Part shown: in pieces, positions 1 through 64,000 of the stretch
Position numbering within the stretch: the stretch's first letter is position 1
Layout: each line of letters opens with the position of its first letter
Source of the DNA: Bacteroidales bacterium
Lineage (GTDB): Bacteria; Bacteroidota; Bacteroidia; Bacteroidales; F082
Length of the DNA stretch: 64,000 bases
Direction of reading: 5' to 3'
Assembly (NCBI GenBank): GCA_017632935.1
Contig: JAGBQJ010000037.1
Coordinates: forward strand, 1 to 64,000
The notes under the pieces: generated by a model
Told to the model about the DNA's origin: nothing
The model's database searches: none
The model's input: only the letters and a program-made list of their open reading frames with translations
Made by a program: the position numbers and the translations under genes

Positions 1-14
1 CAAAACTACAGGCC

Positions 15-677
15 ATGAACATGGACAAGACCAACGCCCCGGCGATGTATTTCTGGGGTACGCCGAACAATTACGCCGTGAAGCCTTCGGCAAAATGCGA
101 CCTGAAGAAGATGCCGGGCTTCAGCATCTTCAGGCGACCCATCACGAACAAATACCCTTACCAGGTAGTGAACCTGATCGATGTGTACAACTACATCATC
201 TGCAACTATGCCAAGGACCGCACCGACGAGTACCGCACCATCAAGGATGAGCGGTACCGCCGGCAGTACAAGGCGGACATGTTCGACTACTGCACTTTCA
301 GCGGCATCTTCTCGATGCGGACGGACAAGGCCATCATCCAGCACTCGGGCTACATCTGCCTGGACTTCGATCACCTGAAAGACGTGGAGGCCGTGTTTGA
401 GGCCCTGAAGGAAGACCCGTACTTTGAGACGCTGCTGCTGTTTCGCAGTCCCTCGGGGGACGGGCTGAAGTGGGTGGTGTCGTTCACGGATTCCTTCTTC
501 CGCTATGGCAGCGACGGGGAGACCTTCGGGGAATACCAGGTGCGATTCTTCGCGAGCCTCTACAACTACATCTTCAACCACTACGGCGTGGAGGTGGATC
601 GCAAGTGCCGCAACCTGTCGCGCGCCTGTTTCCTGCCGCATGACGCAGGAGCCTATCTCAATCCCTCGCTGCTATGA
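15..677 (+). CDS. BT4734/VirE N-terminal-type protein of a mobile element (possibly 5'-partial)
   Basis: About 220 residues resembling the BT4734-like N-terminal domain that precedes VirE/DUF3987 primase-helicases in Bacteroidales mobile elements. The visible hallmark is a central stretch reading YICLDFDHL followed by LLLFRSPSGDGLKWVV, with a late RNLSRACFLPHD motif. These give the Asp-rich and R-S-P-S-G-x-G signatures of this primase-like fold. The frame is open to base 1, so the true start may lie outside the window; 15 is the first ATG inside it. The stop overlaps the next ATG in an ATGA arrangement, so the two are translationally coupled. In many relatives these domains form one polypeptide; here they are split. 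Role in element DNA replication is inferred from family context. Confidence 0.7.
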   Translation: MNMDKTNAPAMYFWGTPNNYAVKPSAKCDLKKMPGFSIFRRPITNKYPYQVVNLIDVYNYIICNYAKDRTDEYRTIKDERYRRQYKADMFDYCTFSGIFSMRTDKAIIQHSGYICLDFDHLKDVEAVFEALKEDPYFETLLLFRSPSGDGLKWVVSFTDSFFRYGSDGETFGEYQVRFFASLYNYIFNHYGVEVDRKCRNLSRACFLPHDAGAYLNPSLL

Positions 678-2487
678 AGGACGCTGTTTTCAACCCTGCC
701 GAATGGGACGCTACGGGCGCGGAGAAGGTGAAGAAGGCACCTTCTCCAGCCTTTGGCGTGTCGGCGCAACAGGCGGCCATCCTTGCCGTGGTGGAGGCCG
801 TGGAGGCCTCGGACATCGACATCACGGCCAACTATTCGGACTGGTTGGCCATCGGTTCGCCTTGGTGTCGGAGCTGGGTGAGGACGGGCGTGAGCTGTTC
901 CACCGCCTGAGCCGATTCTATCCGGGCTACGACGCTGCCGAGGCTGACCGACAGTATTCGGCCTGTCTGCGTGACGGCAGCCGTGAAATCAGCATCGCCT
1001 CGCTTTTCAGCATCGCGAAGGCGCACGGCATTCGGTGGGCTGCGGGCGGCTTGTCTCCTTTCTCGTTTTCCTCACGAAAACGAAGTGAGGAAATTGAGGA
1101 AAATGAGGAAGTGAGGAAAATGGAAGCCGCACGCATCGGCACTTTCTCGCAGTCGGTGAGGGCGCAGCTGCCCGGCATCCTGAGGCGCATCGTGGCGGAT
1201 GCCGTGTCGGAGGTGGATGCCGACCTGCTCATCCTTGGCTCGCTGACGGTGTTTTCGGCCTGTATGCCGAATGTTTACGGGGTGTATGACCGTCGGGAGG
1301 TGTTCGCCAACTTGTTCCTGTATGTGACGGCCAGCGCGTCGTCGGGCAAAGGACGGCTGTCGCTGTGCCGACACTTGGCCGCTCCGCTGCATCGGGAGTT
1401 GCGGGAGCAATACCGCAAATCGATGGAGCGGTACAAGCAGCAGCAGGTGCAGTATGTCATCAACAGGAAGAACGGCGACATGGAGGAGCCGCAGGAGCCG
1501 CCGTTTTTGACGCTGTTCATCCCGGCCAACAGCACGGCGACGGTGGTGTATCAGACTTTGTCGCAGAATGACGGCGTGGGGCTGCTGTTTGAGACCGAAG
1601 GCGACACACTGGCCAACGCCTTCAACTCGGACCTGGGCAACTACTCGGACGGCTTCAGGAAGGCTTTCCACCATGAAGCGATATCGTACCTTCGGAAGAA
1701 AGATCGCGAGTATGTGGAAATCACGAAGCCGAAGTTCTCGGCCATCCTGTCGGGAACGCCGGAGCAGGTGTTCAACCTGATACCTTCGGCGGAGAACGGG
1801 CTTTTCAGCCGCTTCATCTTCTACGTGATGCCGACCGAAATCGTGTGGCATGACATGTTCGATGCCTCGGACGGTCCGACGGCCGATGAGCTCTTTGAGC
1901 AAATCGGCAGGGACTTCTACCAGTTCCACAAGCCGCTGACGGAACAGGCGGTGCGTTTCAGCCTGCAGCGGGAGCAGCAAGGCAGGTTCAACGCCTTCTT
2001 CACGCAAGCGCAGGAGGAATATGCGGCCTTGTTCGGCAACGATATCATCGCCTCGGTGCGTCGTCTCGGGCTGATCTTCTTCCGGATTACGATGATTCTG
2101 ACGGTGCTGCGGCAGATGGACGAGGGCGACTTCCCGCCGCCGACAGGCGAAGGGGAACGGAAAGAGGCATCGTTGGTGTGTGCGGATGCGGACTTCGACA
2201 CGGCCATGGCGATGGTGAGGGTGCTGCTGCGGCATTCGGCCTCGGTGTTTCAGAGCCTGCCTCGCAGGACGGAAAGACGTTTCAGGCAGGGCAGGCAGCA
2301 GCGCACGGAGGGCAGCCGACAGGCTTTGCTGTCGGCCTTGCCAGACACCTTCAACCGCGCAGCTTATCTTCAGGCGGCTGCCCAAATGGGCATCGGCGAG
2401 AAGACGGCGGAGCGGTACATCGCGGAGTTGTGCAGGTCGGGGATGCTGGAGCATCCAGCGAATGGGCAATATAGAAAAACATCCTGA
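674..2487 (+). pseudogene. VirE/DUF3987 primase-helicase, interrupted by one frameshift near 855-862
   Basis: Residues encoded from 674 to about 860 (PriCT/VirE-like linker) run out of frame, and the natural continuation (FALVSELGEDGRELFHRLSRFYPGYD, quoted in two parts: FALVSELGEDGREL, FHRLSRFYPGYD) is in the frame that ends at 2487. One extra T in the ATCGGTTCGCC string would give I-G-F-A and join the two, so a single-base deletion is the simplest explanation. The large part is DUF3987: a P-loop-like TASASSGKGRLS near 1330-1365, a mid-domain LLFETEGDTLANAF, and a C-terminal winged-helix-like segment ending at 2487. A low-complexity EENEE/GAGGAAAATGAGGAA linker sits at 1080-1120. This would be the replication helicase/primase of an integrated element. 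Either a genuine pseudogene or an assembly error. Confidence 0.75.
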
Positions 2488-2489
2488 CC

Positions 2490-2723
2490 ATGGAAGCACT
2501 TATCCATATCGAGGCCTACACCGTGGCCGCGTACCGCGCCATCCGTCCTGCTATCATAACCACCGGGATAGGCTATTTTGGCGTGAGTGGGTTGCTGATT
2601 TCGGCCAGAATCAAAACAAAGGATTATTCGTACCTGGTTGATGTCGTCAACCAAGCCGCTGAGCAAGCTGGGGTCGGGCGTGAAGAATATAGCATCGTTT
2701 TGATGAAGATGCTTAAAGCATAG
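2490..2723 (+). CDS. Small hypothetical protein coupled to the primase
   Basis: A 77-residue protein starting two bases after the primase stop. It has no recognisable domain. The middle carries a Gly/Ile-rich stretch (AIITTGIGYFGVSGLLISA) that is moderately hydrophobic but too short and interrupted to call a membrane segment with confidence; the rest is ordinary soluble composition. Coupling to the primase suggests it belongs to the same mobile element. Function unknown. Confidence 0.45.
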   Translation: MEALIHIEAYTVAAYRAIRPAIITTGIGYFGVSGLLISARIKTKDYSYLVDVVNQAAEQAGVGREEYSIVLMKMLKA

Positions 2724-2733
2724 GTTTAAGGAA

Positions 2734-2988
2734 TCAATTGGGTAAAGCCTCGGCATCGCCATCGATGTCCGAGGCTTTTTTGTTGAGGAGCATGAGCCAT
2801 TGGCGGGCTTCGTTCAGGATGGGTTCGCGCTCATCAAGGATCTTGGCCACTTCCTGGATGCAGTTCCTTACGGTTTCCTCGGAGGGGTCATTGTCGAGCT
2901 GTGCGTCAATGGCGGCCATGCGTTCGTCGATGTCAGCGATTTGGGTCTTAAGCTCTTTTAGGCGTTGTATAATCTGTCTGTCGTCCAT
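2734..2988 (-). CDS. Small coiled-coil hypothetical protein
   Basis: An 84-residue, highly charged protein with heptad-like spacing (IIQRLKELKTQIADIDERM and onwards), predicted almost wholly helical. It converges on the preceding small gene with about 10 bases between stops. A TACTTTTG -7 box on the minus strand at 3199-3206 gives a roughly 200-nt leader that contains the structured element at 3043-3156. No Shine-Dalgarno is visible before the start, as is usual in this phylum. Function unknown; probably element-borne. Confidence 0.55.
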   Translation of the reverse strand: MDDRQIIQRLKELKTQIADIDERMAAIDAQLDNDPSEETVRNCIQEVAKILDEREPILNEARQWLMLLNKKASDIDGDAEALPN

Positions 2989-3042
2989 GGGTTGTTGATT
3001 TGCCGTTGGGGCATAAAGAAGGCGCAGACTCAGCCGAATCTA

Positions 3043-3156
3043 TAACCAACAGGCTCTGGTAAACCATTAAAGCATAGAATCGACAAGCCTACGCCTATTG
3101 GCGTAGACTTTATCGTCCGGTTCCCGCTTTTGAAATTTACCAGATTTCGTTGGTTA
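3043..3156 (-). ncRNA. Candidate structured leader RNA (three nested stems)
   Basis: Nested complementary arms are visible: TAACCAAC (3043-3050) with GTTGGTTA (3149-3156), TCTGGTAAA (3055-3063) with TTTACCAGA (3136-3144), and an apical CTACGCC/GGCGTAG hairpin with a TATT loop (3089-3106). The minus strand is favoured because a promoter lies 40 bases upstream on that strand and a small gene lies 55 bases downstream. The architecture closely parallels the element at 31153-31273. Family not identified. Confidence 0.45.
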
Positions 3157-3198
3157 GGAAACGCGAGCGTAAAGCCCTAATTATGTCTTATATGGGTA

Positions 3199-3206
3199 CA
3201 AAAGTA
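3199..3206 (-). promoter_or_regulatory. Bacteroidota -7 promoter box (minus strand)
   Basis: TACTTTTG read on the minus strand matches TAnnTTTG and would drive the structured leader and the coiled-coil gene. Confidence 0.5.
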
Positions 3207-3397
3207 AGACTTTTCTGTTTTTCAAGGTCAAAATCGGGGAAATTCCAACTTTTGAGGTTGGATTTTTCATCGTTTTCCTCACTTTCCTCATTTTCCTCAG
3301 GTGTGTTTCGTGAGGGAAAGGGGGTGTGATGGTGGCTTGTGGGGATGTTCTTGGTGAGTGTTTGTGAGAGGGAGGGTTAAAGAGGTTTGGTTTTTGG

Positions 3398-3504
3398 CGT
3401 GTCAACGGAGAGGGTGAGACGTGTCAACGATGGCACTTTGTGAGAGGTGTTTTGTGCCACGAGAAAACACGTATCTCGAAATCGGTTGACACGTGGTTGA
3501 CACG
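3398..3504. repeat. Cluster of four CGTGTCAAC 9-mers in inverted pairs plus inner inverted repeats
   Basis: CGTGTCAAC occurs at 3398-3406 and 3420-3428; its complement GTTGACACG occurs at 3485-3493 and 3496-3504. Between them are TGGCAC/GTGCCA (3431-3436 and 3454-3459) and GTGTTTT/AAAACAC (3447-3453 and 3464-3470). The stretch has no credible gene. Such spacing is typical of protein-binding iterons or recombinase arm sites; which one is not decided by sequence alone. Confidence 0.6.
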
Positions 3505-3525
3505 GCAGGGGGTGTTTGGGGAAAG

Positions 3526-3566
3526 AAAAATCCCTAACTCGTTGATTTTCAGAGTTAGGGATTTTT
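3526..3566 (-). terminator. Rho-independent terminator of the tRNA pair
   Basis: AAAAATCCCTAACTC (3526-3540) pairs perfectly with GAGTTAGGGATTTTT (3552-3566), a 15-bp stem with an 11-nt loop. It lies just beyond the tRNA-Glu 3' end and yields a T-run on either strand. Confidence 0.85.
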
Positions 3567-3574
3567 GATTTTTG

Positions 3575-3646
3575 TAGCCCATAGCGGAATCGAACCGCTG
3601 TTTTAAGTGTGAGAAACTTACGACCTAACCGCTAGTCGAATGGGCC
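3575..3646 (-). tRNA. tRNA-Glu (anticodon CTC)
   Basis: The minus strand folds into a full cloverleaf: acceptor GGCCCAT/ATGGGCT, anticodon stem TAAGT/ACTTA with loop TTCTCAC giving CTC, and T-arm with GGTTCGATTCC. CCA is not encoded. It lies 30 bases downstream of tRNA-Arg in one transcript. Confidence 0.9.
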
Positions 3647-3676
3647 AAAAAAAGGTTCTTGTTGCGGAACCTTGTG

Positions 3677-3750
3677 TGAACTAGGCGGGAGTCGAACCCA
3701 CAACCGCCTGATCCGTAGTCAGGGACTCTATCCAATTGAGCTACTAGTCC
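3677..3750 (-). tRNA. tRNA-Arg (anticodon ACG)
   Basis: Cloverleaf on the minus strand: acceptor GGACTAG/CTAGTTC, anticodon stem CCTGA/TCAGG with loop CTACGGA giving ACG (inosine at position 34 expected), T-loop GGTTCGACTCC. CCA is not encoded. Confidence 0.92.
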
Positions 3751-3767
3751 AGTCGTTTTTGACACTG

Positions 3768-3775
3768 CAAAAGTA
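3768..3775 (-). promoter_or_regulatory. -7 promoter box of the tRNA operon
   Basis: TACTTTTG on the minus strand, 18 bases before the tRNA-Arg 5' end. Confidence 0.65.
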
Positions 3776-3912
3776 CAGCTTTTTTCATTCATGCAAGCAA
3801 AAAATCAGGAAAATTTTTATTGTTTTTTGCAAATAATTGATAATCAAAATGGTAGATTTCCTACAAAACAATTGTTTTTGATGCTCCCTTGCGAGGACAA
3901 TCGCTTTTTTGC

Positions 3913-3920
3913 TATCTTTG
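3913..3920 (+). promoter_or_regulatory. -7 promoter box of pepE
   Basis: TATCTTTG, 28 bases before the pepE start; a matching TTG lies about 20 bases upstream. Confidence 0.7.
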
Positions 3921-3947
3921 CGGCATCATTAACAAACAAATTGCGCT

Positions 3948-4721
3948 ATGAGATTATTACTGATTAGCAATTCGACCAATTTCGGCGAGAATTATCTGGC
4001 ATGGGCCACGACCCAAATCGAACTGTTCTGCTTGCAGAACCATATTAATAAGGAAAGCCGCATCATCTTCGTGCCTTTTGCGGGTGTCAACATCGGCGGG
4101 AAGGTGTATCCCGAGAGCTATGACGCCTACGAGGCTAAGGTGAAGACTGTCTTTAGCGAGAAGTTCGGACTCGACAACTTCACCTCCGTGCACCACTTTG
4201 ACGACAAGGTGAAGGCCATCAACGAGGCCGACTGCATCGTGGTGGGCGGTGGCAATACCTTCCATCTGGTGGCCGAGATGCACCGCTATGGCTTGATGGA
4301 GGCCATCCGCGAGCGTGCGCTTGCCGGCGTGCCTTATATGGGCTGGAGCGCAGGTTCTAACGTGGCTTGCCCGACGCTGTGCACCACCAACGATATGCCG
4401 ATTGTGCAACCCGCTTCGTTCAAGTGCCTCAACCTGGTGCCGTTCCAAATCAACCCGCATTATCTTGACCCGCATCCCGAGATCGACAAGATGATCAAGC
4501 ACGGCGGCGAGACACGCCAGGACCGCATCAACGAGTATCTGGCCGTCAACCAGGACATGACCGTAGTCGGTCTGCGTGAGGCCACTGCCCTTTGGGTGGT
4601 CGACGAGAAGATGCTGCTGAAGGGCGGCAAGAAGATGATCGTCATGTGTTACGGCAAGGAATCGGTCGAGATTGACCCGAATTCCGATGTGAGCTTCCTC
4701 TTGGAAGGACAGATGGCATAA
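3948..4721 (+). CDS. pepE: Peptidase E (alpha-aspartyl dipeptidase)
   Basis: A 257-residue class-I glutamine-amidotransferase-like serine dipeptidase that cleaves Asp-X dipeptides in the cytoplasm. The nucleophile elbow GWSAGSN is at residues 132-138 with Ser134, preceded by the VVGGGNTFHL segment near residue 98. Length fits the longer PepE subgroup. It starts at ATG after a clear -7 box and is followed nine bases later by the calcium ATPase, so the two are probably co-transcribed, though no functional link is evident. Confidence 0.93.
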   Translation: MRLLLISNSTNFGENYLAWATTQIELFCLQNHINKESRIIFVPFAGVNIGGKVYPESYDAYEAKVKTVFSEKFGLDNFTSVHHFDDKVKAINEADCIVVGGGNTFHLVAEMHRYGLMEAIRERALAGVPYMGWSAGSNVACPTLCTTNDMPIVQPASFKCLNLVPFQINPHYLDPHPEIDKMIKHGGETRQDRINEYLAVNQDMTVVGLREATALWVVDEKMLLKGGKKMIVMCYGKESVEIDPNSDVSFLLEGQMA

Positions 4722-4730
4722 AGCTGAAGA

Positions 4731-7502
4731 ATGGCAAGAAACTACAGGAACGGTTTGACGCAGAAGGAGGTAGAGGAGCGTCGAAGTCGCTATGGCAACA
4801 ACGTGCTGACTCCTCCTGAGAAAGACCCGCTCTGGAAGCAGTTTTTGGAGAAGTTTCAGGATCCGATTATTCGTATCTTGTTGATTGCCTTGCTGCTTTC
4901 GGTGGGTGTCTCGTTGTACCAGTATTTTACGGGTGCGGCGGGGCTTACCGTACTGCTTGAGCCTCTGGGCATCTTCGTGGCGGTGATGCTGGCCACCACG
5001 GTGGGTTTCATCTTTGAACTGAGTGCCAACAAGAAATTTGACATCCTCAATCAGACCGAGGACGAGACGATGGTGACGGTCTATCGCGATGGGTTAGTCC
5101 AGCGCATTGAGCGTAAGGACGTGGTGGTGGGCGATACGGTGGTACTCAACACGGGCGACGAGGTGCCTGCCGACGGCACGCTGATGGAGGCCGTAGCTAT
5201 GCGCGTCAACGAATCGGACCTGACAGGCGAGCCTTCGAGCAGCAAGACCACCAACAAGGCAGAGTTCAAACCTGATGCCACCTATCCGTCCAACTACGTC
5301 TGTCGTGGCAGCTCGGTGATGGAAGGCCATGGTGTTTTCGTGGTCGAGAAGGTGGGTGATGAGACGGAATGGGGCAAGGTGTATCGTGGTGCTCAGATCG
5401 ACAACAAGGTGAAGACGCCGCTCAATGAGCAACTCGATAAACTCAGCAACGGCATCACTGTTGCCAGTTATGTCATCGCCGGACTCATTGTTGTGCTTCG
5501 TCTGCTGATGTACTTCATCTATGGCGACCACATGCCCTTTGAATGGATGGACTTCGCGCGTTATCTGCTCAACACCTTGATGATTGCCGTCACGCTGATT
5601 GTGGTGGCGGTGCCTGAAGGTCTCCCGATGAGTGTGACGCTGAGCCTGGCCTTGAGTATGCGCAGGATGTTGGAAACCAATAACCTGGTGCGTAAGATGC
5701 ATGCCTGCGAGACCATGGGTGCCGCCACTGTGATTTGTACCGACAAGACGGGTACGCTCACCAAAAACCGCATGAGTCTGGGCGACAGCTTCATCTATGG
5801 ATTGAAGGATGGCAGGTTTGATAATACAGAGGTAGCCCGCCTGATGGCTGAGGGTATTGCGGTCAACTCGACGGCATTTTTGGATTACAGCGATAAGCAA
5901 AAGGTGAAGGTGATTGGCAATCCTACCGAGGGTGCCTTGTTGTTGTGGCTTTTCGACAACAATGTCGACTTTGTGAGGATTCGCGATGAAGTGAAGATCG
6001 TCCGTCAATTGCCGTTTACGCCAAGGTATAAATACATGTGCACGGTGGTGAAGACCCCGTTCTCCGGCGAGTATATTTTATATGTGAAAGGTGCGCCTGA
6101 AATGCTGCTGAAGCGTTGCGCCACGGTGAGAAAACGTGATGGCGAGGCTGGCATAGTTTGGGCCAAGCAGGAGGTTGAAGGCAAGCTCTTGGAATACCAG
6201 AGCAAGGCCATGCGTACCTTGGGCTTCGCCTACAAATACCTCACCGAGGAGGAAGTGAAGACGGTGTTTGTCAACAACAAGTTGACGATGGAAGACCTGT
6301 GTTTCCTCGGCATCGTTGGCATCATCGATCCCATTCGCGATGATGTGGCTGATTCTGTGAAGGACTGCATCGACGCAGGCATAGGCATTAAGATTGTGAC
6401 AGGTGACACGCCTGGCACGGCACGCGAAATTGGCCGGCAGGTGGGCTTGTGGACCGATAACGACGACCCTGAGCGACAGATGATTACGGGCAAGCAGTTC
6501 AACCTGATGACCGACGATGAACTCAAGGAGCGCATCGGCGACCTGAAGATTATGTCGCGCGCCAGGCCCGTCGATAAGGAACGCCTTGTGCGCCTGCTGC
6601 AGGAAACGGGGCAGGTGGTGGCCGTGACGGGCGACGGCACCAATGACGCGCCCGCCTTGAACCGAGCCCAGATCGGCCTCTCGATGGGTGACGGTACCTC
6701 GGTGGCCAAGGAAGCCAGCGACATCACTATCCTCGACAACTCGTTCAAGAGCATCGCCCGCGCCGTGATGTGGGGCCGTTCGCTTTACCATAACATTCAG
6801 CGGTTTATCTTGTTCCAGATGACCATCAACGTGGCTGCATGCCTTATCGTTCTGCTTGGTGCAGTGATGGGTACGGCATCTCCGCTCACCGTGACGCAAA
6901 TGTTGTGGATCAACCTCATCATGGATACCTTCGCTGCTATGGCCTTGGCCTCGTTACCCCCTGACCATAGCGTATTGAAAGAAAAACCGCGTTCGCGCGA
7001 GGCTTTCATCATCACCAAGGATATGGGCAGGCGTATTTTTGGCGTGGGATTGCTCTTTGTGGCCGTTTTGTTCGGATTCATCCAGTATTTCATGCATTGT
7101 CATGTCGACTCGATGGCGGAGTTTTCTGTTCGTGATTATATTGTAAACTACTTCAATTTCCATCATGTCGGCGGCAATTTCACCCCCAAGGAGCTTTCGC
7201 TGCTCTTCACCATCTTCGTCTTCATGCAGTTTTGGAACATCTTCAACGCCAAGGCCTACCATACCATGGATTCAGCGTTTAAAGGCTTGTTCGACAAGGA
7301 CATAAGGCGTGGTTTCGGCATCACCGTATTAATTATAGCGTTAGGTCAGGTGCTCATCATCACATTTGGTGGAGAGATGTTCAATGTGGTGCCTTTGCCT
7401 TTGGGCGACTGGATACGCATCATCATTGGGACCTCGTTCATTTTGTGGCTTGGGGAGATAGAACGATGGGTGCATAGGATGAAAAAAGCCAAAAAGAATT
7501 GA
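4731..7502 (+). CDS. Calcium-transporting P-type ATPase (PMCA/SERCA-like, P2 type)
   Basis: A 923-residue inner-membrane pump. It has an N-terminal cation-ATPase domain, an actuator domain with LTGEPSSSKT, membrane helix 4 with the PEGLP ion-binding motif, phosphorylation loop CTDKTGTLTKN with Asp338, nucleotide-binding domain with KGAPE, hinge VTGDGTNDAPALN, and the C-terminal helix bundle with the WINLIMD segment seen in Ca2+ pumps. It would couple ATP hydrolysis to Ca2+ export. Family known; ion specificity inferred from PEGLP and the C-terminal helices. It lacks an obvious calmodulin-binding tail. It follows pepE closely and probably uses its promoter. Confidence 0.92.
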   Translation: MARNYRNGLTQKEVEERRSRYGNNVLTPPEKDPLWKQFLEKFQDPIIRILLIALLLSVGVSLYQYFTGAAGLTVLLEPLGIFVAVMLATTVGFIFELSANKKFDILNQTEDETMVTVYRDGLVQRIERKDVVVGDTVVLNTGDEVPADGTLMEAVAMRVNESDLTGEPSSSKTTNKAEFKPDATYPSNYVCRGSSVMEGHGVFVVEKVGDETEWGKVYRGAQIDNKVKTPLNEQLDKLSNGITVASYVIAGLIVVLRLLMYFIYGDHMPFEWMDFARYLLNTLMIAVTLIVVAVPEGLPMSVTLSLALSMRRMLETNNLVRKMHACETMGAATVICTDKTGTLTKNRMSLGDSFIYGLKDGRFDNTEVARLMAEGIAVNSTAFLDYSDKQKVKVIGNPTEGALLLWLFDNNVDFVRIRDEVKIVRQLPFTPRYKYMCTVVKTPFSGEYILYVKGAPEMLLKRCATVRKRDGEAGIVWAKQEVEGKLLEYQSKAMRTLGFAYKYLTEEEVKTVFVNNKLTMEDLCFLGIVGIIDPIRDDVADSVKDCIDAGIGIKIVTGDTPGTAREIGRQVGLWTDNDDPERQMITGKQFNLMTDDELKERIGDLKIMSRARPVDKERLVRLLQETGQVVAVTGDGTNDAPALNRAQIGLSMGDGTSVAKEASDITILDNSFKSIARAVMWGRSLYHNIQRFILFQMTINVAACLIVLLGAVMGTASPLTVTQMLWINLIMDTFAAMALASLPPDHSVLKEKPRSREAFIITKDMGRRIFGVGLLFVAVLFGFIQYFMHCHVDSMAEFSVRDYIVNYFNFHHVGGNFTPKELSLLFTIFVFMQFWNIFNAKAYHTMDSAFKGLFDKDIRRGFGITVLIIALGQVLIITFGGEMFNVVPLPLGDWIRIIIGTSFILWLGEIERWVHRMKKAKKN

Positions 7503-7531
7503 AAGTCTTGATTGTGTGAAAGAAAAGTTCG

Positions 7532-7539
7532 TATCTTTG
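7532..7539 (+). promoter_or_regulatory. -7 promoter box of the lipocalin-like lipoprotein
   Basis: TATCTTTG, 26 bases before the start codon at 7566. Confidence 0.65.
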
Positions 7540-7565
7540 CCGCTCCAATCAAAAAGGAGTGAAAG

Positions 7566-7913
7566 ATGAATAAACATTTGATTCTTATTGCTTTAGCTTT
7601 TACTATGGGGTTGTTTTTGACCTCATGCAACCAACCGAAGTTGGAAGGCACTTGGGTGGAACCTGCCGTGGAAGGCAGCCTGCTCGGCGAAGTGGGCTTC
7701 ACCTTGCTCGAAAACGGTGAAGTCAAATCCATCAACACGGGCTTCAGGGAATACCAGACCTGGGAAAAGGTCGGCGACAAGCTGATTCTCAACGGCGTGA
7801 CGACTGGCTCCAGCCCGACCAGCTTTGCCGATACCAACACCATCATCTCTCTCAGTGATAGCCTGCTGGTCATCGGCCAGGATGGTTATTCTGTGAGTTA
7901 CCAGAGAAAATAA
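7566..7913 (+). CDS. Small lipocalin-like lipoprotein
   Basis: A 115-residue exported protein with a signal peptide ending in lipobox LFLTSC (Cys21). The mature part begins LEGTWVEP and alternates short beta-strand-like segments, the pattern of small lipocalin-like domains common as surface lipoproteins in Bacteroidales. Ligand unknown. It has its own promoter, and an AT-rich stretch of near-repeats of TTCAAAATTCAAA follows before the carbamate kinase gene. Confidence 0.7.
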   Translation: MNKHLILIALAFTMGLFLTSCNQPKLEGTWVEPAVEGSLLGEVGFTLLENGEVKSINTGFREYQTWEKVGDKLILNGVTTGSSPTSFADTNTIISLSDSLLVIGQDGYSVSYQRK

Positions 7914-8001
7914 TTCAAAATTCAAAGATTTAAAATTCAAAATTGTGCATCCTGAATTTTAATCTTTATATCTTAAATTTGAAATCTTTAAATCGAAAAT
8001 A

Positions 8002-8943
8002 ATGAAGAAATTAGCAGTCATCGCCTTTGGCGGAAACGCCTTGTTGAGAGGCGGTCAGAAAGGAACTTACAAGGAACAGATGGAAAACGTCACCGAGACT
8101 TGCCATTCCTTGCTTCCCTTCCTCAAAAACGATTACAACCTGGTCATCGGCCACGGCAACGGCCCTCAAGTGGGCAACGTCATGCTGCAACATGAGGCTG
8201 GTCACCATCAGTTTGGTGTGCCGGGCATGCCCATCGACTTCTGTGTGGCCGAGACCCAAGGTCTCATTGGTTTCATGATTGAGATGGGACTGGGCAAGAC
8301 CTTTGCCAAGGAAGGCATCAAGCGCAACGTGGTCACTCTGGTGACGCAGGTGGTGGTCGACAAAGACGACCCGATGTTCCAAAACCCGACCAAGCCCGTT
8401 GGTCCTTATTATTCCAAGGAAGACGCCGAGAAATACGCTCAAGAGACGGGTGCCGTCTACAAGGAAGACCCCAAGGGTCGCGGCTGGCGCAAAGTGGTGG
8501 CATCGCCCAAACCGATTGCCATCCAGAATGTTGAACTCGTGAAACAGCTTGCCGAGCAGGGCAACATCGTCATCACCGTGGGCGGTGGCGGCATCCCAGT
8601 CATCGAAAAAGCTGACGGTAGCCTAGGTGGCATCGAGGCCGTCATCGACAAGGATCTTGCCTCGGCCATGACCGCCGTCAACATCGGTGCCGACGAGTTC
8701 TACATCCTCACCGATGTGCCGAAGGTCTACATCAACTTCCGCAAGGAGAACGAACAGGCTTTGGACACCATCACCGTGGCTGAGGCCAAGAAGCATCTGG
8801 CTGACGGTCAGTTCACTGAGGGCAGCATGGCTCCCAAGGTGCGTGCAGCCATCCTCTTCGTGGAAGCTACGGGTCACGAGGCTATCATCACCGAGGCTAC
8901 GCGTCTTGGCGACCCGTCTTGTGGAACGCGAATCATTGCGTAA
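8002..8943 (+). CDS. arcC: Carbamate kinase
   Basis: A 313-residue amino-acid-kinase-fold enzyme that makes ATP from carbamoyl phosphate (or the reverse). It begins with AFGGNALLRGGQKGT, then GHGNGPQVGNV and VGGGGIPVIE near residue 195, all signature blocks of the family, with the C-terminal GSMAPKV segment. Arginine deiminase and ornithine carbamoyltransferase genes are not adjacent, so it is a stand-alone copy here. A perfect hairpin follows directly. Confidence 0.95.
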   Translation: MKKLAVIAFGGNALLRGGQKGTYKEQMENVTETCHSLLPFLKNDYNLVIGHGNGPQVGNVMLQHEAGHHQFGVPGMPIDFCVAETQGLIGFMIEMGLGKTFAKEGIKRNVVTLVTQVVVDKDDPMFQNPTKPVGPYYSKEDAEKYAQETGAVYKEDPKGRGWRKVVASPKPIAIQNVELVKQLAEQGNIVITVGGGGIPVIEKADGSLGGIEAVIDKDLASAMTAVNIGADEFYILTDVPKVYINFRKENEQALDTITVAEAKKHLADGQFTEGSMAPKVRAAILFVEATGHEAIITEATRLGDPSCGTRIIA

Positions 8944-8952
8944 TCAGCAAGT

Positions 8953-9525
8953 TTAAAGGATTTGGGAAAACGCTATGCTGAATGCATAGCGTTTTCTTCT
9001 ATTAATATACGTCTCTAGTCGGTAGTCGTCGCCGTTGAGGATGTGATGCAGGTCGTCGACGAGACCCGTGCCGCGCAGCTTCACCACGGCTTCTTTCTTG
9101 GTCCAAAACTCGGTGAAGGCTTCCACGGGGTCGGCGGAGGCACGGATCCACTCGGCCTCGGCAGGATTCATCGTGCGTTTAATGAGGGCGGTGCTGCCTT
9201 GACGGAAACTCTCGATGTCGATGCCGACAGGGGAGAAGTCGACCACCACGGCAATGCCGTTTTTGCAGTGGCTGAGGTTAAAATACACGTCGGGGTAGTG
9301 AGCCAAAAAAGGCTTGCCATGTTCGTTGAAGTTCATCTCCAAATCATTGATTCCCAATGGAGTGAGCAGCTCTTTCAGCATTAACCACGACTTAAGGCAG
9401 GCAAACTGACCGAAGAGGTGCTTGTAGCGCAAGGCTTCATCGCGCCTTTTCTCATCGACCAAAGGTAACATGCGTTGTACCTCGGCTTCGGTGACTTGGG
9501 TCATATCGTCGAAAATGGAAACCAT
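8953..9525 (-). CDS. 4'-phosphopantetheinyl transferase (Sfp type)
   Basis: A 190-residue enzyme that transfers phosphopantetheine from CoA to carrier proteins. The two Mg/CoA-binding motifs are clear: VGIDIES near residue 100 and FWTKKEAVVKLRGTGL near residue 140; a central FNLSHCKNG motif precedes them. Its last codons overlap the bidirectional hairpin shared with arcC. It is divergent from the acyl-CoA synthetase; that adjacency is suggestive of lipid or polyketide metabolism but not proof. Confidence 0.9.
   Translation of the reverse strand: MVSIFDDMTQVTEAEVQRMLPLVDEKRRDEALRYKHLFGQFACLKSWLMLKELLTPLGINDLEMNFNEHGKPFLAHYPDVYFNLSHCKNGIAVVVDFSPVGIDIESFRQGSTALIKRTMNPAEAEWIRASADPVEAFTEFWTKKEAVVKLRGTGLVDDLHHILNGDDYRLETYINRRKRYAFSIAFSQIL
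8967..8995. terminator. Bidirectional terminator hairpin inside the PPTase 3' coding end
   Basis: AAAACGCTATGC (8967-8978) and GCATAGCGTTTT (8984-8995) form a perfect 12-bp stem with a TGAAT loop between converging arcC and the phosphopantetheinyl transferase. Confidence 0.85.
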
Positions 9526-9535
9526 AATAGTGCCG

Positions 9536-9543
9536 CAAAATTA
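9536..9543 (-). promoter_or_regulatory. -7 promoter box of the phosphopantetheinyl transferase
   Basis: TAATTTTG on the minus strand, 10 bases before the start codon at 9525, implying a very short leader. Confidence 0.6.
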
Positions 9544-9651
9544 CGAAATTCGTTTAACAAGGGGAAAATGTTTTCGTTGATGAAATCACCATTTTTGTAC
9601 GAAAAAAAGTGTCTCGTTTAGAGAAAAAGAACAATCGTATGGATTTAGTTT

Positions 9652-9659
9652 TATTTTTG
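9652..9659 (+). promoter_or_regulatory. -7 promoter box of the acyl-CoA synthetase
   Basis: TATTTTTG, 11 bases before the start codon at 9671. Confidence 0.65.
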
Positions 9660-9670
9660 CATCAATTATT

Positions 9671-11500
9671 ATGGATATGGAGAATTCCGAATTAATAGGG
9701 AAAACCGTTCAGGCCTATCCCGACATACCATCCCGCACATTCGACCTGCTGCCTCGATTTGTGGAGAAATATGGCAAGAAAAAGACCATGTTTGCCTGCA
9801 AGGTGGATGGGGAATGGAAGAAGTACATCAGCCGTGATTTTGTGAAGATGACGGATACCATCAGCCAGGGACTGATGGGCTTGGGCGTAACCAAAGGCGA
9901 CCGTGTCGCGGTGATTTCGAACAACTGTCCGCAATGGAACATGGTGGACTTCGCCGTGCAGCAGATTGGGGCTATCCTGGTGCCCATCTATCCCACGGTG
10001 CGCCAAAGTGACTTCGAGCATATCCTCAAGCATGCCGAGCCTAAGATTGTCTTCGTGGAAGGCTCCCTTCTGCATAATAAAATCAAGGACATCCTCAATA
10101 CGATGCCCGTACGTCCCAAGGAGTTTGCCTTCAATCCGGTGGTGGGCCTGATGACCTTACGCGGCCTCATGGTCTCGGTCAAAATTGACAAGAAGAGCAT
10201 GGCTGCCTTACATACCGCTAAATACGCCGTCGATCCTGAGGATGTGGCCACCATCATCTACACTTCGGGTACGTTGGGCACGCCGAAAGGTGTCATGCTG
10301 ACCCACCACAACCTGATGAGCTGTGTGGCATATTATGGCCCGCATTATCCTGTGCCGAGCTCGCACAAGGTGGTGAGTTTCCTGCCGCTGTCGCATATCT
10401 ATGAGCGTTCGGTGCTTTACACCCACCTATATTTGGGCAACTCCACCTATTATGTGGAGAACTTCGGTACCATTATGCGTGACATCGCCGACATCAAGCC
10501 GGAGCACTTCACCACTGTGCCTCGCGTCATCGAGAAGGTGTATAACGGCATCATCCGCAAGGGCGACAAACTGAAAGGCATGAAGAAGCGTATCTTCCTG
10601 TGGGCGTTTAAGTTGGCCGAAAGATATGACGAGACGGGCAGAAAGAACGGAAGGACTTACAGATTCAAGCTTTATATTGCCAATAGGTTGGTATTCAAGG
10701 ATGTACGTAAGGCTTTCGGTGGACGTTTGGAGTTCATCATCTCGGGTGGCGCCAGCCTGCAACCCCGTTTGGTGCGTTTGTTCGCCGCCATGAACATCCC
10801 CATCATCGAAGGTTATGGCCTGACAGAGACTTCACCCGTGATATGCACTAACAGCCTTGCTTTGAAGATTATCAAAGCGGGAACGGTGGGTGTGCCTTGC
10901 GGGAGTGTGCGCTTCAAGATAGACCCTGAGTCGGGCGAGATTCTCGTGAAAGGCTCGGCGGTGATGAAGGGCTACTACAAGGACGAGGAGCAGACCAAGA
11001 TCGCCATTGACGAGGAAGGCTATTTCCACACGGGCGACATCGGTGAGTTTGACGAACACGGATTGCTGAAGATCACGGGCCGCAAGAAGGAAATCTTCAA
11101 GGACTCGATGGGCAAGTACATCTCTCCAGCCTTGATTGAAAACCGCTTCGCCGAATCGCCGTTTATCAACAGCATAATGGTGGTGGGCGAGAATCAGAAG
11201 TTCGCTGCAGCCCTTATCGTGCCTAACTTCGAGCATCTCAAGACCTGGTGCGAGGAAAACCACATCACCTATACCACCAATGCCGAGATGGTGAAAAACA
11301 AGGCCGTCAATGAACGTTTCCGCAAGGAGGTGGACAGCTATAACAAGTTCTTCGGCGATTTCGAGAAGGTGAAACGCTTCGAATTGGTCGACCGCGAATG
11401 GACTATTGAAGCGGGCGAGGTGACGCCCAGCCTTAAAATCCGCCGCAAAATTATCGCCGAGCATTTCCAGGACCTGATTGACAGGATGTTCGCGGAATAA
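9671..11500 (+). CDS. Long-chain fatty-acid-CoA ligase (AMP-forming)
   Basis: A 609-residue ANL-superfamily adenylating enzyme activating fatty acids to acyl-CoA. Motif A3 reads YTSGTLGTPKGVML (Leu replaces the usual second Thr), A5 reads EGYGLTETSP near residue 378, and A8 has FHTGDIGEFDEHGLLKITGRKKE. Length and the long insert before A5 match eukaryotic-type long-chain ligases common in Bacteroidota. It is a single-gene unit; the stop is followed by repeat DNA. Confidence 0.93.
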   Translation: MDMENSELIGKTVQAYPDIPSRTFDLLPRFVEKYGKKKTMFACKVDGEWKKYISRDFVKMTDTISQGLMGLGVTKGDRVAVISNNCPQWNMVDFAVQQIGAILVPIYPTVRQSDFEHILKHAEPKIVFVEGSLLHNKIKDILNTMPVRPKEFAFNPVVGLMTLRGLMVSVKIDKKSMAALHTAKYAVDPEDVATIIYTSGTLGTPKGVMLTHHNLMSCVAYYGPHYPVPSSHKVVSFLPLSHIYERSVLYTHLYLGNSTYYVENFGTIMRDIADIKPEHFTTVPRVIEKVYNGIIRKGDKLKGMKKRIFLWAFKLAERYDETGRKNGRTYRFKLYIANRLVFKDVRKAFGGRLEFIISGGASLQPRLVRLFAAMNIPIIEGYGLTETSPVICTNSLALKIIKAGTVGVPCGSVRFKIDPESGEILVKGSAVMKGYYKDEEQTKIAIDEEGYFHTGDIGEFDEHGLLKITGRKKEIFKDSMGKYISPALIENRFAESPFINSIMVVGENQKFAAALIVPNFEHLKTWCEENHITYTTNAEMVKNKAVNERFRKEVDSYNKFFGDFEKVKRFELVDREWTIEAGEVTPSLKIRRKIIAEHFQDLIDRMFAE

Positions 11501-11517
11501 GGAGAAGTTTATGCTAG

Positions 11518-11569
11518 CAGCCATGTCATTCCTACGTAGGCTTGTGCGATGGCTTGGAATCTATGGCTG
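11518..11569. repeat. Dispersed palindrome-ended repeat, copy A
   Basis: Begins CAGCCAT and ends ATGGCTG, with internal GTCATTCCTACG and TGTGCGATGGC. Related to copies at 11658-11708 and inside topB at 29279-29333. Confidence 0.7.
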
Positions 11570-11599
11570 TGGTTAAGCAAAGGCCAATCCGCATATTAT

Positions 11600-11660
11600 A
11601 AAAACCCGACATTGCATATCGGGTGTGTTAGTGTAGCCTCTTCGGGACTTCGTCTAACAG
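11600..11660. other. Non-coding stretch between repeat copies, with two small hairpins
   Basis: CCCGA...TCGGG and TGTTAG...CTAACA can each fold back locally. No gene is credible from 11501 to about 11772; the stretch consists of repeat copies A and B and these hairpins, directly abutting the truncated helicase. Confidence 0.5.
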
Positions 11661-11708
11661 CCATGTCATCCCTACGAGGGCATGTGCGGTGGCGGGCATC
11701 TATGGCTG
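11658..11708. repeat. Dispersed palindrome-ended repeat, copy B
   Basis: CAGCCAT (11658-11664) and ATGGCTG (11702-11708) bracket GTCATCCCTACGAGGGCATG and GTGCGGTGGCGGGCATCT; direct orientation relative to copy A. Confidence 0.75.
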
Positions 11709-11781
11709 CGGCATTGGCTGTGTTTTTTACGCCAAATACGAGTGGTTTATGAGAAAAAATGTATTTTTGTAATTCATTTAT

Positions 11782-13410
11782 ACTCCTTCGGCGTTCATCC
11801 TGCCAAGCAAGAAAGACAAATATGGCATTGACACCGAGGACGAGTTGGATGTCGAAACAGGGGCGCACCGCCTTTCCATTGAAGACCGTGAGTTGGGTAT
11901 CCGTCGCCTGATGGGTATCAATATGCTGAAACGTCTCGAGAGTTCGGTGAACTCGTTCCGCCTGACCATTAGCCGAATCCAGCAGCTCATTGCCAATATG
12001 ATTGAAAAGATTGACTCGCGGACGGAGGAGGAATATGTTGAAGAATTTGATTTCGACGACCTTGACATTGAGGATGAAGGCGACACCATCATTGGCAACA
12101 AGAAAAACAAGATCGACCTGCGGGATATTGACACCATTTCGTGGAGAAGATACCTGGTCGCAGACAAAGAACGTTTCGATTTGTTGCTTCTGATGCTGAA
12201 AGATATTAGCCCTGAACACGACAGCAAGTTGCAGCAACTTGTTTGTGATTTGAGGGAGAAGTTTGCCCATCCCATCAATGGCTCAAACAAGAAAGTGCTC
12301 ATTTTCACCGCTTTCGCTGACACTGCCGATTATCTTTACAAGAATCTGGCTCCGTTGATTTTGGAGAAATCAGGGCTCCATTCAGCGATGGTGTCGGGCA
12401 CGATTGAGGCGAAAAGCACTGTCAAGCTGAAACAAAAGATGGACTTCAACACGGTGTTGACCTTGTTCTCGCCTGTGTCGAAGGAAAAGGATGTTTTGTT
12501 CCCTGGTTTGAAGGATGAGGTTGATGTGCTGATTGCAACAGATTGCATCTCGGAAGGCCAAAACCTGCAAGACTGCGACTACCTAATCAATTACGACATC
12601 CATTGGAATCCCGTTCGTATCATCCAGCGGTTTGGGCGTATCGACCGTATTGGCAGTAAAAACGAGGTGATTCAGCTGGTGAACTATTGGCCCGACATGG
12701 AGCTTGACGATTACATCGACCTGAAAGGCCGCGTGGAGTCGAGGATGAAGATTTCGGTGCTGACCAGCACGGGCGACGACAATCCTTTGTCGGTGGAAGA
12801 AAAAGGCGATTTGGAGTACCGTCGCCAACAGCTCAAACGCTTGCAGGAGGAAGTGGTTGACCTTGAGGACATGAACACGGGCATCAGCATCATGGACTTG
12901 GGGCTGAATGAGTTCCGCCTCGATTTGTTGGATTACATGCACGAAGGCCACGACATTGAGCATACACCCTACGGGATGCACGCTGTGGTGATAGGCGGTG
13001 AAGGTATGCCACCTGGGGTGATTTATGTGCTGCGGAACCGTTCGCAGGGTGTTAACATTGACCATAAGAACCAACTGCACCCGTTCTATTTGGTGTATGT
13101 GGACGATGACGGTGGCGTAGTGGTGAACCATCTTTCACCCAAGACATTGCTTGATGATTTCAGGTTGTTATGCAAAGGCAAAGCGAAGCACGACAAATCA
13201 CTTTGTGCCGCTTTCAACAAGGAGACCAAGGACGGTAAGAATATGAAGCATTATTCTGAATTGCTGGGCAAGGCCATCCAGTCCATCATCAACGTGAAGG
13301 AGAAGAGCGATTTGGATTGTTTCCTCGAAGGGGTTCAAACGGAACTTTTCACCAAGGAAATCAAAGGGCTGGATGACTTTGAACTGATGGACTTTTTAAT
13401 CGTGAGATAA
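11782..13410 (+). pseudogene. SNF2-type helicase, N-terminal half missing
   Basis: The open frame begins after a stop at 11770-11772 and reads TPSAFILPSKKDKYGIDTED before the first possible start (TTG at 11845). What remains is the C-terminal RecA domain and tail: KVLIFTAFADTADYLYKNL, LIATDCISEGQNLQDCDYLINYDIHWNP and QRFGRIDRIGS, i.e. helicase motifs IV, V and VI with the arginine fingers. Motifs I (Walker A) and II (DEAD/H box) are absent, so the product cannot hydrolyse ATP unless complemented. The next gene overlaps by one base. In related loci a full-length helicase of this kind precedes DUF4391 and a type III modification-restriction pair. Confidence 0.8.
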
Positions 13411-14012
13411 TGTTTGCCCTGCCTGCCACAACGGAAATCAAGAAGTCGCTGCCGAAGAAGGCCATCTACGAGAAATTCGGCTTGAAATCGGCGCAGCGCG
13501 ATGCTTTTGATGCCGACATCAGCCGTATCGACATCGTGAATGTGATCTCGCCCTCCACCGTGCCTGGCTTGAAGGAAGGGGACCGGGTGAAAGAATTCTA
13601 TGTTTTGCTCGTCACGCTGAAACGCCAGCACTATGACGAGAAAAACATCCTGCTTTTGACCAAGTTGATTAAACAGAACATGATTTTCGCCTTGGCATAC
13701 AACGACATGGTGCGTTTTGCTGTTGTCCACGAAAAGCTCTTTGCTATGGATTGGGAACTATTGGACGATGCCGCATTGCCCCTAATGGGGCTTGACTTGG
13801 ACAAGGTGTGGGAGAATCTGGTAACGACCATTGGCAGTTTCGAGGTGATGGAAGGCGTGACCATGGAAGAACAGATTGCCATTGACGGCGAGAAGCTGAA
13901 GAAGATAAAGGCCATCGAAAGCCTCGAAAAGAAATTGAGAGTGGAGAAGCAGCCGAGGAAAAAGTATGAGTTGTATCAACAATTATGCGAGTTGAAGGAA
14001 CGATTGGAATAA
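13410..14012 (+). CDS. DUF4391 domain protein
   Basis: A 200-residue protein beginning FALPATTEIKKSLPKKAIYEKFGL, the recognisable start of the DUF4391 family, and ending in a charged coiled coil (LEKKLRVEKQPRKKYELYQQ). It overlaps the helicase stop by one base, so it is translationally coupled to it. Family members occur next to SNF2 helicases and DNA methylases in restriction loci; biochemical function is not established. A strong hairpin follows at 14121. Confidence 0.85.
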   Translation: MFALPATTEIKKSLPKKAIYEKFGLKSAQRDAFDADISRIDIVNVISPSTVPGLKEGDRVKEFYVLLVTLKRQHYDEKNILLLTKLIKQNMIFALAYNDMVRFAVVHEKLFAMDWELLDDAALPLMGLDLDKVWENLVTTIGSFEVMEGVTMEEQIAIDGEKLKKIKAIESLEKKLRVEKQPRKKYELYQQLCELKERLE

Positions 14013-14120
14013 CCCCTGTTCCTTTCAATAAACGTATCAATTTGTTACGTTTATTCGCGTAGTATTCGTGTTTTTACCCGATTTTATTTGATAAATGTAA
14101 AAAATCCGACATTTTACCCG

Positions 14121-14149
14121 AAGAGGGTGACCGGTTCGGTCACCCTCTT
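14121..14149 (+). terminator. Strong hairpin downstream of DUF4391
   Basis: AAGAGGGTGACC (14121-14132) pairs perfectly with GGTCACCCTCTT (14138-14149) around a GGTTC loop. No long T-run follows, so it may be a terminator or a transcript-stabilising hairpin. The rest of 14013-14278 shows no gene; a GC-rich CCGCTTCGGCCG patch is at 14229-14246. Confidence 0.65.
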
Positions 14150-14278
14150 GTCACGACTAAACAGTTGTTTTAAAAGTACAAAATGTTCATGCGTTGATTT
14201 TGGTGAATAAGTAGTGCGATCTCCAGGCCGGACCGCTTCGGCCGCTCGATTCTGACGGGATGAGCTGCCCGAAACAGC

Positions 14279-14560
14279 TTACAGATTGCTAGGCACAGGC
14301 ACTAGATCCCAGTAAACATCAAACTCATCGGTTCTTCCGTTACATGAACGACAAAGCGGAGTGACGTACCAAGACTTGTCGGTGCTATTTGCTTTCTGTA
14401 CGTGAGCTCCGACCAGATCTTTGTTGTCGCAGCCAGAAGCGCCACAAACATTTACTCTTTTTCCAGTCTTGTCCTCCCAGTATTCTAGCCAAGAGGAGTA
14501 CCCTTTTGGAGCAGAATACCTACCAGAGCCGTTCACATTTTTTACTTTTGTCCAAGACAT
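14279..14560 (-). CDS. Small HNH/zinc-finger-like protein
   Basis: A 93-residue protein with four Cys and one central His in an HNH-like layout: C39GASGC44, GAH53V, and TPLC70RSC73N. This ordering (CxxxxC, GAHV, CxxCN) resembles compact HNH nuclease folds in which the His acts at the catalytic site and the Cys residues bind Zn. It is transcribed away from the RloA/RloB operon across an AT-rich 300-base region. Nuclease activity is an inference; no restriction partner is evident. Confidence 0.6.
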   Translation of the reverse strand: MSWTKVKNVNGSGRYSAPKGYSSWLEYWEDKTGKRVNVCGASGCDNKDLVGAHVQKANSTDKSWYVTPLCRSCNGRTDEFDVYWDLVPVPSNL

Positions 14561-14688
14561 AATAAGAAATGCTAAATGGTTAAACGTCCTATTCCCTGAT
14601 AGTTCAGCTTCAGCCCGGTTGCTTTATACAGGTGTTGAAGTATCCTGTCGAGGAAAACCTGTCAAGTTGCGTGCCATTACATTATTTC

Positions 14689-14784
14689 TGTCAAATTCGC
14701 ATATAAATATGACATATTTTCATTTTTATATGTTAATTTGACAAAATTATTGCATAAATATGAAATAAAATGTAAAAATATGCG
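14689..14784. promoter_or_regulatory. AT-rich divergent control region with inverted repeats
   Basis: TGTCAAATT (14689-14697) with AATTTGACA (14735-14743), and CGCATA (14698-14703) with TATGCG (14779-14784), interleave ahead of the AbiL-like operon. They could be operators; no regulator gene is adjacent. No gene is seen in 14561-14865. Confidence 0.4.
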
Positions 14785-14814
14785 ATTTTATTTGGCGATT
14801 TGGATACAAAAGTG

Positions 14815-14822
14815 TATTTTTG
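14815..14822 (+). promoter_or_regulatory. -7 promoter box of the AbiL-like operon
   Basis: TATTTTTG lies downstream of the longest possible start (14800), so it sets the translation start at the ATG at 14866. Confidence 0.7.
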
Positions 14823-14865
14823 CGGTGTTAATAAGCCAATCTTGGCGATAAACACAGTTAATGTT

Positions 14866-16155
14866 ATGATACAAGAGCTTAAAATAAAGAACTTTATGTC
14901 GTTTAGGGATGAGGTGACACTCAGTTTCGAAGCGACAAAAGACAAGACGTTTGAAGATAGTCATATTGTTGAGGTGGCTCCCGGGGTTCGTTTGCTCCGT
15001 TTTGCCATGGTATATGGAGCCAATGCCTCAGGTAAGACAAACCTGCTGTTTTCGTTGGTGTTTTTGCATGATTTTGTGTTTTACAAGCCGGATGACATTG
15101 AAGAGGAAACCGGCTCGGAACCTTTCCGCCTTGATGCAGCAACTCCGAATGAACCAACAGAGTTTAGTATTAAATTCTATGTTGATGACGTTAGGTATTG
15201 GTATGAATTGAAACTTGACCAACAAAAAGTGCTTTTGGAGCGCTTGTATTATTATAATTCGGTTCAACCTACAAAGTTATTCGAACGTACATGGAGAGAT
15301 GGTGAGTCTGTTCTTGATTTCAATTCAACAGTTGTGAAGATTAGTCAAGCGGCTAAAGAGGAGCTGTCATTGAAGTGCCTTCCCAATATGTCATTTTTTG
15401 CGGCTCGTAAACAGGTGAATGTGGCTATGAAAGAAATAGACGCGGCAAGGGAATGGTTCAGAAATGGGATTCTTCCTATGGTGAAACCGCAAACAAGAAT
15501 GTTTGAATATGCAAGCGAAAAGATGCTTGAAAACAGCGTTTTAAAAGAATATCTGCTCGATTTCATTCACAGGGCGGATTTCAACATCTCTGATGTTAAG
15601 ACGGATGTGATTAAGCAACCTATTCCACAAAAGGTGCTTAACCTAATGTTGCAAGATGATGGTGCGCCGAATGAGGTTAAGGAAAGGTTGACAAAAGATA
15701 AAGCGTTCGATGAGATTCGAACGACTTTTGTCCACAAGGTTCATAACAGCCGTGGCGAAGAGAGTTATGTCCTTCCTGATGAGTATCAATCGGATGGCAC
15801 TAAGCGTACTATTGGTGTCGAAGCGGCTATTTTTGAAGCAGTACGTAAACAAGCCATGCTTTTCATAGACGAAATTGAAGCCTCATTGCATCCCGATTTG
15901 GTCGAGTTTGTAATAGAACAGTTCCTTTCGCAGCGCAATAGGGCGCAATTGCTTGTCACAACTCATTATGACCCCTTGTTAAATACAGTAGGAGATGACC
16001 TCATTCGCAAGGATTCTGTCTGGTTTACGGAAAAAGATGAAACGGGAAACACCGACCTTTATTCATTGGTGGAATTCAAGGGATTGAATAGAATCTCATC
16101 GTTGCAAAAGGCTTATCGCAATGGAGTCTTTGGGGCATTGCCGAACATTAAATAA
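14866..16155 (+). CDS. RloA/AbiLi-like AAA ATPase (phage abortive-infection family)
   Basis: A 429-residue SMC/RecF-like ATPase. It opens MIQELKIKNFMSFRDEVTLS, typical of this family, with Walker A GANASGKT at residues 51-58, a long coiled insert, Walker B MLFIDEIEASLHPD and a switch-type TTHYD. The start at 14866 is chosen because the promoter box is at 14815. The RloB-like gene follows after nine bases. Homologues paired with RloB are annotated as AbiL-type phage defence; the ATPase is thought to sense infection and license its partner, which is an inference here. Confidence 0.85.
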   Translation: MIQELKIKNFMSFRDEVTLSFEATKDKTFEDSHIVEVAPGVRLLRFAMVYGANASGKTNLLFSLVFLHDFVFYKPDDIEEETGSEPFRLDAATPNEPTEFSIKFYVDDVRYWYELKLDQQKVLLERLYYYNSVQPTKLFERTWRDGESVLDFNSTVVKISQAAKEELSLKCLPNMSFFAARKQVNVAMKEIDAAREWFRNGILPMVKPQTRMFEYASEKMLENSVLKEYLLDFIHRADFNISDVKTDVIKQPIPQKVLNLMLQDDGAPNEVKERLTKDKAFDEIRTTFVHKVHNSRGEESYVLPDEYQSDGTKRTIGVEAAIFEAVRKQAMLFIDEIEASLHPDLVEFVIEQFLSQRNRAQLLVTTHYDPLLNTVGDDLIRKDSVWFTEKDETGNTDLYSLVEFKGLNRISSLQKAYRNGVFGALPNIK

Positions 16156-16164
16156 ACCATTCCC

Positions 16165-16746
16165 ATGGCGAGAAAAGCATCCATAAGAATAAAGAAAAGC
16201 CCGATACCTACCCTTATTGGTGCGGGTATTACCGAGCAATGGTATTTCAAGCATTTGAAAACGCTGAAGGATTACCGCGTAAAGATACGCCCTCGCTTTT
16301 TTGGAACGGAAACGGCCAATGGCATAGCGAAAAGGATTGAAGAAGTGCTTCAGAATGATGGCTTTGCCATTTGTGTATTTGATGCCGATGTGTCAACGTG
16401 GAATGAATTGGAACTTAAAAAATGGAATGCCCTCCGGCGAAAGTATAAGGACAATCCATCGGTGTTGCTTTGTGATTCGCTTCCGTCAATAGAGTATTGG
16501 TTTTTGTTGCATTACGAAAACACGAATCGCTTTTTTGGCACTTCTCGTGCTGTTGGTGAAGAACTGAAAAAGTTCATTTCGCAATATGATAAGACTGAGC
16601 AATTCCTTCAAAACCCAAAGTGGGTGGCAGATATGATTGGGGAAGGCCGTATGGAAGAAGCATGCAATAGGGCAGAAATGTTTGGGGTTGAAGGTGAGTC
16701 ATATACGAATGTTTATAAGGCGGTCAAGTTAATGGGAAATAAATAA
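16165..16746 (+). CDS. RloB/AbiLii-like protein
   Basis: A 193-residue RloB-family protein, probable effector partner of the upstream ATPase. Visible hallmarks are GAGITEQWYFKHLK with Glu24, an acidic cluster CVFDADVS near residue 75, and LPSIEYWFLLHYEN around residue 112. The layout resembles TOPRIM-like nucleases (Glu near the N terminus, DxD later), so a nuclease role is plausible but not shown. Three bases separate its stop from the next gene. Confidence 0.85.
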   Translation: MARKASIRIKKSPIPTLIGAGITEQWYFKHLKTLKDYRVKIRPRFFGTETANGIAKRIEEVLQNDGFAICVFDADVSTWNELELKKWNALRRKYKDNPSVLLCDSLPSIEYWFLLHYENTNRFFGTSRAVGEELKKFISQYDKTEQFLQNPKWVADMIGEGRMEEACNRAEMFGVEGESYTNVYKAVKLMGNK

Positions 16747-16749
16747 GAC

Positions 16750-18543
16750 ATGAATCCAATTAAGGTAGAGCAGAATGCGGTAGATGAAGTCAGAGCTTGC
16801 TTTGACGATTGTGATAGAATACTCGCTGGAGTTCAAACTAACGATAAAACTATTGCTTGGGATGGACATTTGTATCTTTTTAATGATTCAAGTTGTAGAA
16901 AAGATTCATTTTATGCTAAAATTCCCGTTCAAGTTAAAGGGGTGAGCTGTTTGGAAAAGCATCCCGATAATATTAATTACTCCATTGACATCGCTGATCT
17001 TAAAGCATATAAAGATGATGGTATAGCATTTTTTGTGGTTTATATAAATAAAAGAATTAAAACGGTGTATTATGTGCTTCTTGCCCCAATCGAAATCAAA
17101 GCCATATTATCAACATGTTCTGAACAAAACAGCAAATCCGTTTCATTAAAGAAACTGGATTGCTCAAATTCAAATGAATTGGACTTGTTGTTTAGAGTTT
17201 TTTATGATGATTGTAAACGTCAAAAGAGTGTAGTGGATCAACCTATCTTATCTTTTGAGAATTTGAAGGATTTGGGAAATCCAAAATTGACAATTTATGG
17301 TTTTACTTCAAGTGAGCTGGCGAATATACCAAGAGCATTAGCAAAAAAAGATGCTTTCGTCTATGCAAATATTGAGAACGGGACGATAAACTATCTTTAT
17401 CCAGTTGGCACGTCTAGATGTGCCATAGCAATTACACAGGAATGTAAAAAGCCAGTCTGTATTGGTGGTAAGAAGTACTATGATAGCTATTCGCTAACTA
17501 ATAAAAGAGAAGGAGACGTCGTTGCAATAGGGAAGTGCCTGTTCATTACAATGCTTGATAATGATGTGCAGAATCTTCATGTTAAAGCAGATTTTGATGT
17601 TACTAGATACAATTTATCTGAAGCTATTAATGCGTTGGGTTTTTTGTTGGCATTATCCTCAAATAAACACCTCTCTATTGGCAGTTGTGACTTGAATATG
17701 GATCAGGAAAAAGGTAGTGGGGTTGATATGTTGGCGGGTTTGTCGGATTTGCAAGGATTGCAAACAAGGCTTGTGAAATTGAAAAAAGCCTTGGATGTTT
17801 TGCATGTCAAGGATGATCTTGATTTGAAATTGTTGAAGAAAGATTCAGATAGACTTATTGATGTTCTGATTGCTGCTTTTGTTGAAAATAAAGACGTAAT
17901 CGAGAAACAAAATGTGGGGTTTATTACTGAAATTGGGTTGTGTAATATCAATATTTTGGTATTGGCAGCAAAAACGGGGAAAAACACCTATCATCTGTAT
18001 GACTTTTTTAATTGTCCTTTTGATTTACATGGGTCGTATGGCGATGATAAGGTCTTTCCCATAACGCCATATGCTATTCTTGACAAGGACAAAATTCTCA
18101 AGTATTCCAATATTGACTACTCTGATATTCTTTCTTCTTTTAAAGCGATCATGAATAATAATCCTAAGTGTTTTCATATTGCTAATACCGTGGGATTATA
18201 TTTACTCCTCGCATATGATGAACAACCAACGAAGAATGAAATACTGATTAAGACCGCTAAAGAAGTGTTTGATTGGTTGTATGAGGTTGAGGATGATGAA
18301 CTATCGAAATTGTCTAGCAGACTCAATGTTCTTCAAATAAAAAAGCGGTTAGGGCCGTTAGGTGATTCTGAAAAGGAAGAACTTTACGAAATCGCTGAAA
18401 ACACAGAATCAGATGATGTAAAATTTGCTGCATATCTGCTTTTTGATGAACAAACACATGCTATGAGGTTTTTCAATAAACTAAATGGTGATGTACAGAG
18501 TTTTTATCGAACTTTGCCAATATTTCATTTTGTAAAAGAATAA
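16750..18543 (+). CDS. DUF4365-like PD-(D/E)XK protein fused to a large unknown C-terminal region
   Basis: A 597-residue, AT-rich gene tightly coupled to the RloA/RloB pair. The first ~125 residues look like DUF4365, a PD-(D/E)XK nuclease-like domain: WDGHLYLF with Asp38, then IPVQVKG with Gln61 and Lys63, followed by alternating strands ending YYVLLAPIEIK. The remaining ~470 residues match nothing I recognise; they include a TPR-like helical tail from about residue 430. I infer a third component or accessory effector of the AbiL-like module. Alternative: an independent defence gene that happens to be adjacent. Confidence 0.6.
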   Translation: MNPIKVEQNAVDEVRACFDDCDRILAGVQTNDKTIAWDGHLYLFNDSSCRKDSFYAKIPVQVKGVSCLEKHPDNINYSIDIADLKAYKDDGIAFFVVYINKRIKTVYYVLLAPIEIKAILSTCSEQNSKSVSLKKLDCSNSNELDLLFRVFYDDCKRQKSVVDQPILSFENLKDLGNPKLTIYGFTSSELANIPRALAKKDAFVYANIENGTINYLYPVGTSRCAIAITQECKKPVCIGGKKYYDSYSLTNKREGDVVAIGKCLFITMLDNDVQNLHVKADFDVTRYNLSEAINALGFLLALSSNKHLSIGSCDLNMDQEKGSGVDMLAGLSDLQGLQTRLVKLKKALDVLHVKDDLDLKLLKKDSDRLIDVLIAAFVENKDVIEKQNVGFITEIGLCNINILVLAAKTGKNTYHLYDFFNCPFDLHGSYGDDKVFPITPYAILDKDKILKYSNIDYSDILSSFKAIMNNNPKCFHIANTVGLYLLLAYDEQPTKNEILIKTAKEVFDWLYEVEDDELSKLSSRLNVLQIKKRLGPLGDSEKEELYEIAENTESDDVKFAAYLLFDEQTHAMRFFNKLNGDVQSFYRTLPIFHFVKE

Positions 18544-18555
18544 ACACACAAATAT

Positions 18556-20547
18556 ATGGACAAACTAAAAATGCAAACCCACAACATCGTGGACGAAAAC
18601 ATAAAGAAAATAGCCGAACTCTTCCCCAACTGCCTCACCGAGCGCCTCGACGAGAACGGGAAGCCGGAAGTGTCCATAGACTTCGACCAGCTCCGGCAGG
18701 AACTCTCGAAGGACATCGTGGAAGGCCCCGAGGAACGCTACCAGTTCACCTGGCCCGACAAGCGCAACGCCATCCGCCTCGCCAACGCGCCGACCACCGA
18801 CACGCTGCGCCCCTGCCGCGAGGAGAGCGTCGATTTCGACAACACGCAAAACCTCTACATCGAGGGCGACAACCTCGAAGTGCTGAAGCTGCTGCGCGAG
18901 AACTACCTCGGCAAGGTGAAGATGATTTACATAGACCCGCCCTACAACACGGGCAACGACTTTGTGTATAACGACGACTTCGCCCAGACCGCCGGTGACT
19001 ATGTACACAACAGCGGGCAGGAGGACGAGGAGGGCAACCGCCTCGTGGCTAACACCGAGAGCAATGGCCGCTTCCACACCGACTGGCTCAATATGATTTA
19101 TCCGCGCCTGAAAGTGGCGAAGGAATTGCTGAGCGAGGATGGGGCAGTCTTTATCAGCATAGATGATATTGAACTTGATAACCTTCGAAAGATTGGTGAT
19201 GAAATATTTGGTTCAAAAAACTTTTTGGCGACTCTAACTCGAAGGACAAAAGTTGGTGGTGGAAGTGCAGCAAAACATTTTGCAATAGAAAACGATTTCA
19301 TCCTAGTTTATGCGAAAAAGGAAGAAGTCTTGGGCCCTTTGTTTGCTCCTTTTGATGAGAAATATGCTAAGCGATATGCATATGAGGACGAGAAAGGAAG
19401 ATACTTTTGGGATACTATGGAACGATCATGTACGGCAACTATTCCATATAAAATCCAGGCTCCCGATGGTACTATGCTTGATGGGAAATGGTTTAGGAGC
19501 GAAGAAAGATTCAAAAAGGATTTGGAGGAGGGGGAGGTTAGGTTTTTGAAGAAGAATGATGGTTTTTGGTCTGTTCAATTTAAACAAAGAATGGCAGAGG
19601 GCAAAAAGATACGGTCAATTCTTGGTGAAAATGAGTTTAAGTCAACTCCACAAGATTTTCAAGATATAGGACTGAATAATAATATTTTCTCATTTCCTAA
19701 GCCTGTGTTTCTTTTACGATACCTTGTTCAATCTATGGTGAAAAATGATGAAATAGTGTTGGATTTCTTTTCTGGTTCAGCGACAACTGCCCATGCTGTA
19801 ATGAGGCTTAATTCAGAGGATGGAGGGACTCGTAAATATATTATGGTGCAAATCCCTGAAAAAACAAGAGAAAAGAGCGAGGCTTGGGAAGTTGGTTTCG
19901 ATAATATTTGTGAAATAGGGAAAGAACGAATTAGGTATGCAGGGAAAAGTATTATCTCAAATCTACGGATTTATGCAAAGGGTATGCAAGCGGGACTTGA
20001 ACAGATGATAAAAGATAGTTTTAATGAATCGACACAATTGTCAATAATGGATCAATCAAATGAAATATCAAAAGATGATATACACAAGCAGATATTGGAG
20101 AAGAAGGAGAGATTGGAAAAACTAAATCAGAGAATTGAATCGTTAGATTTTGGTTTCCGCGTGCTGAAGCTCGACAGCTCCAACATGCAGGATGTGTATT
20201 ACTCGCCCGAGCAGTTCAACGAGAACCTGCTCTTCGAGGACAATATCAAGCACGACCGCACCGACGAGGACCTGCTCTTCCAAGCCATGATAGAGCTTGG
20301 CATCGAGCTTTCGGCCAAGATAGAGCAACGCGAAATCGCCGGCAAGACCGTCTGGAGCGTCGCCGACAACTACCTCATGGCCTGCTTCGACAAGGACGTG
20401 AACGAGACCGCCATCACCGAAATCGCCCGCCAAAAACCATACTACTTCGTCATGCGCGACAGCAGCCTGGCCACCGACAACGTGGCAGACAACTTTGAGC
20501 AGATTTGGGAGGAGTATAGTAAGGAGACGGTAAGGAAGATATTGTAA
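18556..20547 (+). CDS. mod: Type III restriction-modification methyltransferase (Mod), adenine-specific
   Basis: A 663-residue beta-class N6-adenine methyltransferase. Motif IV reads IDPPYNTGND at about residue 126 and the SAM-binding motif I reads LDFFSGSATTAHAV near residue 402, in the DPPY-before-FxGxx order typical of type III Mod. The target-recognition region lies between. Base composition is strongly mosaic: GC-rich at both ends (to about 19130 and from about 20150), AT-rich between, suggesting replacement of the specificity region by recombination. It pairs with Res at 21815, from which it is separated by a Fic gene. Confidence 0.9.
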   Translation: MDKLKMQTHNIVDENIKKIAELFPNCLTERLDENGKPEVSIDFDQLRQELSKDIVEGPEERYQFTWPDKRNAIRLANAPTTDTLRPCREESVDFDNTQNLYIEGDNLEVLKLLRENYLGKVKMIYIDPPYNTGNDFVYNDDFAQTAGDYVHNSGQEDEEGNRLVANTESNGRFHTDWLNMIYPRLKVAKELLSEDGAVFISIDDIELDNLRKIGDEIFGSKNFLATLTRRTKVGGGSAAKHFAIENDFILVYAKKEEVLGPLFAPFDEKYAKRYAYEDEKGRYFWDTMERSCTATIPYKIQAPDGTMLDGKWFRSEERFKKDLEEGEVRFLKKNDGFWSVQFKQRMAEGKKIRSILGENEFKSTPQDFQDIGLNNNIFSFPKPVFLLRYLVQSMVKNDEIVLDFFSGSATTAHAVMRLNSEDGGTRKYIMVQIPEKTREKSEAWEVGFDNICEIGKERIRYAGKSIISNLRIYAKGMQAGLEQMIKDSFNESTQLSIMDQSNEISKDDIHKQILEKKERLEKLNQRIESLDFGFRVLKLDSSNMQDVYYSPEQFNENLLFEDNIKHDRTDEDLLFQAMIELGIELSAKIEQREIAGKTVWSVADNYLMACFDKDVNETAITEIARQKPYYFVMRDSSLATDNVADNFEQIWEEYSKETVRKIL

Positions 20548-20598
20548 AAATGTTGGCAGAAAGGTTGTAATGATGCAACCTTTCTGCCAACATTTTTT
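20547..20598 (+). terminator. Strong rho-independent terminator after mod
   Basis: About 21 bp of perfect stem (AATGTTGGCAGAAAGGTTG, 20549-20567, against its complement 20576-20594) capped by an 8-nt loop and followed by a T6 run. It isolates mod from the downstream Fic and res genes. Confidence 0.92.
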
Positions 20599-20659
20599 GA
20601 AAAATCATGAAAAACAACAAAGAAAATAAAGAGATGCGTTCAATTCAAGGAAAAAATTC

Positions 20660-20667
20660 TAATTTTG
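20660..20667 (+). promoter_or_regulatory. -7 promoter box of the Fic gene
   Basis: TAATTTTG, about 65 bases before the Fic start. Confidence 0.65.
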
Positions 20668-20674
20668 CCGCTTT

Positions 20675-20710
20675 AAGGTGGCAGGCTGCCACCTTGCAAG
20701 GTGTTTTTTG
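20675..20710 (+). promoter_or_regulatory. Leader hairpin with T-run (possible attenuator)
   Basis: AAGGTGGCA (20675-20683) pairs with TGCCACCTT (20687-20695) and is followed by GCAAGGTG and a T6 run. It lies between the promoter and the Fic start, so it could terminate transcription early. Confidence 0.5.
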
Positions 20711-20732
20711 AATTTTTTAGATAGTTTGAAAT

Positions 20733-21809
20733 ATGGCAAAAGAAAAACTGACCGAATTGTTTGAACGCTGGGAGTCGCTTCAGCCTTTAAGCGAAACACA
20801 GCAAAGTAGCTTGAGTCGGCGTTTTACTGTTGAGTATAACTACAACAGCAATCATATTGAAGGCAATACGCTAACCTACGGACAGACGGAGCTTTTGTTG
20901 ATGTTTGGCGCAGTAAGCGGTGAGGGTCATCTTCAGGATTTCACGGAGATGAAGGCCAGTCAGGTAGGGCTGGAAATGATGAGCCAAGCAGTAAAGGAGG
21001 GTAATATGCCAATGACCCAGCATTTCATCCGTACGCTCCATAAGACGCTTTTACGCGAGGACTACACCGTATATCGCAATCTGCCAGGCGGACAGCAGAC
21101 CAGTTATGTGATACATGCTGGTCAGTATAAGACGCGTCCCAATAGCGTAATCACCCGATATGGAGACCGCTTCGAGTATGCCTCGCCAGAAGAGACTCCT
21201 GCACTGATGTCAGACCTTGTCAATTGGTATAACGATGCCGAGCAGTCCAGGAAATATTCGGTGGTGGAGCTGGCCGCATTGTTTCATTATCGCTATATCC
21301 GTATTCACCCGTTTGAGGATGGCAACGGAAGAATCGCCCGACTGATGGTTAACTACATTCTGGCGCGTCATGGATGGCCTATGATTGTGGTGAGGAGCAG
21401 AAAAAAACAGGACTATCTGGAGGCATTGCATAAGACAGATATAGTGGTAGGGTCGGTGCCTTCCGAGGGAGCTCATGCAAGCCTTACCAAGATAAAGCAT
21501 TTCGTAAAATATTTCACAAAATTGGTGGAGGACGAACTGGCATATAATATCGCATTTGTTGAAAACAAAGACGAAACTGTGTGGTGGTACGATGGCGAGA
21601 TGCTATCGTTTAAGACACCCAATGCGGCAAAGATTCTTGGAATACTAAACAACGACCCCTACGCCACCTACCCAAGTATCGCTGAAAAAATTGGTATCAA
21701 TGTGTCGGCCATACGGAAATTGATGGATGGCATGGTGGAGAAAGGCTATATCCAACGTCGCGATACAGACAAATCGTGGCTTGTATTGGCCACGTCAGTC
21801 ATAAAGTAG
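20733..21809 (+). CDS. Fic family protein (AMP-transferase) with self-inhibitory motif
   Basis: A 358-residue Fic-domain protein that would transfer AMP (or another nucleotide) to a protein hydroxyl. The active site HPFEDGNGRIAR begins at His192. An N-terminal SNHIEGN (residues 39-45) matches the class II inhibitory motif (S/T)xxxE(G/N), so it is self-inhibited by its own helix. The C terminus is a winged-helix-like DNA-binding segment (YPSIAEKIGINVSAIRKLMDGMV in part), suggesting autoregulation. It sits between mod and res with its own promoter and leader. Target unknown. Confidence 0.9.
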   Translation: MAKEKLTELFERWESLQPLSETQQSSLSRRFTVEYNYNSNHIEGNTLTYGQTELLLMFGAVSGEGHLQDFTEMKASQVGLEMMSQAVKEGNMPMTQHFIRTLHKTLLREDYTVYRNLPGGQQTSYVIHAGQYKTRPNSVITRYGDRFEYASPEETPALMSDLVNWYNDAEQSRKYSVVELAALFHYRYIRIHPFEDGNGRIARLMVNYILARHGWPMIVVRSRKKQDYLEALHKTDIVVGSVPSEGAHASLTKIKHFVKYFTKLVEDELAYNIAFVENKDETVWWYDGEMLSFKTPNAAKILGILNNDPYATYPSIAEKIGINVSAIRKLMDGMVEKGYIQRRDTDKSWLVLATSVIK

Positions 21810-21814
21810 TTGTT

Positions 21815-24800
21815 ATGAAATTCAAATTCAAAATACAGCAATACCAGACCGATGCGGTGGAAAGCACGGTGAGCGTGTTCGCAGGACAACCCTCGAAGAC
21901 CAATGCGCAGTACCGCCGCGACTTAGGCAAGCAGAAACAGCAGCTGAAGGCCGAGTTTGAGGAGGACTATGTGGGCTACCGCAATGCCGATGTGGAACTC
22001 AACGCCAGCCAGCTGTTGGAGAACATCCACCATCAGCAGGTGCAGAACGACATCCCGCTGAGCAAGTCCTTAACGGCCACCAACGGCCTCGGTGCCTGCT
22101 CGTTGGATGTGGAGATGGAGACGGGCACGGGCAAGACCTACGTCTATATCAAGACCATGTTCGAGATGAACAAACGCTTCGGCTGGTCGAAGTTCATCGT
22201 GGTGGTACCCAGCATCGCCATTCGCGAAGGCGTCTATAAAAGCTTCACCATGCTGGAGGAGCATTTTATGGAACTCTACGGCAAGAAAGCCCGCTATTTC
22301 ATCTACAACAGTGCCAACCTCACCCAAATCGACTCGTTCAGCAGCGATGCCAGCATCAACGTGATGATTATCAACGTTCAAGCATTCAACACATCGTTCA
22401 AGGAAGGTGCGGCGAACAAGGAAGCGCGTATCATCTACTCCAAGCGCGACGATTTCCAAAGCCGTCGACCCATTGACGTTATTGCCGCCAACCGTCCCAT
22501 CATCATTATGGACGAGCCACAGAAGATGGAAGGCGAAGCCACGCAAAATGCATTGAAGAACTTCAAGCCGCTGTTTGTGCTTAACTATTCTGCCACCCAC
22601 AAGACTTCTCACAACTGCATCTATGCCCTCGATGCATACGATGCCTACAAGCGACGTTTGGTGAAGAAAATCCAGGTGAAGGGCATCACGGTACAGAACC
22701 TGTTAGGAACGCAAAGCTATATCTATTTCGACAGCATCATCCTTTCGAAGAACCATGCGCCCGTGGTCAGGCTTGAAATCGAGGTGAAAGGCGCCGCTGC
22801 CACCCGCCGACAACTTTGCAAGTTCGAGCAAGGCGATTCGCTGTTTGCCATTTCGCAACTTCCTGCCTACAAGGATTTTGTTATCACCGAGATCAACCCG
22901 CTGACCAACACGGTCTATTTCCAAAACGGCAAACAACTGCGTCAGGGCGAGGTGATGGGCGATGTCAGCGAAAAAGCCATCCAACTGATACAGATTCGGG
23001 AAACCATCAAGTCGCATTTCGAGAAAGAAAGAGCCTTGTTCCAGCAAGGTATCAAGACCCTTTCGCTGTTCTTCATCGACGAAGTGGCCAACTACAAGAG
23101 CTATGACGTGGACGGAAACGAGGTGCAAGGTCCGCTGTGGAAGATGTTTGAGGATGAATACAATCGCTATCTGAACGAGAACCTGACCCTCTTTGAGGAC
23201 GATTATCAGAGATACCTGCGCCGTTTTACCGCCGCGCAAGTACACAACGGCTATTTTTCCATTGACAAAAAAGGCCATTCGATTGACAGTGAGGTGAAAC
23301 GCGGCAAGGATACATCAGATGACATCTCGGCTTACGACCTGATTCTGAAAAACAAGGAACGCCTGTTGAGTTTCGATGAGCCAACACGATTCATCTTCTC
23401 CCATTCCGCCTTGCGCGAAGGTTGGGACAACCCCAATGTGTTCCAAATCTGCACCTTGCGTCACGCCAACTCCAGCACCGCCAAACGGCAGGAGGTAGGT
23501 CGCGGTTTGCGAATCTGCGTTGATAATGACGGCAACCGCATGGACAAAGAACGTTTGGGCGATGCCGTGCACGACACCAACAAACTGACCGTCATCGCCA
23601 ACGAAAACTACAGTTCTTTCGTTGATGCTTTGCAGAAGGAGACCAAAGACACCCTTCGTGAACGCCCGACACAAGCGACGGTCGATTACTTCAAAGGGGT
23701 TACCGTCAAAGTGGGCGAGGAGAAGCACACCATTTCGGAGCAAGAGGCTGCCAGCATCGTTAGCTATTTGTTCGACAACGACTATATTGATGAAAAGGGC
23801 AATATTCTGCAAGACTATCATACCGACATGGAAAAGGGTACTTTGGCCCCGATGAGCAAGAAATTGCAACCCATCGAAGAACAAGTCCACAAACTGATCC
23901 AAAGTATCTTTGATCCTGCCGCTTTGGAAGACATGGTGGAAGATGCCAACGGCAAGGCAGAAGTGGTGAACGAGCGTTTGAACGACAATGCCGAGAAGAA
24001 GGAATTCAAAGCCTTGTGGAACGAAATCAACCATCGCTATGTCTATACGGTGCATTACGACAGCGAAGAACTGATTCAGAAAGCCATTGCCGCCATCAAT
24101 AGTGAGTTGAATGTCACGCAGTTGAAGTATGTAGTGACCACAGGCACGCAGGGTGATGACGAGTTGGATTTCACTGGCGAGCAAAGCACCCGTACAAAGG
24201 AGATGCGTGATGTGTCAACCAGTAATGTGCCTTACGATTTGGTGGGCGACATCGCCAAAGCAGCCACATTGACCCGCCGCACGGTCACCCGCATTCTGAA
24301 GGGCATTCAGCGGTCGAAGTTGTACATGTTCAAGAATAACCCTGAAGAATTCATTCGCAAGGTGAGCCATATCATCCGTGAGCAGAAAGCCACGATGATT
24401 GTGGAACACATCAGCTACAACCGTACGGAAAACCAATACGATTCCGACATCTTCACTAAAGAGAAGAGCCGCCAAACCGTGGATAAAGCTTACGAAGCCA
24501 AGAAGCACATCCTCGATTATGTGTTCCCCGACAGCCAAGGCGAGCGCGCTTTTGCCGAAGATTTGGACAAAGCGGAAGAAGTCTGTGTCTATGCCAAATT
24601 GCCGAGGTCGTTCCAGATCCCGACACCCGTAGGCAACTACGCTCCCGACTGGGCCATCGCCTTCAACGACAACATGGGCGTCAAACATGTATTCTTTATC
24701 GCCGAGACCAAAGGCTCGATGGATTCCATGCAGTTGAAAGGCGTGGAAAAGGCGAAGATTGACTGCGCCAAGAAGCTGTTCAACAATGTCTCAACCAGTC

Positions 24801-24865
24801 AGGTGAGATATGGTTGTGTGGATTCCTACGGAAGTTTGTTGGAAGTGATGAAGGGGATGGAGTGA
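21815..24865 (+). CDS. res: Type III restriction endonuclease (Res)
   Basis: A 1016-residue SF2 helicase-nuclease that, with Mod, cuts unmodified DNA after ATP-driven search. Walker A is METGTGKTY near residue 99, motif II is MDEPQKM near residue 232, motif III is NYSATHK, motif VI is RQEVGRGLRI, and a C-terminal PD-(D/E)XK nuclease is visible as YAPDWAIAF and FIAETKGSM about 30 residues later. The start at 21815 (MKFKFKIQQYQTDAV) is preferred over an upstream one that would overlap the Fic gene. No promoter is visible between Fic and res, so res transcription probably depends on the Fic promoter. Confidence 0.92.
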   Translation: MKFKFKIQQYQTDAVESTVSVFAGQPSKTNAQYRRDLGKQKQQLKAEFEEDYVGYRNADVELNASQLLENIHHQQVQNDIPLSKSLTATNGLGACSLDVEMETGTGKTYVYIKTMFEMNKRFGWSKFIVVVPSIAIREGVYKSFTMLEEHFMELYGKKARYFIYNSANLTQIDSFSSDASINVMIINVQAFNTSFKEGAANKEARIIYSKRDDFQSRRPIDVIAANRPIIIMDEPQKMEGEATQNALKNFKPLFVLNYSATHKTSHNCIYALDAYDAYKRRLVKKIQVKGITVQNLLGTQSYIYFDSIILSKNHAPVVRLEIEVKGAAATRRQLCKFEQGDSLFAISQLPAYKDFVITEINPLTNTVYFQNGKQLRQGEVMGDVSEKAIQLIQIRETIKSHFEKERALFQQGIKTLSLFFIDEVANYKSYDVDGNEVQGPLWKMFEDEYNRYLNENLTLFEDDYQRYLRRFTAAQVHNGYFSIDKKGHSIDSEVKRGKDTSDDISAYDLILKNKERLLSFDEPTRFIFSHSALREGWDNPNVFQICTLRHANSSTAKRQEVGRGLRICVDNDGNRMDKERLGDAVHDTNKLTVIANENYSSFVDALQKETKDTLRERPTQATVDYFKGVTVKVGEEKHTISEQEAASIVSYLFDNDYIDEKGNILQDYHTDMEKGTLAPMSKKLQPIEEQVHKLIQSIFDPAALEDMVEDANGKAEVVNERLNDNAEKKEFKALWNEINHRYVYTVHYDSEELIQKAIAAINSELNVTQLKYVVTTGTQGDDELDFTGEQSTRTKEMRDVSTSNVPYDLVGDIAKAATLTRRTVTRILKGIQRSKLYMFKNNPEEFIRKVSHIIREQKATMIVEHISYNRTENQYDSDIFTKEKSRQTVDKAYEAKKHILDYVFPDSQGERAFAEDLDKAEEVCVYAKLPRSFQIPTPVGNYAPDWAIAFNDNMGVKHVFFIAETKGSMDSMQLKGVEKAKIDCAKKLFNNVSTSQVRYGCVDSYGSLLEVMKGME

Positions 24866-24979
24866 TTCTCTGTTCCTCATGGCTAGCCTAAATATGGCAT
24901 GTTTACCGAAGCTTGCTAATTATCTATGAGTGCAGGTCATTTAGCAAAAGATTGATTTTGATTTTACTGGTATTTTTTG

Positions 24980-24987
24980 TAATTTTG
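24980..24987 (+). promoter_or_regulatory. -7 promoter box of the cation antiporter
   Basis: TAATTTTG, 25 bases before the start at 25013. Confidence 0.65.
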
Positions 24988-25012
24988 CAAACTCATAAAA
25001 CAGACAGTCTTT

Positions 25013-27301
25013 ATGGAATCCTTACCCGCGTTATTTTCCGATCTTGCCTTGATATTGGTCACAGCAGGTATCACTACGGTGATTTTCAAATGGTTGAAGC
25101 AACCTGTCGTGTTGGGCTACATCATCGCTGGTTTCTTGATCGGTCCCAATTTTGAATGGTTTCCTGTCATCAACGACCACACGAGTGTGGAGACTTGGAG
25201 TGAAATTGGCATGGTGTTCATGCTGTTTGGTATCGGATTGGAGTTCAGTTTCAAGAAGCTGAAGAAAGTGGGCGGAACGGTCGGCATCACCGCCATGACC
25301 GAGCTGGTGACGATGTGTCTGGTGGGCTTCCTGTTGGGCAAACTGCTAGGTTGGTCGCAGATGGATTGCATCTTCCTCGGCGCGATGCTGTCGATTTCAT
25401 CGACAACGATTATCGCCAAAGCCTTCGACGACATGAAACTGCACCGCGAGAAGTTCAGCGGCAACGTTATCGGTGAGTTGGTCGTTGAGGACCTTGAAGC
25501 GGTCTTGTTGATGGTCATCTTGTCCACTTTGGCGGTGAGTAAGACCTTCGACGGCATGCAGCTGGTTACCAGCATGTTGAAGCTTGGCTTCTTTCTGTTG
25601 ATTTGGTTTATTGGTGGTATTTTCATTGTGCCGACCATTTTGCGTTGGTCGCGGAAGTTCATGTCGGAGGAGACGCTGACGGTGTTTTCGGTGGGTTTGT
25701 GTTTCATGATGGTGGTGTTGGCCAATATTGCTGGATTCTCTTCGGCTTTGGGTGCCTTTATCATGGGCTCTATTTTGGCCGAAACCCTTGAGGCTGAGAT
25801 GATTCACAAGCTGACGACACCCATCAAAAACCTGTTTGGAGCCATCTTCTTTGTCTCGGTGGGTATGATGGTCGACCCGCAGATTCTGGTCAACTACTGG
25901 TGGCAGATTCTGGTGGTGACCGTTGTGTTGCTCCTTTTCAAGCCTTTGAGCAATGTCATTGGACGTCTGTTGGCGGGCTTGGGACTGAAACAAGCCATTC
26001 AGGGCGGTTTCTGTTTCTGTCAGATTGGAGAGTTCTCCTTCATCATCGCGACGTTGGGCTTGAGTTATGGCGTCATCGACGATTTTTTGTATCCCATCAT
26101 CGTTTCTGTGTCCATCATCACGACTTTCATCACGCCTTATGCCATCAAAGCCGCTGCGCCGACCTACAATTGGGTACACAAGCACCTGCCTGAGCGTTGG
26201 CTGAGCCATCTGGAGAATACCGACCGTGGCATCAAGGTGAAGAGTGGGGAGAAGGTGAGCATGGCCAGCTTCGTTGGGCGACAGGTCAAGCATATCATCA
26301 TAAATATTGCCATTGTCATCGCGGTGCTGTTTCTTTGTTTCTGGGTCAGCTCCGAGGTCATCATGGATTATGTGCATGGGATATGGGGCGTCGTTATTAG
26401 TGCGGCCATCACTTTGGTGTTGGTCTCGCCTTTCCTATGGGCCATTGGCTTCCGGCACACTTTGGTCAAGACCACACATAAGCTGATGGAACACAGTCGC
26501 TTCAATAAAACGGTGATTTTAGTAATCTTTATCCTTCGTTTCATTATCGTTTGGGTGGTGGCTATTGCGATTATGCGGCATTTCTTCAATGGGGCATTCT
26601 GGTCACGTCTGGGAATAAGTGCGCCATATTATCGCTTGATCAATATCGCTATGGCCTTGGTTTACACCATCATGCTTCGCGTTTTGAGTCCTGCGATGAA
26701 GTTCTACAAACGCATTGAGGACAACTTCCAGGGCAACCTGAACAAGCGGCAGTCGACTCAGGTGTTTACCGTGCCTGAAATCTTGCAGGAAAACTGCCAT
26801 TTGCAGAAGATGACTTTGAGCCCCGACAGCACGTATGCCGGCAAACTCATCAAAGAGACCGACTTCCGCGACAACTATAACGTGAGCGTGGTGAGTGTGG
26901 AGCGCGGCAAGCAGCTTTTCGAACTGCCGAAGTCTGATTTTCAGCTGTTTCCGTATGATAAAATCACCTTTGTGGGGCACGAAGACCATCTCAGGTTGCT
27001 GGTGAGCAAGGTGGAGGCATTCGATGACGCTTTGATCCAGGAGCACGAGGAGAGCGAGGTGGATTTGTACAATGTACGAGTGCGTCCCAATAGTCCGTAT
27101 GTCGGCGTCGCCCTTAAGGATTCGGGCTTGGCCGAGAACTTTGAGGCCATGATTATCGCCATCGAGCGCGATGGCCACTTCATCTTGAATCCTTCGGCGC
27201 GCATCACCTTCCAACCCGCTGATTTGGTGTGGTTTGTGGCGCAGAAAGAGCGGGCAGAGGTGTTGATGGATTATAACCCGGAGGAGATTTCTAATTCGTA
27301 A
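25013..27301 (+). CDS. CPA2-family cation:proton antiporter with two TrkA-C domains (Kef-like)
   Basis: A 762-residue inner-membrane transporter. The first ~400 residues form an Na+/H+-exchanger-like helix bundle with the FGIGLEFSFKKL and GAMLSISSTTIIAKAF segments of CPA2 proteins. A second group of hydrophobic helices (about 425-560) follows, an extension not found in standard KefB/KefC. Two TrkA-C regulatory domains lie at about residues 590-675 and 680-755. The nucleotide-binding TrkA-N domain of Kef proteins is not apparent. Role: K+ or Na+ homeostasis coupled to protons. Confidence 0.85.
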   Translation: MESLPALFSDLALILVTAGITTVIFKWLKQPVVLGYIIAGFLIGPNFEWFPVINDHTSVETWSEIGMVFMLFGIGLEFSFKKLKKVGGTVGITAMTELVTMCLVGFLLGKLLGWSQMDCIFLGAMLSISSTTIIAKAFDDMKLHREKFSGNVIGELVVEDLEAVLLMVILSTLAVSKTFDGMQLVTSMLKLGFFLLIWFIGGIFIVPTILRWSRKFMSEETLTVFSVGLCFMMVVLANIAGFSSALGAFIMGSILAETLEAEMIHKLTTPIKNLFGAIFFVSVGMMVDPQILVNYWWQILVVTVVLLLFKPLSNVIGRLLAGLGLKQAIQGGFCFCQIGEFSFIIATLGLSYGVIDDFLYPIIVSVSIITTFITPYAIKAAAPTYNWVHKHLPERWLSHLENTDRGIKVKSGEKVSMASFVGRQVKHIIINIAIVIAVLFLCFWVSSEVIMDYVHGIWGVVISAAITLVLVSPFLWAIGFRHTLVKTTHKLMEHSRFNKTVILVIFILRFIIVWVVAIAIMRHFFNGAFWSRLGISAPYYRLINIAMALVYTIMLRVLSPAMKFYKRIEDNFQGNLNKRQSTQVFTVPEILQENCHLQKMTLSPDSTYAGKLIKETDFRDNYNVSVVSVERGKQLFELPKSDFQLFPYDKITFVGHEDHLRLLVSKVEAFDDALIQEHEESEVDLYNVRVRPNSPYVGVALKDSGLAENFEAMIIAIERDGHFILNPSARITFQPADLVWFVAQKERAEVLMDYNPEEISNS

Positions 27302-27407
27302 AAACTCATTATCTGGATTGCTTCTTCCGTTTTCACGGAATGAGGCCTCGCGATGACGAAAAGTGCGTCTAACTACAAACTGAACAACTGAACAACTTTC
27401 AATTGAA

Positions 27408-29462
27408 ATGATTGTTTGCATTGCCGAAAAGCCAAGCGTCGCCCGCGACATCGCCAAGGTGCTGGGAGCCAACACCGCCCATGAGGGATACATGGAAGGC
27501 AACGGCTACCAGGTGACTTGGACTTTCGGCCATCTCTGCACCTTGAAGGAACCTCACGATTACACCGACCAGTGGAAGGCCTGGGCACTAAGCCGCTTGC
27601 CGATGATTCCGCCGCGTTTCGGCATCAAACTCATCACCGATAAAGGCGTGGAAAAACAATTCAAGGTCATTGAATCCTTATTTCAGAAAGCCGATGAAAT
27701 AGTGAATTGCGGCGATGCCGGACAGGAGGGCGAGCTCATCCAGCGTTGGGTGATGCAGAAGGCCGCCGTGCATTGTCCCGTGAAGCGTCTGTGGATTTCC
27801 TCGCTGACTGAGGAATCCATCAAGGAAGGCTTCAAGACCTTGAAGGATCAGGCTGACTATCAATCGCTTTATGAGGCAGGTCTCTCGCGTGCTATCGGTG
27901 ACTGGCTCTTGGGCATGAATGCCACACGGCTCTACACCTTGAAATATGGACAAAACCGTCAGGTACTGTCTATCGGCAGGGTGCAGACGCCCACTTTGGC
28001 GCTGATTGTCAACCGTTACCACGAAATCGTGAACTTCAAGCCAGAGGCTTATTGGGTGCTGTCGACGGTGTATCGCGACACGACCTTCACGGCCACCAAA
28101 GGCAAATACGGCGCCGTGGAAGACGGCCAAAAAGACCTGCAAAGCGTTGAGGGAAAAGAGTTTACGGTGAATGATATTTCCACCAAGAAAGGCACGGAAG
28201 CACCGCCGAGGTTGTACGACTTGACTTCGTTACAAGTGGAATGCAACAAGAAATATAACCTGTCCGCCGACCAGACCCTGCAGACCATACAGAGCCTCTA
28301 CGAGAAGAAATACACCACTTATCCTCGTGTTGACACCACCTATCTGAGTGACGACATCTATCCTAAGTGTCCCGACATTCTGGCGAAACTCACCAATTAC
28401 GCTGAATACACCGCGCCGTTGGCGGGCAAGAAATTGCCCAAGAGCAAGAAGGTGTTCGACAACAGCAAGGTCACCGACCACCATGCTATCATCCCGACGG
28501 GTGTGGTGCCGCAAGGTCTGTCGTTTGCCGAGCAGCAGGTCTATGATGAGGTCTGCCGTCATTTCATCGCCGTGTTTTACCCTGACTGTCAGTTTGCCAC
28601 GACGACCGTCTTGGGCAAGGTGGAAGACGTGGAGTTCAAGACCTCGGGCAAGCAGATACTTGTACCAGGTTGGCGTGATGTCATTAAGCCTCAGAAACAG
28701 ATGGATGAGGAAAAGAAGGAAGGGCAGGAGGACGAAGAGAAGACCTTGCCTATCTTCGAGAAAGGCGAGCACGGATCGCACCAGCCGTCGTTGGCCGAAA
28801 AATGGACCTCGCCACCGAAACCCTATACTGAGGCCACCTTGTTGCGAGCCATGGAAACGGCGGGTAAACTCGTTGATGACGAGTCGCTGCGTGAGGTGAT
28901 GAAGGAGAACGGCATAGGGCGTCCTTCCACGCGTGCGGCCATCATCGAGACGCTGTTCAAGCGCAACTATATTAAAAAGGTGCGCAAGAGCCTTGAGCCC
29001 ACACCCACGGGCATCGAGCTCATTGGCCTCATCCACGAAGACCTCTTGAAGAGCGCTGAACTGACGGGCATCTGGGAGAAGAAGCTCCGCGAGATAGAGC
29101 AGCACAAATACGAGGCCCGACAGTTCCTCGATGAGCTGAAACAGATGGTGACAGAGATTGTCACCACGGTGATGCTGGACAATAGCAACCGCCGTGTGGC
29201 TGCTGCCGTGGTGGAGCAGCCGAAGCCCAAGAAGGCGACACCTAAAAAAGCTGCTGCGCCTAAAACCAAGAAAGCCTCGGAAGGCATGTCATCCCTGCAT
29301 GGGGAAGTGCGTGGGCGGGGATCTATGCCTTCCCAAACAAATCCTGATGCCATTATCGGTCAGCCCTGTCCGCTATGTGGCAAGGGGCATATTATTAAAG
29401 GTAAGACGGCCTACGGCTGTTCCGAGTGGAGAAATGGTTGCGGGTGGCGGAAGGCGTTTTAG
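27408..29462 (+). CDS. topB: DNA topoisomerase III, with a repeat element inside its reading frame
   Basis: A 684-residue type IA topoisomerase that decatenates DNA through a transient 5' phosphotyrosine. It starts MIVCIAEKPSVARDIAKVLG (Toprim), has GDAGQEGELI for metal binding, and the catalytic Tyr305 in TTYPRVDT. A Lys/Ala/Pro-rich linker follows the core, then a stretch SEGMSSLHGEVRGRGSMPS that is encoded by dispersed repeat copy C, and a C-terminal zinc-ribbon-like PCPLCGKGHIIKGKTAYGC. The stop is followed by tandem repeats and the accessory island. The 16 bases covering its last codons recur at 44622-44637. Confidence 0.93.
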   Translation: MIVCIAEKPSVARDIAKVLGANTAHEGYMEGNGYQVTWTFGHLCTLKEPHDYTDQWKAWALSRLPMIPPRFGIKLITDKGVEKQFKVIESLFQKADEIVNCGDAGQEGELIQRWVMQKAAVHCPVKRLWISSLTEESIKEGFKTLKDQADYQSLYEAGLSRAIGDWLLGMNATRLYTLKYGQNRQVLSIGRVQTPTLALIVNRYHEIVNFKPEAYWVLSTVYRDTTFTATKGKYGAVEDGQKDLQSVEGKEFTVNDISTKKGTEAPPRLYDLTSLQVECNKKYNLSADQTLQTIQSLYEKKYTTYPRVDTTYLSDDIYPKCPDILAKLTNYAEYTAPLAGKKLPKSKKVFDNSKVTDHHAIIPTGVVPQGLSFAEQQVYDEVCRHFIAVFYPDCQFATTTVLGKVEDVEFKTSGKQILVPGWRDVIKPQKQMDEEKKEGQEDEEKTLPIFEKGEHGSHQPSLAEKWTSPPKPYTEATLLRAMETAGKLVDDESLREVMKENGIGRPSTRAAIIETLFKRNYIKKVRKSLEPTPTGIELIGLIHEDLLKSAELTGIWEKKLREIEQHKYEARQFLDELKQMVTEIVTTVMLDNSNRRVAAAVVEQPKPKKATPKKAAAPKTKKASEGMSSLHGEVRGRGSMPSQTNPDAIIGQPCPLCGKGHIIKGKTAYGCSEWRNGCGWRKAF
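29279..29333. repeat. Dispersed palindrome-ended repeat, copy C, inside topB
   Basis: GGAAGGCAT (29279-29287) and ATGCCTTCC (29325-29333) flank GTCATCCCTGCATGGGGAAG and GTGCGTGGGCGGGGATCT. The core matches copies A and B, while the terminal arms carry paired changes that keep complementarity. Confidence 0.75.
29445..29460 (+). repeat. Left copy of a 16-nt direct repeat at the topB 3' end (possible attL)
   Basis: TGGCGGAAGGCGTTTT, encoding the last residues WRKAF of TopB. An exact second copy is at 44622-44637, at the far side of the AT-rich island. Confidence 0.55.
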
Positions 29463-29464
29463 CG

Positions 29465-29555
29465 TTATTCGTCTCGGTTTTGTCAAAAATTGGGTGATTA
29501 TTCGTCTCGGTTTTGTCAAAAATTGGGTGATTATTCGTCTCGGTTTTGTCAAAAA
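29465..29555 (+). repeat. 33-bp tandem repeat, 2.8 copies, before the DUF4143 ATPase gene
   Basis: Two identical full units (29465-29497 and 29498-29530) and 25 bases of a third, each containing CGTCTCGGTTTTGTCAAAAA with an inner TTTTG/CAAAA palindrome. The third copy runs into the promoter box at 29560. No spacers, so not a CRISPR. Confidence 0.9.
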
Positions 29556-29559
29556 GTAT

Positions 29560-29567
29560 TATTTTTG
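29560..29567 (+). promoter_or_regulatory. -7 promoter box of the DUF4143 ATPase gene
   Basis: TATTTTTG, 29 bases before the start at 29597 and immediately after the tandem repeats. Confidence 0.7.
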
Positions 29568-29596
29568 CCAGCGGAATTATCAATTAAATTCTTGAA

Positions 29597-30970
29597 ATGT
29601 ATATAGAAAGACCCATAGACGCATTGCTTCTGGAATGGAAGAACAGCCGCAATCACAAACCACTCTTGTTGAGAGGTGCACGACAGGTGGGTAAATCGTG
29701 GGCCGTGGAACACTTGGCTGAGACGTTTGAATACTTTATCGAGGTAAACTTTGAAAAAAACTCGGATATGCTGGAGTTTTTCGAGAAGATTCACGATGTG
29801 CACGAGTTGGCCAACAGGTTGGGCATGTATTTTAACACCCCAGCGGTTCCAGGCAAGACCCTGCTTTTCATTGACGAGATACAAGACTCGGTGGATGCCA
29901 TCAAGAGCCTATGGTCGTTCAAAGAGGATTTCCCGGAACTTCATGTAGTAGCTGCAGGCTCGCTTTTGGAGTTTGCTCTCAAAGGGTTGTCGTCGTTTGG
30001 TGTGGGTCGGATACGCTCGTTGTTTGTCTATCCCTTCTCTTTTGACGAGTTTTTGGTGGCAGAGGGAAAATCGGCATGGGTGAAAGCCAAGCAGGAAGCA
30101 ACCTCGGAAAAGCCGTTGCTCACGCCATTGTACAATGACCTTGTACAGCATTACCGCACTTTCCTGATGGTGGGTGGTATGCCTGCCAGCGTGGCTGCCT
30201 GGATAACGACGCACGACTACCGAGAATGTCAGGCTGAGCTTGACGACATCCAGCTGACCTATTACGACGACTTCCCGAAATACGCCGACAAGGTTGATCC
30301 GACGTTGCTTCGCAACACATTGCAAAGCGTAGTGATGCAGATAGGGGAGAAATTCACCTATAGCCATGTGGACGGAGGTTATCGGGCCGAGGACGTGAAA
30401 AAGGCTTTGTCCCTGTTGTGCGATGCGGGCATCATCAAGAGGGTGAAACACACGGCTGCCAACGGCATTCCACTTGGAGCAGAAGTCAACAATAAATTCA
30501 ACAAATACATCTATCTTGACAGCGGGTTGTTGCTGCGGATTCTCGACATGGACCTGGGCGGATCGCGACAGCTGACCGAGCTGATTCTCGCCGGTACCGC
30601 CGAGGATTTGGTGAACAAAGGTGGTTTGGCAGAGATGATGCTGGGCTGGGAGTTGGTGAAGTACAACAATTCACGTTCGCAGCATGAGCTGTTCTATTGG
30701 GAAAACACTGCCGAGGGTACGCGGTCAGAGGTGGATTACATCATCACTCGCGACCTGAAGGTGCTGCCCATCGAATGCAAGGCGGGTGTTAGCGGCAAGA
30801 TGAAGAGTTTGTATGAGTTTATGCGCCAGAAGCATTTGACGGAAGCCATTCGTTGTTCGTTGGAGAACTTTGAACAGTTGGAAAACATTGACAAGAAGGA
30901 CAACAATGCTGTGCGTCATGTCCAGATACTTCCGCTGTTTGCGGTTTCTAATCTTTTTGATGTTTTTTAA
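29597..30970 (+). CDS. AAA_14/DUF4143 ATPase
   Basis: A 457-residue predicted cytoplasmic ATPase. Walker A is GARQVGKS (residues 27-34), Walker B is LLFIDEIQDS near residue 95, a sensor-type AAGSLLEFAL follows, and the C-terminal DUF4143 domain includes FYWENTAEGTRSEVDYIIT and LPIECKAGVSGKM, a PD-(D/E)XK-like signature (VDY, ECKAG). The family is widespread and often multi-copy in Bacteroidales; its cellular role is not established. It lies just inside the left repeat of the island, but its composition is more chromosomal than the genes that follow. Confidence 0.88.
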   Translation: MYIERPIDALLLEWKNSRNHKPLLLRGARQVGKSWAVEHLAETFEYFIEVNFEKNSDMLEFFEKIHDVHELANRLGMYFNTPAVPGKTLLFIDEIQDSVDAIKSLWSFKEDFPELHVVAAGSLLEFALKGLSSFGVGRIRSLFVYPFSFDEFLVAEGKSAWVKAKQEATSEKPLLTPLYNDLVQHYRTFLMVGGMPASVAAWITTHDYRECQAELDDIQLTYYDDFPKYADKVDPTLLRNTLQSVVMQIGEKFTYSHVDGGYRAEDVKKALSLLCDAGIIKRVKHTAANGIPLGAEVNNKFNKYIYLDSGLLLRILDMDLGGSRQLTELILAGTAEDLVNKGGLAEMMLGWELVKYNNSRSQHELFYWENTAEGTRSEVDYIITRDLKVLPIECKAGVSGKMKSLYEFMRQKHLTEAIRCSLENFEQLENIDKKDNNAVRHVQILPLFAVSNLFDVF

Positions 30971-31050
30971 GTGCTTGGCTATTTATGTGCATGGAGGATA
31001 TGTGAATTTGCAATTTTTTTTTCGTTTTATGTTGGAAAAAGAAAAATTTG

Positions 31051-31058
31051 TATATTTG
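31051..31058 (+). promoter_or_regulatory. -7 promoter box of the structured leader and island operon
   Basis: TATATTTG, about 95 bases before the first arm of the structured element. Confidence 0.65.
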
Positions 31059-31152
31059 CAACGCTAATTAACGGATTGTATCACAAAAACGAATAAAAAC
31101 AAAAATTATACACCTTAATTAATAAATAAGCAAGCATAGAGACGAATTTCAT

Positions 31153-31273
31153 CTGTTCTAAAATTTGGCGATTTTAACGGATAGTAAATCTTGCAGTTTA
31201 GTCGAAATGCTCACGCATGGCGTGAGCTGGACTATTTCACGGATTTACGGGTTACGCCAAATACCTTGAACAG
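31153..31273 (+). ncRNA. Candidate structured leader RNA (five nested stems)
   Basis: Nested arms: CTGTTC (31153-31158) with GAACAG (31268-31273); ATTTGGCG (31163-31170) with CGCCAAAT (31255-31262); GTAAATC (31184-31190) with GATTTAC (31242-31248); TAGTC (31199-31203) with GACTA (31230-31234); and an apical GCTCACGC/GCGTGAGC hairpin (31209-31227). It follows a promoter and abuts a terminator hairpin, the geometry of a cis-regulatory leader or a small RNA. Not assigned to any known family by eye. Confidence 0.65.
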
Positions 31274-31302
31274 CGCGAAACGGTCTGGTTTCACGCTTTT
31301 TT
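31272..31302 (+). terminator. Terminator hairpin at the end of the structured leader
   Basis: AGCGCGAAAC (31272-31281) pairs with GTTTCACGCT (31288-31297) with one C/A mismatch, followed by a T-run to 31302. Its 5' arm overlaps the last two bases of the outermost leader stem. Confidence 0.75.
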
Positions 31303-31336
31303 GTTTGTATATGGTGGAAAACTGAAAGGACAAAAA

Positions 31337-31721
31337 ATGAAAAAAAACTTGGATTAATTATGGATTGTTAGTAGGGATTGTTATGCTTTTAGCAGCCTGC
31401 CAATCTACGCCCCTGGGATATGTGAATAGTTTTGAAAGGTTTGTGGAACGTGTTGAAAAAAATGCTTCATCATATTCTCAAGAACAGTGGGAACGGAACG
31501 ACTAGCATTTACAAGAATTTGTTGAAAGGTATAATAAAAAGAAACAAAAACTTTCACCAGAGCAAAAGAGAAAAGTTGGAGAATTGCCAGGCAGGTATTA
31601 TAAAGCAAGAGTGAAATCTATGGGTCTCAATATCTTAGGTGAGATTGGTGGCTGGTTGGATTATATCAAAGGTTTTGCCGATGAAATCATGGAAGACATT
31701 GAAAACTATCAAAATCAATAA
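31337..31721 (+). pseudogene. DUF6565-like lipoprotein, frameshifted and with an in-frame TAG
   Basis: Read in the frame of 31365, the DNA encodes LLVGIVMLLAACQS (a signal peptide with lipobox LAAC) and then YVNSFERFVERVEKNASSYS, QEFVERYNKKKQKLSPEQK and a tail ending IMEDIENYQNQ, the pattern of DUF6565 lipoproteins. Two lesions stop it: the ATG at 31337 is out of frame across an A8 run (A7 would restore it), and TAG at 31503-31505 interrupts the middle. It is the first gene after the leader terminator. Either a decayed gene or, for the A-run, an assembly error or slippage site. Confidence 0.75.
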
Positions 31722-31725
31722 AAAA

Positions 31726-32976
31726 ATGAAGAGAATTGTACTTTATGCGATTATGGCTTTATGCTTGATTAGTTCAAGTTGTGATGCCCAAACAAGAAGA
31801 AGAGGTGGCGGTCATGAAGGAAACAGTGAGCCTACCCAAAAAACAGAAACGATTAAACCAGCTTCTAATAAGCCTGTAGTCAATGTTTATATTGAGAATT
31901 CAGGGAGTATGGATGGATATTTGAAGGGGGTTACCGAGTTTGAGTCTGCAGTATATAACTATTTGTCAGACATTAAGATTTCGGATATTACCGACACCTT
32001 GAATTTGTATTATATCAATAGTGAGATTATTTCCTATGCGCAAAGTGCTGATGCTGATGTTATTCGAGATTTTATTAGCAAACTCGAGCCAAATGAGTTT
32101 AAAAAACGAGGAGGAAACAGAGGTACTTCTGATATTGCTGATGTAATAAAGTCAATATTAAAGGAAACTCGAGATGGTGTTATTTCCATAATGGTTACTG
32201 ACGGCATTTTTTCACCAGGTAAAGGTAAAGATGCTGAAGCTTATCTTGTAAATCAAGAAATCGGAATAAAAACATCGATGGCTGAGCATTTAAATAAATA
32301 TCCAAAATCGGCTGTGATTTTATATCAATTGTCTTCGAAGTTTGATGGCACTTATTATAATAAGGTGGATGCTAAGATTCCCTTGAATAATGTACAAAGG
32401 CCATTTTATATTTGGATATTTGGTCAAGCATCTGATCTGGCAGCATTGAGAGAAGCAGTTCCGGAAAACAAGTTTAATGGAAGTGGAGTTGAAAAAATGT
32501 TTTCTATTGTCGCTGGAAATCAAAGAGTTGATTATGCAGTTAAGCCAAAGTCGGGTAATTTTTGTGTTTCAAGAAATAATCCAAAAACAGAAATTAATAA
32601 ACTAAAAGCGGATCGTGACGGGAAAGTGAGGTTTTCCGTAAACGCGGACTTTAAAGATTTACTGTTGGATGAATCTTATATTATTGATTCTAGAAATTAT
32701 GAATTACAGATTTATGATCTTAAAGTTGCACCGAAAACAGATTCCAAATACACTCATACGATTACGCTTGCTACTGAAAATAGGAAACAGAAAAATGGAG
32801 AATTGAGCATCAAATTAATGATGACCGAACCTAATTGGGATGATGTGAACGATCCTATTGGTTTAGAAGCCGTTCCTGGAAAAACCTATGGAATAAAGTA
32901 TCAGATAAGTGGCATTTATAAGGCTTTTGCAAATAAGGCAAATTATTATACGGAGCTTATTATCAACATTAAATAA
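31726..32976 (+). CDS. Exported vWA-like (MIDAS) protein, first intact gene of the cytoskeletal/ion-channel operon
   Basis: A 416-residue protein with a signal peptide (IVLYAIMALCLISSSC; weak lipobox at Cys19, so lipoprotein or signal-peptidase I substrate). The mature part has a von Willebrand A-type metal site: IENSGSM at residues 56-62 (Glu in place of the first Asp of DxSxS), a RGTSDIADVIK block carrying the Thr, and MVTDGIF with Asp159. The C-terminal ~180 residues look beta-rich. ATG 31726 is chosen because the signal peptide starts there; it lies five bases after the broken DUF6565 gene. Location periplasmic or surface. Likely adhesion or scaffolding part of the complex (inference). 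Confidence 0.75.
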   Translation: MKRIVLYAIMALCLISSSCDAQTRRRGGGHEGNSEPTQKTETIKPASNKPVVNVYIENSGSMDGYLKGVTEFESAVYNYLSDIKISDITDTLNLYYINSEIISYAQSADADVIRDFISKLEPNEFKKRGGNRGTSDIADVIKSILKETRDGVISIMVTDGIFSPGKGKDAEAYLVNQEIGIKTSMAEHLNKYPKSAVILYQLSSKFDGTYYNKVDAKIPLNNVQRPFYIWIFGQASDLAALREAVPENKFNGSGVEKMFSIVAGNQRVDYAVKPKSGNFCVSRNNPKTEINKLKADRDGKVRFSVNADFKDLLLDESYIIDSRNYELQIYDLKVAPKTDSKYTHTITLATENRKQKNGELSIKLMMTEPNWDDVNDPIGLEAVPGKTYGIKYQISGIYKAFANKANYYTELIINIK

Positions 32977-32994
32977 CTAAAAGTAACATTTATT

Positions 32995-33435
32995 ATGAAC
33001 ATTATTTTTTCATGGATTTATGGATGGTTTATCTCTATTTTTGGAGAAGATCTGGATTATCACTTATTTGGTTATGAATGCCAAGGTGATGAATTTGTTT
33101 TGGGCGACAGATGCCTCTATACCCCAATTGGATTAGTTGCACTAGGTGTTGCTATTCTGTTTTTTGTGCTGTATTATTACATAGTTAATTCAGCAAAATT
33201 AAACAGGTGGTGGCATTGGGTAATCGTGATGCTATTGGTTGGTATTGTTAATTTCTTTGTCGGTCACGCATGGACTGTTGCCGAATTGCCCAATATGGGA
33301 GGATGTTTGACAGTCTATGTTGGTGATTGCTGGTTGTTTGGATTAGCAAACGCTATTGTGTCCGCTCTTTTCTTCATTATTATCTCGTTCGCAGGGAAAT
33401 GGGGAAGTAGTCAATGTAAACATACACCTTTCTAA
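32995..33435 (+). CDS. Small polytopic membrane protein of the operon
   Basis: 146 residues with about four hydrophobic segments: an N-terminal IIFSWIYGWFISIF, then GLVALGVAILFFVLYYYIV, WVIVMLLVGIVNFFVGHAW and ANAIVSALFFIIISFAG. Several Cys residues lie in the predicted loops (YECQGDE, GDRCLY, GGCLTVYVGDC), possibly disulfide-bonded. No family recognised. It lies 18 bases after the vWA gene and 34 before the tubulin-like gene; probably the membrane partner of one of them. Confidence 0.7.
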   Translation: MNIIFSWIYGWFISIFGEDLDYHLFGYECQGDEFVLGDRCLYTPIGLVALGVAILFFVLYYYIVNSAKLNRWWHWVIVMLLVGIVNFFVGHAWTVAELPNMGGCLTVYVGDCWLFGLANAIVSALFFIIISFAGKWGSSQCKHTPF

Positions 33436-33469
33436 TTTAACTGAGTATTAACAAATTAAATAAGCAAAC

Positions 33470-34891
33470 ATGAAAGTATATGTATTTGGTATAGGAGGAA
33501 CAGGATCTCGCGTTATGCGTGCTATGACTATGCTTTTAGCTTCTGGTGTGGAATGCAAGGCCGACGCTATTGTTCCGATTATTGTCGACCCAGATGCTGC
33601 GGGTGGTGATGTTGAACGTGCAGCCACTTTGATGCGGCATTATGGTGAAATTAGAAGCAAATTGGACTTTTCATCCAAAAAGCAAAACAGGTTTTTCCGT
33701 ACAGAAATTATGGAAACCATGCCTAATTTTCGATTACCTTTAAGCAACACAGAGGATTGCCGCTTTGATGAATACATGGATTTGAGCGGCATGTCGAAAG
33801 AGAACAAAGCTTTGGCTAGATTATTGTTTTCGCAGAAAAACCTTGACTCTGACATGAAGATTGGATTTAAAGGCAATCCCAATGTGGGTAGTGTGGTTTT
33901 GAATCAGTTCGAGGATTCCATACATTTCCAGAATTTTGCGAATGACTTTACCGCACAAGATAAGATATTTATCATTTCTTCCATCTTTGGTGGAACAGGA
34001 GCTAGCGGCTTCCCGCTTTTGTTGAAGACGTTGCGCACTAGCAATAACATCGCAAATCCTAATCTTGTGAATAATGCTCACATTGGTGCCATTACGGTGT
34101 TGCCCTATTTCCAAGTGCAACAAGATGATGAGTCTTCGATAGATTCAGCTACTTTTGTTTCAAAGGCGAAATCAGCTTTGTCGTACTATCTTCGTTCCAT
34201 TAGTCAAAACAACACCATTGACGATCTCTATTACGTGGGAGATGATACCCGAACAACATACGAGAATGTTGAAGGTGGTGCAGAGCAAAAAAACAATGCT
34301 CATTTTGTAGAATTGATTTCAGCTTTAGCATTGATAGACTTTGCCAATTCACAAAATCCGAATCCAGAAAGGTCTAATGCAGAGTATTTGCAGACTGTAC
34401 ACAAGGAGTTTGGTATTGAAAAAGATTCCAATGAAATAACTTTTGTGGAACTTGGACAAAAATCAAAAAAGCAACTTCGCAAGCCCATGACCCAGTTTTT
34501 ATTGTTTGCTAAATACTTGGATGAATACAGGGACTTTATGAGTCAGCCATGGGTGGTTGACCGCAAATTTGACGATAACTTCTTTGATAGCGATTTTATT
34601 TCTACATTAAAGACGGTACAAAGCGAGTATATAGGATGGCTTGCTGAAATGGCTGGGCAACAAAGAGCTTTTACACCATTTAATTTGCATCGTGATCCTA
34701 ATAGAGTATTTGATTTGGTAAAAGGCAATTCTCCGAGAGGAGTTTTCTTTGATAAAAACTTCAAATTTTTTGATAATCGTTTGAACGGAACGCGTGGCGA
34801 AAGCAAATCGGGAGAAAAAGAACAACAATTTGCGGAGTTGTTCTATTTGGCTACAGAAAAATTGGTAAAGGACAAATTAAATATTGATTAA
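33470..34891 (+). CDS. Tubulin/FtsZ-superfamily GTPase-like protein
   Basis: 473 residues. The N terminus MKVYVFGIGGTGSRVMRAM gives the first glycine-rich nucleotide loop seen in FtsZ and tubulins, and SSIFGGTGASGFPLLL places the tubulin signature GGTGASG at residues 174-180. The middle carries an insert (about 60-135) absent from FtsZ. A cell-division role is unlikely, because this gene lies in an accessory operon and lacks FtsZ's conserved tail. Its stop is two bases from the next start. Family match is to the divergent tubulin-like proteins of bacterial gene clusters with vWA and OmpA-type proteins; polymerisation is an inference. Confidence 0.75.
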   Translation: MKVYVFGIGGTGSRVMRAMTMLLASGVECKADAIVPIIVDPDAAGGDVERAATLMRHYGEIRSKLDFSSKKQNRFFRTEIMETMPNFRLPLSNTEDCRFDEYMDLSGMSKENKALARLLFSQKNLDSDMKIGFKGNPNVGSVVLNQFEDSIHFQNFANDFTAQDKIFIISSIFGGTGASGFPLLLKTLRTSNNIANPNLVNNAHIGAITVLPYFQVQQDDESSIDSATFVSKAKSALSYYLRSISQNNTIDDLYYVGDDTRTTYENVEGGAEQKNNAHFVELISALALIDFANSQNPNPERSNAEYLQTVHKEFGIEKDSNEITFVELGQKSKKQLRKPMTQFLLFAKYLDEYRDFMSQPWVVDRKFDDNFFDSDFISTLKTVQSEYIGWLAEMAGQQRAFTPFNLHRDPNRVFDLVKGNSPRGVFFDKNFKFFDNRLNGTRGESKSGEKEQQFAELFYLATEKLVKDKLNID

Positions 34892-34893
34892 TT

Positions 34894-37800
34894 ATGGCAG
34901 TTTTTAGATTATACAATATCCAAGGCAACAACAATATAGTTGATTGGCAGGTGTCTCAAGTGTATGGCACTCAGGCTATCGGTGAAATCTCAGACCCAGA
35001 CGGAGCTACGGCCAAAAAAGAAATAACATCAATTCCTTCACCTTTTGCAAGAATCGACTTGGTAAAGACTGCATTTAGGGAAGTGACGAACATGGTAAGA
35101 GGTGGTCGAGATAAGAAAGCGGCGTTAAACGGGATAACCATTTATCATAAAATGGTGTCCGAAATGTTTGATGTGGCTCAGCTGTTCTTTAATTTTAACC
35201 GCTTTAAGGACAAGTTCGAAATTCTTGTGTGGGATAGAGATAGAGATTTGGATGTGAACAACATATTAGGTAATACGCTCAAACTTTATCTGGAATCGGA
35301 TGCGAAAGGAAATGATCCATACAATTTTGGGAAGATGAGAAGGATTTATTTGCTGAATTATATAGGTCCAGACCGTCCTTCGGACATGAATATTGTTGGT
35401 GGAACTTCACCTACGACACTTTTCTTTTCGTCGGCGAATAGCTTAAGCTATGTCTCAAGGAACGTTATGTTTGATACTGATAGGCCATTTGACGATGGTT
35501 TTAGTCCCTTGTACAAACGCAGTTTTGATTTCCAAAAATACATGTTCGCATTAAGGAAATCTAACAGGAGGTTTGCCACAGAGTTTCCTGAGGTTAACGA
35601 TTATCTTGATTTGACCTATGGCTGCCTTTCCAATGATGAGAAAAGTGAAATTGACCGACTGACAGAGACTACTATCAACGATTATGAACCTATTGGTGTG
35701 GGTGAAAGGGGGCAGGATTTTCTTGAGATTCTTGGCCATCCTTTCCATAAAATATCTCAAGCTCCTAACTGGGATAGCGATTTTAAGATCAGAACAAGTA
35801 TCTATTCTGGTGACAAACTTCCTTTTGTTTTACCTATAGAAAAGGGTAATGTATATGCAAATTATGTATATACAAGTAGCATTTGGGGACAGGAAAATGC
35901 TGCACCCTATGTTGCATTGGATAGCAATAAAAAAGTCATCCCGTGGAAACAACGCCGTCTTCCTAAAGTGAACGATGAGTATCCTTTCTTGACTATCAGC
36001 GACTTTTTGGAGGATGTTGTAATCCGTTTGCCATACAAGCAAAATAGTGACGATTACTTTGATGGAGGTTATGTATGCCGTGATGAGAACGAGAAATGCA
36101 GTTATCTTTTACCACTGACTGATTTGTTTTTCCAATTCTTTAGTGTAAAGGAACTGAAAGAGACTATTCCTGGAACAAATAAAAAAATGCTTGAGTTTGT
36201 TGAAAATGTAGGCGGTGTAAAAGTGTTGTTACGTGTTCCTGTTAAAAAAGGTTTTATTGAGTATAGTCGTATCTATTATAAGGACGCCAGTCCTGATGTG
36301 AGTGAGAAAAAGAATGACGGTGGTTTGATTGAAACCAAATTCGGATTGGGAATCATGCCGTTTGTCCGTTTCCCAGATGATGTGGATAAGCATTATCGCG
36401 TCGCGTTTTATGACAAAGGTAAATCAAATACTACTCTTTCTTTTAGAGATTTGAATAACAATAACGACCTTGTAACAAATAGAGTGCCTCGTGCTGAAAA
36501 GGGCGTTTCTGGTTGTAGCCATGAAGCTTATGTTGTAGAAAGCAATTTTGACAGAATTAAGGTCCGAATGGGACAATATGGGGGTTATATTGTTCCAAAA
36601 TTCCAAAAAGTCAATGAAACAAATGGAACCTTTACTTTTGCTGTTGATTTTGGAACTACCAATACCCACATTGAGTATTGCACTGATGCTAATAAAACGC
36701 CAAAGGCATTTGACGTTAAAAAGGATGAAAAGCAAATTCATAAAATGCATGAGTTTTATGATGATCCAGATATTCGAATAGCCTTTGAACAGGATTTTAT
36801 CCCCGATACTATTGGCGATAAATACAATTTCCCCATGCGTACAGTGTTTGCCAGTCGAAAAGGAATGAAATTGGAAAATAATCCCATGCCCTTGAGCGAT
36901 GGTAATATTCCATTTTTGTATGAAAAAGACATTATGCCTATTTGGGATACAATTAATACTGAATTGAAATGGGGAAGTGTTTCTGAGCGTTTACTTGAAA
37001 TGCATCTGGAAACACTATTCATTCTCATGCGCAACAAAGTGGCTATAAATAATGGTAATCTTTCTGCAACTAGAGTGATTTGGTTCTATCCAGCCAGCAT
37101 GACGGTGGCAAAGGTCAATCAATTCAATCGGATTTGGAAAGATGCATACGAAAAATATTTCGGTAGTAATTCGCAAAACAATGTGATTAGCATTTCTGAA
37201 TCAAAAGCTCCGTATCTACACTTCATTTCATCACAGGGAGCAGCTGATGAAATAGTTACTATTGATATTGGTGGAGGCACTACGGATGTTTTTGTTGTTG
37301 AGGAGCAAAACGATCGAATGTTGCTTTCGTTCAGATTTGCTTCCAATGCTATTTTTGGAGACGCATACAATAGCAATCCTCAGAAAAATGGATTCGTATG
37401 CAAGTATAAAGATGATTTCAAAAAGAAATTGGATAGCAATGGTCTGCTTGAACTGTCTCAGGCCTTGACTCAAATTGAGGCACAAGGGAAATCTTCGGAT
37501 ATTGTAGCTTTCCTGTTCTCATTGGTAGGTGATAAAGTAAAAAGCAACAAAGAACTCGATTTCTTACGCAAACTCAAAGGAGATGATCGTATGCGTTATG
37601 TTTTCATCATCTTTTATGGATCAATCCTGTATTTCTTGGCTAAGGCTATGAAAGCTAAGGGCCTGGTTAAACCAAAGACAATAGCGTTCAGTGGAAATGG
37701 TGCCAAGACGCTCCATATTCTTTCAGAAGAAGATAGTATGGTTGCTCGTTTTGCCAAACTAATTTTTGATGGAGTTTATGGTGACAGCACTGGTACTATT

Positions 37801-38271
37801 GAGGTGATGATGGAAAAGAATCCCAAGATAGCCACTTGTAAAGGAGGTATCGAAAGACCTAATGCTCAACCGTATGATCAAATTGGTAATATCAAAACTA
37901 TTTTTGTAGGAAATGATTTTGCATCTACCAACGATGAAAAGCTTACTTATGCTAATATTACAGATAGTATTAAGAACGAAGTAGTAGAGTCGGTGAAGGA
38001 TTTCTTTGTCTTCTTGTTTGAACTTCATAAAAACAATAATGAGTTTCTCATCAATAATCTTGCAGCCGATTCCTCTATTTTCAATGAAGTGAAGGAGTTT
38101 TGTTTGGGAGATGAAGGAATGCAGCTGTTGCAAGTGTCAATGTCAAAGGGAATCGCTAACAAACGTGATACCGACGGAGTGAATGATGAAACCCAACTAG
38201 AGGAAACGTTATTCTTCTATCCATTGGTGGGATTCCTTCATAATTTGGCATACAAAATCTATAAGATGTAA
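34894..38271 (+). CDS. Giant actin/Hsp70-fold ATPase (SrfB-like)
   Basis: A 1125-residue protein. The C-terminal half is an actin-like ATPase: phosphate-1 loop VDFGTTNTHIEY with Asp585, phosphate-2 loop TIDIGGGTTDVFVV with Asp791, and adenosine-binding AFSGNGAKTLHIL near 931-943. The N-terminal ~570 residues are of unknown fold, beta-rich by eye, and would be a targeting or scaffold region. The order and size recall the SrfB family of putative virulence factors. No substrate-binding Hsp70 domain follows, so a filament or switch role is more likely than a chaperone. Translationally coupled to the tubulin-like gene. Confidence 0.75.
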   Translation: MAVFRLYNIQGNNNIVDWQVSQVYGTQAIGEISDPDGATAKKEITSIPSPFARIDLVKTAFREVTNMVRGGRDKKAALNGITIYHKMVSEMFDVAQLFFNFNRFKDKFEILVWDRDRDLDVNNILGNTLKLYLESDAKGNDPYNFGKMRRIYLLNYIGPDRPSDMNIVGGTSPTTLFFSSANSLSYVSRNVMFDTDRPFDDGFSPLYKRSFDFQKYMFALRKSNRRFATEFPEVNDYLDLTYGCLSNDEKSEIDRLTETTINDYEPIGVGERGQDFLEILGHPFHKISQAPNWDSDFKIRTSIYSGDKLPFVLPIEKGNVYANYVYTSSIWGQENAAPYVALDSNKKVIPWKQRRLPKVNDEYPFLTISDFLEDVVIRLPYKQNSDDYFDGGYVCRDENEKCSYLLPLTDLFFQFFSVKELKETIPGTNKKMLEFVENVGGVKVLLRVPVKKGFIEYSRIYYKDASPDVSEKKNDGGLIETKFGLGIMPFVRFPDDVDKHYRVAFYDKGKSNTTLSFRDLNNNNDLVTNRVPRAEKGVSGCSHEAYVVESNFDRIKVRMGQYGGYIVPKFQKVNETNGTFTFAVDFGTTNTHIEYCTDANKTPKAFDVKKDEKQIHKMHEFYDDPDIRIAFEQDFIPDTIGDKYNFPMRTVFASRKGMKLENNPMPLSDGNIPFLYEKDIMPIWDTINTELKWGSVSERLLEMHLETLFILMRNKVAINNGNLSATRVIWFYPASMTVAKVNQFNRIWKDAYEKYFGSNSQNNVISISESKAPYLHFISSQGAADEIVTIDIGGGTTDVFVVEEQNDRMLLSFRFASNAIFGDAYNSNPQKNGFVCKYKDDFKKKLDSNGLLELSQALTQIEAQGKSSDIVAFLFSLVGDKVKSNKELDFLRKLKGDDRMRYVFIIFYGSILYFLAKAMKAKGLVKPKTIAFSGNGAKTLHILSEEDSMVARFAKLIFDGVYGDSTGTIEVMMEKNPKIATCKGGIERPNAQPYDQIGNIKTIFVGNDFASTNDEKLTYANITDSIKNEVVESVKDFFVFLFELHKNNNEFLINNLAADSSIFNEVKEFCLGDEGMQLLQVSMSKGIANKRDTDGVNDETQLEETLFFYPLVGFLHNLAYKIYKM

Positions 38272-38330
38272 GTGTTTAACGAGGCAGCAATAGGTTGTTA
38301 AACCTGTTGCTGCCTTTAAATAGAGGAGCC

Positions 38331-39245
38331 ATGAAAAAAAGGTGCTTTTTATTGTTGTTTTTTTGTGGATTTTTTGCTTATTGTAGTGCAGCTTCTACAT
38401 TAGATTTAAACAAAATACTGCAAGCTTCCGGTGTGCTTATTATTAAGGTTGATACGGTAACAATAGTAGATTCAACTAATGTCATTACCCTTGATAATAT
38501 AATGTTTGAGAATTTCAAATCCCGTATCGTTGACACTACTGACTACAAGGCTTCCGTTGCTCGTTTAACAGGGCAAATAGAGGGTTTACAATTACAATTG
38601 TCAGAGGAAAATGGGAAGAAATCTTCATTGATGAAAATCTTTCCTTTTTTATTATTAGGTTTAGTTTTCATTTTGTTTGTCTTGTTTTTCGTGGATAGAG
38701 CAAAAAGAAAAGATAGGTTAAAAGAAGAGGTAGTAAGAATTGTTCTAGAGAGCAAACGGCTGAAGAGTTGGCGTGATGATAGCGAGGCAAAACCAAGAGT
38801 CCAATCTACTGTTCAAAATGTCAAAACGTATGATCGAGAAATCAATGATTTGCTACGAAGGATAGGTGCTTTGGAGGACAAGAACCAAAAGGAGGAACAA
38901 TCTTATCGGAAGACCGAAATACCGATTTCGCAACCTATACCTACAAAGAATAATATGATGTTATATGGAGATTTCATCAATGACGGCTGTTTCTCTAGGG
39001 TGAAGGAAAACCCAGATGATGACACTAACTTTGAATTGCATTTAATAAACGAAAGAACTGCATCTTTCATTATCTACCGACCTGCATGCCCTCGTATTAT
39101 CAGTAATCCTATGGCTTTCTTGCAAGGATGTGAAAAGCAGGTTTTGGGAAATACTATAGTATCAATTGTAAAAGAAGGAACTGCAATGAAAGATGATAAT
39201 GGGAAATGGAGAATAAGCGATGAATTAAAGGTTGAAATTAGATAG
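38331..39245 (+). CDS. Signal-peptide, single-pass membrane protein with novel C-terminal domain (paralogue 1)
   Basis: 304 residues. Signal peptide (CFLLLFFCGFFAYCSA), a short periplasmic part, a membrane helix (IFPFLLLGLVFILFVLFFV) near residues 104-122, a basic cytoplasmic juxtamembrane segment, a coiled-coil linker, then a ~95-residue C-terminal domain starting YGDFINDGCFSRVKENPDDD. That domain recurs in the next gene. The start at 38331 is preferred over one 36 bases upstream because the signal peptide begins there. Function unknown; topology suggests it links the envelope to the cytoplasmic NTPases. Confidence 0.7.
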   Translation: MKKRCFLLLFFCGFFAYCSAASTLDLNKILQASGVLIIKVDTVTIVDSTNVITLDNIMFENFKSRIVDTTDYKASVARLTGQIEGLQLQLSEENGKKSSLMKIFPFLLLGLVFILFVLFFVDRAKRKDRLKEEVVRIVLESKRLKSWRDDSEAKPRVQSTVQNVKTYDREINDLLRRIGALEDKNQKEEQSYRKTEIPISQPIPTKNNMMLYGDFINDGCFSRVKENPDDDTNFELHLINERTASFIIYRPACPRIISNPMAFLQGCEKQVLGNTIVSIVKEGTAMKDDNGKWRISDELKVEIR

Positions 39246-39249
39246 TGCT

Positions 39250-40257
39250 ATGCGAAAGCGATTTGTTTTAGGACTTCTGACAATGTTGTTGTGTTATTCG
39301 TTTGGAATGGCGCAGAAAACATATACAGTAACTGGAAATGGAGATGGAGGATTGCTTTTGATTGCAAAAAAGAATAATATTTCATTAGAGCAATTACGTG
39401 AATGGAATAATAAATGTGATGATTTGGTTAAGAAAGGAGATGTATATTATGTAGAAGACCCCAAAGAATATACAAAAAATGCTGAAACGCAACTCCAATT
39501 TGATTCAAATATGGAGTTGAATAAAAGCAAAGAAGAATTTGGCGATACCAACGGCGTTGTAAGTAGTGGCGATTCGAATACACTACAAAATGATACATAT
39601 GCTAATCCATCTGGAAAAACAAATCCTCGTTTTTGGTGGTTTTGGCTCATCATTGGAATTATTACAGGAGCCTTCATTTGGGAAATTGGGGTGAGAAAAC
39701 GGATAATTCGAGACAAAGAGAATCAGAATTCTCCTAAACAGAATCTTGATAATTCTTTTGAAATAGGTAGTCTGAAGAATGAAATCCAAAAACTTACCAA
39801 GGAAAAGCACCAGCTTAAGAAAAAGGTCGAAAGCCTTGAGGAAGAGAAAGGAGAGTTGCTTGAGGAGAATATTAGACTTGGAGAAAGAATGGATGATGCT
39901 TTCAGCAGAAATATTGATGAAAAGGCATCCAATAATAACCATAATACCTATAATAAATGTAGTGATGTATTATATGCTGATTTTATAAACGAAGGTTGTT
40001 TTTCTCGTGTAACTGAAATTCCGAATGATGATTCAAATTTCGAGTTGCATTTGAAGAATGAAAAAACGGCAGCTTTTATTATCTATTTGCCTGCTATGCC
40101 TAGAATTGTAAGTAATCCCGCTGCATTTCTGCAAGGATGTGACAAGCAGGTTCTTGGTCAAATAGGCGAGGTGGCAATAAATAGGGAGGGATTAGCTCAA
40201 TATGATACAGATGACAAATGGAAAGTGATTAATAAGTTGAATGTTATAATCAAGTAA
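39250..40257 (+). CDS. Signal-peptide, LysM-like, single-pass membrane protein with the same novel C-terminal domain (paralogue 2)
   Basis: 335 residues. After the signal peptide (ending SFGMAQ) comes a LysM-like peptidoglycan-binding module (YTVTGNGDGGLLLIAKKNN, ISLEQLREWNNKC, LVKKGDVYYV), a low-complexity linker, a membrane helix (WWFWLIIGIITGAFIWEIG) near 133-151, a strong coiled coil (about 175-215) and the shared domain from YADFINEGCFSRVTEIPNDD. The LysM end would sit in the periplasm and the shared domain in the cytoplasm. It starts four bases after its paralogue ends and stops four bases before the channel gene. Confidence 0.72.
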   Translation: MRKRFVLGLLTMLLCYSFGMAQKTYTVTGNGDGGLLLIAKKNNISLEQLREWNNKCDDLVKKGDVYYVEDPKEYTKNAETQLQFDSNMELNKSKEEFGDTNGVVSSGDSNTLQNDTYANPSGKTNPRFWWFWLIIGIITGAFIWEIGVRKRIIRDKENQNSPKQNLDNSFEIGSLKNEIQKLTKEKHQLKKKVESLEEEKGELLEENIRLGERMDDAFSRNIDEKASNNNHNTYNKCSDVLYADFINEGCFSRVTEIPNDDSNFELHLKNEKTAAFIIYLPAMPRIVSNPAAFLQGCDKQVLGQIGEVAINREGLAQYDTDDKWKVINKLNVIIK

Positions 40258-40261
40258 GACT

Positions 40262-41881
40262 ATGCATTATCTCATAATTTTTGTTATTATTGCTATAATT
40301 GTTTTCTTTCAAATCAAGAGATACAAAGACACAATAAGGAAAATCAATATCTTCAAGAATGTCTTTGCTTCAAAAAGGGAAAGTTACACTTATGGTAACT
40401 TACAGCAAATTGAGAAATCTGTCATCGATGCCAAAGATGAAGACTTGAAGATGATGCTAAAAATAGCTGGAGCCGATGTTGAAGATTTCTACTTTGTGGA
40501 AAGAGGCGAGGATGGGGATGAGTATTTTGCGTTCAACACTTCTGCCGCCCCAAAGGCTCTTATAGAAAACAAATCTTTATCGAAGGGGATTTCATCAAGC
40601 CACTGCAACCCAATTTTCAATGAGATTAAGGATGCTATCAATAGTTATCTTTCCAACAACAAAGGTTCGGTTAGTGATTTCCATCTAATGAAAGACATTG
40701 TTGACCGTAATTGTGATGCCAAAGAGGAAGAAATCAATACACAAATCCCAGTTCCCCTTTATCTTGGTTTAATGGGCACAATGGCAGGTATTTTGATTGG
40801 CATTGGTTATCTTTGGTTTTCTGGCGATTTGTCGGCGCTTTTGAATGCAGAAAATGACAATTCTGGAGCGGAAGGAGTGGAGGCTTTACTTGGTGGTGTT
40901 GCATTGGCAATGATTTCGAGCATTTTGGGTATTTTCTTTACCACAAGAGGCTCAATGAAAGCTAAGGATGCTAAAGCCGAAGAAGAAAAGAACAAGCATT
41001 TGTTTTTGAGTTGGATGCAAGCTAATTTGTTGCCTAACCTTTCGAATGATACTGCCCAAATGCTGGAAAGAATGTCGAGCAACCTAGTGGCGTTCAATAA
41101 TACTTTTTCCAACAATACGACAGAATTGGGAAAGGCGTTGTCACAAGTTAATGAAGCAACAAAACTGCAAGGTCAGTTAATTCAAGCGGTTGAGAAACTG
41201 GCGGATAAAAACATTTCTATGCAGAATCTTGAAGTATATAATGCGCTGAAGAACAGCTCTGAAGAGATAGGAACTTTGGCAAAGTATTTGAATAGTTCGA
41301 ATGAATACCTTGCTGCCGTTCGTGAACTGAATGAAAAACTGGATAAGGATGAAAATCGAACGAAAGCTGTGGAAATGATGGCTGTATTCTTTGAGAATGA
41401 AGTGACACAAATAGAACAAAGGAAGGCTTTTATTAGCAAAACGGTTGGTGAAATTGATAGTCAATTGGAGGAACAATTGCGGAAACTTGGTGAACACGCA
41501 AGTGAAAATGTGAATAATTTCTATTTGGCTTTGGGTAAGCAACAGGATGCGTTACAAAAAAAATTAGATGAAACACAGGTCGTTGTGGATGAACTAAAGA
41601 ACTTGAGTCCTATAAAGGATAGTATTTCCAGATTTGAGAAAGCTATCACAGAACAGAATCGTAAGATTGATCGACTGACAGAGAGTATCAAGTTGCTTGC
41701 AGAGGCAAAAGTAGAAGACTCTATTCGTGTACATCGCGCACATATTGAGCATGGAATTCCAGTTTGGAAAATAGTAATAATTTGGAGTTCCGTGGTATTA
41801 GGTTTTTTGGTGCTTTTGTCGTTAATTATTGCAAATTGGAATGCAATATATTCATTTTTGTTGGATGTTTTGAGGTTTTGA
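40262..41881 (+). CDS. MotA/TolQ/ExbB-like (ZorA-like) channel protein with coiled-coil tail
   Basis: 539 residues. A membrane helix at 1-17, a cytoplasmic segment, then two diagnostic helices: IPVPLYLGLMGTMAGILIGIGYL (about 162-184, quoted as IPVPLYLGLMGTMAG) and LLGGVALAMISSILGIFF (about 209-226), matching the paired pore helices of MotA, TolQ and ExbB. A ~250-residue coiled coil follows and a final membrane helix near 502-526. A MotA-like core with a long tail is the layout of ZorA in Zorya defence, but the extra C-terminal helix differs. It would form the stator ring with the next protein and conduct protons or Na+ (inference). Confidence 0.8.
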   Translation: MHYLIIFVIIAIIVFFQIKRYKDTIRKINIFKNVFASKRESYTYGNLQQIEKSVIDAKDEDLKMMLKIAGADVEDFYFVERGEDGDEYFAFNTSAAPKALIENKSLSKGISSSHCNPIFNEIKDAINSYLSNNKGSVSDFHLMKDIVDRNCDAKEEEINTQIPVPLYLGLMGTMAGILIGIGYLWFSGDLSALLNAENDNSGAEGVEALLGGVALAMISSILGIFFTTRGSMKAKDAKAEEEKNKHLFLSWMQANLLPNLSNDTAQMLERMSSNLVAFNNTFSNNTTELGKALSQVNEATKLQGQLIQAVEKLADKNISMQNLEVYNALKNSSEEIGTLAKYLNSSNEYLAAVRELNEKLDKDENRTKAVEMMAVFFENEVTQIEQRKAFISKTVGEIDSQLEEQLRKLGEHASENVNNFYLALGKQQDALQKKLDETQVVVDELKNLSPIKDSISRFEKAITEQNRKIDRLTESIKLLAEAKVEDSIRVHRAHIEHGIPVWKIVIIWSSVVLGFLVLLSLIIANWNAIYSFLLDVLRF

Positions 41882-41913
41882 TACATGTTGGAAATGTGTA
41901 GTTTTAGTTTGTC

Positions 41914-42582
41914 ATGAAAAAAAACAAAAAAGAATCCTATTTTTGGACAAGTTATTCTGACTTGATGACGAGTTTATTCTTTGTCATGCTTGTATTGTTT
42001 ATTTTGACAATTGTATTGCTTCGAAACAAGATGATTGAACTTGAGAGAGAAAGAAATATAGCAGAAGGAGAAAAAGCCGCTACAGAAGCACAATTGACAA
42101 AGATTACGGAACTTGAAAAATCAATACAGAATATTGACACTGTTTATTTTTTGTATAACGCTGATTATAAGATGCATGTGCTAAAGACAAAAGTGAAATT
42201 TAAGAGTGGTAGCGCAAATTTTGGAGATTTGACTTTTGAAGCTAGGCAGGAGTTATATGCTGTTAGGGATCTGCTAAAGGAATCGATGGAATCTTTTGTG
42301 AAGACTAATCCGGAAGCTTCATATTTACTGATAATAGAAGGCCAAGCTTCTTTTGATGATTACATCCATAACAATGAGTTGAGCTATCAAAGGGCGTTGG
42401 CGTTGTTCAAGTTTTGGTTTCCAAATCAAAAAACAACGAACTTGAGGTTTTACAATCTGCCTTGTGAGGTCATCATCGCAGGCGCGGGTTGTATGGAAGG
42501 CAAACCAAGGGCTCCTTTGAATGAGGATAATCAACGTTTTTTAATACGAATACTACCTAAACCAGGATTAATAGGAGAATAA
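41914..42582 (+). CDS. MotB/OmpA-like (ZorB-like) stator partner
   Basis: 222 residues. The N-terminal membrane helix reads WTSYSDLMTSLFFVMLVLFI with Asp16 at the position of the ion-carrying Asp of MotB and ZorB. A periplasmic coiled coil follows and then an OmpA-type peptidoglycan-binding domain: VKFKSGSANFGD, LLIIEGQASFDD and NNELSYQRALALF, the last matching the NxLSxxRA signature. Together with the upstream MotA-like protein it makes a complete predicted ion-driven unit anchored to the cell wall. It lies 32 bases after that gene. Confidence 0.82.
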   Translation: MKKNKKESYFWTSYSDLMTSLFFVMLVLFILTIVLLRNKMIELERERNIAEGEKAATEAQLTKITELEKSIQNIDTVYFLYNADYKMHVLKTKVKFKSGSANFGDLTFEARQELYAVRDLLKESMESFVKTNPEASYLLIIEGQASFDDYIHNNELSYQRALALFKFWFPNQKTTNLRFYNLPCEVIIAGAGCMEGKPRAPLNEDNQRFLIRILPKPGLIGE

Positions 42583-42602
42583 AGAACATAAAACAAGGTA
42601 GT

Positions 42603-43081
42603 ATGAAATACCAAAGGAATAATATGACTTATTATGCTATTCTTCAAAAAAAACTGTCACTACAGCTAAGCCAAATGTTGAAAGAATAAAACAAGATTTA
42701 GTCGGTCATCAGCTTTCCGAGGGTTTTGAAAACGAACTGAATGCATTTAATGCTCGAGCAAAGATGTTTTATGTGCTTCCTGATGCTGAAGATTGGAAAC
42801 TGGAGTTCGTGAATTCTTTGGGTGTAACTATAGTGAAGACTCACAAATATGATGACTTGGTCAATTTTGAGATTATGGATGACGGATGGGGCGGCGTGGA
42901 TGCATTGTTTATCACAAATAAAGCCGAAATAGAATTAGGCGTGGGTGTTGAAGTTGTTGCTAATGGTAGTAGAAAACGCTATGCCGTAAGGGTGGGTCCA
43001 GACAAAAAATCCCAAGTGGGAGGGTTGTTTGGAGGTGAGAATATGACTTTATACGAGGTGGAGTTTGTTGAAAGATTTTGA
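42603..43081 (+). pseudogene. Hypothetical protein, frameshifted at an A8 run
   Basis: ATG 42603 opens MKYQRNNMTYYAILQKK, which would continue as TVTTAKPNVERIKQDLVGHQ and on to EVEFVERF if the A8 run near 42646-42653 had nine A residues. The downstream frame carries no alternative start before 42764. The C-terminal part (EDWKLEFVNSLGVTIVKTH, YAVRVGPDKKSQVGGLFGG) is a compact beta-rich unknown domain. No family recognised. It lies 20 bases after the MotB-like gene and may be part of the same transcript. Confidence 0.6.
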
Positions 43082-43137
43082 AGAAGTAATCAGGATTAAA
43101 CCTGACTCAAATATCTATTAAACAAAACATAACTACT

Positions 43138-43455
43138 ATGAAAATGAAAGAATTGAAAATTACCACATTGTTTCTTTTGGCGTTTATCTTGACAGGGTGC
43201 TCTTCGCAGATGGATCGTGATGCGACTAAGATGGCAAAACGTGTCGTTGAACTGGAACGGTTGCAAAAACGTATGGAAGACCGCTCTAATTTGAGGGGCA
43301 AAAGGATGTCGGAACAAGAATACGAGCAGTATTCGAGAGAAAACGTTGAATACGCCAATAAAATGTTGGAGAAGTATAGTGAAACGCCTGGACAGAAGAA
43401 GGAGTTTTACCAACTCGTAGAAAGGAAGGCAAAAGAGATGAAGAATAAACAATAA
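43138..43455 (+). CDS. Small helical lipoprotein
   Basis: 105 residues with lipobox LTGC at Cys21 and an entirely helical, charged mature part (KMAKRVVELERLQKRMEDRS). No recognised family; its layout echoes the DUF6565-like lipoprotein at the other end of the operon, though I see no convincing sequence match. Probably outer-membrane or periplasmic. Confidence 0.65.
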   Translation: MKMKELKITTLFLLAFILTGCSSQMDRDATKMAKRVVELERLQKRMEDRSNLRGKRMSEQEYEQYSRENVEYANKMLEKYSETPGQKKEFYQLVERKAKEMKNKQ

Positions 43456-43506
43456 CTCAATATTAACCATACTGCAGGCAACAGGATAAAGACCGCCGCG
43501 AATAAT

Positions 43507-44405
43507 ATGAAATACAAGGCACTGATTTTTGTTTCATTATTTGTCTTGTCATCAATCTGTACCTTTGCGCAGATGGGATTACAAGATTATGACCAATTGG
43601 CACCTAAGTATTCAGGCCATATACCAACCTATAAACTGTCACAGACTGGATTAAAAGGCAAAATTCGTACAATTGTTTTAAAAACGGGGGAAGGAGAAGA
43701 AAGGTTCGGAGAAGTTGGTTTTAAGGATTATAATGATGCTGAATCAACAATCCTCTCATTTGACGAGAAAGGTAATTTGTTGAATTGCTCTTGTTTCGGA
43801 AAAATTGGTGGTGATAGGATGATTAAATCAAAGGTGGTGTATTCTTATGATAACAAGAACAGGCTTTTAAGAATTGACCAATAGGATTCTACTGGTGAAA
43901 GGCTGAAATCCTGGCTATATAATTATGATCAGAATAAAGGATTAAGTTCGGTTAAGGTGGTTGATATTTTGCACGATGGAAGTGCTGAGTTTGAATTAGA
44001 TGAAAATGGAGGAATACTAAAATGGAGAGAATATGACAACGATGGCAATCTGAAAGATGTAACCAATTTTGATAATAGATATACATATTTCAGTAATGGA
44101 AAACTAAAGTTGGTTGCAGTGTATGTGTTCGATCAACTCGGAAGATTAATAACATTAGACGACTCAGGGAGGATTGTTGAAGATGTGTATTATGAAGGAG
44201 ACGGCGTTTGGAGCGAGAAAAGCAAATACTCATATGACTCGAAAGGTTTTTTTCCACGTTTGAAAAAACCAACATTGTTTCAGGTAGTCAAGGAGTTTGG
44301 AATTATTCCAGTGTTTATGATAACCAAGGAAATGTCATAAAAACGTACAGAGGTGATGCTTCAACTGGTATATATTTAACCACATTTGAAATCGACTATT
44401 GGTGA
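43507..44405 (+). pseudogene. YD-repeat-like exported protein with an in-frame TAG and a T-run frameshift
   Basis: Signal peptide ending CTFAQ, then short repeats of the YD type (YSYDNKNRLLRIDQ, YVFDQLGRLITLD, YSYDSKGFF, VYDNQGNVIKTY). The frame is interrupted by TAG at 43882-43884 and shifts at the T7 run near 44246-44253; T8 would restore the frame and extend it to YLTTFEIDYW and the TGA at 44403. In-frame continuation on both sides of each lesion shows it was once one gene. Now probably non-functional. Confidence 0.7.
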
Positions 44406-44621
44406 TAATAATGTCGAAGCAGAGTCTGGAGTTTTGTTTTTGTGATAGTTGCCCTTTCAAGCACAGCGCAAAAACTACCTGGTTGTCAGAACGGCTTGCG
44501 TCAACCATGTAAAGTTCCTCTATTCGTAGGTAAAGGATTCTGCGTTGTAAAGACAACACTTTTCAATAGTTTGGCTATGGTTCATGTATTATGATATATA
44601 GCCAAAAAGATGATCTTCGGC
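44406..44621. other. Non-coding stretch with no recognisable gene
   Basis: Beyond the broken YD-repeat gene I see only short, unconvincing open frames up to the right-hand 16-nt repeat. Confidence 0.5.
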
Positions 44622-44637
44622 TGGCGGAAGGCGTTTT
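44622..44637 (+). repeat. Right copy of the 16-nt direct repeat (possible attR)
   Basis: TGGCGGAAGGCGTTTT, identical to the topB 3' end at 29445-29460; it even reads GWRKAF followed by a stop, but nothing upstream of it resembles topB. About 15.2 kb separates the copies. Confidence 0.55.
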
Positions 44638-44688
44638 GATTGGTTAATGTGTTTTTTTGATTGAAATATAGTGTTTCGTGAAAATTTG

Positions 44689-44696
44689 TATTTTTG
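44689..44696 (+). promoter_or_regulatory. -7 promoter box of the phosphoribosyltransferase gene
   Basis: TATTTTTG, 40 bases before the start at 44737. Confidence 0.7.
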
Positions 44697-44736
44697 CATT
44701 TGAAAATCGACGTATATCGCAGTTAAAACATACACT

Positions 44737-45315
44737 ATGGGCGTAACATACGATAACGAGAAGCAGATGTTCGTGTTTGACTTTGAGCACGATGGCGCTG
44801 AAGACATCGTCAATCTGACGGGCAACGGCTATCAGGTAGAGGCGTTTGGAAGGTGCTTCTACTATGGGTATGAGTTCTCGGATCAAGTGGACAGCAATGT
44901 CCGTAGTGCGTTCATTAAGTATGTGAAGTTTAACGATGCCTTGCAGGACAGCCCCGATTTGACGCAATTCATCAAAAAGGCTGTGGACAACCTTAATAGG
45001 AAGATCAACCTTTATGATTACAATCTTGTGGTCATGCCGGAATCGTCAAGTAAGGTGAACCAGTATATGCTGCGCTATATCTATCGTTTTGCCCAACCCA
45101 AATTATGCCATGTTCAAGAAATAATGAATCCTCAAATTGACGAAAAGCTTTGCGCCTCCTTGCGTCAGCAAAATGTGCTGGTAATTGATGATGTGACGAC
45201 TAGCGGCTCAACTCTGAATGAAGTCTTGAGGACGCTTCGTATCCTCAACGAAGACAATGAAATCACAATCTTTAGTCTCATAGGCAGAAAAGACCTGATG
45301 GCCGAAGCTGTATAG
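44737..45315 (+). CDS. Phosphoribosyltransferase-domain protein
   Basis: 192 residues. The PRPP-binding loop is plain: VLVIDDVTTSGSTLNEVLR at about residues 147-165, preceded by YNLVVMPESSSKVNQYML. The N-terminal ~80 residues are a separate small domain. Similar in size to ComF-like and orphan phosphoribosyltransferases; the substrate base cannot be told from sequence. It is the first gene beyond the island's right repeat and has its own promoter. Confidence 0.8.
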   Translation: MGVTYDNEKQMFVFDFEHDGAEDIVNLTGNGYQVEAFGRCFYYGYEFSDQVDSNVRSAFIKYVKFNDALQDSPDLTQFIKKAVDNLNRKINLYDYNLVVMPESSSKVNQYMLRYIYRFAQPKLCHVQEIMNPQIDEKLCASLRQQNVLVIDDVTTSGSTLNEVLRTLRILNEDNEITIFSLIGRKDLMAEAV

Positions 45316-45338
45316 TTTATTTCTTTTGGATGTCTGAT

Positions 45339-46337
45339 ATGAAACGCTCGTTGTTGATAGTAGCCTTTTTTGTCCTCGTGCTCTCCGCCTGTGCCCCGAA
45401 GCACCACCACGACGTGGACTTCTATTACTGGAAGTCGAAGTGCGCGATAGGGGAGACGGAGCGTGAGTATTTCAACAAATTGGGGAGCAAACGGCTGTTT
45501 GTGCGACTGTTTGATGTGGACCTTCAGGACGGCGTGGCTGTCCCCGTTGGACAGATACAGGATTTCGGGAAGGAACAGCTTCCGAACGACAGCACCACGG
45601 TAATCCCAGTGGTGTTCATCACCAACCAGACGTTTTTGAGATATGTAGATGAAGTTGATATTGAACGACTTGTGAACAATGTCAGCACGTCCATCGGGCA
45701 TGTCATGGAGACGGCAGGCGTGTCTTATGACGAAATCCAAATCGACTGCGACTGGACGGAACGCACTAAAAAGACTTATTTCCACTTTCTGGAAAAACTT
45801 GCCGAGCAGTCGGGACGCGACATCAGCTGCACGCTGCGCCTGCATCAGATCCGTAACCGCGAGAAGACAGGTGTGCCGCCCGCCAAACGCGGCAGCCTGA
45901 TGTGCTACGCCACCTCAAACCCGATGGAAGGCGACACGCGCAACTCCATCCTCGACATGGAGCTGCTGAAAGCCTACACAAGGAACATCAACGATTATCC
46001 ACTTGACTTCGACGTGATTCTGCCCATCTATTCCTGGGGCATCGTCACCAACCATCTGGGCAAGGTGAAACTCGTCAACGGGCTCACCGAGGCCGACCTC
46101 CAAACGCCCATGTTCGAGAAAATCGACAATAACCTCTATCTCGTGAAAGAAGACGGCTTCTTGCAGGGCTTGTATGTCAACAGCGGCTTCACCGTGAAGA
46201 TTGAGACCATCACGCCCGAGCTTCTTCTCGGGGCGAAACATTACCTTGACCATCAGATTGACAGGGATTTCACCTGGGTGTATTTCCATCTGAGTCAAGG
46301 CTTCCTGACCCGATACAACATTGAAAATCTTAAATAA
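45339..46337 (+). CDS. Lipoprotein of unknown function, possible TIM-barrel (glycosidase-like) fold
   Basis: About 332 residues from ATG 45339 (an in-frame ATG also exists at 45330). Lipobox VLSAC. The mature part carries FYYWKSKC, EIQIDCDWTERTKKTYFHFL and FDVILPIYSWGIV, a spacing reminiscent of (beta/alpha)8-barrel proteins with a DxD motif at the end of a central strand. I do not recognise the family with confidence. It is followed seven bases later by the TPR-like protein and both are probably one transcript. Confidence 0.65.
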   Translation: MKRSLLIVAFFVLVLSACAPKHHHDVDFYYWKSKCAIGETEREYFNKLGSKRLFVRLFDVDLQDGVAVPVGQIQDFGKEQLPNDSTTVIPVVFITNQTFLRYVDEVDIERLVNNVSTSIGHVMETAGVSYDEIQIDCDWTERTKKTYFHFLEKLAEQSGRDISCTLRLHQIRNREKTGVPPAKRGSLMCYATSNPMEGDTRNSILDMELLKAYTRNINDYPLDFDVILPIYSWGIVTNHLGKVKLVNGLTEADLQTPMFEKIDNNLYLVKEDGFLQGLYVNSGFTVKIETITPELLLGAKHYLDHQIDRDFTWVYFHLSQGFLTRYNIENLK

Positions 46338-46343
46338 AACCTT

Positions 46344-48605
46344 ATGAATATGCGAAAGAAACTGTTACTCGTTGCCGTCATGCTGACGGCATTTTGGGGC
46401 AAGTCCTTTGCCTGTGGCTGGGATGACGGGGATTGGTATTATTACAACCTCTTCTCCCAAGAGCTCATGAACGACCCGGTTTATCGGCCGTTCCTTCTGA
46501 CGTACGAATCCAAGTATTACACTGATGACATCATTCGCAATGGCAACATCGCGGAGTGGCAGAAGTATCTTGGGCTGAGCTATGAAGACACACAGTATCT
46601 GGTGTTTGAGTCTTCACGCGACGACTTGCAAAACCTCACCAAAGGCAAGGCCGCTGCCGACAGCAGGTTGGCCTTCGCCACGCCCGAGTTTGTGAAGAAA
46701 CACAAACAGGCCTTGCTCTATCTCGCCTACGCCAAATACCTTGAGCCTTACATGCGTGTCATTCCCGATACCGATAGTGAAGTGTATTTCTGGTGGTGGG
46801 ATGAAAAGTATGAACACAACGCTGGCGACTTGGATTATAACAAGGTGAAGACCGTGCTCACCAAGAGTTGGAACGCAGAGAGCGACGATGAGCTCAAGCT
46901 GCGCTATGGCTATCAGCTGGTCAGATTGGCGCATTATTCGCGTAAATACCAAGAGGCTATTGATTTGTTCGACCAATACGTGAAGCCGCTGAACATGCGC
47001 ACCGAGATGTATTACTACGCCTTGAGCCAGAAGGCGGGTGCCTTGCGTGGCATGGGTCAGATTGAGAAGGCCAATCGTGAGTTTATCCACGTGTTCACCA
47101 ATTCTATTGACTTGAAGACCTCGGCTTATACCTCGATGACCTTTGGTGAGGAAAACGACATCAACTTCGCCGATTTCGTGGCAGGTGCCGCCGATGACAA
47201 AGAGCGCAACGACATCTATTTCATGATGGGTTACAGCGATTTCAACAATCCCGTCAACGAAATCGAGAAAATCGTGGCCAATGACCCCAATGCCATCCAA
47301 GCCAGGGTGCTGATGGTGCGTACGGTTAACCTGGTGGAGCGTGCACTGCTCACCACTCACCTCGATGCCGATGACAATGAGGCTCTTTATCCTTCGTGGA
47401 AAGCCAGCAACGTTGAGACGATGCGTTTCTTTGAACAAGCCATCCGCTTGAGCGACAAGCAACGCGAAAACGCCGCCGACAAGAACTTCTGGAATTTGAC
47501 CTCGTCCTATCTGCATTTCCTGAACAATGATTTCGACAAGGCCAGCACGTATCTTGCCAACGTGAAGTCGAAGGATGAGCTCTACATGACCATGGTGGGT
47601 AATCTGACTGCCTTCATCGACATTTGCCGCCAGCCGACCATCGATGCCGAGGCCGAGCGTAACCTCTATGCCAAATACAGCAGCCTGATCGAAGGAGAAA
47701 TTGGGGGGAACTTTAATATGGCGTACAATTCATTTGTCGGTAATGTGCTGACGAATCGTTACGCCAGACAAGGCGAAAACGCCAAGTCGTATCTGGTGCT
47801 CAACCATCTGAAAGAACTCGAAAACGCGCCCAACGAGAAGCTGCTCGATGAGATTCAAACCTTCCTGAACAAGAAAAAGAAGACCCCGATGGAACAGTAT
47901 TTTGCTGACAAGGGAACGATGGAGTTAGGCAATTACAACAACTACATCGCCTATTTCAAGGGCGTGTTGCGCCTTACCGAGGGCAACTTCAAAGAAGCCA
48001 AGAAACAGTTTGACAAGCAAACGCGACTCATCGTATCGAAGCGTATCTTTGGCCACAATATTATGGTGAATTACGGACTTGTTGACAATTTCATCATGCG
48101 CGACGACTATATCAGTGAGTTCCCGTTCATCCATGACGACATGACCGAAGCCGATGTGGCCGATGCGTTGATGCAACTCCAGAAGATTGGTGACAAGAAG
48201 GGTGACGAGGCTGCCAAAGCCAATTACCTGATTGCCAATTTCTACTACAATGTCAGCGTCACTGGCTATTATCGTCATTATCTCCGCTTCGATGATGACA
48301 ATAGCTTCAGCTATTACAAATATGGCAACTATGGTGACGAGCCTTATAAAAACACTTTGCAGCTGTCAAGCACCTATTTGGAGAAGGCCATGAAAACTGC
48401 TACCGACAACGAGCTGAAGGCGCATATTGTGTTTGCGCAGGCAAAGAACGCACAGCAGGTCATGGAAGGCGAGGATTTCTCGACTTGGGATTACACCATG
48501 GTGATTCCCCATGCATGGTTTTACGAACTGGACAAATACAGAGGTACGGCTTATCAAAAAGAAGTGCTCTCCAATTGCGTGTATTATAGCGATTACCACA
48601 ATTAA
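46344..48605 (+). CDS. Large exported TPR-like protein
   Basis: 753 residues with a signal peptide (LLLVAVMLTAFWGKSFA) and helix-rich repeats resembling tetratricopeptide units, e.g. LAHYSRKYQEAIDLFDQY and ALRGMGQIEKANREFIHVF. The first mature residues CGWDDGDWYYYNLFSQEL are aromatic-rich. No enzyme motif seen. Likely a periplasmic or surface scaffold. Same transcript as the preceding lipoprotein; terminated by the hairpin at 48626. Confidence 0.7.
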   Translation: MNMRKKLLLVAVMLTAFWGKSFACGWDDGDWYYYNLFSQELMNDPVYRPFLLTYESKYYTDDIIRNGNIAEWQKYLGLSYEDTQYLVFESSRDDLQNLTKGKAAADSRLAFATPEFVKKHKQALLYLAYAKYLEPYMRVIPDTDSEVYFWWWDEKYEHNAGDLDYNKVKTVLTKSWNAESDDELKLRYGYQLVRLAHYSRKYQEAIDLFDQYVKPLNMRTEMYYYALSQKAGALRGMGQIEKANREFIHVFTNSIDLKTSAYTSMTFGEENDINFADFVAGAADDKERNDIYFMMGYSDFNNPVNEIEKIVANDPNAIQARVLMVRTVNLVERALLTTHLDADDNEALYPSWKASNVETMRFFEQAIRLSDKQRENAADKNFWNLTSSYLHFLNNDFDKASTYLANVKSKDELYMTMVGNLTAFIDICRQPTIDAEAERNLYAKYSSLIEGEIGGNFNMAYNSFVGNVLTNRYARQGENAKSYLVLNHLKELENAPNEKLLDEIQTFLNKKKKTPMEQYFADKGTMELGNYNNYIAYFKGVLRLTEGNFKEAKKQFDKQTRLIVSKRIFGHNIMVNYGLVDNFIMRDDYISEFPFIHDDMTEADVADALMQLQKIGDKKGDEAAKANYLIANFYYNVSVTGYYRHYLRFDDDNSFSYYKYGNYGDEPYKNTLQLSSTYLEKAMKTATDNELKAHIVFAQAKNAQQVMEGEDFSTWDYTMVIPHAWFYELDKYRGTAYQKEVLSNCVYYSDYHN

Positions 48606-48625
48606 TCCGTGGACAGGATTCATTA

Positions 48626-48660
48626 AAAAAGCAGGTTGTCGTCATGGCAACCTGCTTTTT
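48626..48660. terminator. Bidirectional terminator
   Basis: AAAAAGCAGGTTG (48626-48638) pairs with CAACCTGCTTTTT (48648-48660), between the converging TPR-like gene and pncB. Confidence 0.9.
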
Positions 48661-48680
48661 GCTATATAGTCGGTGACTGA

Positions 48681-49874
48681 TCACTCAATCTCCAGCGTCT
48701 TCTTGCAAATCTCAATCTCTTCGGGGTCGCCGGTGTACTTGCCGAGGTCGTCGCTGAGCTTGACCACCTTCTTCCAGTTGCGTTTCTCAGTGATCTTGGC
48801 GGCTGTGAGCTTCACCACGATATTCATGGCTTGCACGTTGTCGATGTCACAGGTGAGGTGCGTGCCGATGCCGAAGGAATCTTGCATGCGTCCTGCCACA
48901 GCCTCGTGGATGGCTATGGCCTCGTCCACATTCAGGCCGTTGCTGAAGATGATGGACTTCTGCGACGGGTCGATGCCCAACTCCTTGTATTTCTCGATGA
49001 TTTCCTCCAAGGCCTCGTAGTTGTCGCCGCTGTCGACGCGCAGACCGTCAAACAGTTTGGCGTGCAACGTGGTGAAGTTCTGGAAGAAAGCTTTGCGGGT
49101 GTAAGTGTCGTAGAGGTAAACACCCAAGCTGCCGGCATACACCTCTTGCCAGTAGTCCATGGCTAGGTAGTTGGCTTCGTTGTAACCATAGAGCGAGCAG
49201 GTCTCAATGAATTGGTGACTCATGGTGCCGATAGGGGTGAGGTCATACTTCATGGCCAGCAGCACGTTGGAGGTACCTACAAAACAGGTCTTGGTGAACT
49301 GCTTCTGTGCCTCGATGAAGCTGCGGATGACAAGGTCTTGGTGTTCGAACGAGAAACGACGGCGTGTGCCGAAGTCACTGAACTTGACGCCGTTGCCAAT
49401 GAGACGGATGCCCTTGGCGTATGATTTTTCGTATTCTTTCTGGGCATTGTAGTGTTCAAACTCGCCTTTTAACTCATGCATTAGTTCGGAGACAGTGGCT
49501 AAGATAGGCATCTCCCAAAACACGGTGCGCCATAGCAGACCGGTTACTTGGATGTGCAAATGCCCTTCCTCGTCTTGGCTTACCTCAACCTCGGAGGGAC
49601 GCATGTGGAAACCTTTCAGGAAGGTGAAAAACCATAGCGGGAAATAGTAGCATTTCCGTTTCATGAAACGCACTTCCTCGTCAGTGATTTTGATGTTGCC
49701 GTATAGGTCGAACTGTTTGCGAAGTTTCTCGGCAAAGCCTTTGGGGTAGACCGTGTTGTTGCGGTCGACGAAGGTGTATTGCCCCATGGCACGGGGAAAC
49801 TTCTGTAGGTAGGCGTAGCACACGCTGAAGGTGTAGAGGTCGTTGTCTAATAGGCTGGTGATGATTTGTCTCAT
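48681..49874 (-). CDS. pncB: Nicotinate phosphoribosyltransferase
   Basis: A 397-residue enzyme of the NAD salvage pathway, converting nicotinate and PRPP to nicotinate mononucleotide. It begins IITSLLDNDLYTFSVCYAYL, the family's typical start, has GTMSHQFIETC with the His expected to be phosphorylated, and VDSGDNYEALEEI for PRPP binding. It is the last gene of the DUF47-Pit-DUF47 operon, three bases after the second DUF47 gene; grouping with phosphate uptake fits its ATP and pyrophosphate chemistry only loosely. Confidence 0.95.
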   Translation of the reverse strand: MRQIITSLLDNDLYTFSVCYAYLQKFPRAMGQYTFVDRNNTVYPKGFAEKLRKQFDLYGNIKITDEEVRFMKRKCYYFPLWFFTFLKGFHMRPSEVEVSQDEEGHLHIQVTGLLWRTVFWEMPILATVSELMHELKGEFEHYNAQKEYEKSYAKGIRLIGNGVKFSDFGTRRRFSFEHQDLVIRSFIEAQKQFTKTCFVGTSNVLLAMKYDLTPIGTMSHQFIETCSLYGYNEANYLAMDYWQEVYAGSLGVYLYDTYTRKAFFQNFTTLHAKLFDGLRVDSGDNYEALEEIIEKYKELGIDPSQKSIIFSNGLNVDEAIAIHEAVAGRMQDSFGIGTHLTCDIDNVQAMNIVVKLTAAKITEKRNWKKVVKLSDDLGKYTGDPEEIEICKKTLEIE

Positions 49875-49877
49875 GAT

Positions 49878-50531
49878 TTATAGTTTGCTTATGATGCTTC
49901 TAACTTTATCTGAAATATACTTTGCGGAGTTGGTTGTGTTTTCCAACACTTGAACTAAGTCCTTACGCTTGATGATTTCTGTAAGGCTGTAGTCTTGGCT
50001 GAATAGCTTGCTGATGTAACTGCCGTATAGCTCGTCGTTGTCGTGCTCAATGGTCTTGATTTCCTGACACAAACGGTTGATTTCCTTGCTTTTGCTGTCT
50101 ATAAACTCAAGGTCGCGGATGATGCTGCTCAGGCTCTCGGCGGCAAACATGATGTTTTCCGTCATGGTGGTAAGGTCGGTGTCGACGTCAAGGAAGCGGC
50201 GGGTGAGGATGATGTTGGCCGAGTCGTCGATGCGGTCGAGGAAAGTGTCCATCATCTCGGCGAGTTCGTGTACGTCTTCGCGTTCAAAGGGAGTCAGCAC
50301 CGTGCTGAAAAGCTGGGAATAGAACAATTGCAACACTTCATCGCCTCCACGTTCACAAGCCTTGATTTCCTTTTTCAACTCTTCAAGTTGCTGTAAATCA
50401 GTTTTTCTGATCATCTGATACAGCAGTTTTGAGGCTTGCTCGATGTAGTCGGCCTGCTGCGTATAGAGCGGGTAGAACTTCTTTTCCTTGGGGACGAAAA
50501 ACTGGAAGAAACTGTTGAGGCTCATAATCAC
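49878..50531 (-). CDS. DUF47 (PhoU-like) protein, second copy
   Basis: 217 residues, wholly helical, of the DUF47/PhoU-like family that accompanies Pit transporters and is thought to modulate them. Signature segments: ERGGDEVLQLFYSQLFSTV and TPFEREDVHELAEMMDTFLD. It overlaps the Pit gene by four bases. About one quarter identical by eye to the first copy, so an old duplication. Confidence 0.9.
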   Translation of the reverse strand: MIMSLNSFFQFFVPKEKKFYPLYTQQADYIEQASKLLYQMIRKTDLQQLEELKKEIKACERGGDEVLQLFYSQLFSTVLTPFEREDVHELAEMMDTFLDRIDDSANIILTRRFLDVDTDLTTMTENIMFAAESLSSIIRDLEFIDSKSKEINRLCQEIKTIEHDNDELYGSYISKLFSQDYSLTEIIKRKDLVQVLENTTNSAKYISDKVRSIISKL

Positions 50532-51598
50532 TGCATTAAGAGGTTAAACAACAGGTTGAGCAGGCCGCTGATGACCAAGGGCACGGGAATGGTAAGGATC
50601 CATGACAGGACGATGCGCTTGGCCGTGACCCATTTGACGGACTTCATGCCGTCGGTGAGGCCCACGCCAATCACACCGCCGGTGATGGTGTGTGTGGTAC
50701 TGACAGGGATACCCATGAAAGACGTGGCAATCAAGGTGGTGGCACCGGCAAATTCAGCAGAGAAACCACGCACTGGCGTGATTTTGGCTAAACCGCCGCC
50801 CATGGTCTTGATGACGTTCTTGCCGCCAATGAGGATGCCCAACGACATGATGATGTAGCACACAACAGCAAGAATATCAGGGATATGGAAGCCTTGACGG
50901 CTGTCGTAGAAGTTGCTGATGAAATCCTGCATCTCGGGACTGACACCTTTTGTGGTGAATACGCTGGCCATCAGCACGGCGATGATACCCATGGTCTTGG
51001 GGGCGTCGTTGGAGCCGTGGCCGATGCAGAAAGCCGCCGTAGAGAAATGCTGCAACACCTTGAAGAGTTTATCGACGCGCTTACGAGGCTTGTTTTTGAA
51101 AATCCTTAAGAAGATACATTCAAGGAAGAAGCCCAAAAACAGGCCAATCAGTGGCGATAACACAATGAAGGCCAAGGTGATGATGATGGGTTTCAAATGG
51201 AGCACTGCGCTGCCGTTGACAAACCAAGCCGCCCCGATGATGCCGCCGATGAGGGCGTGTGAGGTGGAGATAGGCATGCCGTTGCGTGTGCAGATAGCCA
51301 CCCAGATGGCCGCACCCACCAATGCGGACAAAATCAAATAAGGCGTGATGACATTCTGATCGGCAAAGTTGGCCATAGTGTTACCTACGGCGAACTGTTG
51401 GTTGAGCACTAACCGAATGATAATGAACGCGGTAAACTCCCAAAACGAGGCCCATAGGATGGCCTGCATTGGCGTCATCACCTTGGTGGCGATGATGGTC
51501 GAGATGGAGTTGGCCGCGTCGTTCATGCCGTTCAGGAAGGTGAAGACGAAGGCAAGGACGATGGAGAGGATGATGGCTATGGTCAGGAGATTCATCAC
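50528..51598 (-). CDS. pit: Inorganic phosphate transporter, PiT family
   Basis: A 356-residue inner-membrane phosphate:cation symporter with two inverted halves. Each half carries the family signature: NGMNDAANSI near residue 23 and GHGSNDAPKTMG near residue 200. About ten membrane helices. It overlaps both flanking DUF47 genes by four bases each, so all three are translationally coupled. Confidence 0.94.
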   Translation of the reverse strand: MMNLLTIAIILSIVLAFVFTFLNGMNDAANSISTIIATKVMTPMQAILWASFWEFTAFIIIRLVLNQQFAVGNTMANFADQNVITPYLILSALVGAAIWVAICTRNGMPISTSHALIGGIIGAAWFVNGSAVLHLKPIIITLAFIVLSPLIGLFLGFFLECIFLRIFKNKPRKRVDKLFKVLQHFSTAAFCIGHGSNDAPKTMGIIAVLMASVFTTKGVSPEMQDFISNFYDSRQGFHIPDILAVVCYIIMSLGILIGGKNVIKTMGGGLAKITPVRGFSAEFAGATTLIATSFMGIPVSTTHTITGGVIGVGLTDGMKSVKWVTAKRIVLSWILTIPVPLVISGLLNLLFNLLMQ

Positions 51599-52245
51599 GA
51601 TTCTTTTATGATCAAACTTTTCACGGTGCCGGTCACTTCTTTGGCGCGGTCGGTGGTGTCTTCTACGACTTGGGCTATCTCCTTGTATTTCAGCAACTCA
51701 ATCTCGTCCTTCTCGTTGTCGAAGAGGTAAGAGATGTAGTCGCCGTAGATGTCATCGACGGCGTGCTCTATAAGAGTGACTTTGTCGCACAACTCACTGA
51801 TTCGCTGATGGTTTTTCCCAAGGTCATCGAGCAAGCTGAAGATTTCAATCATGATGGAGGCGTCCTCGTGGATATTGTCGATAATTTCCTTGATTTGCTT
51901 GTCGATTTTCTTCGGGTTGTACATCAGGATGGTCTTGGCCGAGTGGTTGATGAAGTCAAGGAACTTGTCCAAGTCCATGGCTAGGGCATTCATGTCCTCA
52001 CGGTCGAAGGGCGTGACGAAGGCACCGTTGAGCTCGATGTAGAACTCGCGCAGCAGCTCGTCGCCCGTGGTCTCCTGTTTCTTGATCATGCGGGTGAGCA
52101 GTCGGCGCTCGTCAGGGTCGTCGCTCTTGACGAGTTCCTTGAGATATTTGGCGGCAACCTGTGCCGTCTCCGACTGCTTGACATAGGTGGGGAAGAAGTG
52201 CTTTTCTCGGTTTCCGCCCCGAGTGAAAATGTTGTTCAGTGCCAT
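51595..52245 (-). CDS. DUF47 (PhoU-like) protein, first copy
   Basis: 216 residues, helical; TPFDREDMNALAMDLDKFLD and VTLIEHAVDDIYGDYISYLF match the DUF47 pattern. First gene of the operon. Two DUF47 copies flanking one transporter is an unusual but known arrangement in Bacteroidota. Confidence 0.9.
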   Translation of the reverse strand: MALNNIFTRGGNREKHFFPTYVKQSETAQVAAKYLKELVKSDDPDERRLLTRMIKKQETTGDELLREFYIELNGAFVTPFDREDMNALAMDLDKFLDFINHSAKTILMYNPKKIDKQIKEIIDNIHEDASIMIEIFSLLDDLGKNHQRISELCDKVTLIEHAVDDIYGDYISYLFDNEKDEIELLKYKEIAQVVEDTTDRAKEVTGTVKSLIIKES

Positions 52246-52270
52246 TGTGAAATGGGTTTGAATTTGGGTG

Positions 52271-52306
52271 CAAATTTATTTAAAATATAGTACGAATGCA
52301 AAAATA
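52271..52306 (-). promoter_or_regulatory. Two candidate -7 boxes for the phosphate operon
   Basis: TATTTTTG (52299-52306) and TAAATTTG (52271-52278), both on the minus strand, before the start at 52245. Confidence 0.55.
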
Positions 52307-52319
52307 ATAAAGAAACTGA

Positions 52320-53351
52320 TCATTTTGCCAAAACCCCGCACAAATGGAACAACACCCGAGCCCCAACATTCCCGTCCCAGTCGCCGCCGTCGGGCGAAGG
52401 GGAGACTTCGCAAAGGTCGAAGCCGATGATGTCCTTGCCAGCCTCGCGGATGCGGTTGAGCAGATACATCAGCTCCTCGTATTCCAAGCCGCCCGGCACA
52501 GGAGTCCCCGTGTTGGGGCAGAGCTTCGGGTCTAAGGCATCGATGTCGATGGAGAGGTAGACCTTGTCGGGCAAAGCGGCAATCATCTCGTCCACGATGG
52601 CTTTCCAAGTCGAGCCTTCGTACATTCTACGGCGGCAGTCGCGGTCGAAAAACACTTTGATGCGCTCGGGCTGACTCTCGGCCAAGGCTTTCTCCTGATG
52701 GCAGTAGTCGCGGATACCGACTTGCACGAGCTTCTTCACGTTGCTGAATTGCAGCGTGTTGTAGAAGATGGAAGCGTGTGAGTATTTGAAGCCCTCGAAA
52801 GCCTCGCGCAGGTCGCAGTGGGCGTCGGCATGCAGGATGCCATATTCCACACCTTGTTGGTTGAGGTATTGGTGGTAGGCAAGGGGACAGCTGTGGTCGC
52901 CACCCAAGAGACCGACCACCTTGCCATGAGCCTTCCAATAGGCAATGCGCTCGCGAAGCCAGGCGTTTTTCTTCTCCGTGGCGGCTTCGATTCGGGCATA
53001 TAGATCGGCGTATTTCTCGGGCTCGTCGTCGATGGTGCCTTCATACAGCGCGTTGATAATGTCCTCGCTCAATGGAGCCAACTCGTCATGCAGTTTCCTC
53101 AATTCCTTGGGGAATTCATCCATCCAGATGCCTTTCTGCCAAAGGTCGGGGTAGTCGTGGTGGCAGAGGTCGACTTGCAAAGAGGCCTCCATGATGGTGG
53201 CGGGACCGTCGACGGTGCCACGGTTGTAGCTCGTGGTGAGTTCCCATTCGACGGGTATGATGATGATTTGTGCTTCCTCAGCGGTGCAGGGCAGGCCGTA
53301 GATGCCCGAATCGGCGACGGCGGCGGCATTGGGGTCAAAGTTGTTTTCCAT
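52320..53351 (-). CDS. Agmatinase/arginase-family ureohydrolase
   Basis: A 343-residue binuclear-Mn hydrolase. Metal ligands are in GGDHSCPLAYH, HADAHCDLRE and SIDIDALDPKLCPNTGTPVPGG. Probable substrates are agmatine or a related guanidino compound; arginase or formimidoylglutamase activity cannot be excluded. The start at 53351 (MENNFDPNAA) is chosen because a -7 box lies just upstream; the longer frame would run through the divergent promoter region. Divergent from the MBL-fold gene. Confidence 0.88.
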   Translation of the reverse strand: MENNFDPNAAAVADSGIYGLPCTAEEAQIIIIPVEWELTTSYNRGTVDGPATIMEASLQVDLCHHDYPDLWQKGIWMDEFPKELRKLHDELAPLSEDIINALYEGTIDDEPEKYADLYARIEAATEKKNAWLRERIAYWKAHGKVVGLLGGDHSCPLAYHQYLNQQGVEYGILHADAHCDLREAFEGFKYSHASIFYNTLQFSNVKKLVQVGIRDYCHQEKALAESQPERIKVFFDRDCRRRMYEGSTWKAIVDEMIAALPDKVYLSIDIDALDPKLCPNTGTPVPGGLEYEELMYLLNRIREAGKDIIGFDLCEVSPSPDGGDWDGNVGARVLFHLCGVLAK

Positions 53352-53370
53352 TGTTGATAATTTTGATGGA

Positions 53371-53378
53371 CAAAAATA
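53371..53378 (-). promoter_or_regulatory. -7 promoter box of the ureohydrolase
   Basis: TATTTTTG on the minus strand, 20 bases before the chosen start. Confidence 0.65.
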
Positions 53379-53399
53379 GACAAAAATCGAATAAATCAT

Positions 53400-53407
53400 T
53401 ACTTTTG
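53400..53407 (+). promoter_or_regulatory. -7 promoter box of the MBL-fold gene
   Basis: TACTTTTG, 17 bases before the start at 53425; back to back with the minus-strand box. Confidence 0.6.
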
Positions 53408-53424
53408 CGGCAAAATTGACCCCA

Positions 53425-54246
53425 ATGGACCTTTTCTCCTGTCTTTCGCCTTTTGTCTTTTGCAGCTTTGCCTCGGGCAGTAGCGGCAACTGCTATTATG
53501 TGGGCAAGCAGGACGAAGGCGTTTTGGTGGATGTGGGCATCGCTGCGCAGCAAATCATTACAGGGCTGAAAAAGAATGACTTGCGCATCAGCGACATCAA
53601 GGCTATCCTCATTACGCATGACCACATCGACCACGTGAAAGGCTTGGAGGTGCTGACCAAAAACCACCCCATCCCGATTTATGCCCATTCCGATTGTCTG
53701 CAAGGCCTTGTGGAAGGTAAGGCCACGAAAAATGTCGATCCAGGTCTTTTCCACGAAATCGAGACCATGCAGCCTTTCGATATGTGTGGCATCACTGTGG
53801 AGGCTTTTCCCGTCATGCACGATGGGCGAGGAGCTGTAGGCTATCATTTTAATTTTGAGGGACATACCTTGACTATAGCCACTGACATTGGTATGCTCGA
53901 CAAGGTGGTGAAGGAGCAGATCCGCAGGGCCGACAACCTTGTCATCGAGGCCAACTACGATGTGGAAATGTTGGAGAAGGGCTCGTATCCGTATATTCTG
54001 AAGCAGCGTATCTCAGGCCCCTTTGGTCATCTGAGCAACGAGGAATCGGCGAGGTTTGTAGCCGACATCTATCATACGGGCATGAAAAACATCATGTTGT
54101 GCCATCTCAGTGAGAACAACAACACCCCAGAACGGGCCATGCAGTGCCTCTATCAACAGTTCCACAAGAAGCATGTGCATCCTGACGTGAACACATCCAT
54201 CTTCCCTTTGCCACGCCACAAAAGCACGGGCTTTGTGTATCTGTAG
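53425..54246 (+). CDS. MBL-fold metallo-hydrolase (YycJ/WalJ-like)
   Basis: 273 residues of the metallo-beta-lactamase fold, binding two Zn ions by ITHDHIDHVKG, a later PVMHDG His and a C-terminal GHLSNEES. The opening FCSFASGSSGNCYYVG is typical of the YycJ/WalJ subgroup of presumed DNA or RNA phosphodiesterases. It starts at ATG 53425 rather than the in-frame TTG at 53416. Confidence 0.9.
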   Translation: MDLFSCLSPFVFCSFASGSSGNCYYVGKQDEGVLVDVGIAAQQIITGLKKNDLRISDIKAILITHDHIDHVKGLEVLTKNHPIPIYAHSDCLQGLVEGKATKNVDPGLFHEIETMQPFDMCGITVEAFPVMHDGRGAVGYHFNFEGHTLTIATDIGMLDKVVKEQIRRADNLVIEANYDVEMLEKGSYPYILKQRISGPFGHLSNEESARFVADIYHTGMKNIMLCHLSENNNTPERAMQCLYQQFHKKHVHPDVNTSIFPLPRHKSTGFVYL

Positions 54247-54254
54247 ATTCCCCG

Positions 54255-54345
54255 TTTTTCCACGATTATCGCTGGTATTTGTGGCTTTCCACATATTTCC
54301 ACAACATGTGGTGTCCGTAGAAATGAACATAAAGTGTTGATAACC
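54255..54345. other. Intergenic stretch with three TTTCCAC-type motifs
   Basis: TTTTTCCACG, CTTTCCACAT and TTTCCACAAC lie within about 50 bases and a GTTGATAACC follows. They differ from a standard DnaA box (TTATCCACA) by one or more bases. Confidence 0.3.
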
Positions 54346-54419
54346 TTTGTTTTCGAAGCGTTTTGTTATTGTGGCACACATTATGCTATATAAATAAGGT
54401 GATTCAAATTTAAGCTGTT

Positions 54420-55307
54420 ATGCAACACAAAATGACATTGGTTTCGCTGTTTTTCATTGGCTTGATGGTCGCGTCATGCGATGTGGAACGTTCTGAAAAG
54501 TACCAAGCCCTTTTGGCAGAACGCGATTCCCTGTACACGGAAGCCGTAGCGTCTAAAGGCGGTTTCGACAATGCCTTGAACACCATCAATGAGATTGAGG
54601 CTGCTTTGGAAGCGGTGCGTGTCCAAGAGAACATCATTATGATGGAGAATCAGGAGGGCAATACCAATAAGGCTGTTTCTGAAATCAATGCCATTCAGCA
54701 GACTTTGCAGGAGAATCGCCAGAAAATCAGTCAGCTTGAGAAACAGTTGGCCGAACAAGGTGCAAGCTCGAAGGCTTTGAATGAGACGGTGAGCCGCTTG
54801 AAGAAGCAACTGGAGGAAAAAGACACTTATATCAACAGCCTAAAGGATGAGCTGCAGCAAAGCAAGCAACAGATTGCTAATCTGAATGAACAAGTCTCTG
54901 ACCTGAACGAGAACATCAATGAGTTGAACAGCAACCTTGATGTGATGTCGGTGCAGAATGCGGCCCAGCAGGCCACCATCGAAAACCAGGACGTCATGCT
55001 GAATACGGTATGGGTTTGCATCGCTCCGCAGAAGACCTTGATAGAAAAGGGTGTTCTCAGCAAAGGCGGCTTGTTCTCGTCGAGCGAGATCTCGAAACAA
55101 GGCTTCGACAAGAGCCAGTTTGAAGTGGCCAACAAACGCGACTTGGAGCTTATCCCGCTGAATACCAAGAAGCCTAAAATCATGACCACTCACCCGGAAG
55201 GCAGCTACCAGCTCAACGAAGGAGAGGGCGGGGCTCTGACCCTGCAAATCCTCGACAAGGAAGCTTTCTGGAGTATGTCGAATTATTTGGTAGTATCCAT
55301 CAAATAA
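54420..55307 (+). CDS. Coiled-coil lipoprotein (collagen-binding-adhesin-like)
   Basis: 295 residues: lipobox MVASC (Cys20), a continuous coiled coil from about residue 25 to 190 (LEKQLAEQGASSKALNETVS, LNENINELNSNLDV), then a compact C-terminal domain ending MSNYLVVSIK. The overall layout matches lipoproteins annotated as Cbp1-family adhesins in Bacteroidales; binding to collagen is not demonstrated by sequence. Own transcript; followed by a terminator. Confidence 0.8.
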   Translation: MQHKMTLVSLFFIGLMVASCDVERSEKYQALLAERDSLYTEAVASKGGFDNALNTINEIEAALEAVRVQENIIMMENQEGNTNKAVSEINAIQQTLQENRQKISQLEKQLAEQGASSKALNETVSRLKKQLEEKDTYINSLKDELQQSKQQIANLNEQVSDLNENINELNSNLDVMSVQNAAQQATIENQDVMLNTVWVCIAPQKTLIEKGVLSKGGLFSSSEISKQGFDKSQFEVANKRDLELIPLNTKKPKIMTTHPEGSYQLNEGEGGALTLQILDKEAFWSMSNYLVVSIK

Positions 55308-55352
55308 AAATCCGTTTCTAACGGAACTGCTCGTTTTCAATTTTTTTAAATT

Positions 55353-55385
55353 GCCTCACATTTCCCCAATGTGAGGCTTTTTTTG
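55353..55385 (+). terminator. Rho-independent terminator
   Basis: GCCTCACATT (55353-55362) with AATGTGAGGC (55368-55377) and a T-run to about 55384. Confidence 0.92.
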
Positions 55386-55417
55386 TGTGTAATTTTGTGG
55401 AATCAGCGGAAAATTGT

Positions 55418-55425
55418 TATTTTTG
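55418..55425 (+). promoter_or_regulatory. -7 promoter box of the response regulator (leaderless)
   Basis: TATTTTTG ends only four bases before the ATG at 55430, so the transcript probably begins at or next to the start codon. Confidence 0.65.
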
Positions 55426-55429
55426 CACC

Positions 55430-56767
55430 ATGAAATGTAGAATTCTTGTTGTGGAAGATGATGCCTCCTTCGGCATGATGATTCAGACTTGGCTGAAGAA
55501 GAACGGCTATGAGGCAGTGCTCGCATCGCGGTACGAACAGGCGAAAATCGAGATTTCCAATGGAGATTTTGGCCTGATTCTCACGGATTTGCGTCTGCCG
55601 GACGGCGATGGCATCATCTTGATGACTTGGGTGCGCGAGAAACTGAAAAGCAAGGTGCCCATCATCGTGATGACAGGCTATGCCGAAGTGCAGACCGCTG
55701 TTTCAGCCATGAAACTTGGTGCTTTTGATTACCTCAAGAAACCCATCAATCCGAGCGTGTTGGAGGAAAAGATCGCTGCGGCGTTAGCGTCTACCGACGA
55801 GGAAGTGGAGGATACCTTTGTCCCAGGCAACAAACAATGGGTGAGGGGGAACAGCCCTGCTATGCAGCGACTTTACAAACATGTGGAATTGGTGGCACCT
55901 ACCAAGTTCTCTGTGTTGATCCTTGGCGAGAGCGGCACAGGCAAGGAATACATCGCCCGCATGATCCACGACAGAAGTCAATACAAAGACGGCCCTTTCA
56001 TCCCTGTTGATTGTGGAAGTTTATCTAAAGAATTGGCTCCCAGTGAATTATTTGGGCATCTGAAGGGATCTTTCACTTCGGCTATTGCTGACAAGAAAGG
56101 CGTCTTCGAGCAAGCCAAGGGTGGCACGGTATTCCTCGATGAGGTGGGCAACCTGCCTTATGAGGTGCAGATGCAGCTGTTGCGTGCCTTGCAGGAACAG
56201 AAGGTGAGACCTGTGGGATCGGCCACCGACATCCATGTGGATGTGCGCATCATTGCCGCTACCAACGAAAACTTGGAACAAGCCATTGAGGAAGGACGTT
56301 TTCGCCAGGATCTGTTCCACAGAATCAATGAGTTCGCTATCGAGGTGCCGCCTTTGCGTGAGCGACTGGAGGACTTTGATGAGTTGACGGCCTTTTTCAT
56401 CCGTCAAGCCAACGAGGAGTTGGGCAAAAATGTGAAAGGCATTTCCGATGATGCCTTGCAGCGCATGAAGGAACAGCGTTGGAACGGCAACCTGCGTGAG
56501 TTGCGTAATGTGTTGCGCCGTTGCGTTCTGTTTGCTGAAGGCGAGAATATTGAGATGGATGACCTACCGGTGTTCAGCGCCCCCAATAAGAAGACCGTCA
56601 TCGCCACTGACGAGGACGACTGGGCATTGCGTCCCGAGCACGAGAAGGAGCAAATTGAGGCGGCCTTGCAGAAGGCGAGGGGCAACAAGACTGTGGCTGC
56701 CAAGCTCTTGCAAATCGACCGCAAGACCTTGTATAATAAGATGCATCTCTACGGGATAGAACTGTAA
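55430..56767 (+). CDS. NtrC-family sigma54-dependent response regulator
   Basis: 445 residues: receiver domain with phosphoacceptor Asp53 (LILTDLRLPDG), AAA+ domain with Walker A GESGTGKE (about 166-173) and Walker B GGTVFLDEVGN, and a C-terminal Fis-type helix-turn-helix (NKTVAAKLLQIDRKTLYNKM). The sigma54-contacting loop reads GSFTSA in place of the usual GAFTGA. The start at 55430 is set by the promoter box. It converges on a hybrid histidine kinase with no bases between the two stops, suggesting a cognate pair. Confidence 0.9.
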   Translation: MKCRILVVEDDASFGMMIQTWLKKNGYEAVLASRYEQAKIEISNGDFGLILTDLRLPDGDGIILMTWVREKLKSKVPIIVMTGYAEVQTAVSAMKLGAFDYLKKPINPSVLEEKIAAALASTDEEVEDTFVPGNKQWVRGNSPAMQRLYKHVELVAPTKFSVLILGESGTGKEYIARMIHDRSQYKDGPFIPVDCGSLSKELAPSELFGHLKGSFTSAIADKKGVFEQAKGGTVFLDEVGNLPYEVQMQLLRALQEQKVRPVGSATDIHVDVRIIAATNENLEQAIEEGRFRQDLFHRINEFAIEVPPLRERLEDFDELTAFFIRQANEELGKNVKGISDDALQRMKEQRWNGNLRELRNVLRRCVLFAEGENIEMDDLPVFSAPNKKTVIATDEDDWALRPEHEKEQIEAALQKARGNKTVAAKLLQIDRKTLYNKMHLYGIEL

Positions 56768-59224
56768 CTATCCAATTCCATACTTTTCTGCCAACAAATC
56801 CATCAATTCATCGGTCTGTGCCATGAATTGGGTTGCGTCTTCTTTCCAGTTCGGATAGTCTTCTTCCGTTTCGCCCTTACCACGCATGGCATTCATCTTA
56901 GCGAGGAAGGTGGTGTCACGTTCCAATTGGATAAACATGGGTAACATCTTATGGCAAAGTCCTTGAGCTTCAATAAAATCAGATTTTTCAATTAAAGCGT
57001 TCATTGAAACCAAGTCGTTAGCCGTCGATTGCACGAAAACGGTCAGAATGTCGGTCATGGCTTCTTTGTCGTTGCCCATCATTTCGCTGAAGTCAGGGAA
57101 GTCAGGGAAGGCGGTTTCTTCTTCGTTTTCACTTAAAGCAACACTTCCGAATAAGCTTTCTAACTGCTTTAAATTAAACGGTTTTTGCAGGAACCCGTCA
57201 AAGCCTTCTTCCTTGGCTTTCTCGTTGGTGTATTCGATGCGGCCGGTCATTAGGATGACGGGTTTGTTGGCATCAGTTTCTTTGAAAACGTGAAGTATAT
57301 CGTTGCCGGAGAGAGCACCCATTTCTCGGTCAGTGAGAATATAGTCGTAATCAGCGATTTGCGCTACAGCGCTTTCCACGTCACTCTTCGACCTGCATGG
57401 GATGGCTTGGTGTCCGAGTCGGTGCAACATGGTGTCGATTACAGATAGCAAAGTATTGTCATCGTCGATAACTAATATATTAAGGCTCTTTTTGTTGTCT
57501 TCTGTTACATCGTCTTTTGCTTCAAGTTGTGATTCGACGCTGCCGACGGGTATCCTGACCTCGAAATGTGATCCTTTATCGACTTCCGACTCGATGTGGA
57601 TCTCGCCGCCAAGCAGGTCGACGAGACCTTTGACAACCGACATGCCATAGCCACTGCCTTCAGCGAATTGGTTGTAAGTCTCGATACGCACGAAGGGTTT
57701 GAACACCTCTTCCAACTTGTCTTGTGGGATGCCTACGCCCGTATCGGTGATGTCGAAAACAATCAGGTTGCGGCCCATGCGTACCTTGAAGGTAACGCTG
57801 CCCTCTAAAGTGTATTTGATGCCGTTGGAAATCAGGTTGCTAAGTATCTGCTTGATTTTCAGCCTATCGGAGAGGATAGTGCATTCTTCTTCAAAGGAGG
57901 GCTCGTAGATGAATTGCAGGTTTTTATGGCGTGCGATGGGCTCAAACATCTCAGCGGTCTCGTCGCAGAGTTGACGTAGGTTGAAGGCTTCATTGTTGAT
58001 TTGCAGCTTGCCTTGCTCAAGGCTCGAATACTCCAAAAGGTTGGTCAACAGGTTGAGAATGTGGTCGGCGGACTGCTGTATTGAGCTGAATTCCTTCTCG
58101 TTACCGGTTTTGTCCATGAGTTCCACGTTACCCATTATGGAGCTCAAAGGTGTCTTGATGTCGTGTGTAACCGAGAGCAGCAGCTTGTGTCGGCTTTCCA
58201 TGATTTCCTCGGTCTTCCTCTTGGCTTCCTCGGCGGCGCGTCGAGCCCTGTAACCTTTATTCACATCGCTGATTATCAGTATGATGAATATAATGATAAG
58301 TCCCAACGTGATCGCGCCGATGAGGATGGAATAATGTGTGTTCTCCTGAATGATTTCCTCGCTTTTCTCGATTTCGGCAATGGTGGAGTCGAGGATTTCC
58401 TGGTTGAGTCGTATTAATAAGGAAGAGATTTGTTCCGATAGCTCGTTGTCAGCCTTCACCAGCTCTTGCGTTTTCTTCTCGTATTGCTTGATTTTTTTCC
58501 AATACTCAGTCTTGGCTTTATCAGAGAGCACGCGGAGGTTGGCCAGAATGTTGACAGAGTCTTGGCCCTGGCGTTGGATGCGTAACGTGTCAGTACGCTC
58601 CATGGAGATATGTACTATGCTGTCTTCCACCTCTTCTGATCCACTGAACACATTGCCGACACGTCCCCAAAAGCTCTTTTTCTCAGCCTTCTTCGGCACA
58701 TGGATAACAGTGTCTTTCGATACGGTGGTGACCACGATTTCCTCTTCGGGTTTCGGAGGGCGATAGTCGTCGATGGTGCGGTCGAATTCGGCCAAGGGGT
58801 TGAAGTCATGGAACTGTTTCGACAGCTCGTTGCTGATTCTACCTTTACTTTTAATGAGGTTACCTATCTCATTAACCATCATTTTGTTATCATCGCTAAT
58901 CTCAAACAGAAGAAGTGAATCGGTTTGTGCTTTGATGGCGTCTCGGTAGGTGTTGAATTCACGTTTGTATTTGGCCTGCTCGGTGAAGGCGTAAAGGTTG
59001 GCCGCATTTTGGGCGGAATGCACGTTTTTGGTGAACTCGTTGACCCAGTTGAGGGCGTCGTGTTGCGTGTTGATGTTGGAGCGTTGGTTTTCAATGCTTT
59101 TACGCAGGTTGAAGATGTAATAAAACAAAGCCGCGCAAAGGGCAATGACGAAGAGGTAGGTGATGACCACCTTCCAACTCGTCCGGCTCCCGCTTGGGTA
59201 TTCGTTTCGGCTTTTCTTCGACAT
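56768..59224 (-). CDS. Hybrid sensor histidine kinase (HK-receiver-HPt)
   Basis: 818 residues. Two membrane helices (about 20-38 and 299-319) enclose a large helical extracytoplasmic sensor. Then an H-box SVTHDIKTPLSS with His354, N-box NLISNGIKY, G boxes ITDTGVGIP and GSGYGMSVVKGL, a receiver domain (ILVIDDD, LTDREMG) and a C-terminal HPt-like module (AQGLCHKML). A multistep phosphorelay to the convergent NtrC-type regulator is likely. The start at 59224 is chosen because a minus-strand -7 box lies eight bases upstream. Confidence 0.9.
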   Translation of the reverse strand: MSKKSRNEYPSGSRTSWKVVITYLFVIALCAALFYYIFNLRKSIENQRSNINTQHDALNWVNEFTKNVHSAQNAANLYAFTEQAKYKREFNTYRDAIKAQTDSLLLFEISDDNKMMVNEIGNLIKSKGRISNELSKQFHDFNPLAEFDRTIDDYRPPKPEEEIVVTTVSKDTVIHVPKKAEKKSFWGRVGNVFSGSEEVEDSIVHISMERTDTLRIQRQGQDSVNILANLRVLSDKAKTEYWKKIKQYEKKTQELVKADNELSEQISSLLIRLNQEILDSTIAEIEKSEEIIQENTHYSILIGAITLGLIIIFIILIISDVNKGYRARRAAEEAKRKTEEIMESRHKLLLSVTHDIKTPLSSIMGNVELMDKTGNEKEFSSIQQSADHILNLLTNLLEYSSLEQGKLQINNEAFNLRQLCDETAEMFEPIARHKNLQFIYEPSFEEECTILSDRLKIKQILSNLISNGIKYTLEGSVTFKVRMGRNLIVFDITDTGVGIPQDKLEEVFKPFVRIETYNQFAEGSGYGMSVVKGLVDLLGGEIHIESEVDKGSHFEVRIPVGSVESQLEAKDDVTEDNKKSLNILVIDDDNTLLSVIDTMLHRLGHQAIPCRSKSDVESAVAQIADYDYILTDREMGALSGNDILHVFKETDANKPVILMTGRIEYTNEKAKEEGFDGFLQKPFNLKQLESLFGSVALSENEEETAFPDFPDFSEMMGNDKEAMTDILTVFVQSTANDLVSMNALIEKSDFIEAQGLCHKMLPMFIQLERDTTFLAKMNAMRGKGETEEDYPNWKEDATQFMAQTDELMDLLAEKYGIG

Positions 59225-59231
59225 GACGGCG

Positions 59232-59239
59232 CAAAGGTA
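59232..59239 (-). promoter_or_regulatory. -7 promoter box of the histidine kinase
   Basis: TACCTTTG on the minus strand; seven bases separate it from the start codon, implying a leaderless or nearly leaderless transcript. Confidence 0.55.
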
Positions 59240-59251
59240 ATACTTTTTTCC

Positions 59252-59259
59252 TAATTTTG
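59252..59259 (+). promoter_or_regulatory. -7 promoter box of the 5'-nucleotidase gene
   Basis: TAATTTTG, 25 bases before the start at 59285, within 13 bases of the divergent kinase box. Confidence 0.65.
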
Positions 59260-59284
59260 CAGGCATAATAATTAGGTATTACTT

Positions 59285-60736
59285 ATGAAACGCCATTTCA
59301 TTCTTGTCGTAACACTTTGCCTCATAGTGTTTTATGGATGTGAGTTGCCATCAGTGCCCGAACAACAACAAGCTTCACAGAAGCCCCAACAGCCTCAAAA
59401 TGAGACGGAAATCGTCATCCTTTCGGTCAATGACATGCACTCCAGCATCGACATGTTCCCGAAGTTTGCCTTTATGGTCGACAGTTTGCGGGCAGTCTAT
59501 CCCGACATGCTGCTGTTCTCGGCGGGCGACAATCGCACGGGCAATCCCGTAAATGACCAATATGAGCCGGTCAACTATCCTATAATCACACTGATGAACA
59601 AGGTAGGCTTTGACCTTAGTGCTGTTGGTAACCACGAGTGGGATGGTGATATTAACAATTTTCGGAACGACATGGAAAGAGCCCAATTCCCGTTCCTTTG
59701 TGCCAATGTGTTTGTCCCAGAGGCAGTTAACCTAAATATTAAGCCTTTTGTTACGATGGAGCATCAAGGTGTGAAGATGGCTGTGGTGGGTATGATTGAA
59801 ATCCGCCACGACGGCATTCCTGGGACGCATCCCGACAAGATAAAAGAGGTGAGCTTCAAACATCCTAAGGTGGTGTTGCCTGATTACAAATACCTTAGAA
59901 ACGACAACGATGTGGTGATTTTGTTGTCGCATTGTGGCTTTGAGGACGACATGGAACTGGCCCAGGCTAACCCATGGCTTGATGCCATCATCGGAGGCCA
60001 TTCGCACACATTGGTTGAAAAGCCTTCAGAGACCAATGGCGTGCTCATCACCCAGTCGGGATCGCATTTGAAATATGCTACCTTGGTGAAACTGAGAGTG
60101 AAAGACCACAAAGTGATTGGGAAGGATGCTATCGTGTTGGATGTCAATAAAGTACGTAAGGAGAAACCCGAGATTCAGCAGTTGGTGAACGACTTCAACG
60201 ATGCGCCAGCCTTGAATGAGCCTATAGCCGTGGCGAAATCGAAGTTCGAGACGCCTCAGGAGTTAGGGTGTATGATGACCGATGCCTTACGCGAAGTCAG
60301 TGGTGCCGATTTTGCTTTCCAAAACACGGGTGGTGTGCGCATCAACTATCTGAAGAAGGGTCCCATCACGGTGAAGGACATCTATAGCCTCGATCCGTTT
60401 AACAACGATGTGGTGGTGTTCGAGATGACTGGCGCGCAGGTGAAGAAATTCATTTTGAACTCCTACCGCAAGAATGGCGGCTATCCCTCGTATGTGTCGG
60501 GCATGACCTATTCCGTTGACGATGATGGTCGCAATGTGTGGGTTGAAATGGAAGGCGAGAGTTTCTCGACAAAAAAACTATATAAGGTGGCGATGAATAG
60601 CTACATGGTCTCCACGGTCAACATAGAGAGTGAAGACGATGGTCGAAGCATGTTCATGACCTCGGAGGAGATGATGATTGAGTTTTTGCGTAACCGCAAA
60701 GAGGTTGATTATCAGGGTGTAGTGAGAACAAGATAG
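59285..60736 (+). CDS. 5'-nucleotidase/metallophosphatase lipoprotein
   Basis: 483 residues. Lipobox VFYGC, then a calcineurin-like phosphatase domain with VNDMHSSID, SAGDNRTGNP, VGNHEWDGD and GGHSHT metal motifs, and a C-terminal 5'-nucleotidase substrate domain (FAFQNTGGVRINYLKKG). It would release nucleosides and phosphate from nucleotides at the cell surface or in the periplasm. Single-gene unit with its own promoter. Confidence 0.92.
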   Translation: MKRHFILVVTLCLIVFYGCELPSVPEQQQASQKPQQPQNETEIVILSVNDMHSSIDMFPKFAFMVDSLRAVYPDMLLFSAGDNRTGNPVNDQYEPVNYPIITLMNKVGFDLSAVGNHEWDGDINNFRNDMERAQFPFLCANVFVPEAVNLNIKPFVTMEHQGVKMAVVGMIEIRHDGIPGTHPDKIKEVSFKHPKVVLPDYKYLRNDNDVVILLSHCGFEDDMELAQANPWLDAIIGGHSHTLVEKPSETNGVLITQSGSHLKYATLVKLRVKDHKVIGKDAIVLDVNKVRKEKPEIQQLVNDFNDAPALNEPIAVAKSKFETPQELGCMMTDALREVSGADFAFQNTGGVRINYLKKGPITVKDIYSLDPFNNDVVVFEMTGAQVKKFILNSYRKNGGYPSYVSGMTYSVDDDGRNVWVEMEGESFSTKKLYKVAMNSYMVSTVNIESEDDGRSMFMTSEEMMIEFLRNRKEVDYQGVVRTR

Positions 60737-60788
60737 GTCGCTGAACTTGTCGAAGCAAAAATGTTTTGCACAGATGGAAGAGTTTTTG

Positions 60789-60796
60789 TATTTTTG
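60789..60796 (+). promoter_or_regulatory. -7 promoter box of galM
   Basis: TATTTTTG, 31 bases before the start. Confidence 0.7.
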
Positions 60797-60827
60797 CAGC
60801 CAATTTTGAGGATTTGAATCGAAAAAG

Positions 60828-61973
60828 ATGAAAAAAGCATTATTAGTATTTGCAATCGCTTTATTGTTAGTCGGTTGCAATCGGAAGAAAGAAGTCAAAT
60901 TGATTCCTGCCGAAAACTTCAACACGGAAGTGGAAGGCAAGAAAGTGTCGCTTTATACCTTACACAATGGTTTTTTGACGATGCAAGTGACCAACTATGG
61001 CGGCCGCGTGGTTGCCCTATGGATGCCTGACAGGCGCGACAGCTTTGAGGATATCGTTTTGGGTTACGACCATATCGACAAGTACTTGAACAATAGCGGT
61101 GAACGCTATCTTGGCGCTGTGGTCGGTCGTTGCGCCAACCGCATCTCCAATGGTGCTTTTACCTTGGATGGCGTTGAGTATCAACTGTCTAAGAATGATG
61201 GTGAGAATACTTTGCATGGTGGTCTCGTTGGTGCGGACAAGCGTGTTTGGGACGTGACTTCGGTCAACGACAGCGTGATAGAGATGCACACCGTGTTTGC
61301 CGATGGTGAAGATGGCTTCCCGGGCAACCTTGACGTGACGATGAGCTATACGTTGACCCACGACAACCAGTTCCAGATCCGCTACAAAGCCACCACCGAT
61401 GCTCCTACGTTGTGCAACTTCTCGCATCATTCCTTCTTCAACCTGAAGGGCGAAGGCAATGGCACCATCCTCGACCAGACACTGCAAATCAACTCGCGCT
61501 ATATGACCACCGTTAACGAGCATTTGATTCCTAACGGCAAGTTCTCTGGCGTGAAGAGCACGCCTTTTGACTTCCGTGAGAAACAGCTTATTGGCGATAA
61601 CATTGCCGCCGACGATGAACAGTTGAGAAATGCCAAAGGTTATGACCACAATTGGATTGTGGACAAGACCGACATCAAGGCCTACACTTGGAACGCCACG
61701 CTGGCCGACCCGAAGAGCGGTCGCGAGATGCAGTTGTGGAGCGACCAAGTGGGTATGCAGTTCAATAGCGGAAACCTTTTCAATGGCAAGGGCACGGGCA
61801 AGTGCGGCAAGACTTTGAATTATCGTGAAGGCCTGGCGCTCGAACCTCAGTCTTTCCCGGATGCCATCAACCATGAAACCTTGTCGCCCATGCCCATCCT
61901 GAGACCTGGCGAGGAGTACCACCAGCTCTGCATCTATAAGTTTGCGGTGCTGCCCAAGGAAGCTAAAAAGTAA
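60828..61973 (+). CDS. galM: Aldose 1-epimerase (mutarotase), lipoprotein form
   Basis: 381 residues interconverting alpha and beta anomers of aldoses. Lipobox LLLVGC (Cys19) places it in the envelope, unlike cytoplasmic GalM. Family motifs: VVGRCANRISNG, ENTLHGG, NFSHHSFFNLKGEG with the catalytic His, and a late GLALEPQSFPDAIN with the catalytic Glu. Followed by a terminator whose T-run is also the next promoter. Confidence 0.93.
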   Translation: MKKALLVFAIALLLVGCNRKKEVKLIPAENFNTEVEGKKVSLYTLHNGFLTMQVTNYGGRVVALWMPDRRDSFEDIVLGYDHIDKYLNNSGERYLGAVVGRCANRISNGAFTLDGVEYQLSKNDGENTLHGGLVGADKRVWDVTSVNDSVIEMHTVFADGEDGFPGNLDVTMSYTLTHDNQFQIRYKATTDAPTLCNFSHHSFFNLKGEGNGTILDQTLQINSRYMTTVNEHLIPNGKFSGVKSTPFDFREKQLIGDNIAADDEQLRNAKGYDHNWIVDKTDIKAYTWNATLADPKSGREMQLWSDQVGMQFNSGNLFNGKGTGKCGKTLNYREGLALEPQSFPDAINHETLSPMPILRPGEEYHQLCIYKFAVLPKEAKK

Positions 61974-61994
61974 TGTTTTTTCATAAAAGATGAC

Positions 61995-62025
61995 GCCTCG
62001 TGTCCTCGGATGCGAGGCTTTTTTT
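61995..62025 (+). terminator. Terminator after galM
   Basis: GCCTCG (61995-62000) with CGAGGC (62013-62018), then T7. Confidence 0.75.
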
Positions 62026-62032
62026 ATCTTTG
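62025..62032 (+). promoter_or_regulatory. -7 promoter box of the VOC gene
   Basis: TATCTTTG starts in the last T of the galM terminator and is 20 bases before the start at 62053. Confidence 0.6.
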
Positions 62033-62052
62033 CGCTATCAAAACTGAGAATT

Positions 62053-62517
62053 ATGCTGAAATTCAAATGCCCGCTATTGGCAGTTACCGATATGGAAAAA
62101 GCCGTCACTTTCTATGAAGAGGTGATTGGCGACCGCGTTGCCATGAACTTTGGCGAGAACGTCCAATTTGAAGGCGGTTTCGCGCTGCAGGAGATGAAGA
62201 AATGGAAATCCATGATTCATACCGACAAGGTGCGCCGTAGGAACAATGCCGTGGAACTCTATTTTGAAGAGGAGGACTTTGACAGATTCCTCGAATACCT
62301 GAAGGAATTCCCTGAGATACAGTATGTTCATGGCGTTGAGGAGATGCCTTGGGGGCAGCGTATCATCCGCTTCTATGACCCTGATTTCCATATCATTGAA
62401 GTCGGCGAGCCTATGGATGCCGTCATCAAGAGGATGCTTGCATCGGGCATGACGGTGGAGCAGGTCTCGGAGAAGTCGCAGTATCCCATCGAATACGTCA
62501 AGCGGTTTGCGAAATGA
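62053..62517 (+). CDS. VOC-family (glyoxalase/bleomycin-resistance fold) protein
   Basis: 154 residues in the vicinal-oxygen-chelate fold: LAVTDMEKAVTFYEEVIGD at the start, then a second half with IIRFYDPDFHIIEVGEPMD carrying the metal-ligand Glu, plus a short C-terminal helical extension. The substrate is not evident. The start at 62053 follows the promoter box; its TGA stop overlaps the ATG of the ABC-F gene. Confidence 0.87.
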   Translation: MLKFKCPLLAVTDMEKAVTFYEEVIGDRVAMNFGENVQFEGGFALQEMKKWKSMIHTDKVRRRNNAVELYFEEEDFDRFLEYLKEFPEIQYVHGVEEMPWGQRIIRFYDPDFHIIEVGEPMDAVIKRMLASGMTVEQVSEKSQYPIEYVKRFAK

Positions 62518-64000
62518 ACTACCTGTCGGTCAACGCGATATCCAAGTCGTACGGCATCAAGATGCTGTTTGAGGACGTCACCTTCGGTATTGAAAAAGGC
62601 GACAAGACTGCGCTGATTGCCACCAATGGCTCGGGCAAGTCCACGATGCTGAAGATACTGGTGGGGCAGGAGTCGCCCGACTCGGGGACGATTACCTACG
62701 CCAACGACATCAAAATCGGCTATTTGGAGCAACTGCCCGTGTATCCTGCTGGGACGCGTGTCACGGATTTGTTGGCCGACCTCAACGAAGAGCAACACCT
62801 CAAGGCAAGGCAGTATTTGACTCGTTTCGCCATCACTAATTTGGAGCAGTCGGTTGACGAGCTATCGGGCGGACAGATAAAGCGTCTGGCATTGGCTTTG
62901 GTGCTGCTGCATGAGCCTGATTTCCTGATTCTTGACGAGCCCACCAACCACCTCGATATGGAGATGGTGGAATGGCTGGAGAAGTTCCTCACCCAGTCGA
63001 GCATGACGCTGCTGATGGTGACGCACGACCGATACTTTCTTGACCGTGTATGTAACAAGATCTTTGAGCTCTACCAAGGCGTGATGTACACCCATAACGG
63101 CAACTTCGACTATTATGTGCAAAAGAGCCGCGAGCGCGAGGAAGTGAAACGCGCCACGGCCGAGCGTAACAGTCAGCTGTTGAAATACGAGTTGGAGTGG
63201 ATGCGCAGCACCCCACAAGCACGTACGAGCAAGTCGAAGAGCCGCATTGATGCGTTTTATGACTTGAAGGAACGGAGCAAATACCAGGAGCAAGACGAAC
63301 GCCTCGAGTTTGGCCTGCAGATGCAGCGTCTGGGCGGTAAGATATTGGAACTCAGTAATGTGTCGAAGTCGTTTGGTGACCTTACTGTGCTCAAGGACTT
63401 TGACTATGTCTTCAAGCGCGGCGAGCGCATCGGCCTGATTGGCAAGAACGGAGTGGGGAAGTCCACTTTCCTTAATCTCATCACTGGCGCGATGCAGCCC
63501 GACCGAGGCCGTGTGAAGACTGGAGAAACCGTCACTTACGGTTACTACCGTCAGGAAGGCATACAGTTCGACGAGAGCAAGACGGTGATCAGCACCGTGC
63601 GCGACATCGCCGAGGTGATGACCTACGGCAAGGACAAAGTCTATACCGCCGACCAGCTGTTGGCGCATTTCATGTTCCCTTACAAGATGCACCGTCAGCC
63701 CGTGGCCTTGCTCAGCGGTGGTGAGAAACGGCGCTTGTATCTGTTGACCATCTTGGTGCAGAATCCCAACTTCCTCATCCTCGACGAGCCCACCAACGAC
63801 TTGGATTTGTTGACGCTACAGAAGTTGGAGGACTTCCTGCAAGGCTATAAAGGCTGTCTTTTGGTGGTCTCGCACGACCGTTTCTTCATGGATCAGGTCG
63901 TCGACCAGCTCTTTGTCTTCCAAGGCGATGGCATGGTGAAAGGCTTCATGGGCAACTACAGCCAGTACAAGGACTATTTGGATGCCAAGCAACGTGAGGA
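62514..64000 (+). CDS. ABC-F family ATPase (Uup/EttA-like), 3'-partial
   Basis: Starts at ATG 62514 overlapping the preceding stop (ATGA) and runs off the window. It has two ABC cassettes: first Walker A ATNGSGKST and signature LSGGQIKRL with Walker B FLILDEPTNHLD; a linker with an Uup-like TPQARTSKSKSRIDAFYDL stretch; then second Walker A GKNGVGKST, signature LSGGEKRRL and LILDEPTNDLD. No membrane segments. ABC-F proteins act on the ribosome; this one most resembles Uup. The C-terminal tail is outside the window. Confidence 0.93.
   Translation, partial: MNYLSVNAISKSYGIKMLFEDVTFGIEKGDKTALIATNGSGKSTMLKILVGQESPDSGTITYANDIKIGYLEQLPVYPAGTRVTDLLADLNEEQHLKARQYLTRFAITNLEQSVDELSGGQIKRLALALVLLHEPDFLILDEPTNHLDMEMVEWLEKFLTQSSMTLLMVTHDRYFLDRVCNKIFELYQGVMYTHNGNFDYYVQKSREREEVKRATAERNSQLLKYELEWMRSTPQARTSKSKSRIDAFYDLKERSKYQEQDERLEFGLQMQRLGGKILELSNVSKSFGDLTVLKDFDYVFKRGERIGLIGKNGVGKSTFLNLITGAMQPDRGRVKTGETVTYGYYRQEGIQFDESKTVISTVRDIAEVMTYGKDKVYTADQLLAHFMFPYKMHRQPVALLSGGEKRRLYLLTILVQNPNFLILDEPTNDLDLLTLQKLEDFLQGYKGCLLVVSHDRFFMDQVVDQLFVFQGDGMVKGFMGNYSQYKDYLDAKQRE

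What the first reader, a model, noticed from the sequence alone, without database searches (positions are those of the whole stretch)
31726..42582. Candidate undescribed machine: tubulin-like plus actin-like NTPases with a MotA/MotB-type stator and envelope adaptors
Eight intact genes in one direction with short gaps encode: an exported vWA-like protein, a polytopic membrane protein, a tubulin/FtsZ-like GTPase (GGTGASG), an 1125-residue actin/Hsp70-fold ATPase (DFGTTNT, DIGGGTTD), two membrane adaptors sharing a new cytoplasmic domain (one with LysM), a MotA/TolQ-like channel with coiled-coil tail, and a MotB/OmpA-like partner with the membrane Asp. Having both a tubulin-like and an actin-like NTPase coupled to an ion-driven stator in a single operon is very unusual. 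Known parallels: Zorya (ZorA/ZorB stator) and comparative-genomic predictions of an FtsZ-like/vWA/OmpA membrane-remodelling system. Inference: ion flow drives or gates a cytoskeletal assembly tied to the wall, perhaps for phage defence or envelope remodelling.
Basis: partly seen in the sequence, partly recalled or inferred. Interest (0 to 1): 0.92.

Follow-up and report, generated by a model that had tools for sequence, protein, structure and literature searches.

The report
Tubulin-actin operon with ion motor
A Bacteroidota bacterium carries a conserved set of eight genes that put a tubulin-like and an actin-like protein together with a wall-anchored ion-driven motor; relatives often add exported proteases and nucleases, and the set looks like a mobile, uncharacterised machine that may protect cells against phages.

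Summary
Eight intact, closely spaced genes (31726-42582, +) encode a vWA-like lipoprotein (A), a small membrane protein (B), a tubulin/FtsZ-like GTPase (C), a 1125-aa actin/Hsp70-type ATPase (D), two membrane adaptors sharing a C-terminal domain (E, F), a MotA/TolQ/ZorA-like channel (G) and a ZorB/MotB-like partner (H).

It is a conserved system: of 97 loci around C genes, D is found in 94, A in 82, B in 85, E/F in 77, G in 70, H in 63, mostly in Bacteroidota. The window's own copy has neither beside it.

The set is patchy (8 of 296 phylum genomes), sometimes beside integrases, on plasmids, and on two terminase-bearing viral contigs near restriction genes. Best explanation: a Zorya-like envelope machine of a conflict system, probably anti-phage (0.5). 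A flank test showed no defence-gene enrichment. Folds rest on sequence profiles; structure prediction was off. It is a new variant joining FtsZl1-type and Zorya-type parts.

The parts
31726..32976 (+). A: exported lipoprotein, vWA-like (ExSGSM MIDAS-like motif)
   Evidence: Cys19 of the lipobox and E57, S59, S61, G64, D159 invariant in 28 aligned members; 27 of 28 pass a rough lipobox test; found in 82 of 97 loci. No useful Pfam or PDB match.
32995..33435 (+). B: small polytopic membrane protein (3 hydrophobic segments)
   Evidence: Hydropathy; found in 85 of 97 loci; weak MreD similarity E 5.3e-4, 20 of 34.85 bits.
33470..34891 (+). C: tubulin/FtsZ-like GTPase of the Tubulin_2 (FtsZl1) kind; GGTGASG at residue 174
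34894..38271 (+). D: 1125-aa protein: ~570-aa N-terminal region of unknown kind, then an actin/Hsp70-type (ASKHA) ATPase; phosphate-1 DFGTTN at 585, phosphate-2 DIGGGTTD at 791, adenosine-like FSGNG at 932
   Evidence: found in 94 of 97 loci.
38331..39245 (+). E: adaptor: signal-like N-terminus, one further hydrophobic segment, C-terminal domain shared with F (the listed ORF opens at TTG 38295)
39250..40257 (+). F: adaptor: signal-like N-terminus, weak LysM-like stretch, one hydrophobic segment, coiled coil, C-terminal domain shared with E (the listed ORF opens at TTG 39232)
40262..41881 (+). G: MotA/TolQ/ZorA-like channel subunit with long coiled coil and a C-terminal hydrophobic segment (504-522)
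   Evidence: Hydropathy; R149, P165, G169, L170, G176, G180 invariant in 35 members; window protein ZorA_4 E 6.3e-4; any one ZorA model hits at most 13 of 35 and MotA_ExbB 7 of 35 N-terminal parts; found in 70 of 97 loci.
41914..42582 (+). H: ZorB/MotB-like subunit: one TM with invariant Asp16, OmpA-like domain
   Evidence: found in 63 of 97 loci.

Best explanation
A mobile, envelope-spanning NTPase machine of the conflict kind, most likely anti-phage, that works like Zorya at the membrane but has a different inside. Shown by sequence: G and H resemble a Zorya/MotAB-type ion-driven stator, H ends in an OmpA-like domain, C and D are a tubulin-like GTPase and an actin/Hsp70-type ATPase found together in 94 of 97 loci, E/F are single-span adaptors with a conserved domain, A and most downstream hydrolases of relatives have lipoprotein signals. 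Inferred: H binds peptidoglycan and senses a disturbance of the wall (for example phage entry); ion flow past Asp16 turns or strains the G ring; the coiled coil of G and the conserved domain of E/F pass this to a C-D assembly under the inner membrane, whose GTP and ATP cycles set a threshold or build a local polymer; the output reaches the periplasm, where in many relatives a lipoprotein protease and a nuclease would cut incoming protein and DNA, or the protease would activate the nuclease. The window copy has no such hydrolase beside it, so its output is open.
For: Gene order recurs across 97 loci; C and D pairwise distances correlate at r 0.90 over 76 loci, more than C with G 0.75, B 0.67, A 0.66, H 0.63, E/F 0.51 or the trypsin-like protease 0.47 (shared ancestry not removed). 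The H family is nearest, among solved structures, to 8vvn_B (E 1.1e-14, positions 3-208 of 209) and 8qyd_F (4.6e-8), then MotB (8qyd chain A is named ZorA; that 8vvn is a Zorya complex is recalled). Asp16 invariant in 32 of 32. In a phylum sample H-type proteins stood at 4 places, all 4 within 9 kb of a C gene, two of the four being the own genome's copies. Downstream: protease in 44 loci (GSSGG or GSSGS in 28 trypsin-like, DTGA in 16 aspartyl), nuclease in 22, both in 16; hydrolases go with H (42 of 51 against 3 of 12 loci, Fisher p 2.8e-4). Mobility: C in 8 of 296 phylum and 13 of 198 order genomes, own genome included; a tyrosine-integrase family just upstream in 9 of 97 loci, two members confirmed by Pfam; two near-identical IMG/VR contigs carry the operon and a terminase and an N6-methylase, and in the longer one HsdR-like and DUF262 proteins lie 8-18 kb from it with that methylase. 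In the window a methyltransferase, a helicase protein and an ATPase/RloB-like pair lie at 14.8-24.9 kb. In Zorya, peptidoglycan binding, the ZorA tail and the ZorB Asp are needed for defence (PMC11890865, abstract and passages).
Against: No enrichment of defence genes in the nearest flanks: about 8 of 142 flank proteins hit PADLOC models at E 1e-20 against about 5 of 141 control proteins (the tool lists 12 and 9 models, which I merged to proteins by name; three of the 18 control stretches lie on contigs that also carry the system). No ZorC, ZorD or ZorE seen. The window copy has no hydrolase beside it and the own genome gave only an HtrA-like 493-aa frame and a weak partial match. Among 13 neighbouring proteins on two cyanobacterial plasmids the A, C and D families are found but not G/H. 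The own genome has no terminase of PF03237. No fold could be predicted, and the G family has no convincing PDB match.
Confidence: 0.5

Rival explanations
1. Envelope remodelling machine: the C-D polymer, driven by the stator, shapes the inner membrane and wall, as proposed for FtsZl1 systems; the hydrolases trim envelope proteins.
For: Published proposal for FtsZl1/vWA/OmpA loci (PMC2875224); C is of the Tubulin_2 family; several membrane parts.
Against: Patchy and at times on viral contigs; the genome has its own FtsZ and MreB; nucleases downstream in 22 loci have no obvious remodelling role.
Confidence: 0.2
2. Handling of lipoprotein hydrolases for nutrient use: the machine moves or regulates periplasmic proteases and nucleases that digest environmental protein and DNA.
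For: 42 of 44 proteases and 19 of 25 nuclease proteins pass a rough lipobox test; hydrolases go with H; secreted nucleases of these families are common in scavenging (recalled).
Against: 9 of 51 H-bearing loci with room downstream show no hydrolase; rare, patchy distribution and carriage on viral contigs; mostly basic residues after the lipid Cys of the proteases, unlike the acidic surface-export signal of Bacteroidota lipoproteins (recalled).
Confidence: 0.13
3. Interbacterial antagonism: the hydrolases are effectors delivered to neighbours by a novel envelope machine.
For: Exchangeable catalytic domains and nucleases.
Against: Most hydrolases keep lipoprotein signals; no immunity or outer-membrane export family among the 25 of 119 Pfam families shown for 134 downstream proteins.
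Confidence: 0.07
4. DNA segregation or replication aid of mobile elements, as with TubZ or ParM.
For: Tubulin- and actin-type NTPases; plasmid and viral-contig carriage.
Against: Membrane stator, lipoproteins and wall-type domain; most loci are on contigs of bacterial genomes.
Confidence: 0.03

Closest known systems
FtsZl1 (Tubulin_2, PF13809) / vWA / OmpA system (Makarova and Koonin 2010, PMC2875224, parts 1-3 of 5 read)
   Same: Tubulin-family GTPase with a vWA-type exported protein, an OmpA-domain protein and lineage-specific membrane proteins; Bacteroides caccae is in its alignment legend. That FtsZl1 equals PF13809 is my equation.
   Different: C is ~473 aa, without the coiled coil and helical C-terminal domain said to be typical; an actin-type ATPase, a full G/H stator, E/F adaptors and protease/nuclease modules are not named in the parts I read; no P-loop GTPase or kinase was found in A-H.
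Zorya (ZorA/ZorB core; PMC11890865, abstract and passages)
   Same: H is closest to ZorB and G's family to ZorA models; long cytoplasmic coiled coil, ion-path Asp, OmpA-like domain; modular effectors.
   Different: No ZorC/ZorD/ZorE seen; tubulin-like and actin-type NTPases instead; C-terminal hydrophobic segment in G; hydrolases mostly with lipoprotein signals.
GTPase-centric (DO-GTPase/GAP1-N2) conflict systems with tubulin and vWA (Kaur et al. 2020, PMC7159879, abstract and passages)
   Same: Tubulin plus vWA (and, in another theme, HSP70) in predicted conflict systems with variable effectors.
   Different: [quoted passage not shown] 'MotA' does not occur in the main text; no genuine Walker A GTPase here.
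System 3 of Kaur et al. 2020: peptidases coupled to NucA-like endonucleases (passages)
   Same: Trypsin-like protease and non-specific endonuclease together, suggesting a proteolytic switch.
   Different: Here they follow a stator operon, as separate, mostly exported proteins; trypsin-like and Endonuclease_NS occur together only in L080 and L108, the other pairs use other families.

Membership tests
Zorya | ZorB-like subunit with membrane Asp and peptidoglycan-type domain | tested here: met
   PADLOC ZorB1 1.2e-12; 8vvn_B 1.1e-14; Asp16 in 32 of 32. Far below the NCBIfam cut-off: ZorB1 26.6 of 400 bits.
Zorya | ZorA-like MotA/TolQ channel with long cytoplasmic tail | tested here: inconclusive
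   Window G: NCBIfam ZorA_4 18.8 of 500 bits, E 6.3e-4; its N-terminal part hits no PADLOC model at 0.01; any one ZorA model hits at most 13 of 35 family members; tail present but followed by a C-terminal hydrophobic segment.
Zorya | ZorC, ZorD or ZorE effector genes | tested here: not met
   None among the window's operon proteins, the full list for 142 flank proteins at E 1e-20 or the 25 of 42 models shown for 134 downstream proteins.
FtsZl1 / Tubulin_2 | Tubulin_2-family GTPase domain with glycine motifs | tested here: met
   25 of 28 family members hit PF13809, best 3.2e-8; the window protein scores 21.3 of 27 bits; GGTGASG at 174.
FtsZl1 / Tubulin_2 | Long coiled coil and helical C-terminal domain | tested here: not met
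   C proteins are mostly 460-530 aa, against 1051 aa with a coiled coil at 445-781 for the founding member (PMC2875224); no coiled-coil model hit C.
FtsZl1 system | vWA gene and OmpA-domain gene in the operon | tested here: inconclusive
   H carries an OmpA-like domain; A is vWA-like by motif only.
DO-GTPase/GAP1 conflict system | TRAFAC P-loop GTPase and GAP1 protein | tested here: not met
   No genuine Walker A motif in A-H, one spurious pattern in D; GAP1 itself not tested.
Actin/Hsp70 (ASKHA) superfamily (D) | Phosphate-1, phosphate-2 and adenosine motifs in order | tested here: met
   At 585, 791 and 932 in D; strict patterns in 81, 64 and 80 of 95 D proteins, fragments included.
Tubulin fold (C) and actin fold (D) | Three-dimensional fold | not testable with these tools
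   Structure prediction switched off.

The most novel reading that the evidence does not exclude
A categorically new envelope machine: a peptidoglycan-anchored ion-driven stator coupled to a paired tubulin-actin NTPase assembly that controls periplasmic protease-nuclease effectors, so that phage DNA is attacked before or as it enters the cytoplasm, spread between bacteria and temperate phages as a defence cassette.
Probability: 0.3. Interest if true: 0.93.

Novelty: new variant of a known kind. Interest (0 to 1): 0.8.

Why it matters
If right, it would be a case of an ion-driven stator working with tubulin- and actin-type NTPases in one bacterial operon, would point to a function for the FtsZl1 family predicted in 2010, and would extend Zorya-like sensing to defence acting in the periplasm. 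It is rare per genome but scattered through Bacteroidota, including named strains such as Winogradskyella thalassocola and Christiangramia sediminis, so it can be tested.

Tried and rejected
Primary division or shape cytoskeleton: rejected, the genome has its own FtsZ and MreB. Member of Zorya: rejected as a filing, no ZorC/D/E seen. Defence-gene enrichment of the nearest flanks: tested, not found. A hydrolase elsewhere in the own genome serving the window copy: only an HtrA-like frame and a weak partial match. C against FtsZ by hhalign: weak (P about 1, E 0.055), so the tubulin call rests on Pfam and weak PDB hits (best 0.012). G against the PDB at full length: swamped by coiled coils; on the N-terminal part lactose permease (0.0084) scored above ZorA (0.054). 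G N-terminus against one own TolQ/ExbB-type protein by hhalign: P 9.9. PF01618 does not hit the window G in its own genome. C in phage records: no match. PMC12505986 (passages) leaves ZorAB out of its tree and does not mention Bacteroid- words; PMC9871819 (passages) does not name FtsZl1. Paper searches that gave nothing on the whole combination.
Full report
What is there. Eight ORFs on the + strand between 31726 and 42582 are intact and closely spaced. C matches Pfam Tubulin at 3.6e-6 and Tubulin_2 at 1.8e-4, both below the curated cut-offs, but 27 and 25 of 28 family members match these models. D carries phosphate-1, phosphate-2 and adenosine-like motifs in order at 585, 791 and 932; its family profile finds MreB (7.7e-5) and, more weakly, Hsp70 chains, and a profile-profile comparison with 13 Bacteroidota MreB proteins gives P 89.8 and E 1.8e-6, against P 0.05 for C with MreB and 0.04 for D with FtsZ. 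H matches ZorB models at 1.2e-12 and, as a family of 32, the solved chains 8vvn_B (1.1e-14, nearly full length) and 8qyd_F (4.6e-8). Its membrane Asp16 is invariant in all 32, as are an Arg-Ala pair and an Asn of the OmpA-like domain. G shows TolQ/ZorA-type helix motifs in its family alignment (motif recognition by eye). The window G matches NCBIfam ZorA_4 only at 6.3e-4; of 35 N-terminal parts at most 13 match any one ZorA model and 7 match MotA_ExbB. G ends in a further hydrophobic segment. E and F share a 96-residue C-terminal domain at 63% identity. A is a lipoprotein by its leader; its vWA nature rests on an ExSxS motif.

How conserved. Of 198 genomes of the order, own genome included, 13 hold C homologues at E 1e-3. 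I annotated 97 loci: the window, 11 stretches, and these 85; four further stretches that lie on the same contigs as L063, L065, L107 and L111 were dropped. L114 and L115 are near-identical and both counted. The kept loci favour close relatives, many contigs are cut, and some family assignments at E 1e-4 may be spurious (E and F are coiled-coil proteins; a 514-aa B in L023 is doubtful). Found: A 82, B 85, D 94, E/F 77, G 70, H 63 of 97. In 296 genomes of the phylum, own genome included, C was in 8 at E 1e-20, and H-type proteins at 4 places in 3 genomes at E 1e-8, all 4 within 9 kb of a C gene; two of these are the own genome's copies, and not all first-look candidates were scored. C and D distances correlate at 0.90 over 76 loci, C with G at 0.75, with H at 0.63 (shared ancestry not removed). 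On plasmids of Picosynechococcus and Gloeothece (Cyanobacteria) the C and D families are found again (C 9.4e-66 and 4.5e-65, D 1.1e-49 and 5.6e-38), with A-like neighbours (2e-8 and 3.1e-15, the latter on the other strand) and E/F-like proteins clearly only in Picosynechococcus; B, G and H were not matched among the 13 proteins tested. A Prevotella replicon listed as a plasmid has A-B-C-D-E/F, with no G/H among its forward ORFs tested. The same genome as the window holds a second copy, A-B-C-D-G-H without E/F, followed by a DUF4357 protein and a non-specific endonuclease.

The downstream hydrolases. 180 unassigned same-strand proteins follow C within these operons; I scanned 134 of them, leaving out 46 (the window's, remote loci, a duplicate and some distal ones). 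Pfam finds Trypsin_2 in 28, aspartyl protease in 16, Endonuclease_NS in 10, SNase in 9, Exo_endo_phos in 4; only 25 of 119 families are shown. The 28 and 16 proteases carry a similar short leader, a lipobox followed by mostly basic residues, on two unrelated catalytic domains; 42 of 44 pass a rough lipobox test, GSSG(G/S) is in the 28, my His pattern in 26 of them, and DTGA in the 16. Nucleases occur in 22 loci (10 Endonuclease_NS proteins in 9 loci, 9 SNase, one of them a 92-aa stretch, and 6 EEP-type ORFs in 5 loci by my profiles); 8 of 10, 8 of 9 and 3 of 6 pass the lipobox test, and the motif His is seen in 8 of 10 Endonuclease_NS proteins. 16 loci have both kinds. Of 83 loci examined 63 have at least 1.5 kb beyond the core; hydrolases stand in 42 of 51 with H and 3 of 12 without (one search gave 41 of 50 and 4 of 13; I moved L035 by hand because its H lay beyond the distance cut; L068, whose two downstream ORFs were not scanned, counts as without hydrolase; Fisher p 2.8e-4 for the corrected table). 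The window copy has none: a 105-aa ORF without a family follows.

Mobility and context. Integrases of one family stand just upstream of the operon in 9 of 97 loci, two of these loci being near-duplicates; two members were confirmed by Pfam. Two viral contigs carry the second-copy type of operon with a terminase and an N6-methylase. In the 103.6-kb one the methylase (6.5e-57), an HsdR-like protein (48% to annotated type I R subunits over 84%) and a DUF262 protein lie 8-18 kb from the operon, and an integrase near the contig end. In the C tree (quick method) the own second copy pairs with this viral copy with top support, and the window C sits with a Saccharicrinis and two other MAGs. In the window a protein matching annotated DNA methyltransferases (18556-20547), one matching DEAD/DEAH helicase proteins (21776-24865) and an ATPase with a weakly RloB-like partner (14800-16746) lie upstream, the nearest 6.9 kb away; that these form a type III restriction system and an RloAB pair is my reading. 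Against this stands the flank test: 142 of 184 flank proteins gave about 8 with a PADLOC hit at 1e-20, 141 of 197 control proteins about 5. The own genome has no terminase of PF03237.

Mechanism. Steps shown by sequence: stator-type G/H, wall-type domain, paired NTPases, exported outputs in relatives. Steps inferred: sensing of wall disturbance, ion-driven motion, coupling through E/F or the G tail to C-D, and control of periplasmic hydrolases. Zorya, in which peptidoglycan binding, tail and ion flow are needed for defence (PMC11890865, abstract and passages), is the nearest working parallel; peptidases coupled to NucA-type nucleases have been proposed as another conflict system (PMC7159879, passages). 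I put anti-phage conflict at 0.5, envelope remodelling at 0.2, nutrient handling at 0.13.

Novelty. Each half has a precedent: FtsZl1/vWA/OmpA loci (PMC2875224, three of five parts read) and ZorAB. I found no paper on the joined machine in the held open-access library with ten searches; subscription papers, preprints and supplements were not covered, and the additional files of the 2010 paper, which list lineage-specific families, may already contain some of these genes unrecognised.

Noticed in passing
window 14800-16746, 18556-20547, 21776-24865 (+): Putative defence island upstream: ATP-binding protein with a weakly RloB-like partner, a protein matching site-specific DNA methyltransferases, a Fic-like ORF (20733, by eye) and a DEAD/DEAH helicase protein.
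   Followed up: partly
window 29597-30970 (+): AAA_14/DUF4143 ATPase just upstream matches PADLOC candidate PDC-S01 at 7.9e-129; no sign that it belongs to the operon.
   Followed up: no
L018 7728-18517 (own genome contig C60): Second, distant copy of the system (C 34-38% identical) without E/F, followed by a DUF4357 protein (PADLOC PDC-S14, 7.4e-16) and an endonuclease.
   Followed up: yes
L068, L070, L073, L077, L078, L085, L109, L110 (perhaps L071): In these flavobacterial loci G is split into two ORFs of about 100-150 and 430-465 aa; in L100, L104, L105 and L106 it is not.
   Followed up: no
L033, L050, L051, L063, L107: Alternative downstream parts where H was not found: zinc-ribbon proteins (some with SH3 or TPR) and, in L033, L050 and L063, a ~500-aa protein with N-terminal and C-terminal hydrophobic segments.
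   Followed up: partly
L026, L028, L031, L032, L117: Distant clade of C (about 530 aa) with a D-like 1129-1230-aa protein and no stator found by my profiles; L026 has an AAA/STAND-like neighbour.
   Followed up: partly
L093, L099, L112 (also L045, L049): Copies in records labelled Leptospiraceae, Sulfuricurvum and Williamsia (L045 and L049: Oscillibacter and Acetatifactor); all are MAG-type records, so transfer or mis-binning cannot be told apart.
   Followed up: no
window 43507-44340 (+): Two consecutive ORFs (125 and 127 aa) that look like one broken exported protein downstream of the operon (by eye).
   Followed up: no
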